Notes: generated from the sequence alone by a model not told the origin. DNA of 55,247 nucleotides from Chloroflexota bacterium (GCA_012515125.1 JAAYYY010000038.1:1-55247); one strand, 5' to 3'; counted from the stretch's first letter, positions 1 to 55,247 are shown. Translations and numbers: made by a program.

Positions 1-890
1 GCGACGCCGGAGACGATGCCCCGGTCTACGCCGAAGAGGGTGGCGGTGACCCCGCCGTTGCCGGCAGCGGTCGAAGCGGTGTGCGTGCCGTGGCCGTTGT
101 CGTCACGGGCCGAGTCGAACTCGGTGGGCAGCAGCCCCACGACCGCCTTGTAGGTGTCGAGGAACGCGTAAGCGCCAATGAGCTTGTTGTTGCAGGTGAA
201 CGGCTGATCATCCGGGTTGTAAGCGGTGTTGCCGAAGTCGCAGGTGCTGCGCGGGCCACCGGAGCCAAAGCCGTTCGAGCCGGGCACGACGGGCGGCGCA
301 GGATAAGGATTGCCGAATGGATCGGGATCGGAGAACGAGGGGTGTTCGGGCCAGATACCCGTGTCGAGGATGCCGACGATGACACCCTCGGCAGCATTTT
401 GCTGCCCACCCAGCATATTCCAGACCGTCGGCGCCCCGATGAATTGCTGGCTGACCTCGGTGTCAGGCTGCTGCAGTTGATCGAGGTAGATGGCGGCGAC
501 GCCGTCCAGCGCTTCAACTTCGTCCAGCTTGTCGGGTGAAAGCACCAGCGAGACGCCGTTGAATACTTCCGTGTAGCGATGGACGACCTCGCCCTCCGAC
601 ACCGCCTCCAGGGTGCGCTCGTCCACCCCGTCCTCGAAGACGACGAATACGCTGAGCGGGGCGACATCTTCCACGCCCATGGTGGAGAAGGTCGTGCGCG
701 CCGCCTCAGGTGCGGACTGCTTGTCAATATCCTCAAGTGCGGGGTCTACCGAGGTTTCTACCTGAACGGCGTCAGGCAAAACAGTGATGCCATTCTCCTG
801 GGCAGCGCCGAGAGAAGCCGACGATAGCACAAGGACTACCATCAACAGGGCGCCGCACAGCAAGCTGAATGCGCGTATGTGGGATTTCAT
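1..890 (-). CDS. S8 (subtilisin-like) serine peptidase, secreted, N-terminal part only (truncated by window start)
   Basis: Minus-strand reading from ATG at 890: MKSHIRAFSLLCGALLMVVLVLSSASLGAAQ signal peptide, I9-like propeptide region, catalytic Asp region GILDTGIWPEHPSF and His motif DDNGHGTHTAST. The listed 26..736 ORF is a different, spurious frame. Confidence 0.9.
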   Translation of the reverse strand, partial: MKSHIRAFSLLCGALLMVVLVLSSASLGAAQENGITVLPDAVQVETSVDPALEDIDKQSAPEAARTTFSTMGVEDVAPLSVFVVFEDGVDERTLEAVSEGEVVHRYTEVFNGVSLVLSPDKLDEVEALDGVAAIYLDQLQQPDTEVSQQFIGAPTVWNMLGGQQNAAEGVIVGILDTGIWPEHPSFSDPDPFGNPYPAPPVVPGSNGFGSGGPRSTCDFGNTAYNPDDQPFTCNNKLIGAYAFLDTYKAVVGLLPTEFDSARDDNGHGTHTASTAAGNGGVTATLFGVDRGIVSGV

Positions 891-1288
891 CTAGTTGTGC
901 TCCTTTTTACTCGCCTACATTGTGTTACTGGATAAGGGGAACTGGGGGGATTTGTAGCTTGCTCCGAAAACCACCTCCTTCTGAAACTGGCTGGCAGGCC
1001 GTCACCAGGTAACCGAGATCGCCGTCTCGACAAAGAGACGCTAACAACGCAGACGCTCGGGTGGGCCCTAACCCTCCTGCCAAAGGCCTTTAATCCCATT
1101 AAGTGATGAAGTTGTCCCGTGTTGGGAGTTACTGGTTGTCCAGAGTATATCGCCTATTGCGGCGTAAATCAACAGGTGACGGCATTGACCACGGCGGCCA
1201 GCGGCAGCTGACCCGCCCGCTGCCGGGGAGTCACAGGATCGTCGAAGTGTATGGAAAAGGGGAGCACAGGCTGGCGAGGCGACGGCCC

Positions 1289-2194
1289 TCAGAAGGCAAT
1301 GCCCTCTTCGTCGGCAGGGATGAGCCGGCTGTGTACCTCCATCGTCCACAGCTCCCACATCTCGGAGGCGTTGGCCGGCTGGTGGCTGGCCTTGACGTTT
1401 TCATAGGCGGCGCGGGCCTGCTTGACGTTGGGAAATGCGCCCTGCTCGATGCCCCAGGCAATCGCCTCGTCGGGTCCGGCGAAGCGGCTCTCGCGGCGCG
1501 CCTGCTGTTCTTGCTCGAGACCTTCGTACATCGCCTCTTCGAGCTTCTCCGGCATCATCTCCCACGTGCCGCTCTCGTCCCAGATTGTCATGCCCTGCCG
1601 GCCGGTCCGGCACCATTCGACGTGAATGCCCAGCTTCGGGCCCTGGCGCACAACACGCAGGCGGGCGTTGAGATTGCGCTGCAGCCGGGCCAGCTCCGTC
1701 GCCGGAATGCTCGTCGTGGTCTGAGTCTGGGCCTGAGCGTCGCGCCCCTGCTGCAAATGGTATATCCAGAGAACGTCGGTGCCCCAGCGGCTGACGCCAT
1801 CCTGCAGGAGCTTCATGCCCGTTGCCTTGGCTACAAAGCTCGACATCTTGTTGCGGTTGTCGCCGTCCAGGTTGGCCTGTACGGCACGCTGCACCAGTGG
1901 GGAGATGAGCTGCGTCAGACTATCAACGACGATGGTGGCGACACGCTCCTCGGGCATGGAGTGCGCCAGCTCGTCGACGATGCGGGGGATCAGCCCATTG
2001 GTGCGCGGATCTTCAAACTCGAGAACGTCGCCGCCGACGAGATGCATCACCTCGTCAAAGCGCTGGTCACTGTCTACGACAAGGATGGGAGCCGCCATGC
2101 GGGCGGCGAAAGTGCTCTTACCTTCGCCCGGAAAGCCGACCAGGCTCCAGAGCCGGCGGGGATACCGGGGACGTTTCTTTGTTCGTAGGGCCAT
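1289..2194 (-). CDS. Phage-type RecA-superfamily ATPase (AAA_24/Sak4-like)
   Basis: Walker A GFPGEGKST, Walker B ATIVVDSLTQL, LWIYHLQQG motif. ATG at 2194 (MALRTKK) preferred over 2215 because GGAGGGAAAGGAG is a good SD and the upstream ATG overlaps a predicted -10. Confidence 0.7.
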   Translation of the reverse strand: MALRTKKRPRYPRRLWSLVGFPGEGKSTFAARMAAPILVVDSDQRFDEVMHLVGGDVLEFEDPRTNGLIPRIVDELAHSMPEERVATIVVDSLTQLISPLVQRAVQANLDGDNRNKMSSFVAKATGMKLLQDGVSRWGTDVLWIYHLQQGRDAQAQTQTTTSIPATELARLQRNLNARLRVVRQGPKLGIHVEWCRTGRQGMTIWDESGTWEMMPEKLEEAMYEGLEQEQQARRESRFAGPDEAIAWGIEQGAFPNVKQARAAYENVKASHQPANASEMWELWTMEVHSRLIPADEEGIAF

Positions 2195-2213
2195 AATATG
2201 CTCCTTTCCCTCC

Positions 2214-2242
2214 ATTATCCCTCAGTAATCCCAGAAATGCAA
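2214..2242 (-). promoter_or_regulatory. Predicted sigma70-type promoter of the Sak4-like gene (TTGCAT-17-GATAAT)
   Basis: Minus strand: TTGCAT (plus 2237-2242), 17-nt spacer, GATAAT (plus 2214-2219). Confidence 0.55.
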
Positions 2243-2252
2243 ACATTTGTTC
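2241..2252. promoter_or_regulatory. LexA-like operator candidate AAAC-ATTT-GTTC (one mismatch to GAAC-N4-GTTC)
   Basis: Direct sequence; overlaps the -35 of the Sak4-like gene. Confidence 0.35.
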
Positions 2253-2416
2253 TAATGATGTAGCAGAGTGAAACAGGAGACGGTAGGCACGTCGGAGGCC
2301 CCCTTTTGTGCCTGCTTCCCCGTGGATAGGCTGCCATTCGCGAGAACAGCAGCCCATCCATTCGCTTGGCTTATGGCTTACTGCTTACTTATGGAGAGTC
2401 ACGACGGTATCGCGCG

Positions 2417-3775
2417 TCAGCCACCGTACTGATCGCGGGCAAAGCCGAGCAGGCCGCGCTCCGCGAGCTTCTCGACCGGCGCCCGGAAGGTGACCTGCAC
2501 GACGCCGGGATGGCGGCCGATTTCGATGGCGCCCGTAATCGTGGCGCGATTCTTGACTTCTGGCACGGTCATATCCAGCAGCGCGGCCGCGCGCTCGAGG
2601 CCGTTGTCTGTGGCCGCGTTGAGGTCTGGACCCGTGCCGATGACGGAGATGGGCAGGCTCTCCTCGATGCCGTCGATGCCCCAGCTCTCCGCCAGCGCCT
2701 CGGCGCGGCTCTTCTCATCCGGCGTCAACGGCCGGGCCAGGAAGGGCAGATCGTCGGCGACGGGGAAGAGCACAGGGCCGTCGATGTTCAGCCCTTTGAT
2801 CAGATGCACCTGCAGGGTGATCGTACCGGCGACGTCGGCCGTGTGCCCGGCGATTTCGCCGTCGCCCTGCATGGCGTGCATGTCGCCCATGTAGACGCCC
2901 CCACCCGGCGCCTTGACCGGGCAGATAAGAATGGCGCCAGCCCGCACGGCGTCGATGTCCATGTGTCCGTCGGTGCGGTGAGACAGCTGGTCGGCCGTCA
3001 GACCATACTCATGGGGCGCGCCGACGAGGAAGGTCCCAAAGTCGCCCGCGTTGTGCGAGTCGGGCATGGGGATCGCCGGCGTGGTGCCAAGCTGGCCCAT
3101 GAACGGGCGCAGACGGGCGACGAGACCGACGAGGTCGTGTGGCGCGAAGGTGAGGATGGAGTTCTGGATGGATTTCTCCGGCATCGCCGCGTAATAGCGG
3201 GCGTCGCGGGCCAGCTTTTCGGCCACTTCCTGATTCAGCGTAACGCCCAGCGCGCGCAGGTTGTCGAAGCCAATGGTATAGCCGTTGGTGAAGGCGAATG
3301 GCGCGGTCGGAGCGCCGCAGTTGGCGCAGCGCACGGCGTCCTGACCGATCCCTTCGATCACCGTCCGGGGGTAAAGCTCCCCACACTCTGGACACTTACC
3401 GGCGACGTACGGATCACCGAGGAAACGACCGGCAAGCATGCGGTCGTTGCCCGAGGCGGTCGCCATGCTGGTAACGCTGATGTCCTTGATGCGAATGGCA
3501 ATGGCGTCACCCACTTCGGCCCCGGCGACGGCGACGGGTCTGGTCACCTCATGCCCGCCGCGGATTTCGGGCGTAATCATCGGCCCCCAGCAACCGGGAG
3601 CGGTATTGGCGATGATGTGCCCGCCGTCGCGTACCGGCCCGAGCATCGGCCGGTTGGGGTCGAGGATACCATCGACGAACTCATCAACGTAGACCGTTTC
3701 GTGACCGGCAAGATGGCCGTTGCCAGACGCCGGTTGCACGTCGGTCCGTGGTTCAGACTTCATTTCCAGGGTCAT
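2417..3775 (-). CDS. Acetamidase/formamidase family protein with internal zinc-ribbon motif
   Basis: MTLEMKSEPRTDV... with FmdA/AmdA-like LGPVRDGGHIIANTAPGCWGPMITPEIRGG and GGGVYMGDMHAMQGDGEIAGHTADVAG; CPEC...CANC inside. Confidence 0.85.
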   Translation of the reverse strand: MTLEMKSEPRTDVQPASGNGHLAGHETVYVDEFVDGILDPNRPMLGPVRDGGHIIANTAPGCWGPMITPEIRGGHEVTRPVAVAGAEVGDAIAIRIKDISVTSMATASGNDRMLAGRFLGDPYVAGKCPECGELYPRTVIEGIGQDAVRCANCGAPTAPFAFTNGYTIGFDNLRALGVTLNQEVAEKLARDARYYAAMPEKSIQNSILTFAPHDLVGLVARLRPFMGQLGTTPAIPMPDSHNAGDFGTFLVGAPHEYGLTADQLSHRTDGHMDIDAVRAGAILICPVKAPGGGVYMGDMHAMQGDGEIAGHTADVAGTITLQVHLIKGLNIDGPVLFPVADDLPFLARPLTPDEKSRAEALAESWGIDGIEESLPISVIGTGPDLNAATDNGLERAAALLDMTVPEVKNRATITGAIEIGRHPGVVQVTFRAPVEKLAERGLLGFARDQYGG

Positions 3776-3788
3776 GGTAATACCTCCT

Positions 3789-4073
3789 CTACTCAGCAGG
3801 AACGGGAACAAGCCCAGCGCCGGAGCAGCCACCGGCGATGGGCATCAAGAGGGCGACCTCGGACGCACCGGCGAGCGAAGTCGCGGGGGTAACATGCTGT
3901 CCGGCGACGACGGGAATAGCCTGGCGCAGTAACCGGGCAGCGGCCGGATACTGGACAGCAAGGACGTCCAGGAGATCCGCGACGGTCGCCTGCTCCGGCA
4001 GCGTCAGCGACAGGCGCGGGGCGCCGATGGTCGTCATGAGCTGACCGTTGAGGCGGACGGGAATGGTGAACAT
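3789..4073 (-). CDS. MoaD/ThiS-family ubiquitin-like sulfur-carrier-type protein with C-terminal extension
   Basis: MFTIPVRLNGQLMTTIGAPRLSLTLPEQATVADLLDVL...SEVALLMPIAGG then CSGAGLVPVPAE; stop lies 13 bp from the acetamidase start. Confidence 0.75.
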   Translation of the reverse strand: MFTIPVRLNGQLMTTIGAPRLSLTLPEQATVADLLDVLAVQYPAAARLLRQAIPVVAGQHVTPATSLAGASEVALLMPIAGGCSGAGLVPVPAE

Positions 4074-4325
4074 AGCATCATCTCCGGATGGTTGCGCCGG
4101 GCCAGGCCGGCACAGGCCGATATGCGCGTCGTCGATGTCAGGGCTACTGCTAATTGTACCATATTCGGAGCCTTCTCGCATTGGTCGGACTTGCGGACGA
4201 TTGCGGTTGGTGGCAGGAACAGAGCCGCTGTGCTAGTCTGGTTTCTTTGAGTGACGACGAGGTAGAATTGCATCGCCGGCCGGGATCATGGGCCGGCACG
4301 GACTGGAAAGGAAAAGGAACGATCT

Positions 4326-6182
4326 GTGACCGAAAACCTTCTTGTTGGGCTGACGGCTATCGTCGTGTTCGGCATTGGCGCCCAGTGGCTGGGGTGGCGG
4401 CTGCGCTTTCCTTCCATTCTCATCCTGCTCCTGTTTGGGTTCCTCGCCGGTCCCGTTCTGGGGCTGATCGATCCCGATAGCCTTTTGGGCGAAGTGCTCT
4501 TCCCTGTCGTCAGCCTGTCGGTGGCGCTCATTCTGTTCGAGGGCGGCCTGACCCTGCGGCACGACGAGCTTCCGCACATCCGCGGCGTTTTATTGCGGTT
4601 GATCAGCATCGGGGCGGTGATCACCTGGGTCGTCGCGACCCTGGCGGCGCGGCTGATCCTCAACCTCTCGTGGAGTGTGTCCATATTGCTGGGGGCAATT
4701 CTTATCGTCACCGGCCCGACCGTCATCGGGCCGCTGCTACGGCAGATCAAGCCCCAGGGGCAGGCCGGCGCGGTGGTGAAGTGGGAGGGCATCCTCATCG
4801 ATCCCGTCGGCGCTGTGCTGGCTGTCCTCGTCTTTGAGGCCATGCAGGCCGGCGACCTGAGTGCGGCGCCGGGGACGATTCTGCTGGGCGTGCTTGAGAC
4901 AGCCGTCATTGGACTGGTTACCGGCCTCGTCGCGGCAACCCTGATGATTGGCCTGCTGCGCCGCTACCTGATTCCCGATCACCTCCAGAACGGCGTGGCG
5001 CTGATGTTCATCGTCGTGGCCTTTGCCCTGAGCAACCTGCTGCACCACGAGTCCGGCCTGCTGACGGTAACCGTGATGGGCCTCGTCGTGGCCAACCAGC
5101 GCCTTATTACCATCCGGCACATCGTCGAGTTTAAGGAGAATCTGCAGATCCTGCTGGTGGGTACGCTGTTTATTCTGCTTGCAGCCCGTATGAAGCCCGG
5201 CTCCATTCTGGCGCTGGGCTGGGAAAGTGTGCTCTTTGTGGCCGTGCTCATTCTCATCGCGCGCCCCCTATCGGTCCTGATCTCCACGGCCGGCTCCTCC
5301 TTTTCCTGGAAAGAGCGGCTGTTCGTTATGTGGATGGCGCCCAGGGGCATTGTCGCCGCTTCAGTGGCCTCCGTTTTCTCCTTTGGGCTGATCGACGCGG
5401 GCGTGGAGGGAGCCGAGGAGCTGGCGTCTATCACCTTCCTGGTCATCGTTGGAACGGTCACCTTCTACGGGCTGACGGCGGGACCGGTGGCCCGGCGGCT
5501 GGGGCTGGCCGAGCGGAACCCGCAGGGCGTCGTCATCGCGGGCGCCCATCCCCTTGCCCGGGCTATAGCCCGCGTCCTGTGCGACCAGGGCATCACGGCG
5601 CGCCTCCTGGACACCAACTGGGATAACGTGCGGGCCGGCCGCAGGGAAGGGCTGGAAGTATGCCACGGGAGCGCCTACTCCGAAGAGGTACTCGAGCGGC
5701 TGGACCTGACGGGCATCGGGCGCATGCTGGCGATGACGCCCAACGACGAGGTCAACTCCCTGGCAGCGCTGCAGTTTCCCGAGGTGTTCAGCCGGGCGGA
5801 GGTATACCAGCTGCCGCCGCGGAGAAGCAACGGGGGTAGCAGCGATCTGTTCCCGGCTCCCCAACATCTGACGGGCCGCATTCTATTCGGTCCGGATTTC
5901 AACTACAGGTTCCTGGACGAACAGCTCCAGCGCGGCGCCGAAATCCGTGCCATACCGCTGACGGCCGATTTCACCTATCAGGATCTGCTGGCCGAATACA
6001 ACGGGCGAATCATTCCGCTGTTCATCGTCGGCGCGCGCAAGAAGCTGACAATCATCACCACGGACAACCAGGTCACGCCGCAGCCGGGACAGACCGTCAT
6101 CAGTATGGTGCTTCTCGAAGGCGCGCTGAGGGATGCGGATACAGCCCGGCGCCTTCAGGCTGTCCGGGCCGACGGAGCATAG
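4326..6182 (+). CDS. CPA1-type sodium:proton antiporter with C-terminal TrkA-N-like domain
   Basis: GTG start; many TM segments, LILFEGGLTLRHDEL, IVTGPTVIGPLL; cytosolic VVIAGAHPLARAIARVLCDQGITARLLDTN Rossmann-like segment. Confidence 0.85.
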   Translation: MTENLLVGLTAIVVFGIGAQWLGWRLRFPSILILLLFGFLAGPVLGLIDPDSLLGEVLFPVVSLSVALILFEGGLTLRHDELPHIRGVLLRLISIGAVITWVVATLAARLILNLSWSVSILLGAILIVTGPTVIGPLLRQIKPQGQAGAVVKWEGILIDPVGAVLAVLVFEAMQAGDLSAAPGTILLGVLETAVIGLVTGLVAATLMIGLLRRYLIPDHLQNGVALMFIVVAFALSNLLHHESGLLTVTVMGLVVANQRLITIRHIVEFKENLQILLVGTLFILLAARMKPGSILALGWESVLFVAVLILIARPLSVLISTAGSSFSWKERLFVMWMAPRGIVAASVASVFSFGLIDAGVEGAEELASITFLVIVGTVTFYGLTAGPVARRLGLAERNPQGVVIAGAHPLARAIARVLCDQGITARLLDTNWDNVRAGRREGLEVCHGSAYSEEVLERLDLTGIGRMLAMTPNDEVNSLAALQFPEVFSRAEVYQLPPRRSNGGSSDLFPAPQHLTGRILFGPDFNYRFLDEQLQRGAEIRAIPLTADFTYQDLLAEYNGRIIPLFIVGARKKLTIITTDNQVTPQPGQTVISMVLLEGALRDADTARRLQAVRADGA

Positions 6183-6331
6183 GGCCGGCCCCTCCGGCAG
6201 TGGTTCGTCTGCTGGGATGGACCGGCGTCAGGCGTGACACTGTAGGAACAATTCGACGGGCGAGCCGGGGATGCACTACTATTACCGCGTTCTGCAGCCC
6301 ACAGATGGCCCAACCCCGGGAAGGAGGAACG

Positions 6332-8503
6332 GTGGACGTTTTTACTGCTGCGTCTCACCAGGACGTTCTGGCGCTCGTCATCCAGATTGCGGTCCTGCTT
6401 TTCACGGCCCGGGCGCTGGGCGAGGTCGCCCGCCGGTTGGGCCAGCCCGCCGTCGTAGGGGAAATTCTCGCCGGTATCCTGCTGGGCCCGTCGTTCCTGA
6501 GCAGCCTGATCCCGGCGGTTGGGGCCTGGATCGTGCCGCAGACGCCGGTGCGGGGCTACCTGCTGGAGACGATCAGCATGGTCGGGGTGATGTTTCTGTT
6601 GCTGATTACCGGGCTGGAGACGGATATTCCCCTTATCCGGCGCCACGCACGCACCGCGCTGTCTGCGGCGACGGGCGGCTTGCTGCTGCCCCTTCTGACG
6701 GGCTTTCTCCTCGGCCTTTATCTGCCGGAAACGCTGCTGGCGGCTCCCGACGAGCGGCTCGTATTCGCCCTGTTCGTCGCCGCCGCGCTCTCCATCTCAG
6801 CCATCCCTGTGATTGCCAAGGTGCTGATCGACCTGAACCTGATGCGCCGCGACATCGGTCAGACAATCATCGCCGCCGGTATGGTGGACGATACCACAGC
6901 TTGGATTCTGCTTTCGGTAATCATCGGCCTGGCCGGTGGAGGACAGGTAACGGCGCTGGGCGTGGCCGAATCGGTCGGAAGCGTCGTCGCCTTCCTGCTC
7001 ATTAGCTTCACGGTCGGCCGGTGGCTGGCCCGGCGGGCGCTCCGCTTCGTCCAGGACAAAGTCACCGGCTCCGATGCCGTTCTGACGCTGATCGTCGTCC
7101 TGGCCTTTGGCTGGGGCGCCGTCACCCAGGCGATCGGGCTCGAGGCGCTGTTTGGCGCTTTCGTCATGGGGATCCTGTTTGGACAGCTGCCCCGGCTGCA
7201 TGAGTCGGTCGTGCACACACTGGAGCGCATGACGCTGGCGATTCTGGCGCCGATCTTCTTCGCCGTCGCCGGGCTGAAGGTAAACCTGATCCGGCTGGCG
7301 GAACCGGCGACCCTCGCCATCGCCCTGCTGGTCATTTTTGTCGCCGTCTTCGGAAAAGTCGTGGGAACCTACACAGGCGCCCGGATTCTGGCGAGAAAGG
7401 ATCATTGGACGGCTCTGGGCTATGGCGCGGCGCTCAATGCACGCGGCGCCATGGAGATCATCATTGCTACCATCGGCCTGAACGCCGGCATCCTCTCGCA
7501 GACGATGTTCTCGATAATTGTCGTCATGGCGATCACCACGTCGTTGATGTCGCCGGCAGCCCTGCGCTGGGTGCTGACGCATATCGAGCCGGAGCAGCAG
7601 GAGCTGGACCGGCTGCGGCGTGAAGAGATGGCAGTGGGCAGTGTCGTCGCCGGTATCCACCGGGTGCTGCTGCCGCTACGGCGCCAGGAGGAACCGTTCG
7701 GCAGCCAGATGGTCGAGGCGCGTTTGCTGGAGCGATCGGGCGCGCACGGGAAACTATCGGTGACGCTGATGCACGTGATGGAAAACGGCGTGAAGCGGGA
7801 CGCAGAGGCCTTCCTGAAGGGTGTGGCTGCACAGTTCCGCGTGAGAGAGGTCGAGCGGAAGGTGGTTGACCACGCCGACCAGGCGACGGCCATCCTGGAC
7901 GAGGTGCATAAGGGGTACGGCCTGCTTGTACTGGGAGCATCAGAACGGCACAGGGATGGCAGCACGCTCTTCACGCCGCTCGTGGATACGATCGTGCGCT
8001 TCTCGCCGGTGCCCACGCTGGTGGTCCAGGGACCGCCCGAACTCACGGTCTGGGCGCCGGGGCGGATCATGGTGCCGGCGGTGGGCACGCCGGCGTCGCG
8101 CCACGCCGCCGAGCTGGCTTTCGCCATCGCCCGGCCAGGGACACGCTGCGTGCTGGTGATGAACGTCGTGCAGCCGGTCTCCTCGCGGCGCCACGACGGG
8201 CGCTACGAATACCGGGAGGCGGCCAGCGCCGGCTACCAGCTACGCCAGTATGAAGAAGGCCGGCAAATGGTAAAAAAGCTGGCCGAACTGGGCCGGCTCT
8301 ACGACGTAGAGGCAGAGACGACGGTGGTCGAGGGAGAGAGCCCGGAGGACACGATACTGGAGGTAGCAGAGGCCAACGCGATTGACCTGATTATCCTGGG
8401 GACGAGCCTGCGACCCTGGTCGTCGCGCCTCTACCTGGGGCCACGCGTCGAGTACATCCTGAGCGATGCGCGCTGCCCGGTTGTGGTTCTGAATACGAAT
8501 TGA
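6332..8503 (+). CDS. CPA2-type cation:proton antiporter fused to universal-stress-protein-like domains
   Basis: Start GTG at 6332 after AAGGAGG; VGEILAGILLGPS, ISAIPVIAKVLIDLNLM, MVDDTTAW motifs; C-terminal USP-like halves ending LIILGTSLRPWSSRLYLGPRVEYILSDARCPVVVLN. Confidence 0.87.
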   Translation: MDVFTAASHQDVLALVIQIAVLLFTARALGEVARRLGQPAVVGEILAGILLGPSFLSSLIPAVGAWIVPQTPVRGYLLETISMVGVMFLLLITGLETDIPLIRRHARTALSAATGGLLLPLLTGFLLGLYLPETLLAAPDERLVFALFVAAALSISAIPVIAKVLIDLNLMRRDIGQTIIAAGMVDDTTAWILLSVIIGLAGGGQVTALGVAESVGSVVAFLLISFTVGRWLARRALRFVQDKVTGSDAVLTLIVVLAFGWGAVTQAIGLEALFGAFVMGILFGQLPRLHESVVHTLERMTLAILAPIFFAVAGLKVNLIRLAEPATLAIALLVIFVAVFGKVVGTYTGARILARKDHWTALGYGAALNARGAMEIIIATIGLNAGILSQTMFSIIVVMAITTSLMSPAALRWVLTHIEPEQQELDRLRREEMAVGSVVAGIHRVLLPLRRQEEPFGSQMVEARLLERSGAHGKLSVTLMHVMENGVKRDAEAFLKGVAAQFRVREVERKVVDHADQATAILDEVHKGYGLLVLGASERHRDGSTLFTPLVDTIVRFSPVPTLVVQGPPELTVWAPGRIMVPAVGTPASRHAAELAFAIARPGTRCVLVMNVVQPVSSRRHDGRYEYREAASAGYQLRQYEEGRQMVKKLAELGRLYDVEAETTVVEGESPEDTILEVAEANAIDLIILGTSLRPWSSRLYLGPRVEYILSDARCPVVVLNTN

Positions 8504-8528
8504 CGGTGAGTACCGGAAGGAGCAGGGC

Positions 8529-10688
8529 ATGAACGAGAAACAGATCGTCACGACAATCGCCCGCGAGCTGGGCGTCCGGCCGGCGCAGGTGGCGGCGACG
8601 GCGGAATTGCTGGACGAGGCGAACACCATCCCGTTTATCGCCCGCTACCGGAAGGAGGCCACGGGCAGCCTGGACGAGAGCCAGCTACGGGCGGCCAGCG
8701 AGCGGCTGGCGCAGCTTCGTGCCCTGGAGGAACGGCGCGAAGCGGTGCTGGCGCGCATCGAGGCGCTGGGCCAGCTGACGCCGGAGCTAAAAGAACAGAT
8801 TGAAGGCGCCGCCACACTGACGGCGCTGGAAGACCTTTACCAGCCCTACAGGCCGAAGCGGCGGACACGGGCGAGCGCAGCGCGAGAAAAAGGGCTGGGC
8901 CCACTGGCCGAGATGATCGTCGCGCAGGTGCAGACGCGGAAGAGCCTGAGCGAGCTTGCACAGCCTTTCCTTAACGACGAGGTAGCGACGGAAGAGGAGG
9001 CGTGGGCCGGGGCGCGCGACATCGTCGCCGAAATGATCAGCGACCACCCGGAGGTGCGCGGCGAGACGCGTGAGAAGGCGCTGCAGTGGGCGGTACTCAT
9101 GGCCGAAAAGCGCGAGGAAGCGGAAGACAAACGCGGCGTCTACCGGCAATATTACGCGTTTGAGGCCGGCGTTCAGCAGCTCCGCCCGCACCAGATTCTG
9201 GCCATTAATCGGGGCGAGGCCGAAAACGTCCTGCGGGTGCAGGTAGACGTCGCCGAGCGGGACTGGCTGCTGCCGGCGAAGAGCGTCTTCCGCCCTCATT
9301 TCCGGTCGCCGCTCTGTAACCAACTCGAGGAGGCAATAACCGACGCCGGGCCGCGCCTGCTGGTCCCGGCGATCGTGCGCGACGTGCGCCGCACGCTGAC
9401 CGAGAAGGCCGAGGCCCACGCCATCGGCGTCTTCGCCACAAACCTGCGCAATCTGCTGCTGCAGCCGCCCCTGGCAGGCCACACCGTTCTGGGGATCGAT
9501 CCCGGCTTCCGCACTGGCTGCAAGGTGGCGGTCGTCGATACGACGGGCAAGTTGCTGGAAACGGCGACGATCTACCCGCACCCGCCCCAGAGCCAGCGGG
9601 ACGGGGCGCTGAAGCGCCTGTCGGCGCTGGTGCAGCAGCACGGCGTGACCCTGATCGCCATTGGCAACGGCACGGCCTCACGGGAGACAGAGCTGCTCGT
9701 CGCGCAGCTAATCGGGCTGATGCAGAAGCACGGGTCCGCGCCGCAATACCTGATCGTCAACGAGGCGGGGGCCAGCGTCTACAGCGCGAGCGAACTGGCA
9801 CGGGAGGAGCTGCCGGAGCTGGACGTCAGCCTGCGTGGAGCCGTATCGATTGCCCGGCGCGTGCAGGACCCGCTGGCCGAGCTGGTGAAGATAGACCCGC
9901 GCTCGATTGGCGTCGGCCTCTACCAGCATGACGTCGATCAGAAAGAGCTGGCTGAGACGCTGGACTGGGTGGTGACCTCGGTCGTCAATCAGGTGGGCGT
10001 GGACGTGAATACGGCGTCGCCGGCGCTGCTCACCTACGTCTCGGGTATCGGGCCGGCGCTGGCGCGGCGCATCGTCACCGAACGGGAGACGCAGGGGCCA
10101 TTCCGCAGCCGGAGGGCGCTCCAGAAGGTCAGCGGCCTCGGCCCGAAGACGTTTGAGCAGGCCGCCGGCTTCCTGCGCATCCTCGACGGGGAGGAGCCGC
10201 TGGACGCAACGGCGATCCATCCAGAGAGCTATGACGTTGCGAAAGCCGTACTGGTGCGGGCCGGCCTGACCACAGACAGCCCACCGGCAGCACGGGCCGA
10301 GCCGCTGGCAGCGCTGCGGCGCCGGCGGCCAGTGGGGGAGCTGGCCCAGTCGCTGGGCAGCGGCGTGCCCACGCTGGAGGACATCTTCGAGCAGCTCGTG
10401 CGTCCGGGGCGCGACCCGCGCGAGGATGCTCCGGCGCCTATCCTGCGCAGCGACGTGCTGACGATGGAAGACCTGCAGCCGGGGATGCGGCTGAAAGGGA
10501 CAGTGCGCAACGTAGTGGACTTCGGCGCGTTTATCGACATCGGCGTAAAAGAGGATGGGCTGCTGCACCGCAGCCGCAAGCCGCGTAGCGTGTCGCTGCA
10601 GGTGGGCGACGTGGTAGAAGTGGAGATCGTGCAGGTGGAGCCGGAACGCGGCCGGATCAGTCTCGCCTGGCCGGGGATGGGCGGCTAG
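8529..10688 (+). CDS. tex: Tex family RNA-binding transcriptional accessory protein
   Basis: Full-length Tex architecture: YqgF-like VLGIDPGFRTGCKVAVVD, HhH region YVSGIGPALARRIV, C-terminal S1 domain GMRLKGTVRNVVDFGAFIDIGVKEDGLLH. Confidence 0.95.
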   Translation: MNEKQIVTTIARELGVRPAQVAATAELLDEANTIPFIARYRKEATGSLDESQLRAASERLAQLRALEERREAVLARIEALGQLTPELKEQIEGAATLTALEDLYQPYRPKRRTRASAAREKGLGPLAEMIVAQVQTRKSLSELAQPFLNDEVATEEEAWAGARDIVAEMISDHPEVRGETREKALQWAVLMAEKREEAEDKRGVYRQYYAFEAGVQQLRPHQILAINRGEAENVLRVQVDVAERDWLLPAKSVFRPHFRSPLCNQLEEAITDAGPRLLVPAIVRDVRRTLTEKAEAHAIGVFATNLRNLLLQPPLAGHTVLGIDPGFRTGCKVAVVDTTGKLLETATIYPHPPQSQRDGALKRLSALVQQHGVTLIAIGNGTASRETELLVAQLIGLMQKHGSAPQYLIVNEAGASVYSASELAREELPELDVSLRGAVSIARRVQDPLAELVKIDPRSIGVGLYQHDVDQKELAETLDWVVTSVVNQVGVDVNTASPALLTYVSGIGPALARRIVTERETQGPFRSRRALQKVSGLGPKTFEQAAGFLRILDGEEPLDATAIHPESYDVAKAVLVRAGLTTDSPPAARAEPLAALRRRRPVGELAQSLGSGVPTLEDIFEQLVRPGRDPREDAPAPILRSDVLTMEDLQPGMRLKGTVRNVVDFGAFIDIGVKEDGLLHRSRKPRSVSLQVGDVVEVEIVQVEPERGRISLAWPGMGG

Positions 10689-12229
10689 CCCGCGCCGTCG
10701 TCGGCCGCTCCGTCAGAAGCGCGGCGCTGGCGCCAGAAGAGATACAACGCCAGCAAGGCAAACCCGGCGACGAAGAGCACGACCACGGCCAGCGCCAGCC
10801 AGAGCAGGCTCGTGCGCACAGGGGGCGTTGCCGCGCCGGGGAGGCCGCCGGGCATGGGGGTCGCAGCGGCCCGATCCACGACCTGTAGGGCCGCGCCGGA
10901 CGCCGCCTCTGCCGCCGCCTCGACCAGAAAGAGCGGGGGCCCGCCGATGATGCACGCTTCGTAGCAGCGGGCGCCGTCGAGCCGGATCTCGTATGCGCCG
11001 TCGCTGGCGCGGATGGTGCGCTCGTTGCCAAGGCTATCGACCAGCAGCGCTTCCTGCCCCAGGGCCGGCACGCGCAGGGTCAGCGCCGTGGGCCCTTTGG
11101 ACCAGAGAACGCGCGTGACGCTTCCCGGCCGGCTGAAGGCGACGGCGTGATAATCGGCGCTGCTCTGATCCTCGACGCCGGTGAAGCCACGCAGCAGGCG
11201 GATGGTCGTGCGGTGGGCCTGGAAGGCAGGACGCTCGCTGAAATCGCCGCGCAGGATGCCAAAGCTCTCGCCGCCAGGATCGACGAGCACGTCGGAGAAT
11301 TTGTAGACGCCGACGCTCTCCACGCCGGCGGCAAAGGCCAGCGCATGGGCCTGGACGATATACCAGGCCTGCTGGTCGAGGTCCACCTGGAACTGGGGGC
11401 GCTCGACAGGCCAGAGAGGGTCGAGGGTCGGCGCGGCGTTGGTCTCGTTGATCCAGATCGGCTTGTCCAGCCCGTACTTCTGCTGGATCGCGTCCATCTG
11501 CTCGACGATTGTGGACACCGTCTCCGTGCGAAAGTAGATGTGCAGAGAGAGGACATCGAAGAAGTAGTCGTGGGCCGCCGCTTCGGGGTCGGCGCTGATC
11601 ACCTGGAGCAGCCGGTCGAGATACTGGGTGCGCCCGGCTTCGACGTCGTGCCAGTAGGTCAGGCCGGCGAGGTGGACCGTCACCTGCGGGTCGTGCTCCT
11701 TCATGACGAGGTAGGCGACTTTGAGCAGGCGGTAGTAATCCTCGACCGTGCCCTCGAACTCGTTGCCGTAGACGCCCATGTCGATGTCGGGCTCGTTCCA
11801 GATGATCCAGCGGTGGATGCCGCGCACGCTGTAATAGTCCACTAGCCGGCGCAGGAAGGTCGCCCAGAGGTTGTCGGGGTCGTCGATTGGCAAATCAAGG
11901 CCGCGCGGCAGTCCACTGTGGCCCGCGCCGTCGGAAGCCCAGAGCGGCGTGTGCTTGATCAGGCCGATTATCTCCCGATCGGCGTCGGCGCCATAGCCGA
12001 GCCATTCTTCCATGACGTGCAGCGTATTCCAGTCGTCGGGCCCGGTGGGCTGCAACTCGCTCCAATAGAAGAGGATGCGCTCCCAATCGGCTCCCAGATC
12101 GGCGGCCTGCTCCGGCGACCAGAAGGCTTCGACAATGCCGAAACGGGGCTCTTCCGCAGCGTCCGCGCGCTGGCCGGAGAGCAATAACAGGAGAGCACAC
12201 AGGGCCAGCAGAAAGGTTACACGTTGCAT
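10685..12229 (-). CDS. Secreted, C-terminally membrane-anchored clan GH-A-like glycoside hydrolase
   Basis: Signal peptide MQRVTFLLALCALLLLLSGQRADA; WIIWNEPDID and PIWINETNAAP as candidate acid/base and nucleophile motifs; C-terminal TM LLWLALAVVVLFVAGFALLALYLFWRQRR. Confidence 0.7.
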   Translation of the reverse strand: MQRVTFLLALCALLLLLSGQRADAAEEPRFGIVEAFWSPEQAADLGADWERILFYWSELQPTGPDDWNTLHVMEEWLGYGADADREIIGLIKHTPLWASDGAGHSGLPRGLDLPIDDPDNLWATFLRRLVDYYSVRGIHRWIIWNEPDIDMGVYGNEFEGTVEDYYRLLKVAYLVMKEHDPQVTVHLAGLTYWHDVEAGRTQYLDRLLQVISADPEAAAHDYFFDVLSLHIYFRTETVSTIVEQMDAIQQKYGLDKPIWINETNAAPTLDPLWPVERPQFQVDLDQQAWYIVQAHALAFAAGVESVGVYKFSDVLVDPGGESFGILRGDFSERPAFQAHRTTIRLLRGFTGVEDQSSADYHAVAFSRPGSVTRVLWSKGPTALTLRVPALGQEALLVDSLGNERTIRASDGAYEIRLDGARCYEACIIGGPPLFLVEAAAEAASGAALQVVDRAAATPMPGGLPGAATPPVRTSLLWLALAVVVLFVAGFALLALYLFWRQRRASDGAADDGAG

Positions 12230-12332
12230 AGAAGCGGCTTCCGGCGATGGTCTGGCATGGTCAGCGCCCGTATAATAGCACAAATGGGCGAACCGTCATG
12301 AAAGGAAGGGGCCGGTAGAAAGGATTCTAGCC

Positions 12333-14693
12333 ATGAGTACAACACAATTAAGGCCTGCACAGGAGGCGATTCTGGCCTACCAGGGCGGGCTTATGGCCGT
12401 CAGTGCGGTGCCCGGCAGCGGCAAGACGTTTACCCTTTCCCGGCTGGCTGCCCGGCTCATCGGCGACGGCCGGGTGGACGTGGAGGCCGGGCAGCGGGTG
12501 CTCGTCGTCACCTACCTGAACGCCAGCGTGGAGACGTTCCGGGCACGGATTCGCCAGCAGCTTCTGGGGCTTGGCCTCCCGGTCGCCGGATTTGACGTAC
12601 GCACGCTGCACAGCCTGGGCCTGGAGATCGTCCGCGAAGCGACCGGCGGCGAAAACGCCAACGAGATTGTCGTCGTAGACGAGATGCAGGCCCAGGGCTA
12701 CCTCTCGCAGGCGGTAACCAACTGGATCGATGCCTACCCGCAGATGTGGCGCGCCTTCCTGCCGGACGGGGACAGCGTGCAGATGAGGGCCCGCTGGCGC
12801 GAGATTACCGAGCGCACAGCCCAGGCCTTTATTCGCACGGCGAAGAACGAGCGCTACCAGCCGGCAGCCATCGAGGAGCGGCTGCAGGCGCAGGCCGGGA
12901 CAATGCCCGACGCAGCGAGCGTGGAAGATCAGAGCACGCTCGGGCAGGAAACGGCCGACGCCGGGCTGGCCCTGTTGTGGATGCTGAACGGCATCTATGG
13001 CCGCTACCAGACGATCCTGGCGCGGCAGGGGGCGCTCGACTTCGACGACCTGATCTGGGAAGCGGTGCGCCTACTGGAGACGCAGCCGAGCCTGGCAGAG
13101 ACGCTGCGCCAGCGCTGGCCCTTTGTGCTGGAAGACGAAGCTCAGGATAGCGTGCCGCTGCAGGAAGCGCTGCTCGGCGCGCTGACGGGGCCGGAGGGGA
13201 ACTGGGTGCGTGTCGGCGACCCGAACCAGGCGATCACGAGCACCTTCACGGCAGCCCATCCGCGCACGTTCAACGCCTTTCTCGACCGGCCCGACGTCGT
13301 CGCCCGGCCGCTGCCCAACTCTGGCCGTTCGGCGCCGCGCATCATAGCGGCGGCAAACCGGCTGTTGGAGTGGGTGGTGACCAGCCATCCGGTGCCGGAG
13401 GTAAGGGCCGAGGCCTTCCGTCCGCAGGAGATCCTGCCCGCCCCGGAAGGGGACGGGCAGCCAAACCCGGAGGATATCCCCAACAACATCCGCATCAAGG
13501 TCTACGAACAGCGCGAGGAACAGGAGCTGCCGGCTGTCGCCGGCCTGGCGCTGCGCTACGTGCGCGCCCGTCCCGACCAGACGGCGGCGATCCTCGTGCC
13601 GACGAACCGCACCGGCTACGACGTGGCCGAAGAGCTGGACCGGCTGGACGCGCCCTACGACAATCTGCTGCGCGGCGGGCTCCGGGAGCGAGAGATCGCG
13701 GCGGCGCTGCACGGCCTGCTGGGGCTGCTGGCCGATCCCCTGGATACGCGCGCTCTGGTGCAGGCACACGAAGCGCTGGCGGCGCTGGAGCACCCGGCGG
13801 CGGGCGACTTTGGCGCCATGAGCGACGAAGGCGGTCCCTCCCCCGAGCTGGCCCGCCTTCATTCGCTTCTGCGCAGCACGCACCAGCCAGAGGGGCTGAT
13901 TTTCCCCCGCTATGACGGGGAGGAGCTGGCGGCGCTACCGGCCGGCGTGGTCGGTGAGGAAGAGGTAGCCCGGCTGCAGCCTTTTCTGAGTTTCCTCCGC
14001 GGCATTTTTGCCCTGCGTGCATTGCCGGTGGACGATCTGACGCTGGCCCTCGCCGACGAGCTGTTCGCACGCCACACGGAGGACGAGGCCGATGGGCGCG
14101 TTCAGGAGTTTGATCTGTCCGTTGCTTACCAGATTGCCAACCTGATGCGGCGCTGGCGCGATCTGGAGCCGGATTGGCGGCTGCCGGAGCTGGCTGCCCA
14201 ACTGGGCGAGATAGCGACGGGCCGCCGGTTGCTGCCCGGCAGCGTGTCCGACGATATGGGCTTCGAGCCGCGTCCGGGGCGCATCACGCTGGCAACGCAG
14301 CACGGCGCCAAAGGGGCCGAGTGGGATGCGGTGTTCCTGGTCGGCATCGATGGCCTGTGGATACCCGGCACGCTCGAAGCGCCGTTCCTCGGCGTGCATG
14401 AGTTCCTGGGCGGCGACCCCACGGCGGAAGCGGCGGCCCGGTTGCGCTTTCTGATGGCCGGTGAGGACGGCGATTACCCCGGGCAGCATCCTGGCCGGAC
14501 GGCGACTGAATCGGCGCACGTCGAGGTTATCAGCGAAAGGCTGCGCCTGCTTTATGTGGGCATCACCCGGGCGCGGCGCTACCTGCACATCAGCCGCAGC
14601 CGCAACGTGCGCCGCTACGGCCGGGTGGAGCAGACCGAGCCGACCGAGGTCCTCGGCGTGTTGTACGAGTTCCTGCGGAATGGCGAGGGCTAG
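12333..14693 (+). CDS. UvrD/Rep/PcrA-like superfamily I ATP-dependent helicase
   Basis: Walker A VSAVPGSGKTFTLSRLA, Walker B FVLEDEAQDSVPLQ, motif III VGDPNQAI, motif V/VI QHGAKGAEWDAVFLVG...LRLLYVGITRARRYLHIS. Confidence 0.9.
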   Translation: MSTTQLRPAQEAILAYQGGLMAVSAVPGSGKTFTLSRLAARLIGDGRVDVEAGQRVLVVTYLNASVETFRARIRQQLLGLGLPVAGFDVRTLHSLGLEIVREATGGENANEIVVVDEMQAQGYLSQAVTNWIDAYPQMWRAFLPDGDSVQMRARWREITERTAQAFIRTAKNERYQPAAIEERLQAQAGTMPDAASVEDQSTLGQETADAGLALLWMLNGIYGRYQTILARQGALDFDDLIWEAVRLLETQPSLAETLRQRWPFVLEDEAQDSVPLQEALLGALTGPEGNWVRVGDPNQAITSTFTAAHPRTFNAFLDRPDVVARPLPNSGRSAPRIIAAANRLLEWVVTSHPVPEVRAEAFRPQEILPAPEGDGQPNPEDIPNNIRIKVYEQREEQELPAVAGLALRYVRARPDQTAAILVPTNRTGYDVAEELDRLDAPYDNLLRGGLREREIAAALHGLLGLLADPLDTRALVQAHEALAALEHPAAGDFGAMSDEGGPSPELARLHSLLRSTHQPEGLIFPRYDGEELAALPAGVVGEEEVARLQPFLSFLRGIFALRALPVDDLTLALADELFARHTEDEADGRVQEFDLSVAYQIANLMRRWRDLEPDWRLPELAAQLGEIATGRRLLPGSVSDDMGFEPRPGRITLATQHGAKGAEWDAVFLVGIDGLWIPGTLEAPFLGVHEFLGGDPTAEAAARLRFLMAGEDGDYPGQHPGRTATESAHVEVISERLRLLYVGITRARRYLHISRSRNVRRYGRVEQTEPTEVLGVLYEFLRNGEG

Positions 14694-14709
14694 GGCTAGC
14701 TTAACGGCG

Positions 14710-14738
14710 TTGTACTAGAGGTAGTAACCGCTTACAAT
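14710..14738 (+). promoter_or_regulatory. Promoter TTGTAC-17-TACAAT immediately before a start codon (leaderless gene)
   Basis: -35 14710-14715, 17-nt spacer, -10 14733-14738, ATG at 14746, no SD. Confidence 0.6.
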
Positions 14739-14745
14739 AGCAATC

Positions 14746-16083
14746 ATGACGACTGACAATCCCTTCTTCCATCGTGGTGCGATCCGCCGCGCTGAGGAGT
14801 TCTACGGGCGGCAGAACGAGATCGGCCAGGTTCTGGGGCTGTTGCGCAACGGGCAAAGCGTTTCGCTGATCGGCCCGCGCCGGATTGGCAAGAGCTCGCT
14901 TCTCCTGCACCTTGTGCGCCCCCAGGTACGGGAAGCGCACCAGCTCAATACGTCCAGCATCCTCTTCGTTCTGCTGGATTGTCAGGAGTTTGGGGGCTCG
15001 CTGCCGGAGGAGGTCTACGAGGCCCTGCTGGCGGAGATCGTGGAGCAGGCTCATGAGGTCGGATGCGTGCTCGACGACGTGGACCGTTATGGAACCTACC
15101 GCTCGTTGGACCGCGTGCTGAACCAGCTCAGCCAGGCGGGGGTCAACGTCGTCGTCCTGCTTGACGAGTTTGAGCTGATGGCCGGAAACCCGCGTCTGAC
15201 GCCTTATTTCTTTGCGCGGCTACGCGGCCTGACGACGAAGTATGGCCTGGCCTATCTGACGGCGAGCCAGCGACCGCTATTCGACATCACAGCCGACGAA
15301 GAGATCCTCAGCTCGCCGTTTTTTAACATTTTTGTGACGCTGCCGCTGGGGCTTTATAGCGAGGACGAGGCGCGCGGGCTGTTAGCCGTGCGGCTCGAAG
15401 GGACGGGCGTTACCTTCCCCGAACCGCTCTGCGAGCATCTGCTGTACCTGGTCGGCTACCACCCCTTCTTCCTGCACGTGGCCGGGTATCACGCTTTCCA
15501 GGCCTTGCTGCAGGGTCGGTCGCTGGAGACAAAGGCCGAGCTGGGGCAGCTCGACGCCGCGGTCGAAGTGGAAGCGGATTCACACCTCAGCTATCTCTGG
15601 CAGAACCTGAACGGGGAGGAGCAGTATACGCTCGCCACGCTGGAAGGGCCGGTCGATAGCCTGCGGCTCCTGGAACAGCAGTGCCTGATCCAGGCGGCGA
15701 ACGGCGAGAGGGCTGGCAACCCGGCCGGTAGCTTCACCTATACCAGCGAGATGCTGCGCCGCTTCGTCCGGCGGCAATCGGTCCCAGGCGTGATCCAGGC
15801 CGGGCCGTTTGTCATCGACGAACAGCGTCACTCCGTGCGCGCGGATGGTCAGGAGCTGAACCTAACCACCTCCCAGTTCGACCTCTTCGCGCGCCTCACC
15901 AGGGACGCAGGGCAGGTGGTCCACAGCGACGATCTGGAGACGGCAGTCTGGGGCGAAATTCTGGTGGACGATCCCGACCGGCTGAAGACCCTGATCAAGC
16001 GGCTGCGGCGGGCGATAGAACCCTACGACGACTGGATCGTCAGCGAGCGCGGGGTAGGCTACTCGCTTCGCACGCCGGATTAA
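14746..16083 (+). CDS. STAND-like P-loop ATPase fused to C-terminal OmpR/PhoB-type winged-helix DNA-binding domain
   Basis: FYGRQNEIGQVL, Walker A IGPRRIGKSSLL, Walker B VVVLLDEFELM; C-term DGQELNLTTSQFDLFARLTRDAGQVVHSDDLETAVWG...LKTLIKRLRRAIEPYDDWIVSERGVGYSL. Confidence 0.85.
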   Translation: MTTDNPFFHRGAIRRAEEFYGRQNEIGQVLGLLRNGQSVSLIGPRRIGKSSLLLHLVRPQVREAHQLNTSSILFVLLDCQEFGGSLPEEVYEALLAEIVEQAHEVGCVLDDVDRYGTYRSLDRVLNQLSQAGVNVVVLLDEFELMAGNPRLTPYFFARLRGLTTKYGLAYLTASQRPLFDITADEEILSSPFFNIFVTLPLGLYSEDEARGLLAVRLEGTGVTFPEPLCEHLLYLVGYHPFFLHVAGYHAFQALLQGRSLETKAELGQLDAAVEVEADSHLSYLWQNLNGEEQYTLATLEGPVDSLRLLEQQCLIQAANGERAGNPAGSFTYTSEMLRRFVRRQSVPGVIQAGPFVIDEQRHSVRADGQELNLTTSQFDLFARLTRDAGQVVHSDDLETAVWGEILVDDPDRLKTLIKRLRRAIEPYDDWIVSERGVGYSLRTPD

Positions 16084-16115
16084 CCGCTCTCCGGACTCTT
16101 TGTGGCGATTGTATT

Positions 16116-19100
16116 GTGCAGCGTAAGGCGTCGGGTCAGGCGGACGTGAGCGTGTCGCCGGCCCGGCCGGACAGGCAAATGGGACCTTTACGGAAAGCGC
16201 GGCGGTTTATCTGGTTGCTGCTTCTGGCAGCGGCAACCGGCGTTGCCGCGCAGGGCCGCGACCCGTTGCCTGCGCAACCCTCCGCTTACTGGCGCTACGA
16301 TGCGCCCGGCCCTCTACAGATGGTGACGACGGGCGACCTGGACAACGACGGCATGCAGGAGTTCGTAGCCATCACGGAAGAGGGGCAGTTGCTCCTTCTG
16401 GGGGCCGACGGGCGCAATCGCTGGACGTACGAGCTGCGTGAGGGAACGCCTGTGCGGCATGTCATCACGCTCAACGTGGAGGGAGCCGTCGAGCCGGGGG
16501 GTGAGGTCCTGCTCGTCACGGATGACACGTTGCTGCTGCTAGACGAAGACAAGCGCGTCATGTGGCGGCGCGCGCTCGGCGGCGAGGCCGCGCCGGTAGA
16601 CCTGCAACCCTACGACCATGACGGCGACGGGAGTGAGGGCTTCCTCCTGGCCCTTTCCAGCGGAATCCTGCAATTCTATGACGGGGGCGGCGAGCTTGTG
16701 TGGCATTTCCCGGAAACACCGCCGGCGAGCGATAACCCGCTGCCGCAGCTCGCCGTCGGCGATGTGGACGGCGACGGGCAGGAGGAGATCGCCTTCAGCT
16801 ATTACCAGCAGTACAGCCGGCTTTCGCTGCTGGAGGGCAATCGCGTCGTTACCATGGCCCGGTCGCTAAGCGGGCAGGTGACGGCGCTGACGATGCCCCC
16901 GTTGGGCGAAGGCGGGCGTCACGTCATCGCCATGGGCAAGAGCTTCCGCGACCGGCACGAGCTGCTCGTCTACAACGAGAGCGGCGAAGAGCTCTGGCGG
17001 CGCACGCCGAACCTGCCGATTACGGCGCTTGCCTCCGGCAGCACGCCGGCTGGCGAGATACTCCTGGTCAGCACAAACGTGGGCACTGTCACGGCTTACG
17101 ATGCCGCGGGAACCCGCCTCTGGCGCTTCCAGCCGGATACGCCGTCGCGCACCGTTTCTGGCCTCTCTCCCAGTCCGAACGTCGTGGGCGAGAACCAGCC
17201 TGCCGTGGCGCTGACCCTCACCCCGCGCGAGGTTCGTGGCGGGACCGCCATCGAGGTGATCCTCCTCGACAACGGCGGGCAGCGTCTGCTCTCATTCCCT
17301 CTGGCGTCGGGCAGCGGGCAGAGCCGGCTGGTGGACAGCAACGGCGACGGGATCAGCGAGCTGTTGCTGGGGAGCTTTGGCACCCTCTCGCTCACCGATC
17401 CGGGTACGGGCGCGCGAAAGAACGGTCCGGCGCCGAACTGGCCCTACCGCGTCTCGCAGCCCCAGTCGATGCTCGTCGCCGATCTCGACGGCGACGAGCA
17501 GGACGAGCTGCTGGTGGGCGCGGAAGGGCTGATTCACCTGATCGAGAGCGAAGACGCGCGGACGCGAGGCCAGCTGCCGCTCGGCGGCACCATCACCGAG
17601 CTGGCGCTGGCGCACAATGAAGAGGGTATCCCGTTTATCGTGGCGGCGAACTTTAATCCTCCCGATCCACAAACGGCAGAGCCCACGCATGAAACGTGGC
17701 TGGAGCTGTGGCAGGCCAGCGGGCGCGTAGCCTGGACAGAACCCCAGCGCATCGCCGGCAGCGTCACGGCGCTGGCGGTCGGCGACCTGAACGGGGATGG
17801 CGCCGACGAGATCGTCAGCGGCACGGATAGCGGCCAGGTAATAGCCTACAGCCTGGATAATGAGATCCTCTGGCAGACCGAGCTCGGCAGCCCTGTCAGG
17901 CACCTGCTGGTCGTTGACGAGGGCGACGACGGCGCCGCCGAGCTGGTCGCCGTCACCCGGGGCAATGCCGTCACGCTGATAGCGGGCACCGGCCACAGCC
18001 GTGTCCTGACCTACTACAACGTCAACGACGTCGACTTCGTCTACCCGTTTCCGTACCGCGATAGGCTGGGCCGGGCGTTGCTCCTGGCGACCCACGACGG
18101 CGTGCTGCGCGGGCTCACGTGGGCGGGTCAGGAGGTCTGGCAGAGGGCCATCGGCGACGGCCCACTGACCATCGTGCGCCCGGCCGACGACGATTTCCTC
18201 ATCGGCACAGCCGACGACAGGGTGCACCTCTACAGCGTGCGCGAAGACGAGCTGCTCTGGACGCTGGAGGAGGTGGGTGGGGTACAGGACATTTACTGGG
18301 GGAATCTCGACGGCGGCGGCGCCCGCGACGTAGCCATCGGCAATGCAGCCGGCAACGTTCTGCTCCTGACCAGCGACCGGCGCGAGTGGGACCGGCTCAA
18401 TCTGGGCAGCGGCATCTTCCGGCTGGCAGGCTTGCGCGTGGGCGGCGGTGACCACACCCAGTTGGTGACGCTGACGCAGAACGGCGTGGTGCAGCTATTT
18501 GAAGCCAAGCCGAACCGCCCGCCACTGCTCGTTGCGCCGCAGACGGAGGTCGGGCCGGGACAATACGTCGTTCGCGTTACCGTGATCGAGGAGGAGACTG
18601 ACACGGTCACGGTTTCGCTGGAGACATGGGACGAGGCCGAGCGGCAGTGGGTTGTGCAACAAGAGCAACAGGCCGAAGGCAGCCATGACGTCTCCTTCAT
18701 CTTCAGCCCCAGGGCTGTGGGCCCGCTCCGCTATCGCTTTGTCTACGACGACGGCACCAACCGGGGCGTGGTGCAGCCGCCACCCGGCCCAGAGCCCCAA
18801 CCACCGGCCGGTCTGCCCAGGGGGCTGCTGGCGCCTGCCGGCCTGCTCCTCGTCCTGATGAGCGCCGTTCTCATCGTCCGCCAGGCGCTTTCCACGCCGG
18901 CGCGGGCGGGCCGTTTCTACAACCGTGTCAAGCAGCAGCCGGCGAACACGCTGCAGCTGGTGAACAGCCAGTACCGGAGCGAAGGAGGGTCGCCCGATTT
19001 CCTGTTAAGTCTTGCCAACCTCGCCCGCCGCGCCGGCAATGAGCCGCTGGCGAACCTGGCCAACGGCCTCTTCCTCCTGGAGACACGTCCTGACGCGGCG

Positions 19101-21050
19101 CTGCCGATCATCAATGGAGCGCTGAGCGAAGCCAGGGAGGTCGCCGTTCCGTGGCGCAGGCTGGACTCATGGCGGGCAACCTTCGAGATGGGCCAGCGGT
19201 TGCTGGAGGCGCCCACCATTACGGAGCTGGCGCTGCTGCGTCCACGACTGCTGCAACTGATCCAGATGCGACACGCAGCCGGAATGCCGTCGGCCGGCTT
19301 TGAGACGCTGCTGCGGGTGCTGGCCTGCCTGCGAGACAGCGAGCGGGTCGAGCTGGCCGAGGACCGCATCGTCTATCTGCACGAGGCGACCATCCTGCTC
19401 AACCAGATCAACCGGCGCCTGGTAGCGTGGCCCCGGACGGTCGATAACCGGCTTGTGGCGGCGATTGTCGAACGAAACCTCGGGCTGGTACGCGCCGAAA
19501 CGGAGACGCTGCGCGGGCAGGCCCAGCTAGTGGTCAGGCTGAAAACCAAGCGGTTGGCGGCGCAGGACGGACAGGCCGTCGTCGCCCTGGAGATCGAGAA
19601 CCACGGTCGCTCCCCGGCGGAAAACGTCGTGGTCATCCTCGAAGAAGACCCGGCGTATGCGGTGGGCAGCCCTCCCAGGACGCTCCCCGTGCTGTCGCCA
19701 GGGCGCAGCTATCAGGTCGAGTTCCAGCTTTCTCCGGCCGTCATGGACCGCTTCCGCGTCGCCGTTAGCATTCACTACGACGACCGGAACCACAAGGGGC
19801 GGCGGCTGGCCTTTGCCGATATGGTCCATCTGCTGCCGCCGGTTCGCGATTTCAAGCCCATTCCCAATCCATACACGCCCGGCACGCCGCTGCGGCGCAA
19901 CAGCCCGTTGTTCTATGGGCGCGAGGAGCTGTTTGACTTTATCGCCGACAACGTCGATCGGATTACAGGCCGTAACGTACTGATCCTCGTCGGCCAGCGG
20001 CGCTCCGGCAAGACGTCGGCGCTCCTCCGGCTGGCCCAGCAGCTGCCGGAACGGATCGTGCCTGTGTACATCGACTGCCAGTCGCTGGGTGTGCTGCCGG
20101 GGATGGCGGCGCTGCTGCACGACATCGCCTGGCTCATCGCCGACGCCCTGCTTAGCCGAGGATACGACGTAACGGTACCGCCGCCGGCTGACTGGCGCGA
20201 CGACCCGGCCGGGGAGTTCCAGCGGCGGTTTGTGCCCTCGGTGCTGGGCAAGCTACCTCCGGGTACGACGCTGCTGCTCGTCTTCGACGAGTTTGAAGTC
20301 TTCGAGAAGCTGGTCGCCGACGAGATCCTGCCGCCCACCTTCTTCAGCTTCCTGCGCCACCTCATGCAGCACAGCGAGGGGCTGGGTTTCGTCTTCGTCG
20401 GCACCCAGCGCCTGGAGGAGATGGGCAGCGATTACTGGTCAGTCCTCTTCAACATCGCTCTCTACAAGCAGATTGGCTTCCTCTCGCAGGAGGCGGCGAC
20501 GCGCCTGATTTGCGAGCCGGTCGCGCCACACATCATCTACGACGACCTCGCCCTCGACAAAATCTGGCGGGTGACGGCCGGACAGCCCTATTTCGTGCAG
20601 CTCGTCTGCTACACCCTCGTCAAGCGGGCCAACGAACAGCGGACCGGTTACGTGACGATAAGCGACGTAAATGCCGCTCTGGACGAGATGCTCCGGCTTG
20701 GCGAGGTCCATTTCGCCTACATCTGGCAGCGCTCCACGCGCGTCGAGCGGGCTCTACTCGCTGCCGTGGCCCATCAGCTGGACCGCGACATGCCCTTCCA
20801 CCCCGCCGACTTGGTGCTTTACCTGGAGGAGTACGGTTTTCGCTTTGAGCCGGCCGAGGTGACGGCCGGGCTGACACGGCTGGTCGAGCGGGAGATCATG
20901 CGGGAGATCACCGGCGATGCGGCCGTGCTCTACGAGCTGAAGATTGGCCTGGTGGGGCTATGGGCGGCGCAGAACAAGAGCCTTTCCCGGCTCTACGAGA
21001 GCGGGAACGGGGCGACGGAGGAGCGGCCCGCCCGTCGCGAGCACGCTTAG
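16116..21050 (+). CDS. Large transmembrane receptor-like ATPase: extracellular FG-GAP/VCBS-like repeat region, one TM, cytosolic helical and CARDB/Ig-like domains, C-terminal P-loop ATPase
   Basis: Signal-like segment near residue 23 (MGPLRKARRFIWLLLLAAATGVAAQ); repeated calcium-type loops (GDLDNDGMQEF, YDHDGDGSEGF, GDVDGDGQEEI, VDSNGDGISEL, ADLDGDEQDEL, GDLNGDGADEI); TM GLLAPAGLLLVLMSAVLIV; Walker A LVGQRRSGKTSALL; Walker B LLLVFDEFEVF. Confidence 0.85.
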   Translation: MQRKASGQADVSVSPARPDRQMGPLRKARRFIWLLLLAAATGVAAQGRDPLPAQPSAYWRYDAPGPLQMVTTGDLDNDGMQEFVAITEEGQLLLLGADGRNRWTYELREGTPVRHVITLNVEGAVEPGGEVLLVTDDTLLLLDEDKRVMWRRALGGEAAPVDLQPYDHDGDGSEGFLLALSSGILQFYDGGGELVWHFPETPPASDNPLPQLAVGDVDGDGQEEIAFSYYQQYSRLSLLEGNRVVTMARSLSGQVTALTMPPLGEGGRHVIAMGKSFRDRHELLVYNESGEELWRRTPNLPITALASGSTPAGEILLVSTNVGTVTAYDAAGTRLWRFQPDTPSRTVSGLSPSPNVVGENQPAVALTLTPREVRGGTAIEVILLDNGGQRLLSFPLASGSGQSRLVDSNGDGISELLLGSFGTLSLTDPGTGARKNGPAPNWPYRVSQPQSMLVADLDGDEQDELLVGAEGLIHLIESEDARTRGQLPLGGTITELALAHNEEGIPFIVAANFNPPDPQTAEPTHETWLELWQASGRVAWTEPQRIAGSVTALAVGDLNGDGADEIVSGTDSGQVIAYSLDNEILWQTELGSPVRHLLVVDEGDDGAAELVAVTRGNAVTLIAGTGHSRVLTYYNVNDVDFVYPFPYRDRLGRALLLATHDGVLRGLTWAGQEVWQRAIGDGPLTIVRPADDDFLIGTADDRVHLYSVREDELLWTLEEVGGVQDIYWGNLDGGGARDVAIGNAAGNVLLLTSDRREWDRLNLGSGIFRLAGLRVGGGDHTQLVTLTQNGVVQLFEAKPNRPPLLVAPQTEVGPGQYVVRVTVIEEETDTVTVSLETWDEAERQWVVQQEQQAEGSHDVSFIFSPRAVGPLRYRFVYDDGTNRGVVQPPPGPEPQPPAGLPRGLLAPAGLLLVLMSAVLIVRQALSTPARAGRFYNRVKQQPANTLQLVNSQYRSEGGSPDFLLSLANLARRAGNEPLANLANGLFLLETRPDAALPIINGALSEAREVAVPWRRLDSWRATFEMGQRLLEAPTITELALLRPRLLQLIQMRHAAGMPSAGFETLLRVLACLRDSERVELAEDRIVYLHEATILLNQINRRLVAWPRTVDNRLVAAIVERNLGLVRAETETLRGQAQLVVRLKTKRLAAQDGQAVVALEIENHGRSPAENVVVILEEDPAYAVGSPPRTLPVLSPGRSYQVEFQLSPAVMDRFRVAVSIHYDDRNHKGRRLAFADMVHLLPPVRDFKPIPNPYTPGTPLRRNSPLFYGREELFDFIADNVDRITGRNVLILVGQRRSGKTSALLRLAQQLPERIVPVYIDCQSLGVLPGMAALLHDIAWLIADALLSRGYDVTVPPPADWRDDPAGEFQRRFVPSVLGKLPPGTTLLLVFDEFEVFEKLVADEILPPTFFSFLRHLMQHSEGLGFVFVGTQRLEEMGSDYWSVLFNIALYKQIGFLSQEAATRLICEPVAPHIIYDDLALDKIWRVTAGQPYFVQLVCYTLVKRANEQRTGYVTISDVNAALDEMLRLGEVHFAYIWQRSTRVERALLAAVAHQLDRDMPFHPADLVLYLEEYGFRFEPAEVTAGLTRLVEREIMREITGDAAVLYELKIGLVGLWAAQNKSLSRLYESGNGATEERPARREHA

Positions 21051-21059
21051 GGGCGTAAC

Positions 21060-21554
21060 TCAGAAGGTCAGCTCGCGGGGACGCCAGAGCGCCATCAGCT
21101 GAGCCTGCCCATCGGCCCGCAGCCCCTGCCAGCGTTCGACGGGCAGCGCGACGACGGCGAGAGCGGCGGTGGGCAGCCTCTCGTCTTCGCCGGTCAGCTC
21201 GTCCAGCAGCTCCTCGAGTCCGGGATTGTGGGCCACGACGAGCACGCGGCTGTGGTCGTCGGAGAGGCGGCTCAGCGCGTCTATGAAAGTGGAGGCATCG
21301 GCCAGATAAAAATCGCGCGACTGCTCGATGGGACCCTCGTAACCGCAGGCTTCGGCTACGAGGCGGGCCGTCGTGCGGGCCCGGACGGCGCTGGAGCTGA
21401 GGATCAGGTCGGGTAGCAACTCCTCATCCCGCAGGAGCCGGCCCATGCGGGGTGCGTCGCGTTCGCCCCGGCTGTTGAGCGGGCGTTCGTGGTCGGAGAG
21501 CGTGTCAGACGCCCAGCTCGACTTGGCATGGCGCAAGATCAGGATCGTCTTCAT
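21060..21554 (-). CDS. sixA: SixA-type histidine phosphatase family protein
   Basis: MKTILILRHAKSSWASDTLSDHERPLNSRG...VLVVAHNPGLEELLDELTG. Confidence 0.88.
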   Translation of the reverse strand: MKTILILRHAKSSWASDTLSDHERPLNSRGERDAPRMGRLLRDEELLPDLILSSSAVRARTTARLVAEACGYEGPIEQSRDFYLADASTFIDALSRLSDDHSRVLVVAHNPGLEELLDELTGEDERLPTAALAVVALPVERWQGLRADGQAQLMALWRPRELTF

Positions 21555-21784
21555 TCGTCCTCCCGGCGCAGGAAAAATGTATCGCGAAATTATACCCGTT
21601 ATCTGTACCGGGTCATAGATTGGCGGCGTCTTTCCATGTTATACAGAGGGAGCACGGGCTGCTCCGCGACCGGGAGCGGCTGGATGGCGGGGGGATAGGA
21701 GCCGGTTCCACCGGCTTCGACAACCGATGCAAGGCGGCAGCGACGGACTGGCACGACACAGAACCACAGGATAGGAGAACCAAT

Positions 21785-22741
21785 ATGCCTGACATTGGCT
21801 ACGCGCTTTCCAGCGAAGAACATGGACCGAACGATCTGGTGCGCAACGCCCAACGCGCGGAGGAATCTGGCTTTCGCTTCGCCCTCATCTCTGATCACTA
21901 CCATCCCTGGGTTTCGGCCCAGGGCCATAGCCCGTTTGTCTGGAGCGTCATCGGGGGCATCGCCCAGGCGACCGACGCCCTGCGCTTGGGCACCGGCGTA
22001 ACCTGCCCGATTATGCGCATTCACCCGGCGATCATTGCCCAGGCTGCGGCGACTTCGGCGGCCATGATGCCGGGCCGCTTCTTTCTGGGCGTAGGCACCG
22101 GCGAGAACCTGAACGAACACGTTCTGGGAATCCGCTGGCCCCCCTTCGACGTCCGGCTCGATATGTTCGAGGAAGCCATCGAGATCATCCGCCTGCTGTG
22201 GGAGGGCGAAAACGTGAGCTACTGGGGCGAGTTCTACACGGTCGAGGATGCCCGCCTCTTCACCGTGCCCGATTCCCCCCCACCCCTCTATGTCGCCGCG
22301 AGCGGGGAAGTGATGGCCGAAGCAGCCGGCGAGCTGGGCGACGGCTTCATCACCACGTCTCCGAAGAAAGAGTTGGTCCAGGCCTACGGTAGCGGGGGCG
22401 GCGAAGGGCCGCGCATCGGCCAGCTAACCGTCTGCTGGGCGCCGACGAAGGAAGAGGCAATCGAGACCGTTTATAAGATCTGGCCGAATAGCGGGTTGCC
22501 GGGCGAGCTATCCGCCGAGCTGCGCACGGTTGAGCATTTCGAGCAGGCGGTGAAGTTAGTCACAAAAGAACAGGCCTCTAAAGATATGCCTGTCGGACCC
22601 AATGCTCAGGAGCATATTGACGGCATTCAGAAATACCTCGACGCCGGTTTCGACCAGGTCTACATTCACCAGATTGGGCACGAGCAGGAGGGCTTTTTCC
22701 AGTTCTACGCGCAGGAGGTCTTGCCCAGCTTTCACAACTAG
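21785..22741 (+). CDS. F420-dependent LLM-class oxidoreductase (G6PDH-like family)
   Basis: MPDIGYALSSEEHGPNDLVRNAQRAEESGFRFALISDHYHPW; GTGVTCPIMRIHPAIIAQAAATSAAM; GVGTGENLNEHVLG. Confidence 0.88.
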   Translation: MPDIGYALSSEEHGPNDLVRNAQRAEESGFRFALISDHYHPWVSAQGHSPFVWSVIGGIAQATDALRLGTGVTCPIMRIHPAIIAQAAATSAAMMPGRFFLGVGTGENLNEHVLGIRWPPFDVRLDMFEEAIEIIRLLWEGENVSYWGEFYTVEDARLFTVPDSPPPLYVAASGEVMAEAAGELGDGFITTSPKKELVQAYGSGGGEGPRIGQLTVCWAPTKEEAIETVYKIWPNSGLPGELSAELRTVEHFEQAVKLVTKEQASKDMPVGPNAQEHIDGIQKYLDAGFDQVYIHQIGHEQEGFFQFYAQEVLPSFHN

Positions 22742-22755
22742 AGAGGAGAAATCTC

Positions 22756-23166
22756 ATGCAGTTTGAAGAGTTCAGTGGACAGGTACAGAATCTCGCGCGC
22801 CTTCCTTCGCAGGGAGAGACGATGCGCGCCGTCGCCGCCGTGCTGGAGACGCTCGGCGAGCGCCTGCACGGCAACCAGGCGGAGACGCTGGCAGCCCAGC
22901 TCCCGGCCGCCATCGGCGCCTACCTGCGCTTGGCCAAACGGAAAGAAGATTACGACCTCGACGAGTTCTTCCGGCGTGTGGCCGAGCGAGAAGGAGCCGG
23001 CGTGGATCTGCCTGGAGCCGTCCACCACGCGCGTGTCGTCATTCACGTGTTGCAGCAAGCCGTCTCACCCGGTGAGATTCGGGACGTCCTGGCCCAATTG
23101 CCCGAAAACTGGACGGCCCTTTTTGAGGCCGGACCGGAGGGAGAATTTGTAGCTGGAGACAAATGA
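22756..23166 (+). CDS. DUF2267-like protein
   Basis: MQFEEFSGQVQNLARLPSQGETMRAVAAVLETLGERLHGNQAETLAAQLPAAIGAYL; SD GAGGAGAA. Confidence 0.75.
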   Translation: MQFEEFSGQVQNLARLPSQGETMRAVAAVLETLGERLHGNQAETLAAQLPAAIGAYLRLAKRKEDYDLDEFFRRVAEREGAGVDLPGAVHHARVVIHVLQQAVSPGEIRDVLAQLPENWTALFEAGPEGEFVAGDK

Positions 23167-23226
23167 AGGTAAGGTATGATACCTCAGTGACTCAAGGCTT
23201 GTTCAACCTCAGAAGGAGAACAAAAG

Positions 23227-24261
23227 ATGGCAATGAAAGTAGGGATTAACGGTTTTGGCCGGATTGGCCGGGCAGCCTTCAAGATCATCCAGGAAGTACC
23301 AGAGCTGGAGGTCGGCGCTATTAACGACCTGGTCCCCACGGATAATCTGGCTTATCTACTCAAATATGACACGGTCTACGGGCGCTATCCCGGAACCGTC
23401 GAAGTAGACGGCGACACGCTCGTTGTAGACGGCAGGCGCTATCCTGTTTCACACGAGAAGGATCCGGCGCAAATCCCCTGGGAAGAGAATGGCGTCGAGC
23501 TGGTTATCGAATCGACCGGCGTCTTCACCACCGTGGATGCCGTGCGCAAGCACCTGGAGGCCGGGGCGCGGACAGTGCTGCTTTCGGCGCCGGCCAAGGA
23601 CGACATGGCCACTATCGTACACGGTGTGAGCAAAGTGGACCCAAACGAGAACATCCTCTCCTGCGCGAGCTGCACGACTAACAGCATCACGCCGGTAGTG
23701 GAAATCATGGAGCGGCACTTCGGCGTCGAAAAGGCGATCCTGACGACGATTCACGCCTACACCTCGTCGCAGGGCATTGTCGATGGGCCGTCGAAGAAGT
23801 GGAATCGCGGACGGGCCGGCGCAGCAAACTTCGTGCCCACGACGACCGGCGCGGCCATCGCCACAGCCAAGGCGCTCCCCTCGGTCGAGGGCAAGTTTGA
23901 CGGTATCGCTGTGCGTGGCCCGGTGCCCGTGGGCTCGGTCTCCGACCTGACCTTCGTGCTGGAGCGGAACACGACGGAAGAGGAAGTCAACAACATCTTC
24001 CGCCAGGAAGCCGCTTCGGAGCAGTACGAGGAGGTGCTGGCGGTGGCCGAAGATCCCATCGTCTCCTCGGACATTATCGGCGACGCCCACGCCTCTATCG
24101 TCGATCTGAACATGACCAAGGTCGTGGACGGCAACCTGGTGAAGGTACTCGCCTGGTACGACAACGAGTGGGGCTACACCAGCCAGCTGGTGCGCGAGGC
24201 GCGCCGCTTTGCGCGGGCCAGGGAAAAGGCCACGGAGTACGTCGCCGAGCGCGGCGACTAG
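23227..24261 (+). CDS. gap: Type I glyceraldehyde-3-phosphate dehydrogenase
   Basis: VGINGFGRIGRAAFK, catalytic SCASCTTNSITPV, WYDNEWGYTSQLV. Confidence 0.97.
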   Translation: MAMKVGINGFGRIGRAAFKIIQEVPELEVGAINDLVPTDNLAYLLKYDTVYGRYPGTVEVDGDTLVVDGRRYPVSHEKDPAQIPWEENGVELVIESTGVFTTVDAVRKHLEAGARTVLLSAPAKDDMATIVHGVSKVDPNENILSCASCTTNSITPVVEIMERHFGVEKAILTTIHAYTSSQGIVDGPSKKWNRGRAGAANFVPTTTGAAIATAKALPSVEGKFDGIAVRGPVPVGSVSDLTFVLERNTTEEEVNNIFRQEAASEQYEEVLAVAEDPIVSSDIIGDAHASIVDLNMTKVVDGNLVKVLAWYDNEWGYTSQLVREARRFARAREKATEYVAERGD

Positions 24262-24288
24262 GCCGAAACAGCCTTTAGCACAGCAAGC

Positions 24289-24330
24289 GACACCTCCCGG
24301 CAGCGGATACCGCCGGGAGGTGTCTTTCTT
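24289..24330 (+). terminator. Rho-independent terminator downstream of gap
   Basis: GACACCTCCCGGC (24289-24301), 10-nt loop, GCCGGGAGGTGTC (24312-24324), perfect 13-bp stem followed by a T-rich tract. Confidence 0.92.
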
Positions 24331-24336
24331 TTCTGG

Positions 24337-27300
24337 TTACGATCCCTGTTCTGGTTCGGTGGAGGGAGCCCGTTGCGCCTCGCCCAGGCGGACGCGCACC
24401 CGGTGTGTGCCCCCGTCGTCAACCAGCGGGAATGAGTCGCCCTCCTGGCGCTCGCCGTCCAGTTCCAGAGAAACGACGGCGTTGCCGGACGGGTCATTCT
24501 CGACGGTGATCTCGTAGGTGGTAGCGCCGCAGCGATAACGCACGCGGTAGCCGGGCCAGTGCGGCGGAATGGCGGGCCGCAGGCGTAAGCGACCATCCTC
24601 GCGCCGTATGCCCAGGATGCCTTCCAGGCCCAGCCGGTACATCCAGCCGCTGGAGCCGGTGTACCAGGTCCAGCCGCCTCGTCCGGTGTGCGGCGGCACC
24701 CCGTAGACGTCGGCGGCGATGACATAGGGCTCGGCCTTGTAATGATCGGCCAGTTCCTGCGTCTCAGTGCGGTAGATCGGGTTGGTCAGCCGGTAAAGGG
24801 CGTCAGCCTTCTCGGCCTGGCCCAGCCCGGCGTAGGCCCAGATCGTCCAGAGGGCGGCGTGGGTATACTGCCCACCGTTTTCGCGAATACCGGGGAGGTA
24901 GCCCTTAATATAGCCGGGATCCCGCGGCGTCCGGTCAAAGGGGGGCGTAAAGAGCAGGATCAGGCGGTCATCCGGACGCACCAGGTGATCTTCGACCGAC
25001 TGCATGGCGCGCCGGACGCGCTCAGGATCGGCGGCGCCGGACAGTACCCCCCACGACTGGGCGATGGCGTCGATCCGGCACTCGCGGTTGGCCGACGATC
25101 CGAGTGGGGTGCCATCGTCGTACCAGGCCCGCAGATACCAGTCGCCGTCCCAGGCGTGCCGCTCGATAGCCGCCTTGAGGCGCCCGGCCTGGCTGCGGTA
25201 ACCGGCTGCCAGCTCCGCTTCGCCAACGCGCTCACAGAGAGCGGCAAAGGCAGTTAGCGTGGCATGGAGGAACCAGGCCAGCCAGACGCTCTCCCCGCGC
25301 CCATCGATGCCGACGCGGTTCATGCCGTCGTTCCAGTCGCCGCCGCCCATCAGCGGCAGGCCATGCCGGCCCGTTGTCGAGCCGCGGCGCAGCGCTCGCC
25401 GGCAGTGCTCGAAGATAGAGTAGCTCTGCGCGGTGCGCGGGTATTCCCTGTAGCGATCTTCCTCGCCGGGCTCCAGCGGCTTGGCTTCCAGGAAAGGCGC
25501 CTCCTCATCGAGCACGCTGGTGTCGCCGGTCACAGCCACATAATGGGCCGTGACAAAGGGGAGCCAGAGCAGATCGTCGCTAATCCGCGTGCGCACGCCA
25601 CGACCCGAAGGCGGATGCCACCAATGGAGGACGTCGCCCTCTTCAAACTGGTGGGCGGCGGCGCGGATGATATGCTCGCGGGCCAGGTCCGGCCGGCTGT
25701 GCAGCAACGCCATAACGTCCTGTAGCTGGTCGCGGAAGCCATAGGCGCCGCTGGACTGGTAGAGAGCCGAGCGGCCCCACAGACGGCAGGCCAGTGACTG
25801 GTAGAGGAGCCAGCGATTGAGCAGAAGGTCCATGGCGGGGTCAGGTGTTTCCACCTGCACGGCGCCAAGAATCTCATCCCAGAGCTGCCGTGTGGCCTGC
25901 CAGGCGGCGCTGACTGCGTCCGGTTCCAGGAAGCGGCGCAGGAGCTGTTCGCTGTGGTCGGCGTCGGCTCCCTGACCGATCAGGAAGTAGATCGTCTTGC
26001 TTTCGCCGGGTTCGAGGTCCACGTGCATCTGCATGGCGGCGCAGACATCCCTGCCGGGCGTCACGCGGTCCTCCAGGCCGATCCGGCCGAGGGCAGCCGG
26101 GTGGCGGAGCGAGCCGTAGCGACCCAGAAACTCGGCGCGATCGGCGGTCAGGCCGTGCGGCTCCGCACTGGTGGCGACAAAGGCCACGCGCCCCGTAAAC
26201 TCGACGCTGTACGGGTTGCGCAGGAGGAGCGCATGAAGCTCGGGCTCGTAGCGGGGCGTGATGTACTGCGCGCTGATCACACGGTCCGTGCCCAGCACCG
26301 GCTCGGCATAGAAGGTGGCGGTGAGCCGGCGAACGCGCGAGCGCCGGTTGGTCAGCCGCAGCTCGACTATCTTCACCGGCGCGTCGGGAGCCACAAACAA
26401 ACGCAGCTCCTGTTCCAGGCCGTGACTGTGGTGCTCAAAACAGGTGTATCCCGCGCCGTGGTGGACCAGGTAAGGAGCCCGGGCCGGCGCCGGCTGGGGT
26501 GTGGGCGTCCAGACCTCGGCCGTTTCCTCGTCACGCAGGTAGAGCACCTCCGAGGGCATGTCCGTTACAGGATCGTTGCGCCAGGCGGTCAGCCGGTTCT
26601 CGCCGCTGTTCACTGCCCAGGTATAGCCGCCGCCGCTCTCGCTGACGATGAAGCCGAACTCCTCGTTGGCGACGACGTTGATCCAGGGCAGCGGCGTGCG
26701 GACGCCGGGAGGCAGGTAGATGATGTACTCGCCATCGGAGAAGCCGCCATAGCCATTATCGAATTGCAGCCCATCCGGCCGCGGTACAGGCGGGATCTCT
26801 TCGAGTGTCGCCGGATCGACTGTGGGCAGGAACTCCGGCAGCGGCGTCTCCATTACGGCGAGAACGTCGAGCTGCTCTTCCAGCTCTCCAGCGCCGCCGT
26901 CGAGGATGACGCGGGCCGCCGAATGCAGCAGGTCGCGGTCGAGAGACGGGATATGGTCCTCCTTGAGGACGAAGATACCGCCGCGCTGGTTGAGCCGGCC
27001 CACAGCGTCCATCCGGTGCAGCAGGCGGTGGATTAGCGTGTGCAGTCCTTCAGAATAGCCCGAAGGCTCCGCGTTCAGGATGACAAGGGCGACTGGGCGC
27101 CCACGCCGCTGCCAATAGCTGTGGAAGCGGACGAGAGTCTGGAGCAGGCCAAGCTGCTCCTCGCTGCTGAGACGAACGAGCAGGATAGGATGGTCGCCCG
27201 AAATGCCATAGGTCCACAAGCCCTGCTGGCCCTTTACGTTCGCATCCAGCGTCTCGGCCGGGGCGTGCTTGGCCCGGTGGGGATAAAGCAGAAGGGAGAG

Positions 27301-30300
27301 CATCCGCTGACCCTGCTGCAGCAGGGTCGAGTCGAACTCCAGGCGGCGAAGCTGGCGCTCGGCGTGGGCGCGGGCCTGGACAAAGGCGCGATCGACGACT
27401 GCCTGGCTGCGATAACGAGCCAGCAGGTCGAGCAGGGCAGAGCGCGACTCCGCCGCCGCCGTAACGAGCAGGATCTGCGTGCGCTGGCGCGGGAGCAGCG
27501 CCAGCCGCCGGCCGAGAGACATGACGGGGTCGAGTGTCGGTCCGGTCGTGCCTGTCAGCCAATTGTCGCCAAGCAGCGCCTCGGGCTCGCGTGCGGTCTG
27601 CCCCCGGCCGAGGAAACGGGCGCGGTCACTCTCATGCGGGCCCGGACTGGTCTGTTCCCCGGCGAGCACCAGCATATGGGCCATGTAGGCGGGTTTCTCA
27701 TCAGCCGAGCGCGGGCGGCGGTGGAAGAGCAGCGCGTTGTATTGCGGGAGATATTCGCTTTCGACAAAGAGCTTGGCAAAAGCCTGATGGCGCCAATCGG
27801 TTGCCGCGTCGGCCAGAGCAACTTCGGCATAACTGGTGAGGCGCAGCTTGCGCGAGCGTTCGCTTTCGTTGTCCAGCGTGATCCGGCGGATCTCGACGTC
27901 CTCCTGCGGGGCGACGATGATCTCCATCTGCAGCATCACCTCATTGTCATGGCGGCGCAGCTCGACCATGTGCGGGTGGAAGAGTATCTCGGACTGAGTG
28001 CCAGGCCGTTCGGGGAAGACGCCTGTCGGCTGGATGCCGGCCGACCAGATGGCGCCGCTATCTTCATCCTGTAGATAGACCCACTGGCCCCAGTGGTCAC
28101 GCGTCGTATCCGCGCGCCAGCGGGTCAACATCAGGTTATTCCAGTGGCTGTAGCCACCGCCCCCATTGGTAAAGAGCACGCCGTAATGGCCGTTGGAGAG
28201 ATAGTGGACGAGGGGGAACGGCGAGTGCCAGGGCACAGCCCAGGGCTGGAAATTGAGGGCCTGTTCCTCGTCCGTGGCGTCGATAGCCAGTTCGTCAGCC
28301 TCGTATTCCAGTGTAGCAGCCTGCGGCACCTGCTCCTGGAGCAGCAGCTCGACGCTGCGAACGCGCGGGTCGCTGTGGAAGCGAGAAACCATCGCGTCGT
28401 CCAGCAGCGTGTTAGCGATCGCCAGCAGGATCATGCCCTGGTGGTGGGCCATGTAGGAGCGCACAATTGCCTTCTCCTGCGAAAGGCGCAGGCGCGATTC
28501 GGTGAAGTCCACCGCTTCGTAATAGCCGTAGCGGCCCAGCATGCCCAGGCGATCCAGTGCGTCCATGTTGTCGAGGACGGCCTTAGGTCTGATGGGCAGG
28601 GCCAGCAGCGAAGCATAGGGAGCGACGACCAGGTCTTCGGCCAGACCCCGCTTAAGTCCCAGGCCGGGCACTCCGAATGCCCGGTACTGGTAATTCATCG
28701 CCGCGTCGAAAGTGAAGAAGCCCGACTCGGAAATGCCCCATGGCACGCCACGCTGCCGCCCGTACGCGATCTGCTGCTCGATGGCAACCTGCTCGCTGTG
28801 GGCGAGCAGCGTGCCGTCGTAGCGGCGCAAGAAGAGGGGAGGCATCAGATACTCGAATATGGTGCCGCTCCACGACAGCAGCGCGAAACCGCCGTCCAGG
28901 GCGGTTACCGGCCGGGAGAGATGGATCCAGTGCTTGCTGGGTACGTCATACTTGGCAATGGCGAGCAGGCTGGTGATCCGCGCCTCTGACGCCAGAAGGT
29001 CGTAGTAGTTCTGGTCCAGGCGCCCCGCGTCGAGGTTAAAGCCAATGTGGAAGAGATGGCGCTGGTTGTCGTAAAGAAAGGAAAAATCCATTTCCCGCAG
29101 AAAGGTTTCGGCCTGCTGCGCCAGTCTGATGAAGCCGGCAGAGAAAGCGTTTGCAGCCAGGCGTGCGTCGAGCAGCTTCGTCGCCAGTGCGTCGAGCCAG
29201 CCGGCGACTGCCCCGTCGTGCGCCATCTCTCTCTGGAGTGTCTGCAGCGCGTTTGCAGCACGTCTGGCGACCGCCTGAACTGAGTCGCGCGCCGGCCGGG
29301 CCAGCAACGCATCTTTGAGCTCACGCCAGGCCTCTCCTGCCGCCGAGGAATCCTCAAGCTGCTGTAGTGGGGCCGGCGGATCGTGCATGGGCGCCATCCA
29401 GGGCAGGAGCAGGTCAATCTCGCGCTGCAAAGCTGCGGCGTGTTCGTTCACCCGCTCGGCAAAGAGGCGGCAATCCTGGAGTACGTGCGCGGGCACGTCG
29501 TGGTCCCCCTCCTCGACGAGCTCGACAAGCAAGGAGCCGAGCGCCGGTAGCCACTGCTCCTGCAGGCGGCGGAAAAGCGAGTACCACTCAGGTGCATTGT
29601 CCTCGTGGGCCAATACTTCGGCGGTGATCATGTCCAGATGATCGAGTAGAGGCTGGGCCAACGTGGGTTCGCGCGCCTGCCCGGTAAGGGTGTCGCGCAG
29701 CAGGTCTACGCTGTCGAGCAGGCCCTGCCAGCGAACCCACCGCCATGCCGGCTGATGGGGCATCTGCAGGCATGCCTGGCGCAGGACAAGGAAGCAGGCT
29801 GCCAGGTTCCCGCTGTCCACGGTGGAAACGTAGCGCGGCGGCAGCGGTGTAAGCGTAGCGGTATCGATCCAGTTGATGAAGTGACCCCGGTAGCGCTCCA
29901 GGCGGGCCAGTGTGTCGAAGGCGGAGTGCAGGCGCAGGGTGAAGCTCAGCGGATCGATATAGCCGAAATCGTTCGCTGCAAGCGCCGACAGCAAGTAGAG
30001 GCCGATGTTGGTCGGCGAGGTGCGCCGGGCGACGACGCCACGCGGATCTTCCTGGAAATGATCGGGCGGAAGCCAGTGATCGTCCGGCCCTACGAACCAC
30101 TCGTAAAAAAACCAGGTGCGCCGGGCCAGACGGCGCAGGCGTCGCTGCTCGTCTGCCGTCAGGGCGGGCAGCCGCCGGCGGTAGGGGCGGCTGATCGCAT
30201 AGGCGAACTGCGGCGAGAAAAGCCAGACGACGAGCAGCGGCAGGGCGATTGGCAGGGCCGCCGGACGCGCCCCATAGACGAGCACGCCGGCCCAGACCGA

Positions 30301-32937
30301 CATCAGCAGCGCGGAGATCATGGTGCGCCAGGTAACGATCGGGCTGACGTCCTCGCCGAAGAGGCGGACGGTGTGCGCCGCCGTCGTCCACTGCAGCAGG
30401 TGCTTGCGCGTGACCAGCAGCCGTCGCAGCGTCGTCAGAATGGCGTCCAGGTTCAGCAGGGCCTCGTAGGGCACGAAAGCCAGGAAGAGCAGCCAGCGCA
30501 CGGCGCTGTCGCGCAGGGAGCGCAGTACCCCCATGAGGCTGCCACCGCCTGCCAGGCCGGCAAGCCCGCCAAGTAGGGTCGTTACGAGGTTCACACCCGG
30601 CGTGAGCAGGCCCAGCAGTGTCCAGAAGGCCGGCGAGCCAGGGAGCACCGTCCAACCGGCAATAAACAGGAGCAGAAGCGCCGATGAATGAAGGCTGCGG
30701 CGCAGGTTATCGACGATCTTCCAGCAGTCAATAACAGAGAGCGGATTCCGCAGCCGCTGTCCGCTGGCGGAGGGTACCCACGGTAGTAGCCACGGAAGCA
30801 ACTGCCAGTCGCCCCGGATCCAGCGATGGTTGCGGCGCACCTGCACGAGGTAGTGGGGCGGGTAATCCTCATAGAGGACAATGTCGCTGACCAGCGCCGC
30901 CCGCCCGTGAATACCCTCGAAGAGGTCGTGGCTGAGCAGCGTGTTCTCCGGCACCCGGTCAAACAGGCTCCTTTCAAAGGCGTCTACGTCGTAAATCCCT
31001 TTGCCGACGAAAATACCTTCGCCAAATAGGTCCTGATACACGTCTGAGACGGCGCGGCTGTAGAGGTCGATGCCGGTGTCGCCGGCAAAAACGCGAGTGA
31101 AGAGCGACTGGTTTGCGCTCATCGGCTGGATTTCGGTACGTGGCTGCAGCACGGTGTAGCCCGTCGTCACCTGTCCTGTAACCGGATCGAACCGCGCCTG
31201 ATTGAGCGGGTGCGCCAGCGCGCCGGCCATACGCGCTGCCGCACCGCGTGGGAGAATGGTATCGGCGTCGAGCGTGATCACATAGCGAACTCCGGTGAGA
31301 ACGTCAAGATTGCCCTCCTGGAGCAGAAAGGTGGTATCGGTGGCGCTGCGCAGCAGCCGGTTTAGCTCGTGGAGCTTGCCCCGCTTGCGTTCCCAGCCCA
31401 TCCACACGCCCTCCTGCGGATTCCAGAGACGGCGACGATGCAACACGAAGAACGGCTGCCCAGGGTAGGCTGCATTCAATTCGGCGATGCGCTGCCGGAC
31501 AAGCTGCAGCAGTGACTCATCCTCTGGCATCACCTCCTCCGGCGCGTCGGCGAAGTCGGTCAGCAGCGCAAAGCCGATGTGGGGGTCGGCGTTGCCCAGA
31601 TAGTGGCGCTCCAACTGGCCGATTAGCGAACGCACCTCCGCCTCGCTGGTGAGCATCGCCGGGATAACCACCAGCGTCCGGCTCAGCTCCGGCACGCCTT
31701 CGGAGAAGTCAAGCTTGGGCAGGATGCGTGGGGGGACCAGATTCGTCACAAGCCAGTTGACGACGCTGACGCTGACGGCCGTGGCCGGGAAAAGCGAAAA
31801 GAGCAGGGCAAGCAGCCGCAGATAGGTCTGTTCCGTCGCACTGGCAGCATAGGCGACCAGCAGCCCGGTTATGAGGAGGGTCAGGGCGAAGATCGAGCCC
31901 AGGTAGACGAAGGTAGGATGCGCGTAGGCCCAGCGCCGCAGCCGTTCCCGCGCATTGGGCCGGTAGCCAAGCGCCGCCTCAAGCTGCGTGCGGCCCTCCG
32001 CCAGTAGATAGTAGCCAACATGGGCGGTTGGCGGCAGGCGAATGCCCGACCACGGGCCGGCAAGCAAGTGGCCGTCACCGGGAGCGCCCTCCTGGGCCAG
32101 GGCAATCGCCCGGCGGGCGACGTCTGCCTCCGAGTGCGCTGTGTGCAGGGCCAGAGTCTCGACCACTTTGCGATACCGGTCGCGCGTGGAGAAGGTCATC
32201 CGCGCAAAAAGCCCGGCCGGATCCTCCTCAAGGATCTTCTCGACAACGGATAACTCCTCGAAAAAGTCACGCCAGGCAATACGGCTGAGTCGGTGCAGCG
32301 TCGGTATCGCTGCGGCGACGACTTCCCCGTCCGCGATGCTGTATTGCAACCGGGAGAAAGCAGGCCCCCCGGCCGCCTCCGGCACCTCTGTCAGCCGCCC
32401 GGAAGCCTGGAGGACCGACTCGAGGAGGACGACGTTCAGCATGATCGGGAAGGCCCATAGCTCGCCCATAGTCAGGGGCTGCACTTCCTGATAGGCTCCC
32501 ACGAAGGCGACAATCTCCTGCAGCTCTATCTGGGCATTCTCACGCAGGGCGAGTACCCGGGCCATGTCGTAGATGCGCGGGAGATGGTTCAGATCATCGC
32601 CCGTGCGCAGCTTCGGAAGCTGCCGGTAGTACGATTGCGGGAGAGTTTCCTCTACCTGGCGGGCGGTGCGGACGAGAACGTAGTAGTTATCAAGCAGCCA
32701 CTCGGCCGGGTAAGAGAGGGCCAGCCTCTCCTGGCTGAGCTGGCGATAGCTGTCGCGTACCTCGCCGAGCAGTCTGACGTGTGCGCCAATGCGCCGGAAG
32801 AAAGGCGCCAGCGTCTCGGTCGCTGCGTGGTCGGTGACCTGATGGCGGCGAGCAAGTTCACGCGCGGTCTCTCGCAACGAAAGGACTGCGTGGGTCATCT
32901 CGCCGGTAGGCGGCGCCTCACTCGTTCGTTCGAGCAT
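24337..32937 (-). CDS. Cyclic beta-1,2-glucan synthase-like multidomain protein (NdvB/ChvB-like: GT84-like, transglycosylation/glucoamylase-like, GH94-like)
   Basis: GT-like [15 protein letters not shown] with flanking TM segments; [12 protein letters not shown] and [13 protein letters not shown]94-like [13 protein letters not shown] and [21 protein letters not shown]. Start placed at [10 protein letters not shown]. Confidence 0.85.
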
Positions 32938-33925
32938 AGATACTGGCTGGTCCTCCCTGAACACGTTCGGAAACAAGCGTCTGTGTCGTGATCATCTCAG
33001 CCTGCGACGACTCGATCATGTCTGCCGGTAGATCCTGTATGATCAGCAAAGGGGTGCTGCCATAGACGATGAAGCTCGTGACCCGGCTGCCGTAGGGGCG
33101 GTGCACATCCCCAGAGTAACCGTGGGCGCTCAGCACAACAAGGTCAACCGATTGTTCGACTGCCAGCCCGTGCAGGAGGCTGATGGCGCTGTCGCCGACG
33201 AGCAGATGGCTGGAGACTTTGTCGGTCGTCAGCCACGAGCCCAGCTGTGCGTGATACTTCTCTGCCTCTTCGCGGTTGCGGGCAACAACTTTCTCGACCA
33301 GTTCGGCGTCCTCGTCGCTCAGGGGCGTGCGGCGCGGCATCTCGGGCCGGGTGACGGCGGTAGCCAGCATCACCTCGGCGTTTCCATAGCGGGCCAGCGC
33401 CGAGACGACGGGCAGCACAAATTCTGCGCGTCGCGAGCCGTCGAGGGGCACCAAGATGCGCCGGTAGGTGAGTGATTCCAGGTCGGCTTCCCCGGCTTCA
33501 TAGGCGCGAATAATCATGACCGAGCGGTTGATGCGCAGGATGACCTTCTGGACCACACTGCTCACGTTCCAGCCGGTCAGACCGCTGCGGCCGTGGCTGC
33601 TGAGCAAGATCAGATCAACCTCATTCTCGCGGGCATATTCGATGATCCGTTCGGCAGCTGGGCCCTCCAGCTGCACCCCTTCAACCGCGAGACCGACACG
33701 GCGCAGCCGCTCGCTGATTTCGTCGAGATAGGCCCTTGTCTCCGCCTTCAGCAGGTGCCAGTGGAGGGGGTCGGTAGCCATCGGCCCCTGTTCCGGCACG
33801 GGCTCGACCACGTGAAGGAGCACGAGCTGGGCATTCGTCGCCCGCGACAGCGCAACGGCATGGGGCAGAACACATTCGGCGAGGGTCGAGCCGTCCAACG
33901 GGAGCAATATTCGTTCAAACATCAC
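32918..33925 (-). CDS. Universal stress protein, two tandem UspA domains
   Basis: MMFERILLPLDGSTLAECVLPHA...LILLSSHGRSGLTGWNVSSVVQKVI and RILVPLDGSRRAEFVLPV...DLVVLSAHGYSGDVHRPYGS. Confidence 0.92.
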   Translation of the reverse strand: MMFERILLPLDGSTLAECVLPHAVALSRATNAQLVLLHVVEPVPEQGPMATDPLHWHLLKAETRAYLDEISERLRRVGLAVEGVQLEGPAAERIIEYARENEVDLILLSSHGRSGLTGWNVSSVVQKVILRINRSVMIIRAYEAGEADLESLTYRRILVPLDGSRRAEFVLPVVSALARYGNAEVMLATAVTRPEMPRRTPLSDEDAELVEKVVARNREEAEKYHAQLGSWLTTDKVSSHLLVGDSAISLLHGLAVEQSVDLVVLSAHGYSGDVHRPYGSRVTSFIVYGSTPLLIIQDLPADMIESSQAEMITTQTLVSERVQGGPASIYARTNE

Positions 33926-34177
33926 ACTTACCCTCTACTTACTCAGCTCCCGGCCCGGAATAAAGTCAACCATAACCAACACAGGCCCAACTGCCCATAG
34001 CTCAGGGATACAAACCGGGACACATGTACGCTATGAGCTTCATTGGCTCCACAGAACAGACGAGGACGACCCACCTGCGCCGTTATAGCGCGGGAGTGTC
34101 GCCCTCATTATCAACACACCGGCAGGAAGCTACCGGCGCGACCGTCGCGGTCGGTGTGGCTGGCGCGGCTAGCGCGG

Positions 34178-35467
<1,290 letters not shown>

Positions 35468-35709
35468 CTACTCCTTTTTAGCGCCAGGGCCGGCACAATT
35501 GGATGGCTATAATGTCTGGAGCGGCGCGCTATTGACTCCCGCCCGCCAGCGCGCCATTTCGACTCTACCGATGATCATACAAAACGCGCCTCGATTTCGC
35601 AACTAGGGCGCCGCGCAGCCGGCCCACGCCTGTGTTTGAGCCAGAGGGAGGCGGCCCGTCGCCGGAGGCGAGTGGGCTCCGGCGGCCGGCCGTGGGAGCA
35701 GCGCGGAGG

Positions 35710-35738
35710 TTGCCAACAAGCCGTCCCGCAGCTATAAA
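35710..35738 (+). promoter_or_regulatory. Promoter TTGCCA-17-TATAAA directly upstream of histidine kinase start
   Basis: -35 35710-35715, 17-nt spacer, -10 35733-35738, ATG 35748, no SD. Confidence 0.55.
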
Positions 35739-35747
35739 TCGTCCACA

Positions 35748-37844
35748 ATGGAAGAACAGGATTTGTGGGCCCAGGCCAACGATATACATGTACTATGGGA
35801 ACGGCTGGCTTCCGAGCTGTCACCCATCTTCGACGCCCACGGCGTCTGCGCCTCAGTTGCCTATGAGATAGCCGTCTACACCGGGGTCAAGACGGTTGTG
35901 GCCCTGAGCGGCCCGCTGCGCCAGTACTACGACGTCTGGATCTGCGACCCCATTGGCGCCCTGCAGCAGACCCGTTGGGAGGGCAGCGAGCGCTCCTTCG
36001 CCCAGGTCATCGACGGCAATGAGCCGGCCTATCTGGAGAAGTTTGGTCTGCCGGCCGATGTGGTGCTGGGCAGCGATCTCTGGCTGCTGGCCCGCGATGC
36101 GGTACTGGCCGTGCCCTTGCCCTACCCTCGCCGCGCCGACGATCTCGTACCGGCTGGCGTCCTCTGCCTGCTCGATCCGCCGGAAGGGAAGACGGTCAAC
36201 CTAGAGAGCGTGGGTCCGCTGGCGATGCACATCACCACCTATCTGGACCGGGCTTTCCTGCGGCACGAACGTGACCGGCAGCAGGTCGAGTTCGACATCG
36301 TCTATGACCTGACCTATTCGCTAACGGCGACGCTGAGCATGGAGAATATCTTCAGCCAGCTCACCGATCCCGTGCGGCGCACGCTTAACGTGGAAGCCGT
36401 CTCCATCGGCCTGGTCGAGCCGGTCAGCGAAGATATCATCTTCGTAGAATCGCTTCTCGGCCCGATGTTCGCTGATTTGCCGCCGATCCGGCTCAGGTCC
36501 GGACAGGGTATCGCCGGGCAGGTGGCGCAGACGGGCGAGCCGCTTATCGTCAACAACGTTTACAGAGACCAGCGCTTTTACGCGGGCATTGACCAGAATT
36601 CCGGCTTTCGCACCCATTCCATTCTCTGTGTGCCTCTGAAGGTCGAGCAACGGGTCATCGGCGTGCTCGAAGCGATCAATAAGCGCATCGGCAATTTTCA
36701 CGAGAGCGACCTGCGCTTGCTGCAGGCCATTGCCAGCCCCCTGGCGGCAGCCATCGAGAACGCCCGCCTGCATGGGGACGTGTTGGCCGAGAAGCGGCGC
36801 GTGGAGACGATATTTGCCAGCATGTCCGAAGGGTTGCTGACGGTCAACGCCGAGGGCCGGGTGACGGCAACGAACGAATCCCTGCTGACGCTGTTGGGCA
36901 CAGAAGATGGTGACGCCCTGCAGGGGCAGTGGGCCCACGAGGTCATTAACGTCGAGACAAGCGAGACGCTGGAAGCCTTTATGGAGCGGGTGCGCCATGC
37001 GACCGGCGATTTCCCGCAGATTGCCTGCGACCTCATCCACCCAGACGGGCAGCGGGTGCCCGTGCTCATCAGCGGCGCTTCGATCAAGAATGAGGCCGGC
37101 GAGCTGGAAGAGATGATCGTGACGTTCAGCGATCTGCGCCAGATCCGCGAGGTCGAGCGCATGCGCGACGACTTCTTCCATAACATCGTCCACGAGCTGC
37201 GCACGCCACTGGCGACCATCCTGATGTACGCCCGGCTGCTGCGCGAGGGCAAGGCGCACGGCGACAAGGCCAAAGAGGACCGCTTCCTGGGCGTTATCGA
37301 GCGCGAGAGCGACCGGCTACAGCGCATGGTGCGGCAAATGCTGCAGCTGGCGAAGCTGGAGGCGCGCGAGCTGCAGCGCAGCGCCGAGCTGGTCAATCTG
37401 AATCTCGTCTTTGACGACATCCTGCCGCCGCTGGCCGACCGCGCCATGGACAAAGGGCTGACCTTCAGCCAGCGCATCCCTCCTGCCCTGCCGCCGATTG
37501 TGGGCAACGAGGAGATGATCTACTCCGTCTTCAAGAACCTGGTCGAAAATGCGGTCAAGTTCACCATGTCGGGCATGGTGCGCGTCGAGGCCAGGGTCGA
37601 GAACGGCACGGTCGAGGTGGTCGTGCGCGATGAAGGCATCGGCGTGCCCGAGGCAGCGAAGCCAAATCTCTTCAAGCGCTTCTACCGCGCGCAGTCGGCC
37701 GTCGAACGGGGGATTGCCGGCTCCGGCCTGGGGCTATATATGGTCAAGGAAGCGGTCGTCAAACACAACGGCACAATTGACGTCGAGAGCGTGGAAGGCG
37801 AAGGAACAACCTTTACGGTTCGCCTGCCCGCGTCTAATGAATAA
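35748..37844 (+). CDS. Sensor histidine kinase with GAF and PAS-like domains
   Basis: GAF-like SGQGIAGQVAQTGEPLIVNNVYRDQRF; HisKA FFHNIVHELRTPLATILMYARLL; HATPase VFKNLVENAVKFT...GSGLGLYMVKEAV. Confidence 0.92.
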   Translation: MEEQDLWAQANDIHVLWERLASELSPIFDAHGVCASVAYEIAVYTGVKTVVALSGPLRQYYDVWICDPIGALQQTRWEGSERSFAQVIDGNEPAYLEKFGLPADVVLGSDLWLLARDAVLAVPLPYPRRADDLVPAGVLCLLDPPEGKTVNLESVGPLAMHITTYLDRAFLRHERDRQQVEFDIVYDLTYSLTATLSMENIFSQLTDPVRRTLNVEAVSIGLVEPVSEDIIFVESLLGPMFADLPPIRLRSGQGIAGQVAQTGEPLIVNNVYRDQRFYAGIDQNSGFRTHSILCVPLKVEQRVIGVLEAINKRIGNFHESDLRLLQAIASPLAAAIENARLHGDVLAEKRRVETIFASMSEGLLTVNAEGRVTATNESLLTLLGTEDGDALQGQWAHEVINVETSETLEAFMERVRHATGDFPQIACDLIHPDGQRVPVLISGASIKNEAGELEEMIVTFSDLRQIREVERMRDDFFHNIVHELRTPLATILMYARLLREGKAHGDKAKEDRFLGVIERESDRLQRMVRQMLQLAKLEARELQRSAELVNLNLVFDDILPPLADRAMDKGLTFSQRIPPALPPIVGNEEMIYSVFKNLVENAVKFTMSGMVRVEARVENGTVEVVVRDEGIGVPEAAKPNLFKRFYRAQSAVERGIAGSGLGLYMVKEAVVKHNGTIDVESVEGEGTTFTVRLPASNE

Positions 37845-37898
37845 GCCCTGCACCATCGCCTGAGCATTGCCGCCCTCGGGAGCTACCTGGAGATAAAG

Positions 37899-39071
37899 AT
37901 GAGCGAGTTCATTTATATGGATCATGGGGCGACCACGCCGGTCGATCCCCGTGTTGTCGAGGCGATGCAGCCCTACTGGACCGAGCAGTACGGCAACCCG
38001 TCGTCGGTGCACCAGCTGGGCCGCCGCGCGCAGGAAGCGCTGAGCGACGCCCGGCGGCGTATCGCCGCGCTGCTGGAGGCCGAGCCGGAGGAGATCGTCT
38101 TCACGGGCGCAGGCTCCGAGGCGGACAATCTGGCGCTGCGCGGCGTGATGGGCGCGGCCCGGGCTGCCGGCCGGGGCAACCACCTGATCACCACGGCGAT
38201 CGAGCACAAGGCTGTGCTGGAGACAGCCCACCAGCTCGAAGCCGAGGACAGCATCGCCCTTACCGTATTGCCAGTGGACCAGACCGGCCGGGTCAGCGTA
38301 GACAACGTAGCGGCGGCAATCCAGCCGGAGACGGTGCTGATCAGCGTGATGGCGGCGAACAACGAGATCGGCACGCTGCAGCCCATCGCCCAGATCGGCG
38401 CGCTGGCTCGCGAGCGCGGCATCCTGTTCCATAGCGACGTGATCCAGGCTGCAGCGGTACGCCGCTGGAATATGCGCGAGCTGCCGCTGGATCTGGCCAG
38501 TTTTGCGCCCCACAAGTTTTACGGCCCCAAGGGATTTGGCTTTCTCTACGTACGGCGCGGCGTCGAGCTGTTGCCGGCACAGACAGGCGGCAGCCAGGAG
38601 CGAGGCCGGCGCGCCGGAACCGAGAACGTGCCCTACGCCGTAGGCGCGGCGAAAGCCCTCGAGCTGGCGATGGCCGAGCTGGAGGAGAACGTGCGCCACT
38701 ACGAGGCTCTGCGCGACCGGCTCATCGCGGGTGTGCTGGAGGCATTGCCCGGCGACGCCGTGCTCACCGGCCATCCGACCGAACGGCTGCCCCATAATGC
38801 CAGTTTTGCCTTCCGGGATATCAGCGGCAACGACCTGCTTATCCAGCTGGACATGGCCGGCATTGGCGCGAGCAGCGGCTCGGCCTGTACGACAGGTAAT
38901 CCTCTGCCCTCGCCGGTCCTGGAAGCGCTCGGCCTGGACGAGCAGTGGACCGGCGGTGGTCTGCGGCTCACGGTCGGTCGCCAGAACACGATGGCCGACG
39001 TGGAGCGAGTGCTGGCTGTGCTGCCGGAAGCGGTGCGCACGCTACAGCAGTTCCAGCGACAGTACGCCTGA
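37899..39071 (+). CDS. Cysteine desulfurase (NifS/IscS family)
   Basis: MDHGATTPVDPRVVEAMQPYW, SVMAANNEIGTLQPI, SFAPHKFYGPKGFGFLYVRRG, SSGSACTTGNPLPSPVLEA. Confidence 0.95.
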   Translation: MSEFIYMDHGATTPVDPRVVEAMQPYWTEQYGNPSSVHQLGRRAQEALSDARRRIAALLEAEPEEIVFTGAGSEADNLALRGVMGAARAAGRGNHLITTAIEHKAVLETAHQLEAEDSIALTVLPVDQTGRVSVDNVAAAIQPETVLISVMAANNEIGTLQPIAQIGALARERGILFHSDVIQAAAVRRWNMRELPLDLASFAPHKFYGPKGFGFLYVRRGVELLPAQTGGSQERGRRAGTENVPYAVGAAKALELAMAELEENVRHYEALRDRLIAGVLEALPGDAVLTGHPTERLPHNASFAFRDISGNDLLIQLDMAGIGASSGSACTTGNPLPSPVLEALGLDEQWTGGGLRLTVGRQNTMADVERVLAVLPEAVRTLQQFQRQYA

Positions 39072-39173
39072 GTTGCTCTCCAAGCCTTTGTTAACGTCAT
39101 GCAGGTATAATAGGTCGGTTGAATCGGCCTGTGCCGGGAATGACCGTTTGTGGCGAAAGGATAAAACGCGCTG

Positions 39174-40352
39174 GTGACTGACGTGCAGAAGAGTGTGGAA
39201 AAGAGCAGGCCCACAGTCGTCGTGGCTATGAGCGGCGGCGTAGATAGCTCGGTTGCCGCAGCCCTGCTCAAGCAGGAGGGCTACGAGGTTGTGGGCATGA
39301 TGATGCGGCTCTGGAGCGAGCCGGGCCAGGGGCCTGGCGCGCCGATGAACCGTTGCTGCACGCCGGACCAGCTGGCCGACGCCCGCCGGGTAGCCGACGC
39401 GCTGGCGATCCCGTTCTACGTCGTGGACGTGAAGGATTACTTCCGGCGGCGCATCGTCCAGTTCTACATCGACCAGCACGCCCTGGGCCGCACGCCGAAT
39501 CCCTGTGTGGAGTGCAACCGCGAGATCCGCTTCGGCTACCTGCTGGACCGCGCCCGCGCGCTGGGCGCCGATTACCTGGCAACCGGCCATTACGCGCGGG
39601 TGGAAATGGCAGCCGGGGGCCAGGGCGGCTACCGCTTGCTGAAGGCGGTAGACGACGGCAAGGATCAATCCTACGTGTTGCACGTTCTGGGCCAGGAAGA
39701 GCTGGCTCAGGTGCTTTTCCCCGTGGGCCGCTACACCAAGACGGAGGTGCGGCAGATCGCCGCGGAGCTTGGCCTGCCCGTCGCCCGAAAGAGCGAGAGC
39801 ATGGACCTCTGCTTCCTGGGCGATGGCGACTACCGCCGCTTCCTGGCCGAGTATGCGCCGCAGGCGATCCGGCCGGGCCCCATCGTGAGCAGCGCGGGCG
39901 ACCTGCTGGGTGAGCACGAAGGGCTGCCCTTCTATACAATCGGCCAGCGTAAAGGGCTGGGGATCAGCGCAGGCGAGCCGCTTTTTGTGCTGCGTAAGGA
40001 CGCCGAGCGGAACACACTCGTGGTCGGCACCCGCGAAGAGCTGGGCCAGACAACGCTGCTGGTGCGGGGCGTCAACTGGGTTGCCGGAGGGCCGCCGGCC
40101 GGACCGGTGTCCGGCGGCGTCAAGGTACGCTATAAGGCGCCCGCAGCCCCGGCAACGGTGGCGCCCCTGCCCGGCGGTGGCGCCCGTGTGGTGTTCGACG
40201 CCCACGTCTATGGGGCAACGCCAGGACAGGCCGCCGTCTTTTACGACGGCGACGAGGTCATCGGTGGCGGGCTGATTGCCGACAGCACAACGATTACGGA
40301 ACTGGAGGTAGAGCCGGTCAGGGACAATTCTCTGGTGGAGGAGACAGCGTGA
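39174..40352 (+). CDS. mnmA: tRNA 2-thiouridine(34) synthase MnmA
   Basis: [72 protein letters not shown]. Confidence 0.97.
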
Positions 40353-40618
40353 TGACAGGTCTGGCGTCAGGACTCGTTCTGGGTTTTTTGCTGGCGACGG
40401 CCTATGGGGCCGCATTTCACCTCTTGCTGGGCGGGCCGGCGCGCCGCATATTGCTTTATGTGCTGGCAGCCTGGGCCGGATTTGCCATCGGGCACCTCTT
40501 GGGTGATCTGTTAAACATCGATATACTTAAGCTGGGCGCCGTCTACCTCTTCAGCGCAAGCGTGGGCGCCTGGATCGCGCTGGTTGCCAGCTGGTGGTTG
40601 ACGCAGAGTAGTTCATAG
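40349..40618 (+). CDS. Small hypothetical membrane protein
   Basis: 89 aa with about 3 hydrophobic segments; ATG at 40352 overlaps the mnmA end, suggesting coupling. Confidence 0.65.
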
Positions 40619-40631
40619 ACAAGGACAAGCC

Positions 40632-41114
40632 ATGAGTACTGAAGCCCCGATCGCACCACGGCCAGCGCCATCCGTTACAGAACGAGAACAGACAAATAAC
40701 GGCGGTCCTGTGAAGACGTGGCAGGTCGTCGTCGGCGTCGTAATCGGCATTGCCCTTCTGGCGCTGCTGGTCTGGTTTATCCTGTGGGCGGCAAACAACC
40801 ACCCGGCAGCCGTGGAAGCCATTCGGGATATTGCCATCATTGCCCTGGCCCTGCAGGCCTGTCTCTTTGGCCTGATCCTGGTTATCATGCTGATTATGCT
40901 CGTCCGGCTGGTGAACATGCTCGAGTTCGAGATCAAGCCGATTCTGGAGAAGACGAACGAGACTGTGGGCATGGTCAGGGGAACGACAACCTTCGTCGGC
41001 CAGAACGTGGTGCGACCGGTGACGAAGGCCACTGCCTACGTGGCCGGCGTGCGTAAAGGATTACAGGTCTTATTTGGCGACCCGCGCCGCAACCTCGACA
41101 GACTAGACGAATAA
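40632..41114 (+). CDS. Hypothetical membrane protein (two TM, YtxH-neighbour type)
   Basis: VVGVVIGIALLALLVWFILWAA and IAIIALALQACLFGLILVIMLIMLV; SD ACAAGGACAAGCC upstream. Confidence 0.65.
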   Translation: MSTEAPIAPRPAPSVTEREQTNNGGPVKTWQVVVGVVIGIALLALLVWFILWAANNHPAAVEAIRDIAIIALALQACLFGLILVIMLIMLVRLVNMLEFEIKPILEKTNETVGMVRGTTTFVGQNVVRPVTKATAYVAGVRKGLQVLFGDPRRNLDRLDE

Positions 41115-41140
41115 GAAGCTGAGTGCAGAGGAGGATTGGC

Positions 41141-41752
41141 ATGAGTGACAGCAATGGAAGCGAGACGGGGGCCTTTCTGGCAGGATTTGTCATCGGCGGG
41201 CTGATCGGCGCGGCGGCAGCGTTGATTATGGCGCCACAATCGGGTGCAGCCACCCGCGCGGAAATTGCCGCACGCGGTGAAGAGCTGCGGCGGACAGGCG
41301 AGCAGCGCCTGCAGGAATATCGCCTGCAGGCCGGGCAGGTCGCCGGCGAGGCGAGACAGAAGGTAGAGGAAACGGCCGGGCAGGTCCAGGAACAGGCACG
41401 CATCGTGCTGGACGAAGGCAAAGCGCGCGTTGATGACGTGCGCTCCAACGTCGCCAGCGCGCTGGACCAGGGTAAGGAGAAGGTCACCGACACGCTGGAG
41501 ACGGCGCAGAGCAAGGTAGGCGGCGCCGCCGGCGCTTTGCGGCGCGAGACCCGCAAGGCCGCCAAAGAGGCTGATGAGACCATCGACGAGATGGCCGAAC
41601 AGGCTAAAGACAAGGTAGAGGCGGCTGAGGAAACGACTGTCGAGACCATTGACCAGGTCGAGGAGAAGGCAGAGCAGGCAACCGAAGACGTCGCCGAGTC
41701 TGTCGAGGACGCCGCCGACGAGGCCGGGGATCGCCTCGAAGGTCAGTCCTGA
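41141..41752 (+). CDS. YtxH-domain / coiled-coil membrane-anchored protein
   Basis: MSDSNGSETGAFLAGFVIGGLIGAAAALIMAPQSGAATR then a long charged amphipathic helix; SD GAGGAGG. Confidence 0.8.
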   Translation: MSDSNGSETGAFLAGFVIGGLIGAAAALIMAPQSGAATRAEIAARGEELRRTGEQRLQEYRLQAGQVAGEARQKVEETAGQVQEQARIVLDEGKARVDDVRSNVASALDQGKEKVTDTLETAQSKVGGAAGALRRETRKAAKEADETIDEMAEQAKDKVEAAEETTVETIDQVEEKAEQATEDVAESVEDAADEAGDRLEGQS

Positions 41753-41785
41753 CCGATCCGCGAGAACCTTAACCGGCTAAAGCGG

Positions 41786-41816
41786 AAAGGCGTCCTCGGC
41801 GAGGGCGCCTTTTTTG
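41786..41816 (+). terminator. Rho-independent terminator after the YtxH gene
   Basis: AAGGCGTCC / GGGCGCCTT stem (one G-U pair) followed by TTTTTT. Confidence 0.85.
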
Positions 41817-41846
41817 CGCCGGATGGTTAAGGGGGACTTAGGTATC

Positions 41847-41875
41847 TTGCCAGGGTGTCTGGCTTTTACAATAAT
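41847..41875 (+). promoter_or_regulatory. Promoter TTGCCA-17-AATAAT (or overlapping TACAAT) next to the rel start
   Basis: -35 41847-41852, -10 41870-41875, ATG at 41884, no clear SD. Confidence 0.5.
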
Positions 41876-41883
41876 GATGGTAT

Positions 41884-44115
41884 ATGGCGAAGACCTCTCC
41901 CATTACGCTCGAAGAATTGATTCAGGCGCTGCCTAAAGGAACTCCCGAGGAGCTGAAGCGACAGATCCGGGAGGCGGCAAAGCTCGTCGCCGATAGCTAC
42001 GGGCCGTGCCGGCGCGCCTCTGGTGAGAGTTGTCTGCAGCATAACCTCGCCGTGGCCCTGATCATTGCCCGGCTGGAGATAAACGACCATACCATAGTCG
42101 GCGCCCTGCTCCACGATGCACTGGAGCAGGAGAGCGGTTTGAGTGAAGCCGATCTCTACCAGCGCTTTGGCCCCCGCGTCGGCAACCTGGTGAGCAGCTT
42201 CCAGAATCTGCGCGCCTTTGCCGAGGACAGCCACCACCGCCAGCATGCCCAGGAAGGCGACGCCGATAAGCTGGAGAAGATCCGTCGGGCGATCCTGGCG
42301 ATGATCGAACAGGACGTGCGCGTCATCCTCGTCCAGCTTGCCGACTGTCTGCAGGAGCTGCGCAAGGCTTCCGCGCTACCGCCACAGAAACGCCACGAGC
42401 TGGCGCTGGAGGTGCAGCAGATCTACGCGCCCCTGGCGAACCGGCTGGGTATCTGGCAGCTCAAGTGGGAGCTGGAAGATCTGGCCTTTCGCTATCTGCA
42501 GCCGGAGCGCTACAAGCAGATCGCCGCACAGCTTGACGAACGGAGGGCGCAGCGCCAGCAGAAGATTGATGCTGCCGCCGCCAGGCTCCAGGCCAGTATC
42601 GACAGCATGGGCTATCGGGGAACGGTTTTTGGCCGCCCGAAGCACATCTACTCCATCCACCGCAAGATGGAGCGCAAGGGGGTCACCCTCGACCAGATCT
42701 ACGACATCTACGCCCTGCGCGTCGTGCTGCACACCGACCACGCCAGCGCCAACGACCAGAACCGGCGCAAGCGCGACGAAGAAGCACGCAATCTCTGCTA
42801 CCAGGTGCTTGGCGTGGTGCATAGCCTGTGGAAGCCGATCGCCCAGGAGTTCGACGACTACATCGCCGCGCCGAAGCCCAACGGCTACAAGTCACTGCAC
42901 ACGGCGGTGATGGACGAAGACGGGCAGACATTGGAGGTCCAGATCCGCACCGACGAGATGGATAAGGAAGCGGAGCTGGGTATTGCCGCCCACTGGGTCT
43001 ATAAGGAAGGCAACGGCAATCCGTCCGCTACCGACGTCAAGCGCATCCACTGGTTCCGCCAGCTCCTGCAAACCCTGCGCGAGGCCAATGAAAACGGCGA
43101 TAGCGCGCAGCTGGAACAGGAGTTTCTGGAAGAACGCATCTACGTCTTCACGCCGCGTGGTGACGTCATCGATCTTCCGGCCGGCGCTACGCCGGTTGAT
43201 TTCGCCTACCAAATCCACACGGAAGTGGGCCACCGCTGCCGGGGCGCCAAGGTCAACGGTAAGATGGTCAGCCTGGATTACCAGCTCAAGTCGGGCGACC
43301 GGGTGGAGATCATGACGGCGAGCCGTGGCGGGCCCAGCCGGGATTGGATGAACGAGAACCTCGGCTATACGCGCAGCGCGCGCACGCGCAGCAAGATCCG
43401 CTCCTGGTTCCGCGAACAGGAAAGGGAGCAGAACATCGAGCATGGCCGGGCGATAGTGGAACGCGAGCTAAAGCGGCTGGGGCTGAGCGATGTCTACACC
43501 ATTGCCGACATTGCCACCGCGCTGCGCCACGACGATGTAGACCAGTTCCTGGCAAAGATTGGCTTTGGCGATATCCAGAGCACGCAGATCGGCGGCGCCA
43601 TTGCCGCACTGCAACAGCGGCTGAGGCCAGACGACGAGCTGCGGCCTCTGCTCGGACGAGCCGAGAGCCCGCCTTCTAAGGGGCTGACGGTCCGGGGCAT
43701 GGGCGGCCTGCACACGAAATTCGCCGGCTGCTGCAGCCCGATCCCACCGGAGCCGATCAAAGGGTATATCACGCGCGGCAAGGGCATTACGGTCCACGCG
43801 GCAAGCTGCAAGACGCTGGAGCACATCACCGAGCTTGAGCGCATTATCGACGTGGAGTGGGGCACCGAGGACGAGACCTTCCCCATCCCGATCGTCGTGC
43901 GCGCCTACCACCGGCCCGGCCTGATCGAAGACATCTCCAATGTACTCAAAGGGCGCAAGATTCACGCGCCCAAGACCAAGAAGACGACGGCCAACAGCGT
44001 GACGACCATCTACATGGTCGCGGAGATCACCGATCTGGCCGAGCTGGAATGGCTATTGGAACGGCTGGACAGAGTGCCAAACGTCTTCGACGTACAGCGG
44101 CAGCGCTGGTCATAG
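41884..44115 (+). CDS. rel: RelA/SpoT-family bifunctional (p)ppGpp synthetase/hydrolase
   Basis: HD-like region VGALLHDALEQ; synthetase GRPKHIYSIHRKMERKGVTLDQIYDIYALRVV; PNGYKSLHTAV; TGS RIYVFTPRGDVIDLPAGATPVDFAYQIHTEVGHRCRGAKVNG; C-terminal ACT-like region. Confidence 0.95.
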   Translation: MAKTSPITLEELIQALPKGTPEELKRQIREAAKLVADSYGPCRRASGESCLQHNLAVALIIARLEINDHTIVGALLHDALEQESGLSEADLYQRFGPRVGNLVSSFQNLRAFAEDSHHRQHAQEGDADKLEKIRRAILAMIEQDVRVILVQLADCLQELRKASALPPQKRHELALEVQQIYAPLANRLGIWQLKWELEDLAFRYLQPERYKQIAAQLDERRAQRQQKIDAAAARLQASIDSMGYRGTVFGRPKHIYSIHRKMERKGVTLDQIYDIYALRVVLHTDHASANDQNRRKRDEEARNLCYQVLGVVHSLWKPIAQEFDDYIAAPKPNGYKSLHTAVMDEDGQTLEVQIRTDEMDKEAELGIAAHWVYKEGNGNPSATDVKRIHWFRQLLQTLREANENGDSAQLEQEFLEERIYVFTPRGDVIDLPAGATPVDFAYQIHTEVGHRCRGAKVNGKMVSLDYQLKSGDRVEIMTASRGGPSRDWMNENLGYTRSARTRSKIRSWFREQEREQNIEHGRAIVERELKRLGLSDVYTIADIATALRHDDVDQFLAKIGFGDIQSTQIGGAIAALQQRLRPDDELRPLLGRAESPPSKGLTVRGMGGLHTKFAGCCSPIPPEPIKGYITRGKGITVHAASCKTLEHITELERIIDVEWGTEDETFPIPIVVRAYHRPGLIEDISNVLKGRKIHAPKTKKTTANSVTTIYMVAEITDLAELEWLLERLDRVPNVFDVQRQRWS

Positions 44116-44134
44116 GGGGGTAAATCCGCAGGCG

Positions 44135-44356
44135 ATGAAAACGCAAGGGATGAAATCACTCGTCCTCTGGTGCCGCTGGCACGACGCGCGGCTGCGGCTG
44201 CAGGGGCGCGACGGCGAGGCTGTGTGGGGAGAGCTGGCTTTCAACGACCGGACAGAGCGTTTTCGCTACGAGTTGGGCGCGCGGCGGCTGACCATCGGCG
44301 CGGGCGAAGGGCAGAGGGCCGTGCAGCTGGACGACATGGGCGTCGAGTCAGACTGA
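44135..44356 (+). CDS. Small hypothetical protein (73 aa)
   Basis: Short same-strand ORF after rel; no recognised family; overlaps the convergent ABC gene end by 9 nt. Confidence 0.4.
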   Translation: MKTQGMKSLVLWCRWHDARLRLQGRDGEAVWGELAFNDRTERFRYELGARRLTIGAGEGQRAVQLDDMGVESD

Positions 44357-46117
44357 GCTGCGGGCCACATCCCCATACTGCTCAAAAATCCGGCGGTAGG
44401 CCGCGTGCTCCTGCATGAGCGTATCGTGATCGCCGACGGCAAAAACGCGTCCTTTGCGCATGAGGACGACCTTATCCGCCCAGCGGATCTGCGAGAGGCG
44501 GTGGGTGATGAGCAGCGTCGTCTGCCGCTCGGCCACACGGGCAATGGCCTGCTGGATCTTGTCCTCGGTGGCGCTGTCTACCGCGCTGGTCGAGTCGTCG
44601 AGGATGAGGATGCTGGGCGCGGTGAGGAAGGCGCGGGCAATAGCCAGCCTCTGCCGCTGGCCGCCGGAAAGGGTGGCGCCGCGATCGCCGACGACGGTCT
44701 CGTAGCCATTGGCAAAGCTCATAATGAAGTCGTGAGCCTGGGCAGCCTGGGCGGCGGCGATAATCTCTTCGCGGCTTGCCTCCGGGCAGCCAAAGGCAAT
44801 GTTCTCGGCGATGGTGCGCGAAAAGAGGAAGATGTCCTGTTCGATAATGGAAATCTGGCGGCGCAGCGCGGCAAGGTCCCAGTCGCGAACGTCCACACCG
44901 TCGACGAGCACCCGGCCCTGATCCACGTCGTAGGTACGGTTGATCAGCTTGGTCAGCGTGCTCTTGCCTGACCCGGTCTGGCCGACGAAAGCTACTGTCT
45001 CGCCCGGCTCGACCTCAAAGCTGACGTCCCGGATAACGTCTGTGCCGTCGACGTAGCCGAAAGTCACGCCGTCGAACTGGATGCGGCCGACCATATCCCC
45101 GGCAAAACCGCCTGCGTTTTCGTCCAGATCCGTCTCGGCCTTGATCAGCTCGAGGATACGGCGGGCGCTGGCGATGCCCGAGGCTACCTGCGAATAGGCC
45201 ATGAGGGAGACGTTCGTCGGGAAGTTGAAGAGCGTCAGCAGGCTGACGTAGGCGACGACGTCGCCAATGGTCAGGGCGCCGCTGCGGAAAAGCAGGAAGG
45301 CGTGGGTAAAGCCGATAGCGTGCGTCAGGCCGAGCAGGAGAATGGGCAGGAAACGCGCCTCGACGCGCCCCTGCTGGACGCGTGCGTCGCGGTAGGCGCG
45401 CGCGTTAAGGCGGAAGCGCTCGATCTCTTCGTCCTCCTGAGCCGCCCCCTTGACTGTCTCGATGCCGTCGATGGACTCGGCGAGGCGGCTGTTGAGGTAG
45501 CCAAAGGAGAGCCGCGCGCGGTCGGTGATGGGATCCAGCACGCGCAGATAGCGGACCAGAGAGAGCACGTAGGTGATCATGAAAAAGAGCGGCGCGAGGA
45601 TGAGCGACGGGTGATAGCTCGGGCCCACCAGCAGCGGCATGATCAGGAAATTGGCTGAGCCGACGACGAGGTTGAAGCCCGGGTTGAGCATACGATTGAC
45701 CTCGCGCACGTCGTTGGTCGCCCGGGCCATAATGTCGCCCACCGACTGCCGGTCGTGAAAATCCATGCTCTTGCCCAGGAGGCTGGTATAGAGTTCTTCG
45801 CGCGTGTCTCGTTCCAGGCGCTGGCCAATAATCTCGCTGGAGAAGTTGCGACCTAGCTGCAGCAATGCCCGCAGTAGCTGGGTGCCGACAATACCCAGCG
45901 CCGCCATCGCAATCGTCTCCATGTCACGGGACTCCAGCAAAGCGTTGAAAGCGATGCCGATAAGGACAGGGCCGGCAGCAGCCAGAGCCGCGTTTCCAAA
46001 GGCGCCGAGGAACATGACGACGACGTACCATTTCTGGCGGCTCACGTGCGAAGCAAGCCAGCGAACCGGCGATGAGCGGTTTGTGTTGAATTCGATAGAA
46101 GCGGTGAACTCAGTCAT
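44348..46117 (-). CDS. ABC transporter, fused permease and ATP-binding protein (exporter type)
   Basis: Walker A VGQTGSGKSTLTKLI, signature TLSGGQRQRLAIARA, Walker B ILILDDSTSAVD, N-terminal TM domain. Confidence 0.95.
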   Translation of the reverse strand: MTEFTASIEFNTNRSSPVRWLASHVSRQKWYVVVMFLGAFGNAALAAAGPVLIGIAFNALLESRDMETIAMAALGIVGTQLLRALLQLGRNFSSEIIGQRLERDTREELYTSLLGKSMDFHDRQSVGDIMARATNDVREVNRMLNPGFNLVVGSANFLIMPLLVGPSYHPSLILAPLFFMITYVLSLVRYLRVLDPITDRARLSFGYLNSRLAESIDGIETVKGAAQEDEEIERFRLNARAYRDARVQQGRVEARFLPILLLGLTHAIGFTHAFLLFRSGALTIGDVVAYVSLLTLFNFPTNVSLMAYSQVASGIASARRILELIKAETDLDENAGGFAGDMVGRIQFDGVTFGYVDGTDVIRDVSFEVEPGETVAFVGQTGSGKSTLTKLINRTYDVDQGRVLVDGVDVRDWDLAALRRQISIIEQDIFLFSRTIAENIAFGCPEASREEIIAAAQAAQAHDFIMSFANGYETVVGDRGATLSGGQRQRLAIARAFLTAPSILILDDSTSAVDSATEDKIQQAIARVAERQTTLLITHRLSQIRWADKVVLMRKGRVFAVGDHDTLMQEHAAYRRIFEQYGDVARSSV

Positions 46118-46221
46118 AATACCTCATCCGCCTGGGCGGCTCGCGCATTATCCCACAGATCGGCGTTCGCGGCAGCCGGACGAAAGTACAGATCTGCCGT
46201 CTCCAGCCGGGTAGGAGGACA

Positions 46222-46731
46222 ATGGTTCTGGGAAAAAGGATTGCGATTATCGGCTCTTCGGGGTCAGGCAAATCGACGCTGGCGCGTACGCTCGGCGTGC
46301 GGCTGGGGTTGCCCGTCGTCCACCTGGACGCGCACTTCTGGCGCGCCGGCTGGGTAGAGACAGACAAAGCGCAGTGGCAGGAGACCGTGCAGGCGCTGGC
46401 GCACGGCGAACGCTGGATTATCGACGGCAACTACAGCAGCACGATGGATATCCGCCTGCCTCTGGCGGAGACGATCATCTTTCTGGATTTCCCGCGCTGG
46501 CTCTGCCTGCTGCGCGTCGTGCGCCGCTGGCTGACTTATCAGGGCCGCAACCGGCCGGATATGGCTCCAGGCTGCCCAGAACGGTTCGACCTTGACTTCT
46601 TGCGCTGGATCTGGAACTACCCGCAGCGCTCGCGGCCGAAGACAGTAGCGCTGTTACGGGAACTGCAGGCGGAAAAGCGGATAGTGTGGCTGCAGTCACC
46701 GGGGGCGCTTAGGCAGTTCCTCGGGATGTAG
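46222..46731 (+). CDS. Adenylate-kinase-like / DNA topology modulation (FlaR-type) P-loop kinase
   Basis: RIAIIGSSGSGKSTLARTLGVRLGLPVVHLDAHFWRAGW; WIIDGNYSSTMDIRLPLAETIIFLDFPRWLCLLRVVRR. Confidence 0.85.
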   Translation: MVLGKRIAIIGSSGSGKSTLARTLGVRLGLPVVHLDAHFWRAGWVETDKAQWQETVQALAHGERWIIDGNYSSTMDIRLPLAETIIFLDFPRWLCLLRVVRRWLTYQGRNRPDMAPGCPERFDLDFLRWIWNYPQRSRPKTVALLRELQAEKRIVWLQSPGALRQFLGM

Positions 46732-46830
46732 TCATGGCGATGGCGTCGGCGCCGCGCGCCCCACTAGCAGTGGAAGCCGTATGTCCGTAGGACACTTTGC
46801 CTCCCTTGGGACGAAAAGACGGGGAAATGG

Positions 46831-47388
46831 TCACAACGTACTCACGTGTCGCACCGTGTAGAGCGGCCCCTCCGGCCGGAGCTGGCTCTCCATCAGATAG
46901 ATCGCCTCGACAGTGAAGGAGGCCGGGGCGACGCCTCTGCCCCAGGGGAGGCGGATCTGGTCATTGGCGCGCTTGACCCGGCCGAGCGTCAGGTGAGGGC
47001 TGAAGGGTTTGCCTTCGGGCTGCCAGCCGAGGGGCACAAGCCGTTGGTCAAGCACCTGTTGCAGAGCGGTGGCGCGCTGCAGGTCGCCGGTCAGGCCGAC
47101 CCAGATCACGCGCGGGCGGCGCTCGTTGGGAAACGCGCCAAGGTGACCAAGCCGCAGGTGAAAGGGGCGGTGCTGGGCAGCTACGGCGTCCAGCATTTCC
47201 GCCAGCTCGCCGAGCCGGCTGATAGGCGTGTCGCCGAGAAAGCGCAGGGTAAGGTGCATGCGGTCGGGCTTAACCCAGGTGACGGCGCGCTCTGGCACGC
47301 GTGGGGCAAGCTCCTGGCTTACGGCGCCGAGCACTTCCTGGACGACGGCCGGCAGGTGGATGGCGATGAAGGCGCGAATGGTGTCCAT
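46831..47388 (-). CDS. thpR: RNA 2',3'-cyclic phosphodiesterase
   Basis: RAFIAIHLP, two 2H motifs HLTLRFLGDT and HLTLGRVK. Confidence 0.93.
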   Translation of the reverse strand: MDTIRAFIAIHLPAVVQEVLGAVSQELAPRVPERAVTWVKPDRMHLTLRFLGDTPISRLGELAEMLDAVAAQHRPFHLRLGHLGAFPNERRPRVIWVGLTGDLQRATALQQVLDQRLVPLGWQPEGKPFSPHLTLGRVKRANDQIRLPWGRGVAPASFTVEAIYLMESQLRPEGPLYTVRHVSTL

Positions 47389-47452
47389 AAGCTGATTGTA
47401 CGGAGGGCGTGCGCGGGAGGCAACGGAAGGCGACGAGGGCTATAATGCGCGC

Positions 47453-47698
47453 ATGGAACAGCTACGAAAACGCATCCGCGAGGCCGGGGAGAGCGGGAGT
47501 TTCTCCGGCGTCGTGCTCGTGCAGCACGGCGGCGAGCTGATTCGCTACGGGCACACGGGCGAAGAAGAGGGTGTCAGCTGCCGTCTGTATCACTATCCGA
47601 AGGAAAATATCTACGTAGCCATCCTGGGAAATCAGAGCTGGCGCGCCGGACATCTGGGCTGGGATATTCGTAATACCATCATGGAGATAACGGCTTGA
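47453..47698 (+). pseudogene. Collapsed serine beta-lactamase-type hydrolase remnant (N- and C-terminal ends joined in frame, catalytic core missing)
   Basis: MEQLRKRIREAGESGSFSGVVLVQHGGELIRYG resembles the N-terminus and YHYPKENIYVAILGNQSWRAGHLGWDIRNTIM the C-terminus of the class C-like family; no SxxK or YxN. TATAAT at 47441-47446. Confidence 0.6.
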
Positions 47699-48129
47699 GC
47701 AGCAACACGACTCCCTTCCCCTTTTGCGACGAGATCCGCGTGCGCTTTCGCGACGTAGATGCGATGGGTCATGTGAACAACGCCGTCTACTTTACCTACA
47801 TGGAGACGGCCCGGAGCGTCCTGTTCCAGCAGTTCTTTGATATCAAGCGGCCAATGGACATCCCAGTCATTCTTGGCGAAACGTCCTGCCGCTATCTGGC
47901 GCCGGTCTATCTGGGGGAAACGGTGCGGGTCTGGATGGGCATCAGCCGCTTTGGTACCAAAAGCTTCGACATCGTCTATCGTCTGGAGGGCGGCGACGGG
48001 CGGCTCGTCGCTACAGGCCACTCGACGATGGTCATGTATGATTACGAGCAGGGACGCACCGTGCCGGTGCCGGAGAGCTTCAAGGATGCGGTGCGCGCAG
48101 CGCAGGGAGACTGGTCGCCTCCGGCCTGA
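47695..48129 (+). CDS. 4HBT-type acyl-CoA thioesterase
   Basis: EIRVRFRDVDAMGHVNNAVYFTYMETARSVLFQQFF hot-dog motif; TTG start overlaps the upstream stop codon (TTGA). Confidence 0.9.
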   Translation: MSSNTTPFPFCDEIRVRFRDVDAMGHVNNAVYFTYMETARSVLFQQFFDIKRPMDIPVILGETSCRYLAPVYLGETVRVWMGISRFGTKSFDIVYRLEGGDGRLVATGHSTMVMYDYEQGRTVPVPESFKDAVRAAQGDWSPPA

Positions 48130-48139
48130 ACAGGGCAAC

Positions 48140-48172
48140 AAAAAGGGCCAGCTACCAGACGGCAGCCGGCCC
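48140..48172 (-). terminator. Rho-independent terminator downstream of the SIMPL lipoprotein gene
   Basis: Minus strand GGGCCGGCT ... AGCTGGCCC followed by TTTTT. Confidence 0.8.
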
Positions 48173-48203
48173 CACACACAGGAGATTAGCTTTTGCTCGG
48201 CGT

Positions 48204-48935
48204 TTACTGGATGGCGAAGGTCACCTGGACCTGGACGCTGTAGCCCAGCTCGCCGGCGCTGATGCTCGCCTCAGCGGCTGCATCCATCGCGCCACCCATG
48301 CCCCGGACCAGCGGGATGCCCGGCTGGGTGATAACCTCGCTGATGTTGACGATCTCGCCCAGGGTCACACCGCTCAGCTCGGCCAGCGATTCGGCGCGGG
48401 CGCGGGCGTTGGCGATAGCTGCGGCGCGCGCCTCATCTTCCAGCGCGGCCGGGTCGGCGACGCGGAAGGAGATGCCGTGGATGTTGTTCGCGCCGGCCTC
48501 GGTCACGGCGCCGATGACGGCGCCGACAGCGTTAATGTCGCGGATGGTCACCGTGACCAGATTGCTGACGCGGTAGCCGGCGATGCCCTCAGGACCGCGC
48601 TCGCCGTAGATCTGTTCCGCCCAGAGGCTGTAGTTGCTCGTGCGGATGTCCCGGGATTCAATGCCCTGCTCGGCCAGCGCCGCCATGATCGCCTCGACCA
48701 GGGCCTCGTTCTGGCTGGTTGCTTCGGCTACAGTGGGGGCAAAGGTCTCTGCGCCAAGCTGGACCTCAGCCGTGTCGGGCGGGCCAAACGCTTCACCCGT
48801 GCCGACGACGGTGATGCCGCCTTCGCCGGCGGTCTGGGCTGCGCCGGGGGAGGCGGCGTTCGGGCTGCAGGCAACGACGGTGAGCAGCAGCGCAGCAAGC
48901 AAGAGGATGGAAAAGAAAGTACGTTTGCGTGACAT
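48204..48935 (-). CDS. SIMPL-domain (DUF541) lipoprotein
   Basis: Lipobox LLTVVAC; ITVVGTGEAFGPPDTAEVQLGAETFAPTVAEATSQN; AIANARARAESLAELSGVTLGEIVNISE. Confidence 0.9.
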   Translation of the reverse strand: MSRKRTFFSILLLAALLLTVVACSPNAASPGAAQTAGEGGITVVGTGEAFGPPDTAEVQLGAETFAPTVAEATSQNEALVEAIMAALAEQGIESRDIRTSNYSLWAEQIYGERGPEGIAGYRVSNLVTVTIRDINAVGAVIGAVTEAGANNIHGISFRVADPAALEDEARAAAIANARARAESLAELSGVTLGEIVNISEVITQPGIPLVRGMGGAMDAAAEASISAGELGYSVQVQVTFAIQ

Positions 48936-49048
48936 GGTTCGTTTACCTCACTTATCTGACGATCCGGCGCCCATTGTCGCGCCTTCAACCATATAGACGC
49001 CGGCCGTTCGCCGTTTGTTCCCGCGAATTTCCGCTATAATCGGCAACC

Positions 49049-50623
49049 ATGCAGGTAGCCTCCATCGTCCTCACGGGGTTCATGGGCACGGGCAAGAGCA
49101 GCGTCGGCCGGCTGCTGGCGGCGCGCCTCGGCCTGACCTTCGTAGATACCGACGAGCTGATCGCCCGGCGCGCCGGCAAGTCCGTGGCGGCGATCTTCGC
49201 GGACGAGGGCGAAGAGGCCTTCCGGGCGCGCGAGGCGGAAGTGGCCCGCGAACTGGCCGGCCAGCCGGGCCTGGTGATCGCCACAGGCGGCGGTATGCTG
49301 ATCGATCCGGCCAACGCGGCCGTGCTCGGCGCGGGCAACAGCGTCTTCTGCCTGCAGGCCGGCCCGGCGGAGATCGTGCGCCGGCTGGCGAACGAGCCGG
49401 ACGCCCGCCCGCTGCTGGCGGCGACGGAACCAACAGCACGCGTGGAAGAATTGCTCGCCCGCCGGCAGGCAGCCTACGGTCGTTTTACGCCAATCGATAC
49501 GGAGGGAAAGAGCCCAGCCGAGGTCGCGGCAGATATCGAGCGCCGCGTAAACGTGGGAACGCCGGCGAGCAGCGACGTGGAGCGGCTGCCGGTGCGCTTT
49601 CCCGGCGGCAGCTACGAGGTCCGGGTTGGCAGCGGCCTGCTGTCCGAAGTGGCGGAGCTGGTGGGCGGCGGGCCGGCGGTCGTAATCAGCGACGCGCATG
49701 TGGCGCCCCTCTTTGCCGCCCGGTGTGGCGTCACAACAGTCTTGACGATTCCGGCCGGGGAGGCACACAAGCGGCTGGAAACGGTGCGCTTGCTCTACGA
49801 TGGGCTGCTGGAGGCTCGGCTGGACCGCAGCGGTACGATTGTCGCCCTGGGCGGCGGCGTGGTCGGCGACGTGGCGGGCTTTGTCGCCGCCACCTATCTG
49901 CGCGGGGTGAAGCTGGTCCAGTGCCCGACGACGCTGCTGGCGATGGTAGACGCCGGCGTAGGCGGCAAGACGGGCGTCGATCTGCCCCAGGGGAAAAACC
50001 TCGTGGGTGCGTTCAAGCAGCCGGAAGCGGTCATCGCCGACGTGCTGACGCTGGGGACGCTGCCGCCCGCCGAAGTGGCAGCGGGGATGGCCGAGGTGGT
50101 CAAACATGGCCTTCTGGCAGGCCGGGAGCTGCTGGCAGAGCTGACGGCGCCGGCGTGGCTGCCCCTGCCCCCACCCACGCTCCGGCAGCGGCTGGTCGCC
50201 AGAGCCATCACCGTCAAGCGGGATGTGGTCGAGGAAGACCCCTACGAGCAGGGCCGGCGGGCTGTGCTCAACCTGGGTCACACCTTCGCCCACGCCGTCG
50301 AGCAGGTCAGCAACTACCAGGTGCGCCACGGCGAGGCCGTGGCTATCGGGCTGGTGGCGGCGGCGCATCTCTCGGCGGGGTTAGGTTATGCGCCGCCCTC
50401 GCTGCAAGCAGACATCGAGCGACTGCTGCGACCGCTGACGCTCCCGGTCCGCATTCCGGCGGGGCTGCCGCCCGAGGCGCTGCTGGCGGCAATGGGCCAG
50501 GACAAGAAACGCGCAGCCGGGCGGCTGCGCTTCGTGCTCATCGCCGAACCGGGCGAGGTTTTTGTCGCGGGCGACGTGCCAGAGCAGCAGGTGTTGCAGA
50601 CGCTACGGGCTTTGCAGAGCTGA
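49049..50623 (+). CDS. aroKB: Bifunctional shikimate kinase / 3-dehydroquinate synthase fusion
   Basis: N-term SIVLTGFMGTGKSSVGRLLAARLGLTFVDTDELI; C-term GGGVVGDVAGFVAATYLRGVKLVQCPTTLLAMVDAGVGGKTGVD and NLGHTFAHAVEQ. Confidence 0.95.
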   Translation: MQVASIVLTGFMGTGKSSVGRLLAARLGLTFVDTDELIARRAGKSVAAIFADEGEEAFRAREAEVARELAGQPGLVIATGGGMLIDPANAAVLGAGNSVFCLQAGPAEIVRRLANEPDARPLLAATEPTARVEELLARRQAAYGRFTPIDTEGKSPAEVAADIERRVNVGTPASSDVERLPVRFPGGSYEVRVGSGLLSEVAELVGGGPAVVISDAHVAPLFAARCGVTTVLTIPAGEAHKRLETVRLLYDGLLEARLDRSGTIVALGGGVVGDVAGFVAATYLRGVKLVQCPTTLLAMVDAGVGGKTGVDLPQGKNLVGAFKQPEAVIADVLTLGTLPPAEVAAGMAEVVKHGLLAGRELLAELTAPAWLPLPPPTLRQRLVARAITVKRDVVEEDPYEQGRRAVLNLGHTFAHAVEQVSNYQVRHGEAVAIGLVAAAHLSAGLGYAPPSLQADIERLLRPLTLPVRIPAGLPPEALLAAMGQDKKRAAGRLRFVLIAEPGEVFVAGDVPEQQVLQTLRALQS

Positions 50624-50678
50624 CAGGACTCGTTAACCAGGTAGTTGTCTGCCGGGAAGGACGACGAGGAGGAGAAAG

Positions 50679-51131
50679 ATGGTACGGATTCTGGTGCTGC
50701 ACGGCCCCAACCTCAACCTGTTGGGCAGCCGCGAGCCTGAGATTTACGGGCGGGAAACGCTGGCCGAAATCGACGAGCGGCTGCGCGCAGCGGCGGAAGC
50801 AGCAGGCGCGACCGTCGAGAGCCGGCAGTCGAACCACGAGGGAGTGCTCATCGACGCCCTGCATGAGGCGCGGGATACAGCGGATGCGGTGCTGATCAAC
50901 CCCGGCGCCTTCACGCACAGCAGCTATGCGCTGCGCGACGCCATCGCCGCCGTGGGCCTGCCCACCGTCGAGGTCCACCTGTCCAACATCCACGCGCGGG
51001 AGCCGTTCCGCTCGCAGTCGCTGATCGCGCCGGTCTGCGTGGGGCAGATCAGCGGCTTCGGCGCGGAGAGCTATCTGCTGGGGCTGCAGGCGCTGTTGAG
51101 CCGGCTGGGGGCAGAAAGAGGCGGCAGCTAA
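50679..51131 (+). CDS. aroQ: Type II 3-dehydroquinate dehydratase
   Basis: [67 protein letters not shown]. Confidence 0.96.
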
Positions 51132-51136
51132 CCCGC

Positions 51137-51964
51137 TCAGGGCAGGTACGGCTCGAGGGGTTCTCGCAGCAGGCCGAGATCTTCCTCTTCGGCAGCCTGA
51201 TAGGGAGCGACAGCCTGACGCCCGCAGAGGACACGGTAGCGACAGCGACTGCACAGCGCCATGTCATCGGTCAGGGGCCAGATACCGGTATGCCGGCGAG
51301 CCTCGTCAATCGCGCCGGCCACGTCGAGCAGCCGCTGCCAGTTCTGCTCGTGAGCGGCGGTACTGTAGGCCAGCTCCACACGCTCCCCGGGCTGCGCGGC
51401 TGACCAGTAGGTGAGGGAAACAAGGTCAGGCGCGATAGGCTGGCCTTCGGGATGAATAGCGGACCCCGCGGCGACGACCAGCGCAGGGTAGAGAAGCGAC
51501 TGCCACGATGCTCGCAGACTCGCTTCGTCCGATAGCGGGCCGGTCTTCCAATCAAAGATCTGCGCCCGGCCATCGTGGAGGAGTAGCAGATCCAGCCGGC
51601 CGGTGAGCAGGTGCCGGCCCAGGGGCACGGTGATCGTCAGCTCCGGCAGGCAGAGCCCGGCCGGAAGCGGCAGCACTGTCTCCTGGAAGGTCTTCCACCA
51701 GCCCTCCAGCACAGGATCGCCGCCGGGCGCGGTAACAGGCAGCCCCAGGAAGTACCGGTGGGCCATCTGGTGGAACTGCTGCCCACGTGTGCTCGCCAGC
51801 TGCCGCTCGTCATCCAGAGGCGCCGCCGGCCAGGGATAGCGTTCCTCGAACTGCAACTGAAAACGGCGCTGGCAGGCCAGGAAGGCGTCCAGTTGCTGTC
51901 CGGTTAGCGTCAGCAGCTCCGGCGTTGGGGCGTTATTACGGTGGCTCTCTCCCATCGTGACCAT
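51137..51964 (-). CDS. PD-(D/E)XK nuclease family protein, RecB/Cas4-like with 4Fe-4S cysteine pattern
   Basis: HQMAHRYF, GRLDLLLLHDGRAQIFDWKTG; cysteines in FLACQRRFQLQFEERY and CSRCRYRVLC (C-x2-C-x5-C). Confidence 0.88.
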   Translation of the reverse strand: MVTMGESHRNNAPTPELLTLTGQQLDAFLACQRRFQLQFEERYPWPAAPLDDERQLASTRGQQFHQMAHRYFLGLPVTAPGGDPVLEGWWKTFQETVLPLPAGLCLPELTITVPLGRHLLTGRLDLLLLHDGRAQIFDWKTGPLSDEASLRASWQSLLYPALVVAAGSAIHPEGQPIAPDLVSLTYWSAAQPGERVELAYSTAAHEQNWQRLLDVAGAIDEARRHTGIWPLTDDMALCSRCRYRVLCGRQAVAPYQAAEEEDLGLLREPLEPYLP

Positions 51965-51977
51965 TTAGCGGCTGCGG

Positions 51978-52928
51978 TCAGGAGTCAGCGGGCCCAGACG
52001 GCGGCTCCTCGAGAGGGGCCGGAGCGTCGTGACCCAGGAGGCGGCCCACCTGCCGCCGGAGCCTGCCCAACCGCCCGGCGCCATAGTCGGCGGCCAGCGC
52101 CCGGGCAAAATCCTCCAGGTGGCAGTCACTGCCATAGACCTCAGCGAGCTGTTCGCGCATCAGCGACAGCCATACAAAGAGATCGGCTTCCGTCCGGCCG
52201 GGAAACTCCTGCAAGAGTGACGCCTCGTTGATGATCTGCACGGTTGGCAGGTAGACCAGCTCATACCAGGCGAGCACGGCCTCTTCGTAGGAGATGGGCG
52301 CTTCGTCGATGAGCTCCAGCTTCTTCTGGAGTTCTTCAATCTGGGCAAGCAGCTCCAGGTAGCGGCCCGGCGTCGTGAAGCGAATGCCGTGGTCAGGAAC
52401 CATCTCGTCCAGATGGGTCTGCTCCATGAAGCTGCGCTCGCCAAAGCGAATCAAAACGTCGTCGAGGCGGTCTTGCGGGCCCAGCTCGACTTCTACCGGG
52501 AAAGTCCAGACGGCGGCTTCGATGGAATCCACGCGTAGCTGGCGGGCAATGGCGACACGGTGATTACCGTCTTTGACAAAGTAAACGTCGCCGATGCGGT
52601 AAAGCTCGACCGGCGGCCATCCCTCACGCGAGTGAGCCAGCGCTTCAACGCGCACCCAGCGATCCCGAAAGCTGTTGTGCAGCGGCAGGAAATGGCGGGT
52701 AAACTCGCCATATCGCCCGACGCTGCCGGCAATCTGGGACAGAGGCACTTGCTGGATGCCCTGGTAAAGCGGATTCTTCTGTTTGAGCTGCGCACGAATG
52801 GCCTCAAACGGCAACAGATGCGGGTCACGGCCGGTCAGCCGTGAGGAGAGTGTCTCTCTCAGCGCCTGGCGCCGCGCCTGCGAGAAATGCTGTAGGGCCA
52901 GTTGAACTACGTACGGATTATCATTCAT
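51978..52928 (-). CDS. ParB/Srx-fold-like protein with C-terminal helical domain (DUF4032-like)
   Basis: Start MNDNPYVVQL; WPPVELYRIGDVYFVKDGNHRVAIARQLRVDSIEAAVW. Confidence 0.75.
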   Translation of the reverse strand: MNDNPYVVQLALQHFSQARRQALRETLSSRLTGRDPHLLPFEAIRAQLKQKNPLYQGIQQVPLSQIAGSVGRYGEFTRHFLPLHNSFRDRWVRVEALAHSREGWPPVELYRIGDVYFVKDGNHRVAIARQLRVDSIEAAVWTFPVEVELGPQDRLDDVLIRFGERSFMEQTHLDEMVPDHGIRFTTPGRYLELLAQIEELQKKLELIDEAPISYEEAVLAWYELVYLPTVQIINEASLLQEFPGRTEADLFVWLSLMREQLAEVYGSDCHLEDFARALAADYGAGRLGRLRRQVGRLLGHDAPAPLEEPPSGPADS

Positions 52929-53125
52929 ATGTTCGCAGTGTATCCGTTGCGGCAGCGAGATTACAAGCCCCAAAGTGCCCGATAATCCGCCACCGTTTTT
53001 CGTGCACAGTGAGCGAAATTATACCATATTCTGATGGAGTTTGGGCTCGCTGGCGGCTGCAATTACGATTCGTTCAGACATACCTGGCCCAGCTTCAGGT
53101 CCCTGTCACAGGAGTAAATCGGTAG

Positions 53126-54043
53126 ATGCACAACACGATCCGCACCCATCCGCACGTTGCCGCTGCGCTGCAGGAGCGCCGCCCGGTCGTCGCCCTCGAG
53201 AGCACCGTGATCACCCACGGCCTGCCTTATCCGGCCAATCTGGAGACGGCCCAGGCAATGGAAGAAGCGGTACGGGCGGGAGGCGCTGTGCCGGCAACCA
53301 TCGCCGTGATCGCAGGCACGATCCACGTTGGCCTCACGGAGGAACAGCTCGCCTACCTGGCCAGGCGGCCGGAAGGCAGCGTGCGTAAGTGCAGCCGCCG
53401 CGACCTGCCGCTGGCTCTCGCGCGGGGGGAAGACGCGGCGACGACGGTAGCCGGCACGATGGTCGTCGCCCATCTGGCGGGCATCGCCCTCTTTGCTACC
53501 GGCGGCATCGGCGGCGTGCACCGGGGCCACCCGTTTGACGTCAGCGCCGACCTGACCGAGCTGGGACGCACGCCGGTGACGGTGGTCTGCAGCGGGGCCA
53601 AGTCGATTCTGGACCTGCCGCTGACGCTGGAGGTGCTGGAGACGAACGGCGTGCCCGTGATTGGCTATGGCACGAGCGAGTTGCCGGCCTTCTTTTCGCG
53701 GCAGAGCGGGCTGGCGGTGGACGTGCGCATGGACACGCCGGAGGAAGTTGCCGCCGCCATCCGCGCGCGCCAGGCGCTCGGCCTGGAGAACGGCATGCTC
53801 GTGACCGTTCCCGTGCCCGAAGAAGCAGCGTTTGACGAGCAGGAAGCGGAGGCGTTGATCGCGCAGGCCACAGCAGAGGCGGACGCTGCCGGCATTCAGG
53901 GCCCGGCGGCGACCCCCTGGCTGCTGCGCCGGGTCAGCGAGCTGAGCGAGGGGCGCAGTCTGCGTGCCAATGTCGCGCTGCTGCGCAACAACGGCGCCGT
54001 CGCCGCTGCCATCGCCGGCGCCCTGGTGAAACAGGACATTTAG
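53126..54043 (+). CDS. psuG: Pseudouridine-5'-phosphate glycosidase
   Basis: RPVVALESTVITHGLPYPANLETA; VRKCSRRDLPLAL; FATGGIGGVHRG; VVCSGAKSILDLPLTLEVLETNGVPVIGYGT. Confidence 0.96.
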   Translation: MHNTIRTHPHVAAALQERRPVVALESTVITHGLPYPANLETAQAMEEAVRAGGAVPATIAVIAGTIHVGLTEEQLAYLARRPEGSVRKCSRRDLPLALARGEDAATTVAGTMVVAHLAGIALFATGGIGGVHRGHPFDVSADLTELGRTPVTVVCSGAKSILDLPLTLEVLETNGVPVIGYGTSELPAFFSRQSGLAVDVRMDTPEEVAAAIRARQALGLENGMLVTVPVPEEAAFDEQEAEALIAQATAEADAAGIQGPAATPWLLRRVSELSEGRSLRANVALLRNNGAVAAAIAGALVKQDI

Positions 54044-54129
54044 CCCGTGCCGGGGGCCGGCGAGTTGCGCTATAATCGGCAGTGCATGGGCCGGTCCGTC
54101 GAGGGAGGGTACGCCGCGAGCGGTGCAAC

Positions 54130-55247
54130 ATGGTAGAAAAACTCAGTAAGCATCTACGCCGCGCTTTTCTGCGCTCTTACTTTCTGTTTTTTATCCTCCT
54201 GCTGCTGCTGGCGGCCGGGATCGCCGGCTTCTTCTATCTCCTCGCCCTGCTTAACGGGCAGACGCTGATGGGCTGGTGGCCGACGCTGATCGTGATGGGC
54301 GTGGCATTGGGGATCGTTGCGCTGCTGGTTCTCGTCGTCGGCAGTAGCCTCAACCGGCGGGTATACAAGGCCACACGGAGCCTGCTGGAAGAGGAGTACC
54401 AGCGGCTCCGGCTGGCCGACTCCCGCGCCCGCGCCCTGCAGGCGATGGCGGCGACGCTGCGCACGACGCTGAGCTTTGAGCGTGTGGTGGACGCCGCGCT
54501 GGATGTCTGCAGCCGCGTCGTGCGCGAAATGGGCGTGCCGACCCGGGCGCTGGTGGGCGCCGTCTTCCTCTACGATCGCAATCAGCTTGTTCCAGTAGCC
54601 ACGCGCAGCTTCATCCCGGCCGATCTCGAACGGCGGATCGAACGGGAGGCAGGCATTATTGGCATTGCCCTGGAAAAGGTGGAGCCCGCCGTGACGTACA
54701 CACCCAAAGATGACCCGGCCCTGGGCCGGCTGCTCACCTTCCAGGAGTGCCAGACAGCGGTCTGTATTCCGCTGCGCGCGGGCTTCCAGATTTTCGGCGT
54801 TATGGTGATTGGCAGCGAGCAGCGGCTGCAGTTTAATCAGGGCCAGATAGACCACTTCAACGCCGTCGCCGACCAGGCCGTGATTGCCCTGCAGAATGCG
54901 CAGCTATACCAGGATCTGCGGGCCGAGAAGCAGCGGCTGGTACAGGCCGACGAAGACGCCCGCAAGGCGCTGGCCCGCGACCTGCACGACGGACCGACGC
55001 AGAGTATCGCGGCCATTGCCATGCGTATCAACTACCTGCGCACCCTTATCGAGCGCGATCCCGACCAGGCGATGGTCGAGCTGGACAAAATCGAGCAGCT
55101 GGCGCGCGAAACCTCGCAGGAGGTTCGGGGGATGCTCTTTACGCTGCGTCCGCTCGTCCTGGAAACGGAAGGGCTGGCAGCCGCTCTCGAGACGGTCATC
55201 AACCGGATCCACGAGGCGGACGATGTGCAGGTCCGGATGGTCGGCGA
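54130..55247 (+). CDS. Membrane GAF-domain sensor histidine kinase (NarL-type HisKA_3), truncated by window end
   Basis: ATG at 54130: MVEKLSKHLRRAFLRSYFLFFILLLLLAAGIAGFFYLL, second TM, GAF region, ARDLHDGPTQSIAAIAMRINYL. Confidence 0.88.
   Translation, partial: MVEKLSKHLRRAFLRSYFLFFILLLLLAAGIAGFFYLLALLNGQTLMGWWPTLIVMGVALGIVALLVLVVGSSLNRRVYKATRSLLEEEYQRLRLADSRARALQAMAATLRTTLSFERVVDAALDVCSRVVREMGVPTRALVGAVFLYDRNQLVPVATRSFIPADLERRIEREAGIIGIALEKVEPAVTYTPKDDPALGRLLTFQECQTAVCIPLRAGFQIFGVMVIGSEQRLQFNQGQIDHFNAVADQAVIALQNAQLYQDLRAEKQRLVQADEDARKALARDLHDGPTQSIAAIAMRINYLRTLIERDPDQAMVELDKIEQLARETSQEVRGMLFTLRPLVLETEGLAAALETVINRIHEADDVQVRMVG

Follow-up and report, generated by a model that had tools for sequence, protein, structure and literature searches.

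What can two neighbouring genes accomplish together when each encodes a STAND ATPase, one of the products ends in a DNA-binding domain and the other appears to span the membrane? STAND ATPases are established as NTP-dependent assembly switches, and they are known chiefly from immunity, cell death and transcription, where they act as single-chain switches. The window analysed here, i.e., the whole stretch of 55,247 nucleotides, is contig C233 of a 4.7-Mb draft genome from the phylum Chloroflexota (completeness 94.5%, contamination 8.8%), and every genome with which we compared it is a draft or a bin. Two open reading frames were confirmed on its plus strand, on which all features described below lie: P1, a soluble STAND ATPase with an OmpR-type winged helix (445 aa, 14746-16083), and P2, a membrane receptor-like protein with a STAND ATPase (1644 aa, 16116-21050, with a GTG start). 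Separate profiles were built for P1-type (T1) and P2-type (T2) ATPases. We argue that P1 and P2 probably form a two-gene transmembrane signalling system, in which a receptor ATPase switches a partner ATPase that is itself a regulator. A sequence-only reading of the window had proposed much the same and is supported in part, in that its homologous ATPases, conserved pair, receptor-like P2 and DNA-binding-type P1 all held.

P1 is a soluble ATPase with an OmpR-type output domain

The N-terminal part of P1 (residues 5-300, 14758-15645; alignment A6) is a STAND ATPase domain that matches Pfam nSTAND2 with E=4e-17 and 62.7 bits, against a cut-off of 24. Its Walker A motif, GPRRIGKS (residues 43-50, 14872-14895), is conserved in the alignments, with G43, R45, G48 and K49 invariant in both A1 and A6, and the stretch from Walker B, VVLLDE (residues 136-141), through Arg160 (15151-15225) contains D140, E141 and R160, which are invariant in A6. 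The motif SPFFNIF (residues 190-196, 15313-15333), invariant in A1 and A6, is a hallmark of most T1 proteins (43/55). As had been claimed for one of the two proteins, P1 ends in an OmpR/PhoB-type winged helix (residues 368-441, 15847-16068; Pfam Trans_reg_C, E=3e-14, 53.4 bits with a cut-off of 26.2), a domain with many solved relatives, including RegX3, WalR and YycF. Conservation within the family peaks at 0.95 just past Walker B and reaches 0.77-0.88 in the winged helix, where DPDRLKTLIKRLR is almost invariant; such constancy of the recognition-helix region is suggestive, though only that, of a predicted sequence-specific binding of P1 to DNA. The Pfam scan found no receiver domain in P1, NCBIfam response-regulator models align to its C-terminal region only (residue 335 onward), and no transmembrane (TM) helix was predicted from hydropathy.

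A promoter of the form TTGTAC-N17-TACAAT (14710-14738) lies directly before P1, exactly as the sequence-only reading had it: TTGTAC occupies 14710-14715 and, after a 17-bp spacer, TACAAT occupies 14733-14738, while the P1 ATG is at 14746. The -10 box ends 7 nt upstream of this ATG in a leaderless layout, and at that distance transcription and translation of P1 would be expected to start at almost one base. The word TTACAAT recurs upstream of 22 of 46 P1 orthologues, mostly 12-19 nt before the ATG, whereas shuffled sequences give an expectation of 0.6; hence, the promoter element is under selection and P1 keeps its leaderless layout as a conserved feature. No shared operator besides this promoter was recognised from k-mer counts upstream of P1. 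The same counts contain weaker lineage-specific words, e.g., TTACCTTT.

P2 has the predicted layout of a membrane receptor

The 32-bp gap originally described between the two genes holds if P2 begins at GTG 16116, since it was derived from that start; with ATG 16179 the gap becomes 95 bp. We regard the latter start as the more plausible, judging from the typical signal peptide, MGPLRKARRFIWLLLLAAATGVAAQ, that ATG 16179 opens, and our argument is unaffected by the choice. The predicted signal peptide or N-terminal anchor (16179-16250; RKARR-FIWLLLLAAATGVAAQ) has its counterpart in most P2 orthologues, which carry a hydrophobic N-terminal segment. It is followed by a tandem beta-propeller, predicted to be extracellular (residues about 59-795, 16290-18500), which was recognised from AlphaFold2, Foldseek, Pfam and motifs. 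Its Pfam matches (FG-GAP_3 and Beta-prop_CGLA) indicate propeller repeats of the FG-GAP/PQQ type, and FG-GAP-type DxDxDG motifs lie at residues 74, 167, 216, 407, 456 and 557. These motifs, which are potential calcium sites, are conserved in several blades; at residues 74 and 407 both outer Asp residues are kept in 35/35 sequences. The AlphaFold2 model of the ectodomain, made with 28 aligned orthologues, is all-beta (pLDDT 86, pTM 0.74), and its closest solved folds in Foldseek are the tandem WD propellers of Utp21, GEMIN5 and DDB1. Next to the membrane lies an Ig-like domain (residues about 801-886, 18516-18773; strands 755-840 of the model) that keeps a conserved NRPPLL...YRFxYDDG, and a single clear TM helix follows (residues 903-921, 18822-18878; hydropathy 2.52), with basic residues at its C-terminal side.

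The cytoplasmic part begins with a helical solenoid (residues 925-1133, 18888-19514; AlphaFold2, pLDDT about 90) and an Ig-like, CARDB-like domain (residues 1138-1240, 19527-19835; strands 214-315 of the model), a CARDB match being found in 3/27 other T2 proteins. The STAND ATPase itself (residues 1249-1550, 19860-20765) matches Pfam AAA_22 above its cut-off and AAA_16 slightly below, and gave no nSTAND2 match at E <= 0.1 in Pfam. Its invariant positions in alignments A3 and A7 include Arg1414 (20355-20357); Walker A (19992-20015) is invariant among P2 orthologues, and Walker B ends at 20291. A C-terminal segment (residues 1563-1608, 20802-20939) was assigned as winged-helix-like by inspection of the model, in which it comprises helices 639-648 and 655-667 and strands 671-684. 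The cytoplasmic model (pLDDT 81) thus contains solenoid, Ig-like sandwich, ATPase and winged-helix-like end, and its pTM of 0.51 is moderate, so that the way in which they are arranged relative to one another should not be relied upon. In Foldseek it retrieved ORC subunits at the top and also a wheat resistosome and TnsC, matches that a member of the ORC/STAND clade would be expected to give, although the whole-chain TM-scores were low.

Across the P2 family, mean conservation per 100 residues is lowest in the ectodomain (0.39-0.57) and highest in the ATPase (0.68-0.80). According to hydropathy and sequence, the protein is predicted to have a receptor's layout, with a signal peptide or anchor, an extracellular domain, a TM helix and a cytoplasmic signalling domain; this predicted topology agrees with the earlier description of an ATPase placed behind a TM segment and a large secreted repeat region. 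Pfam and NCBIfam scans of P2 found no HisKA or HATPase_c domain. P1 and P2 have neither a histidine kinase nor a receiver domain, in agreement with the proposed route that would dispense with a His-Asp phosphorelay.

The two ATPases are homologous and diverged together

The relationship between the ATPases, first noticed by eye, was confirmed by BLASTP (24% identity over 331 aa, E=9e-13) and by comparison of the P1-type and P2-type family profiles (E=1.2e-40 over 285 columns), so that the two do not come from unrelated families. Both are members of the STAND NTPases (AAA+ ORC/Cdc6 clade), as indicated by nSTAND2 for P1, AAA_22 for P2 and the invariant motifs. P1 R160 aligns with P2 R1414, and an invariant Arg downstream of Walker B is found in both types; these residues are candidate arginine fingers. 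A tree of 110 sequences from both types contains long branches, with support calculated as SH-aLRT only; in it, T1 and T2 form the opposite sides of one 100% branch. The Walker A/P-loop is kept in 54/55 T1 and 54/55 T2 proteins. A sequence search of the PDB returned nothing on the ATPases.

Partner distance trees correlate with r=0.83 over 46 paralogous pairs; none of 999 permutations gave a value as high, the top one reaching 0.32. Within orthologues only (nine pairs), the mirror-tree correlation was not significant by permutation. These comparisons support the notion that the homologous ATPases have co-evolved as partners. Co-conservation and co-divergence speak for a functional link, not for direct contact.

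The pair is conserved in its family

The record titles of named family members, among them Promineifilum sp. and Ardenticatenaceae bins, point to Promineifilaceae in GTDB terms as the probable family. Counting the window's own genome, P1 is present in 49/52 and P2 in 51/52 family genomes. Forty-eight genomes have both, and 40 of these carry them side by side on the same strand, P1 preceding P2; the sequence-only reading would have been undermined by homologues that rarely adjoin, and the conserved, co-directional arrangement is the opposite of that outcome. The other eight comprise two cases at contig ends and six true separations, mostly in genus g22, so that an operon is not obligatory. No generally kept third neighbour of the pair was found among the family loci. 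A UvrD-like helicase adjoins the pair at 17 loci and a SixA-like phosphatase at 14; as neither is general, we place both outside the system. GajB models match the helicase, but it is a general SF1 helicase according to Pfam and NCBIfam, with no GajA adjoining, and we rejected its identification as GajB. The wider surroundings are of a housekeeping kind, with enolase, GAPDH, cysteine desulfurase, MnmA and a Rel-type synthetase.

These observations bear on a role in conflict or defence, which the sequence-only reading had also allowed: in a two-gene system of the nSTAND2 type, P1 or P2 would sense an invader and STAND assembly would trigger the response. Two-gene STAND operons have been predicted to be counter-invader systems by Kaur et al. 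(2021; PMC8195603), and some paralogous pairs contain domains that take their names from conflict systems, with EAD7, TCAD9-NUDIX or NACHT-HEAT present. However, P1 and P2 are present in essentially all family genomes, with enolase, GAPDH, MnmA and other housekeeping genes around them, and relatives of the ATPases were absent from 72,556 plasmids and 50,697 phages. Moreover, the DNA-binding domain is the sole effector, the sensor is predicted to face outward, and the PADLOC matches of P1 and P2 (PDC-S01 and PDC-S27) are weak. With family-wide presence, such neighbours and no plasmid or phage copies, the case for defence is weak for the P1-P2 pair, and we consider that role less likely than signalling and rather improbable in itself.

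Related pairs exchange inputs and outputs

To obtain a pairing rate, named genomes were selected through T1 alone, and loci flanked by 3 kb or more on each side were used; loci L069-L088 were left out because they had been selected where both searches matched. A T2 gene is adjacent and co-directional at 61 of the 66 named T1 loci, with a median gap of 5 bp. The remaining five are four family members with P2 elsewhere in the genome and locus L202, which has a sigma-54 activator and no adjacent T2. In an even draw of 120 Chloroflexota genomes, T2 was found in 15 and T1 in 13, all 13 T1-positive genomes being among the T2-positive ones (Fisher p=1.2e-15). The 17 places with T2 in this sample comprise 14 that adjoin T1 (one divergently), two at contig ends and one that stands alone. 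Outside the family, the T1-T2 pairs are patchy.

The modules attached to the ATPases vary. Among 30 T1 proteins beyond the family orthologues, and with counts that rest, as for T2, on Pfam thresholds, nSTAND2 was matched in 30/30, a Ser/Thr kinase (Pkinase) in 19, an OmpR winged helix (Trans_reg_C) in seven, a LuxR HTH (GerE) in two and EAD7 in one; BTAD and more EAD7 fusions occur on T1 at other loci. Inputs on the T2 side include GAF (13/27), FG-GAP or PD40 propellers, multi-TM forms and, at L189, a dCache-TM-HAMP-GAF array, and nSTAND2 appears in 1/27 other T2 proteins, below its cut-off. In the named set, TM helices are predicted in 0/62 T1 and 58/61 T2 proteins. Several T2 proteins of the phylum sample, all outside the family (L209, L210, L214, L221 and L222), have no TM helix; hence, membrane sensing is common, though not universal.

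This recurrence matters for a further explanation, in which P2 would be an envelope scaffold or assembly factor with a BamB-like propeller and a housekeeping ATPase, and P1 an unrelated regulator that happens to be its neighbour. P2 does show a weak similarity to BamB/PQQ propellers. Nevertheless, T1 is hardly ever found without T2, and the two are paired repeatedly across at least five kinds of T1 module and several kinds of T2 input, which argues that P1 and P2 are not mere neighbours; we consider a scaffold highly improbable.

Three loci, L175, L179 and L194, have one T2 flanked by a T1 with a winged helix on one side and a T1 with a kinase on the other, as though two outputs answered to the same receptor. 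At L179 and L194 a gene for a bactofilin-like membrane protein stands between T2 and the T1-kinase, showing that third components can form part of such loci. Signalling in the family pair could accordingly be indirect, with ATPases that assemble apart and a third component that links P2 to P1, or with P1 mainly controlling P2 expression, the more so as direct contact between P1 and P2 is our inference. On the other hand, the family pair has no conserved third partner gene, the partner phylogenies match closely, and the triples have a single T2 for two distinct T1 outputs, a pattern that fits a common ATPase interface. An indirect link is unlikely in our estimation, and we continue with the reading in which the receptor ATPase acts on its partner.

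Discussion

We propose that the extracellular double propeller of P2 binds a ligand or reports the state of the envelope. The signal would cross the membrane along the single TM helix and travel via the solenoid and the Ig-like domain behind it to the cytoplasmic STAND ATPase of P2, which would contact the sister ATPase of the soluble P1 and, in an ATP-dependent manner, alter its nucleotide or assembly state. The OmpR-type winged helices of P1 would then bind their DNA target and change transcription. This layout suggests a two-component system in which kinase and receiver have been replaced by two sister STAND ATPases. As in the OmpR family of two-component systems, the sensor and regulator genes are adjacent and the regulator has an OmpR/PhoB-type output, and the T1-T2 relatives resemble histidine kinases and response regulators in their LuxR and sigma-54 outputs and their Cache, HAMP and GAF inputs. 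Unlike those systems, P1 and P2 have no HisKA, HATPase_c or receiver, and STAND ATPases stand in their positions; since both defining domains are absent, the pair is not a two-component system despite its layout.

Single cytoplasmic STAND transcription regulators with their own sensor repeats are represented by the MalT and AfsR type. P1 resembles them insofar as a STAND ATPase is proposed to control a DNA-binding domain, and differs from them in that sensing is placed on a second, membrane-bound STAND protein, P2. In the hybrid two-component sensors of Bacteroides, a tandem propeller outside the cell precedes an Ig-like domain at the membrane. The AlphaFold2 model gives P2 a similar tandem propeller and juxtamembrane Ig-like domain; however, its repeats are FG-GAP/PQQ-like and not Reg_prop as in the hybrid sensors, an ATPase replaces the histidine kinase, and the DNA-binding part is on the separate protein P1. 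Such hybrid sensors are treated in, e.g., PMC3243724.

The closest described relative of the pair is the two-gene nSTAND2 operon of Kaur et al. (2021, eLife; PMC8195603, Fig. 6C). There, a mobile operon with a STAND core in each gene is presented, with eroded NTP motifs in one partner and GT4 or HEPN effectors, and a hetero-toroid or hetero-multimer is proposed from the notion of STAND proteins as assembly switches. P1 and P2 are likewise encoded side by side and both contain a STAND ATPase core, P1 passes the nSTAND2 cut-off, and the conserved arginine in both proteins is compatible with such a hetero-multimer. Set against that operon, the pair differs in that P1 has an nSTAND2 match and P2 none, and in that both P-loops are intact. 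The GT4 or HEPN effector modules named there were found neither in P1 and P2 nor in the T1 and T2 sets, and the outputs are instead a winged helix, kinase or LuxR domain, with partners that are mostly membrane receptors. Moreover, whereas the published operon is mobile, P1-P2 is family-wide and vertically inherited, with no plasmid or phage matches to its ATPases. The pair thus shares the two-STAND plan, with nSTAND2 on one side, and departs in four other features of that description.

No described pathway was found to explain each gene, and a literature search, in which few subscription papers were covered, retrieved no account of a STAND receptor in the membrane whose partner is a transcription regulator of the STAND type. 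We do not regard the P1-P2 pair as categorically new. For the T1-T2 set as a whole, we lean, with little more than even confidence, towards a distinct class of transmembrane signalling, in which a mixed, ATP-dependent STAND switch would operate with exchanged inputs and outputs and without phosphotransfer. If this is true, a bacterial lineage would have made sensor-responder pairs from two sister STAND ATPases and would signal from outside to inside with the modularity of two-component systems but with no phosphorelay. The pair would then offer a compact bacterial model of one STAND ATPase activating another, and in filamentous Chloroflexota hundreds of gene pairs that lack annotation would gain a class of function.

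Genes flanking the P1-P2 pair

Directly upstream of P1, the STAND ATPase with an OmpR-type winged helix, the window encodes a UvrD-like SF1 helicase (12333-14693), and a UvrD-like helicase occupies the same position in 17 of about 40 loci. The window helicase matches GajB models; no GajA was seen beside it. The minus-strand gene at 10685-12283, encoding a secreted glycoside-hydrolase-like protein with a C-terminal TM segment, is a conserved neighbor in 8 loci. Downstream of P2, the membrane receptor-like ATPase, the region 21060-39071 looks syntenic with the Promineifilum-type loci L090 and L095, since these show a similar gene order (P2, a SixA-like phosphatase and, further on, enolase, a GAF/PAS histidine kinase and cysteine desulfurase). 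By eye, a very large minus-strand ORF (24337-32976; 2879 aa) resembles cyclic beta-glucan synthase, with glycoside-phosphorylase-like parts.

Variant architectures in other genomes

Among P1-type (T1) and P2-type (T2) genes elsewhere, locus L202 (record title Gemmatimonas phototrophica) encodes a fusion protein that joins an nSTAND2 ATPase with a sigma-54 activator and a Fis-type HTH (7992-10022), with no adjoining T2 gene and with secreted VCBS/FG-GAP-type proteins on its flanks. The T2 protein of L189 (1-3627), partnered by a T1-kinase, places a dCache-TM-HAMP-GAF input before its STAND ATPase; this input resembles that of a histidine kinase, here on a STAND protein. In L072 (2112-11588; G091), two T1-T2 pairs follow in succession within a single cluster, with TPR and HEAT/NACHT sensor parts.

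Finally, two triples from different genomes, where one T2 lies between T1-wHTH and T1-kinase genes, have a further gene between T2 and the T1-kinase (L179, 13448-14845; L194, 8053-9471). Its product, roughly 470 aa long, carries bactofilin-like 'GTVNG' repeats and, after them, TM helices. Possibly, this bactofilin-like protein is a third component or a target of the triples.
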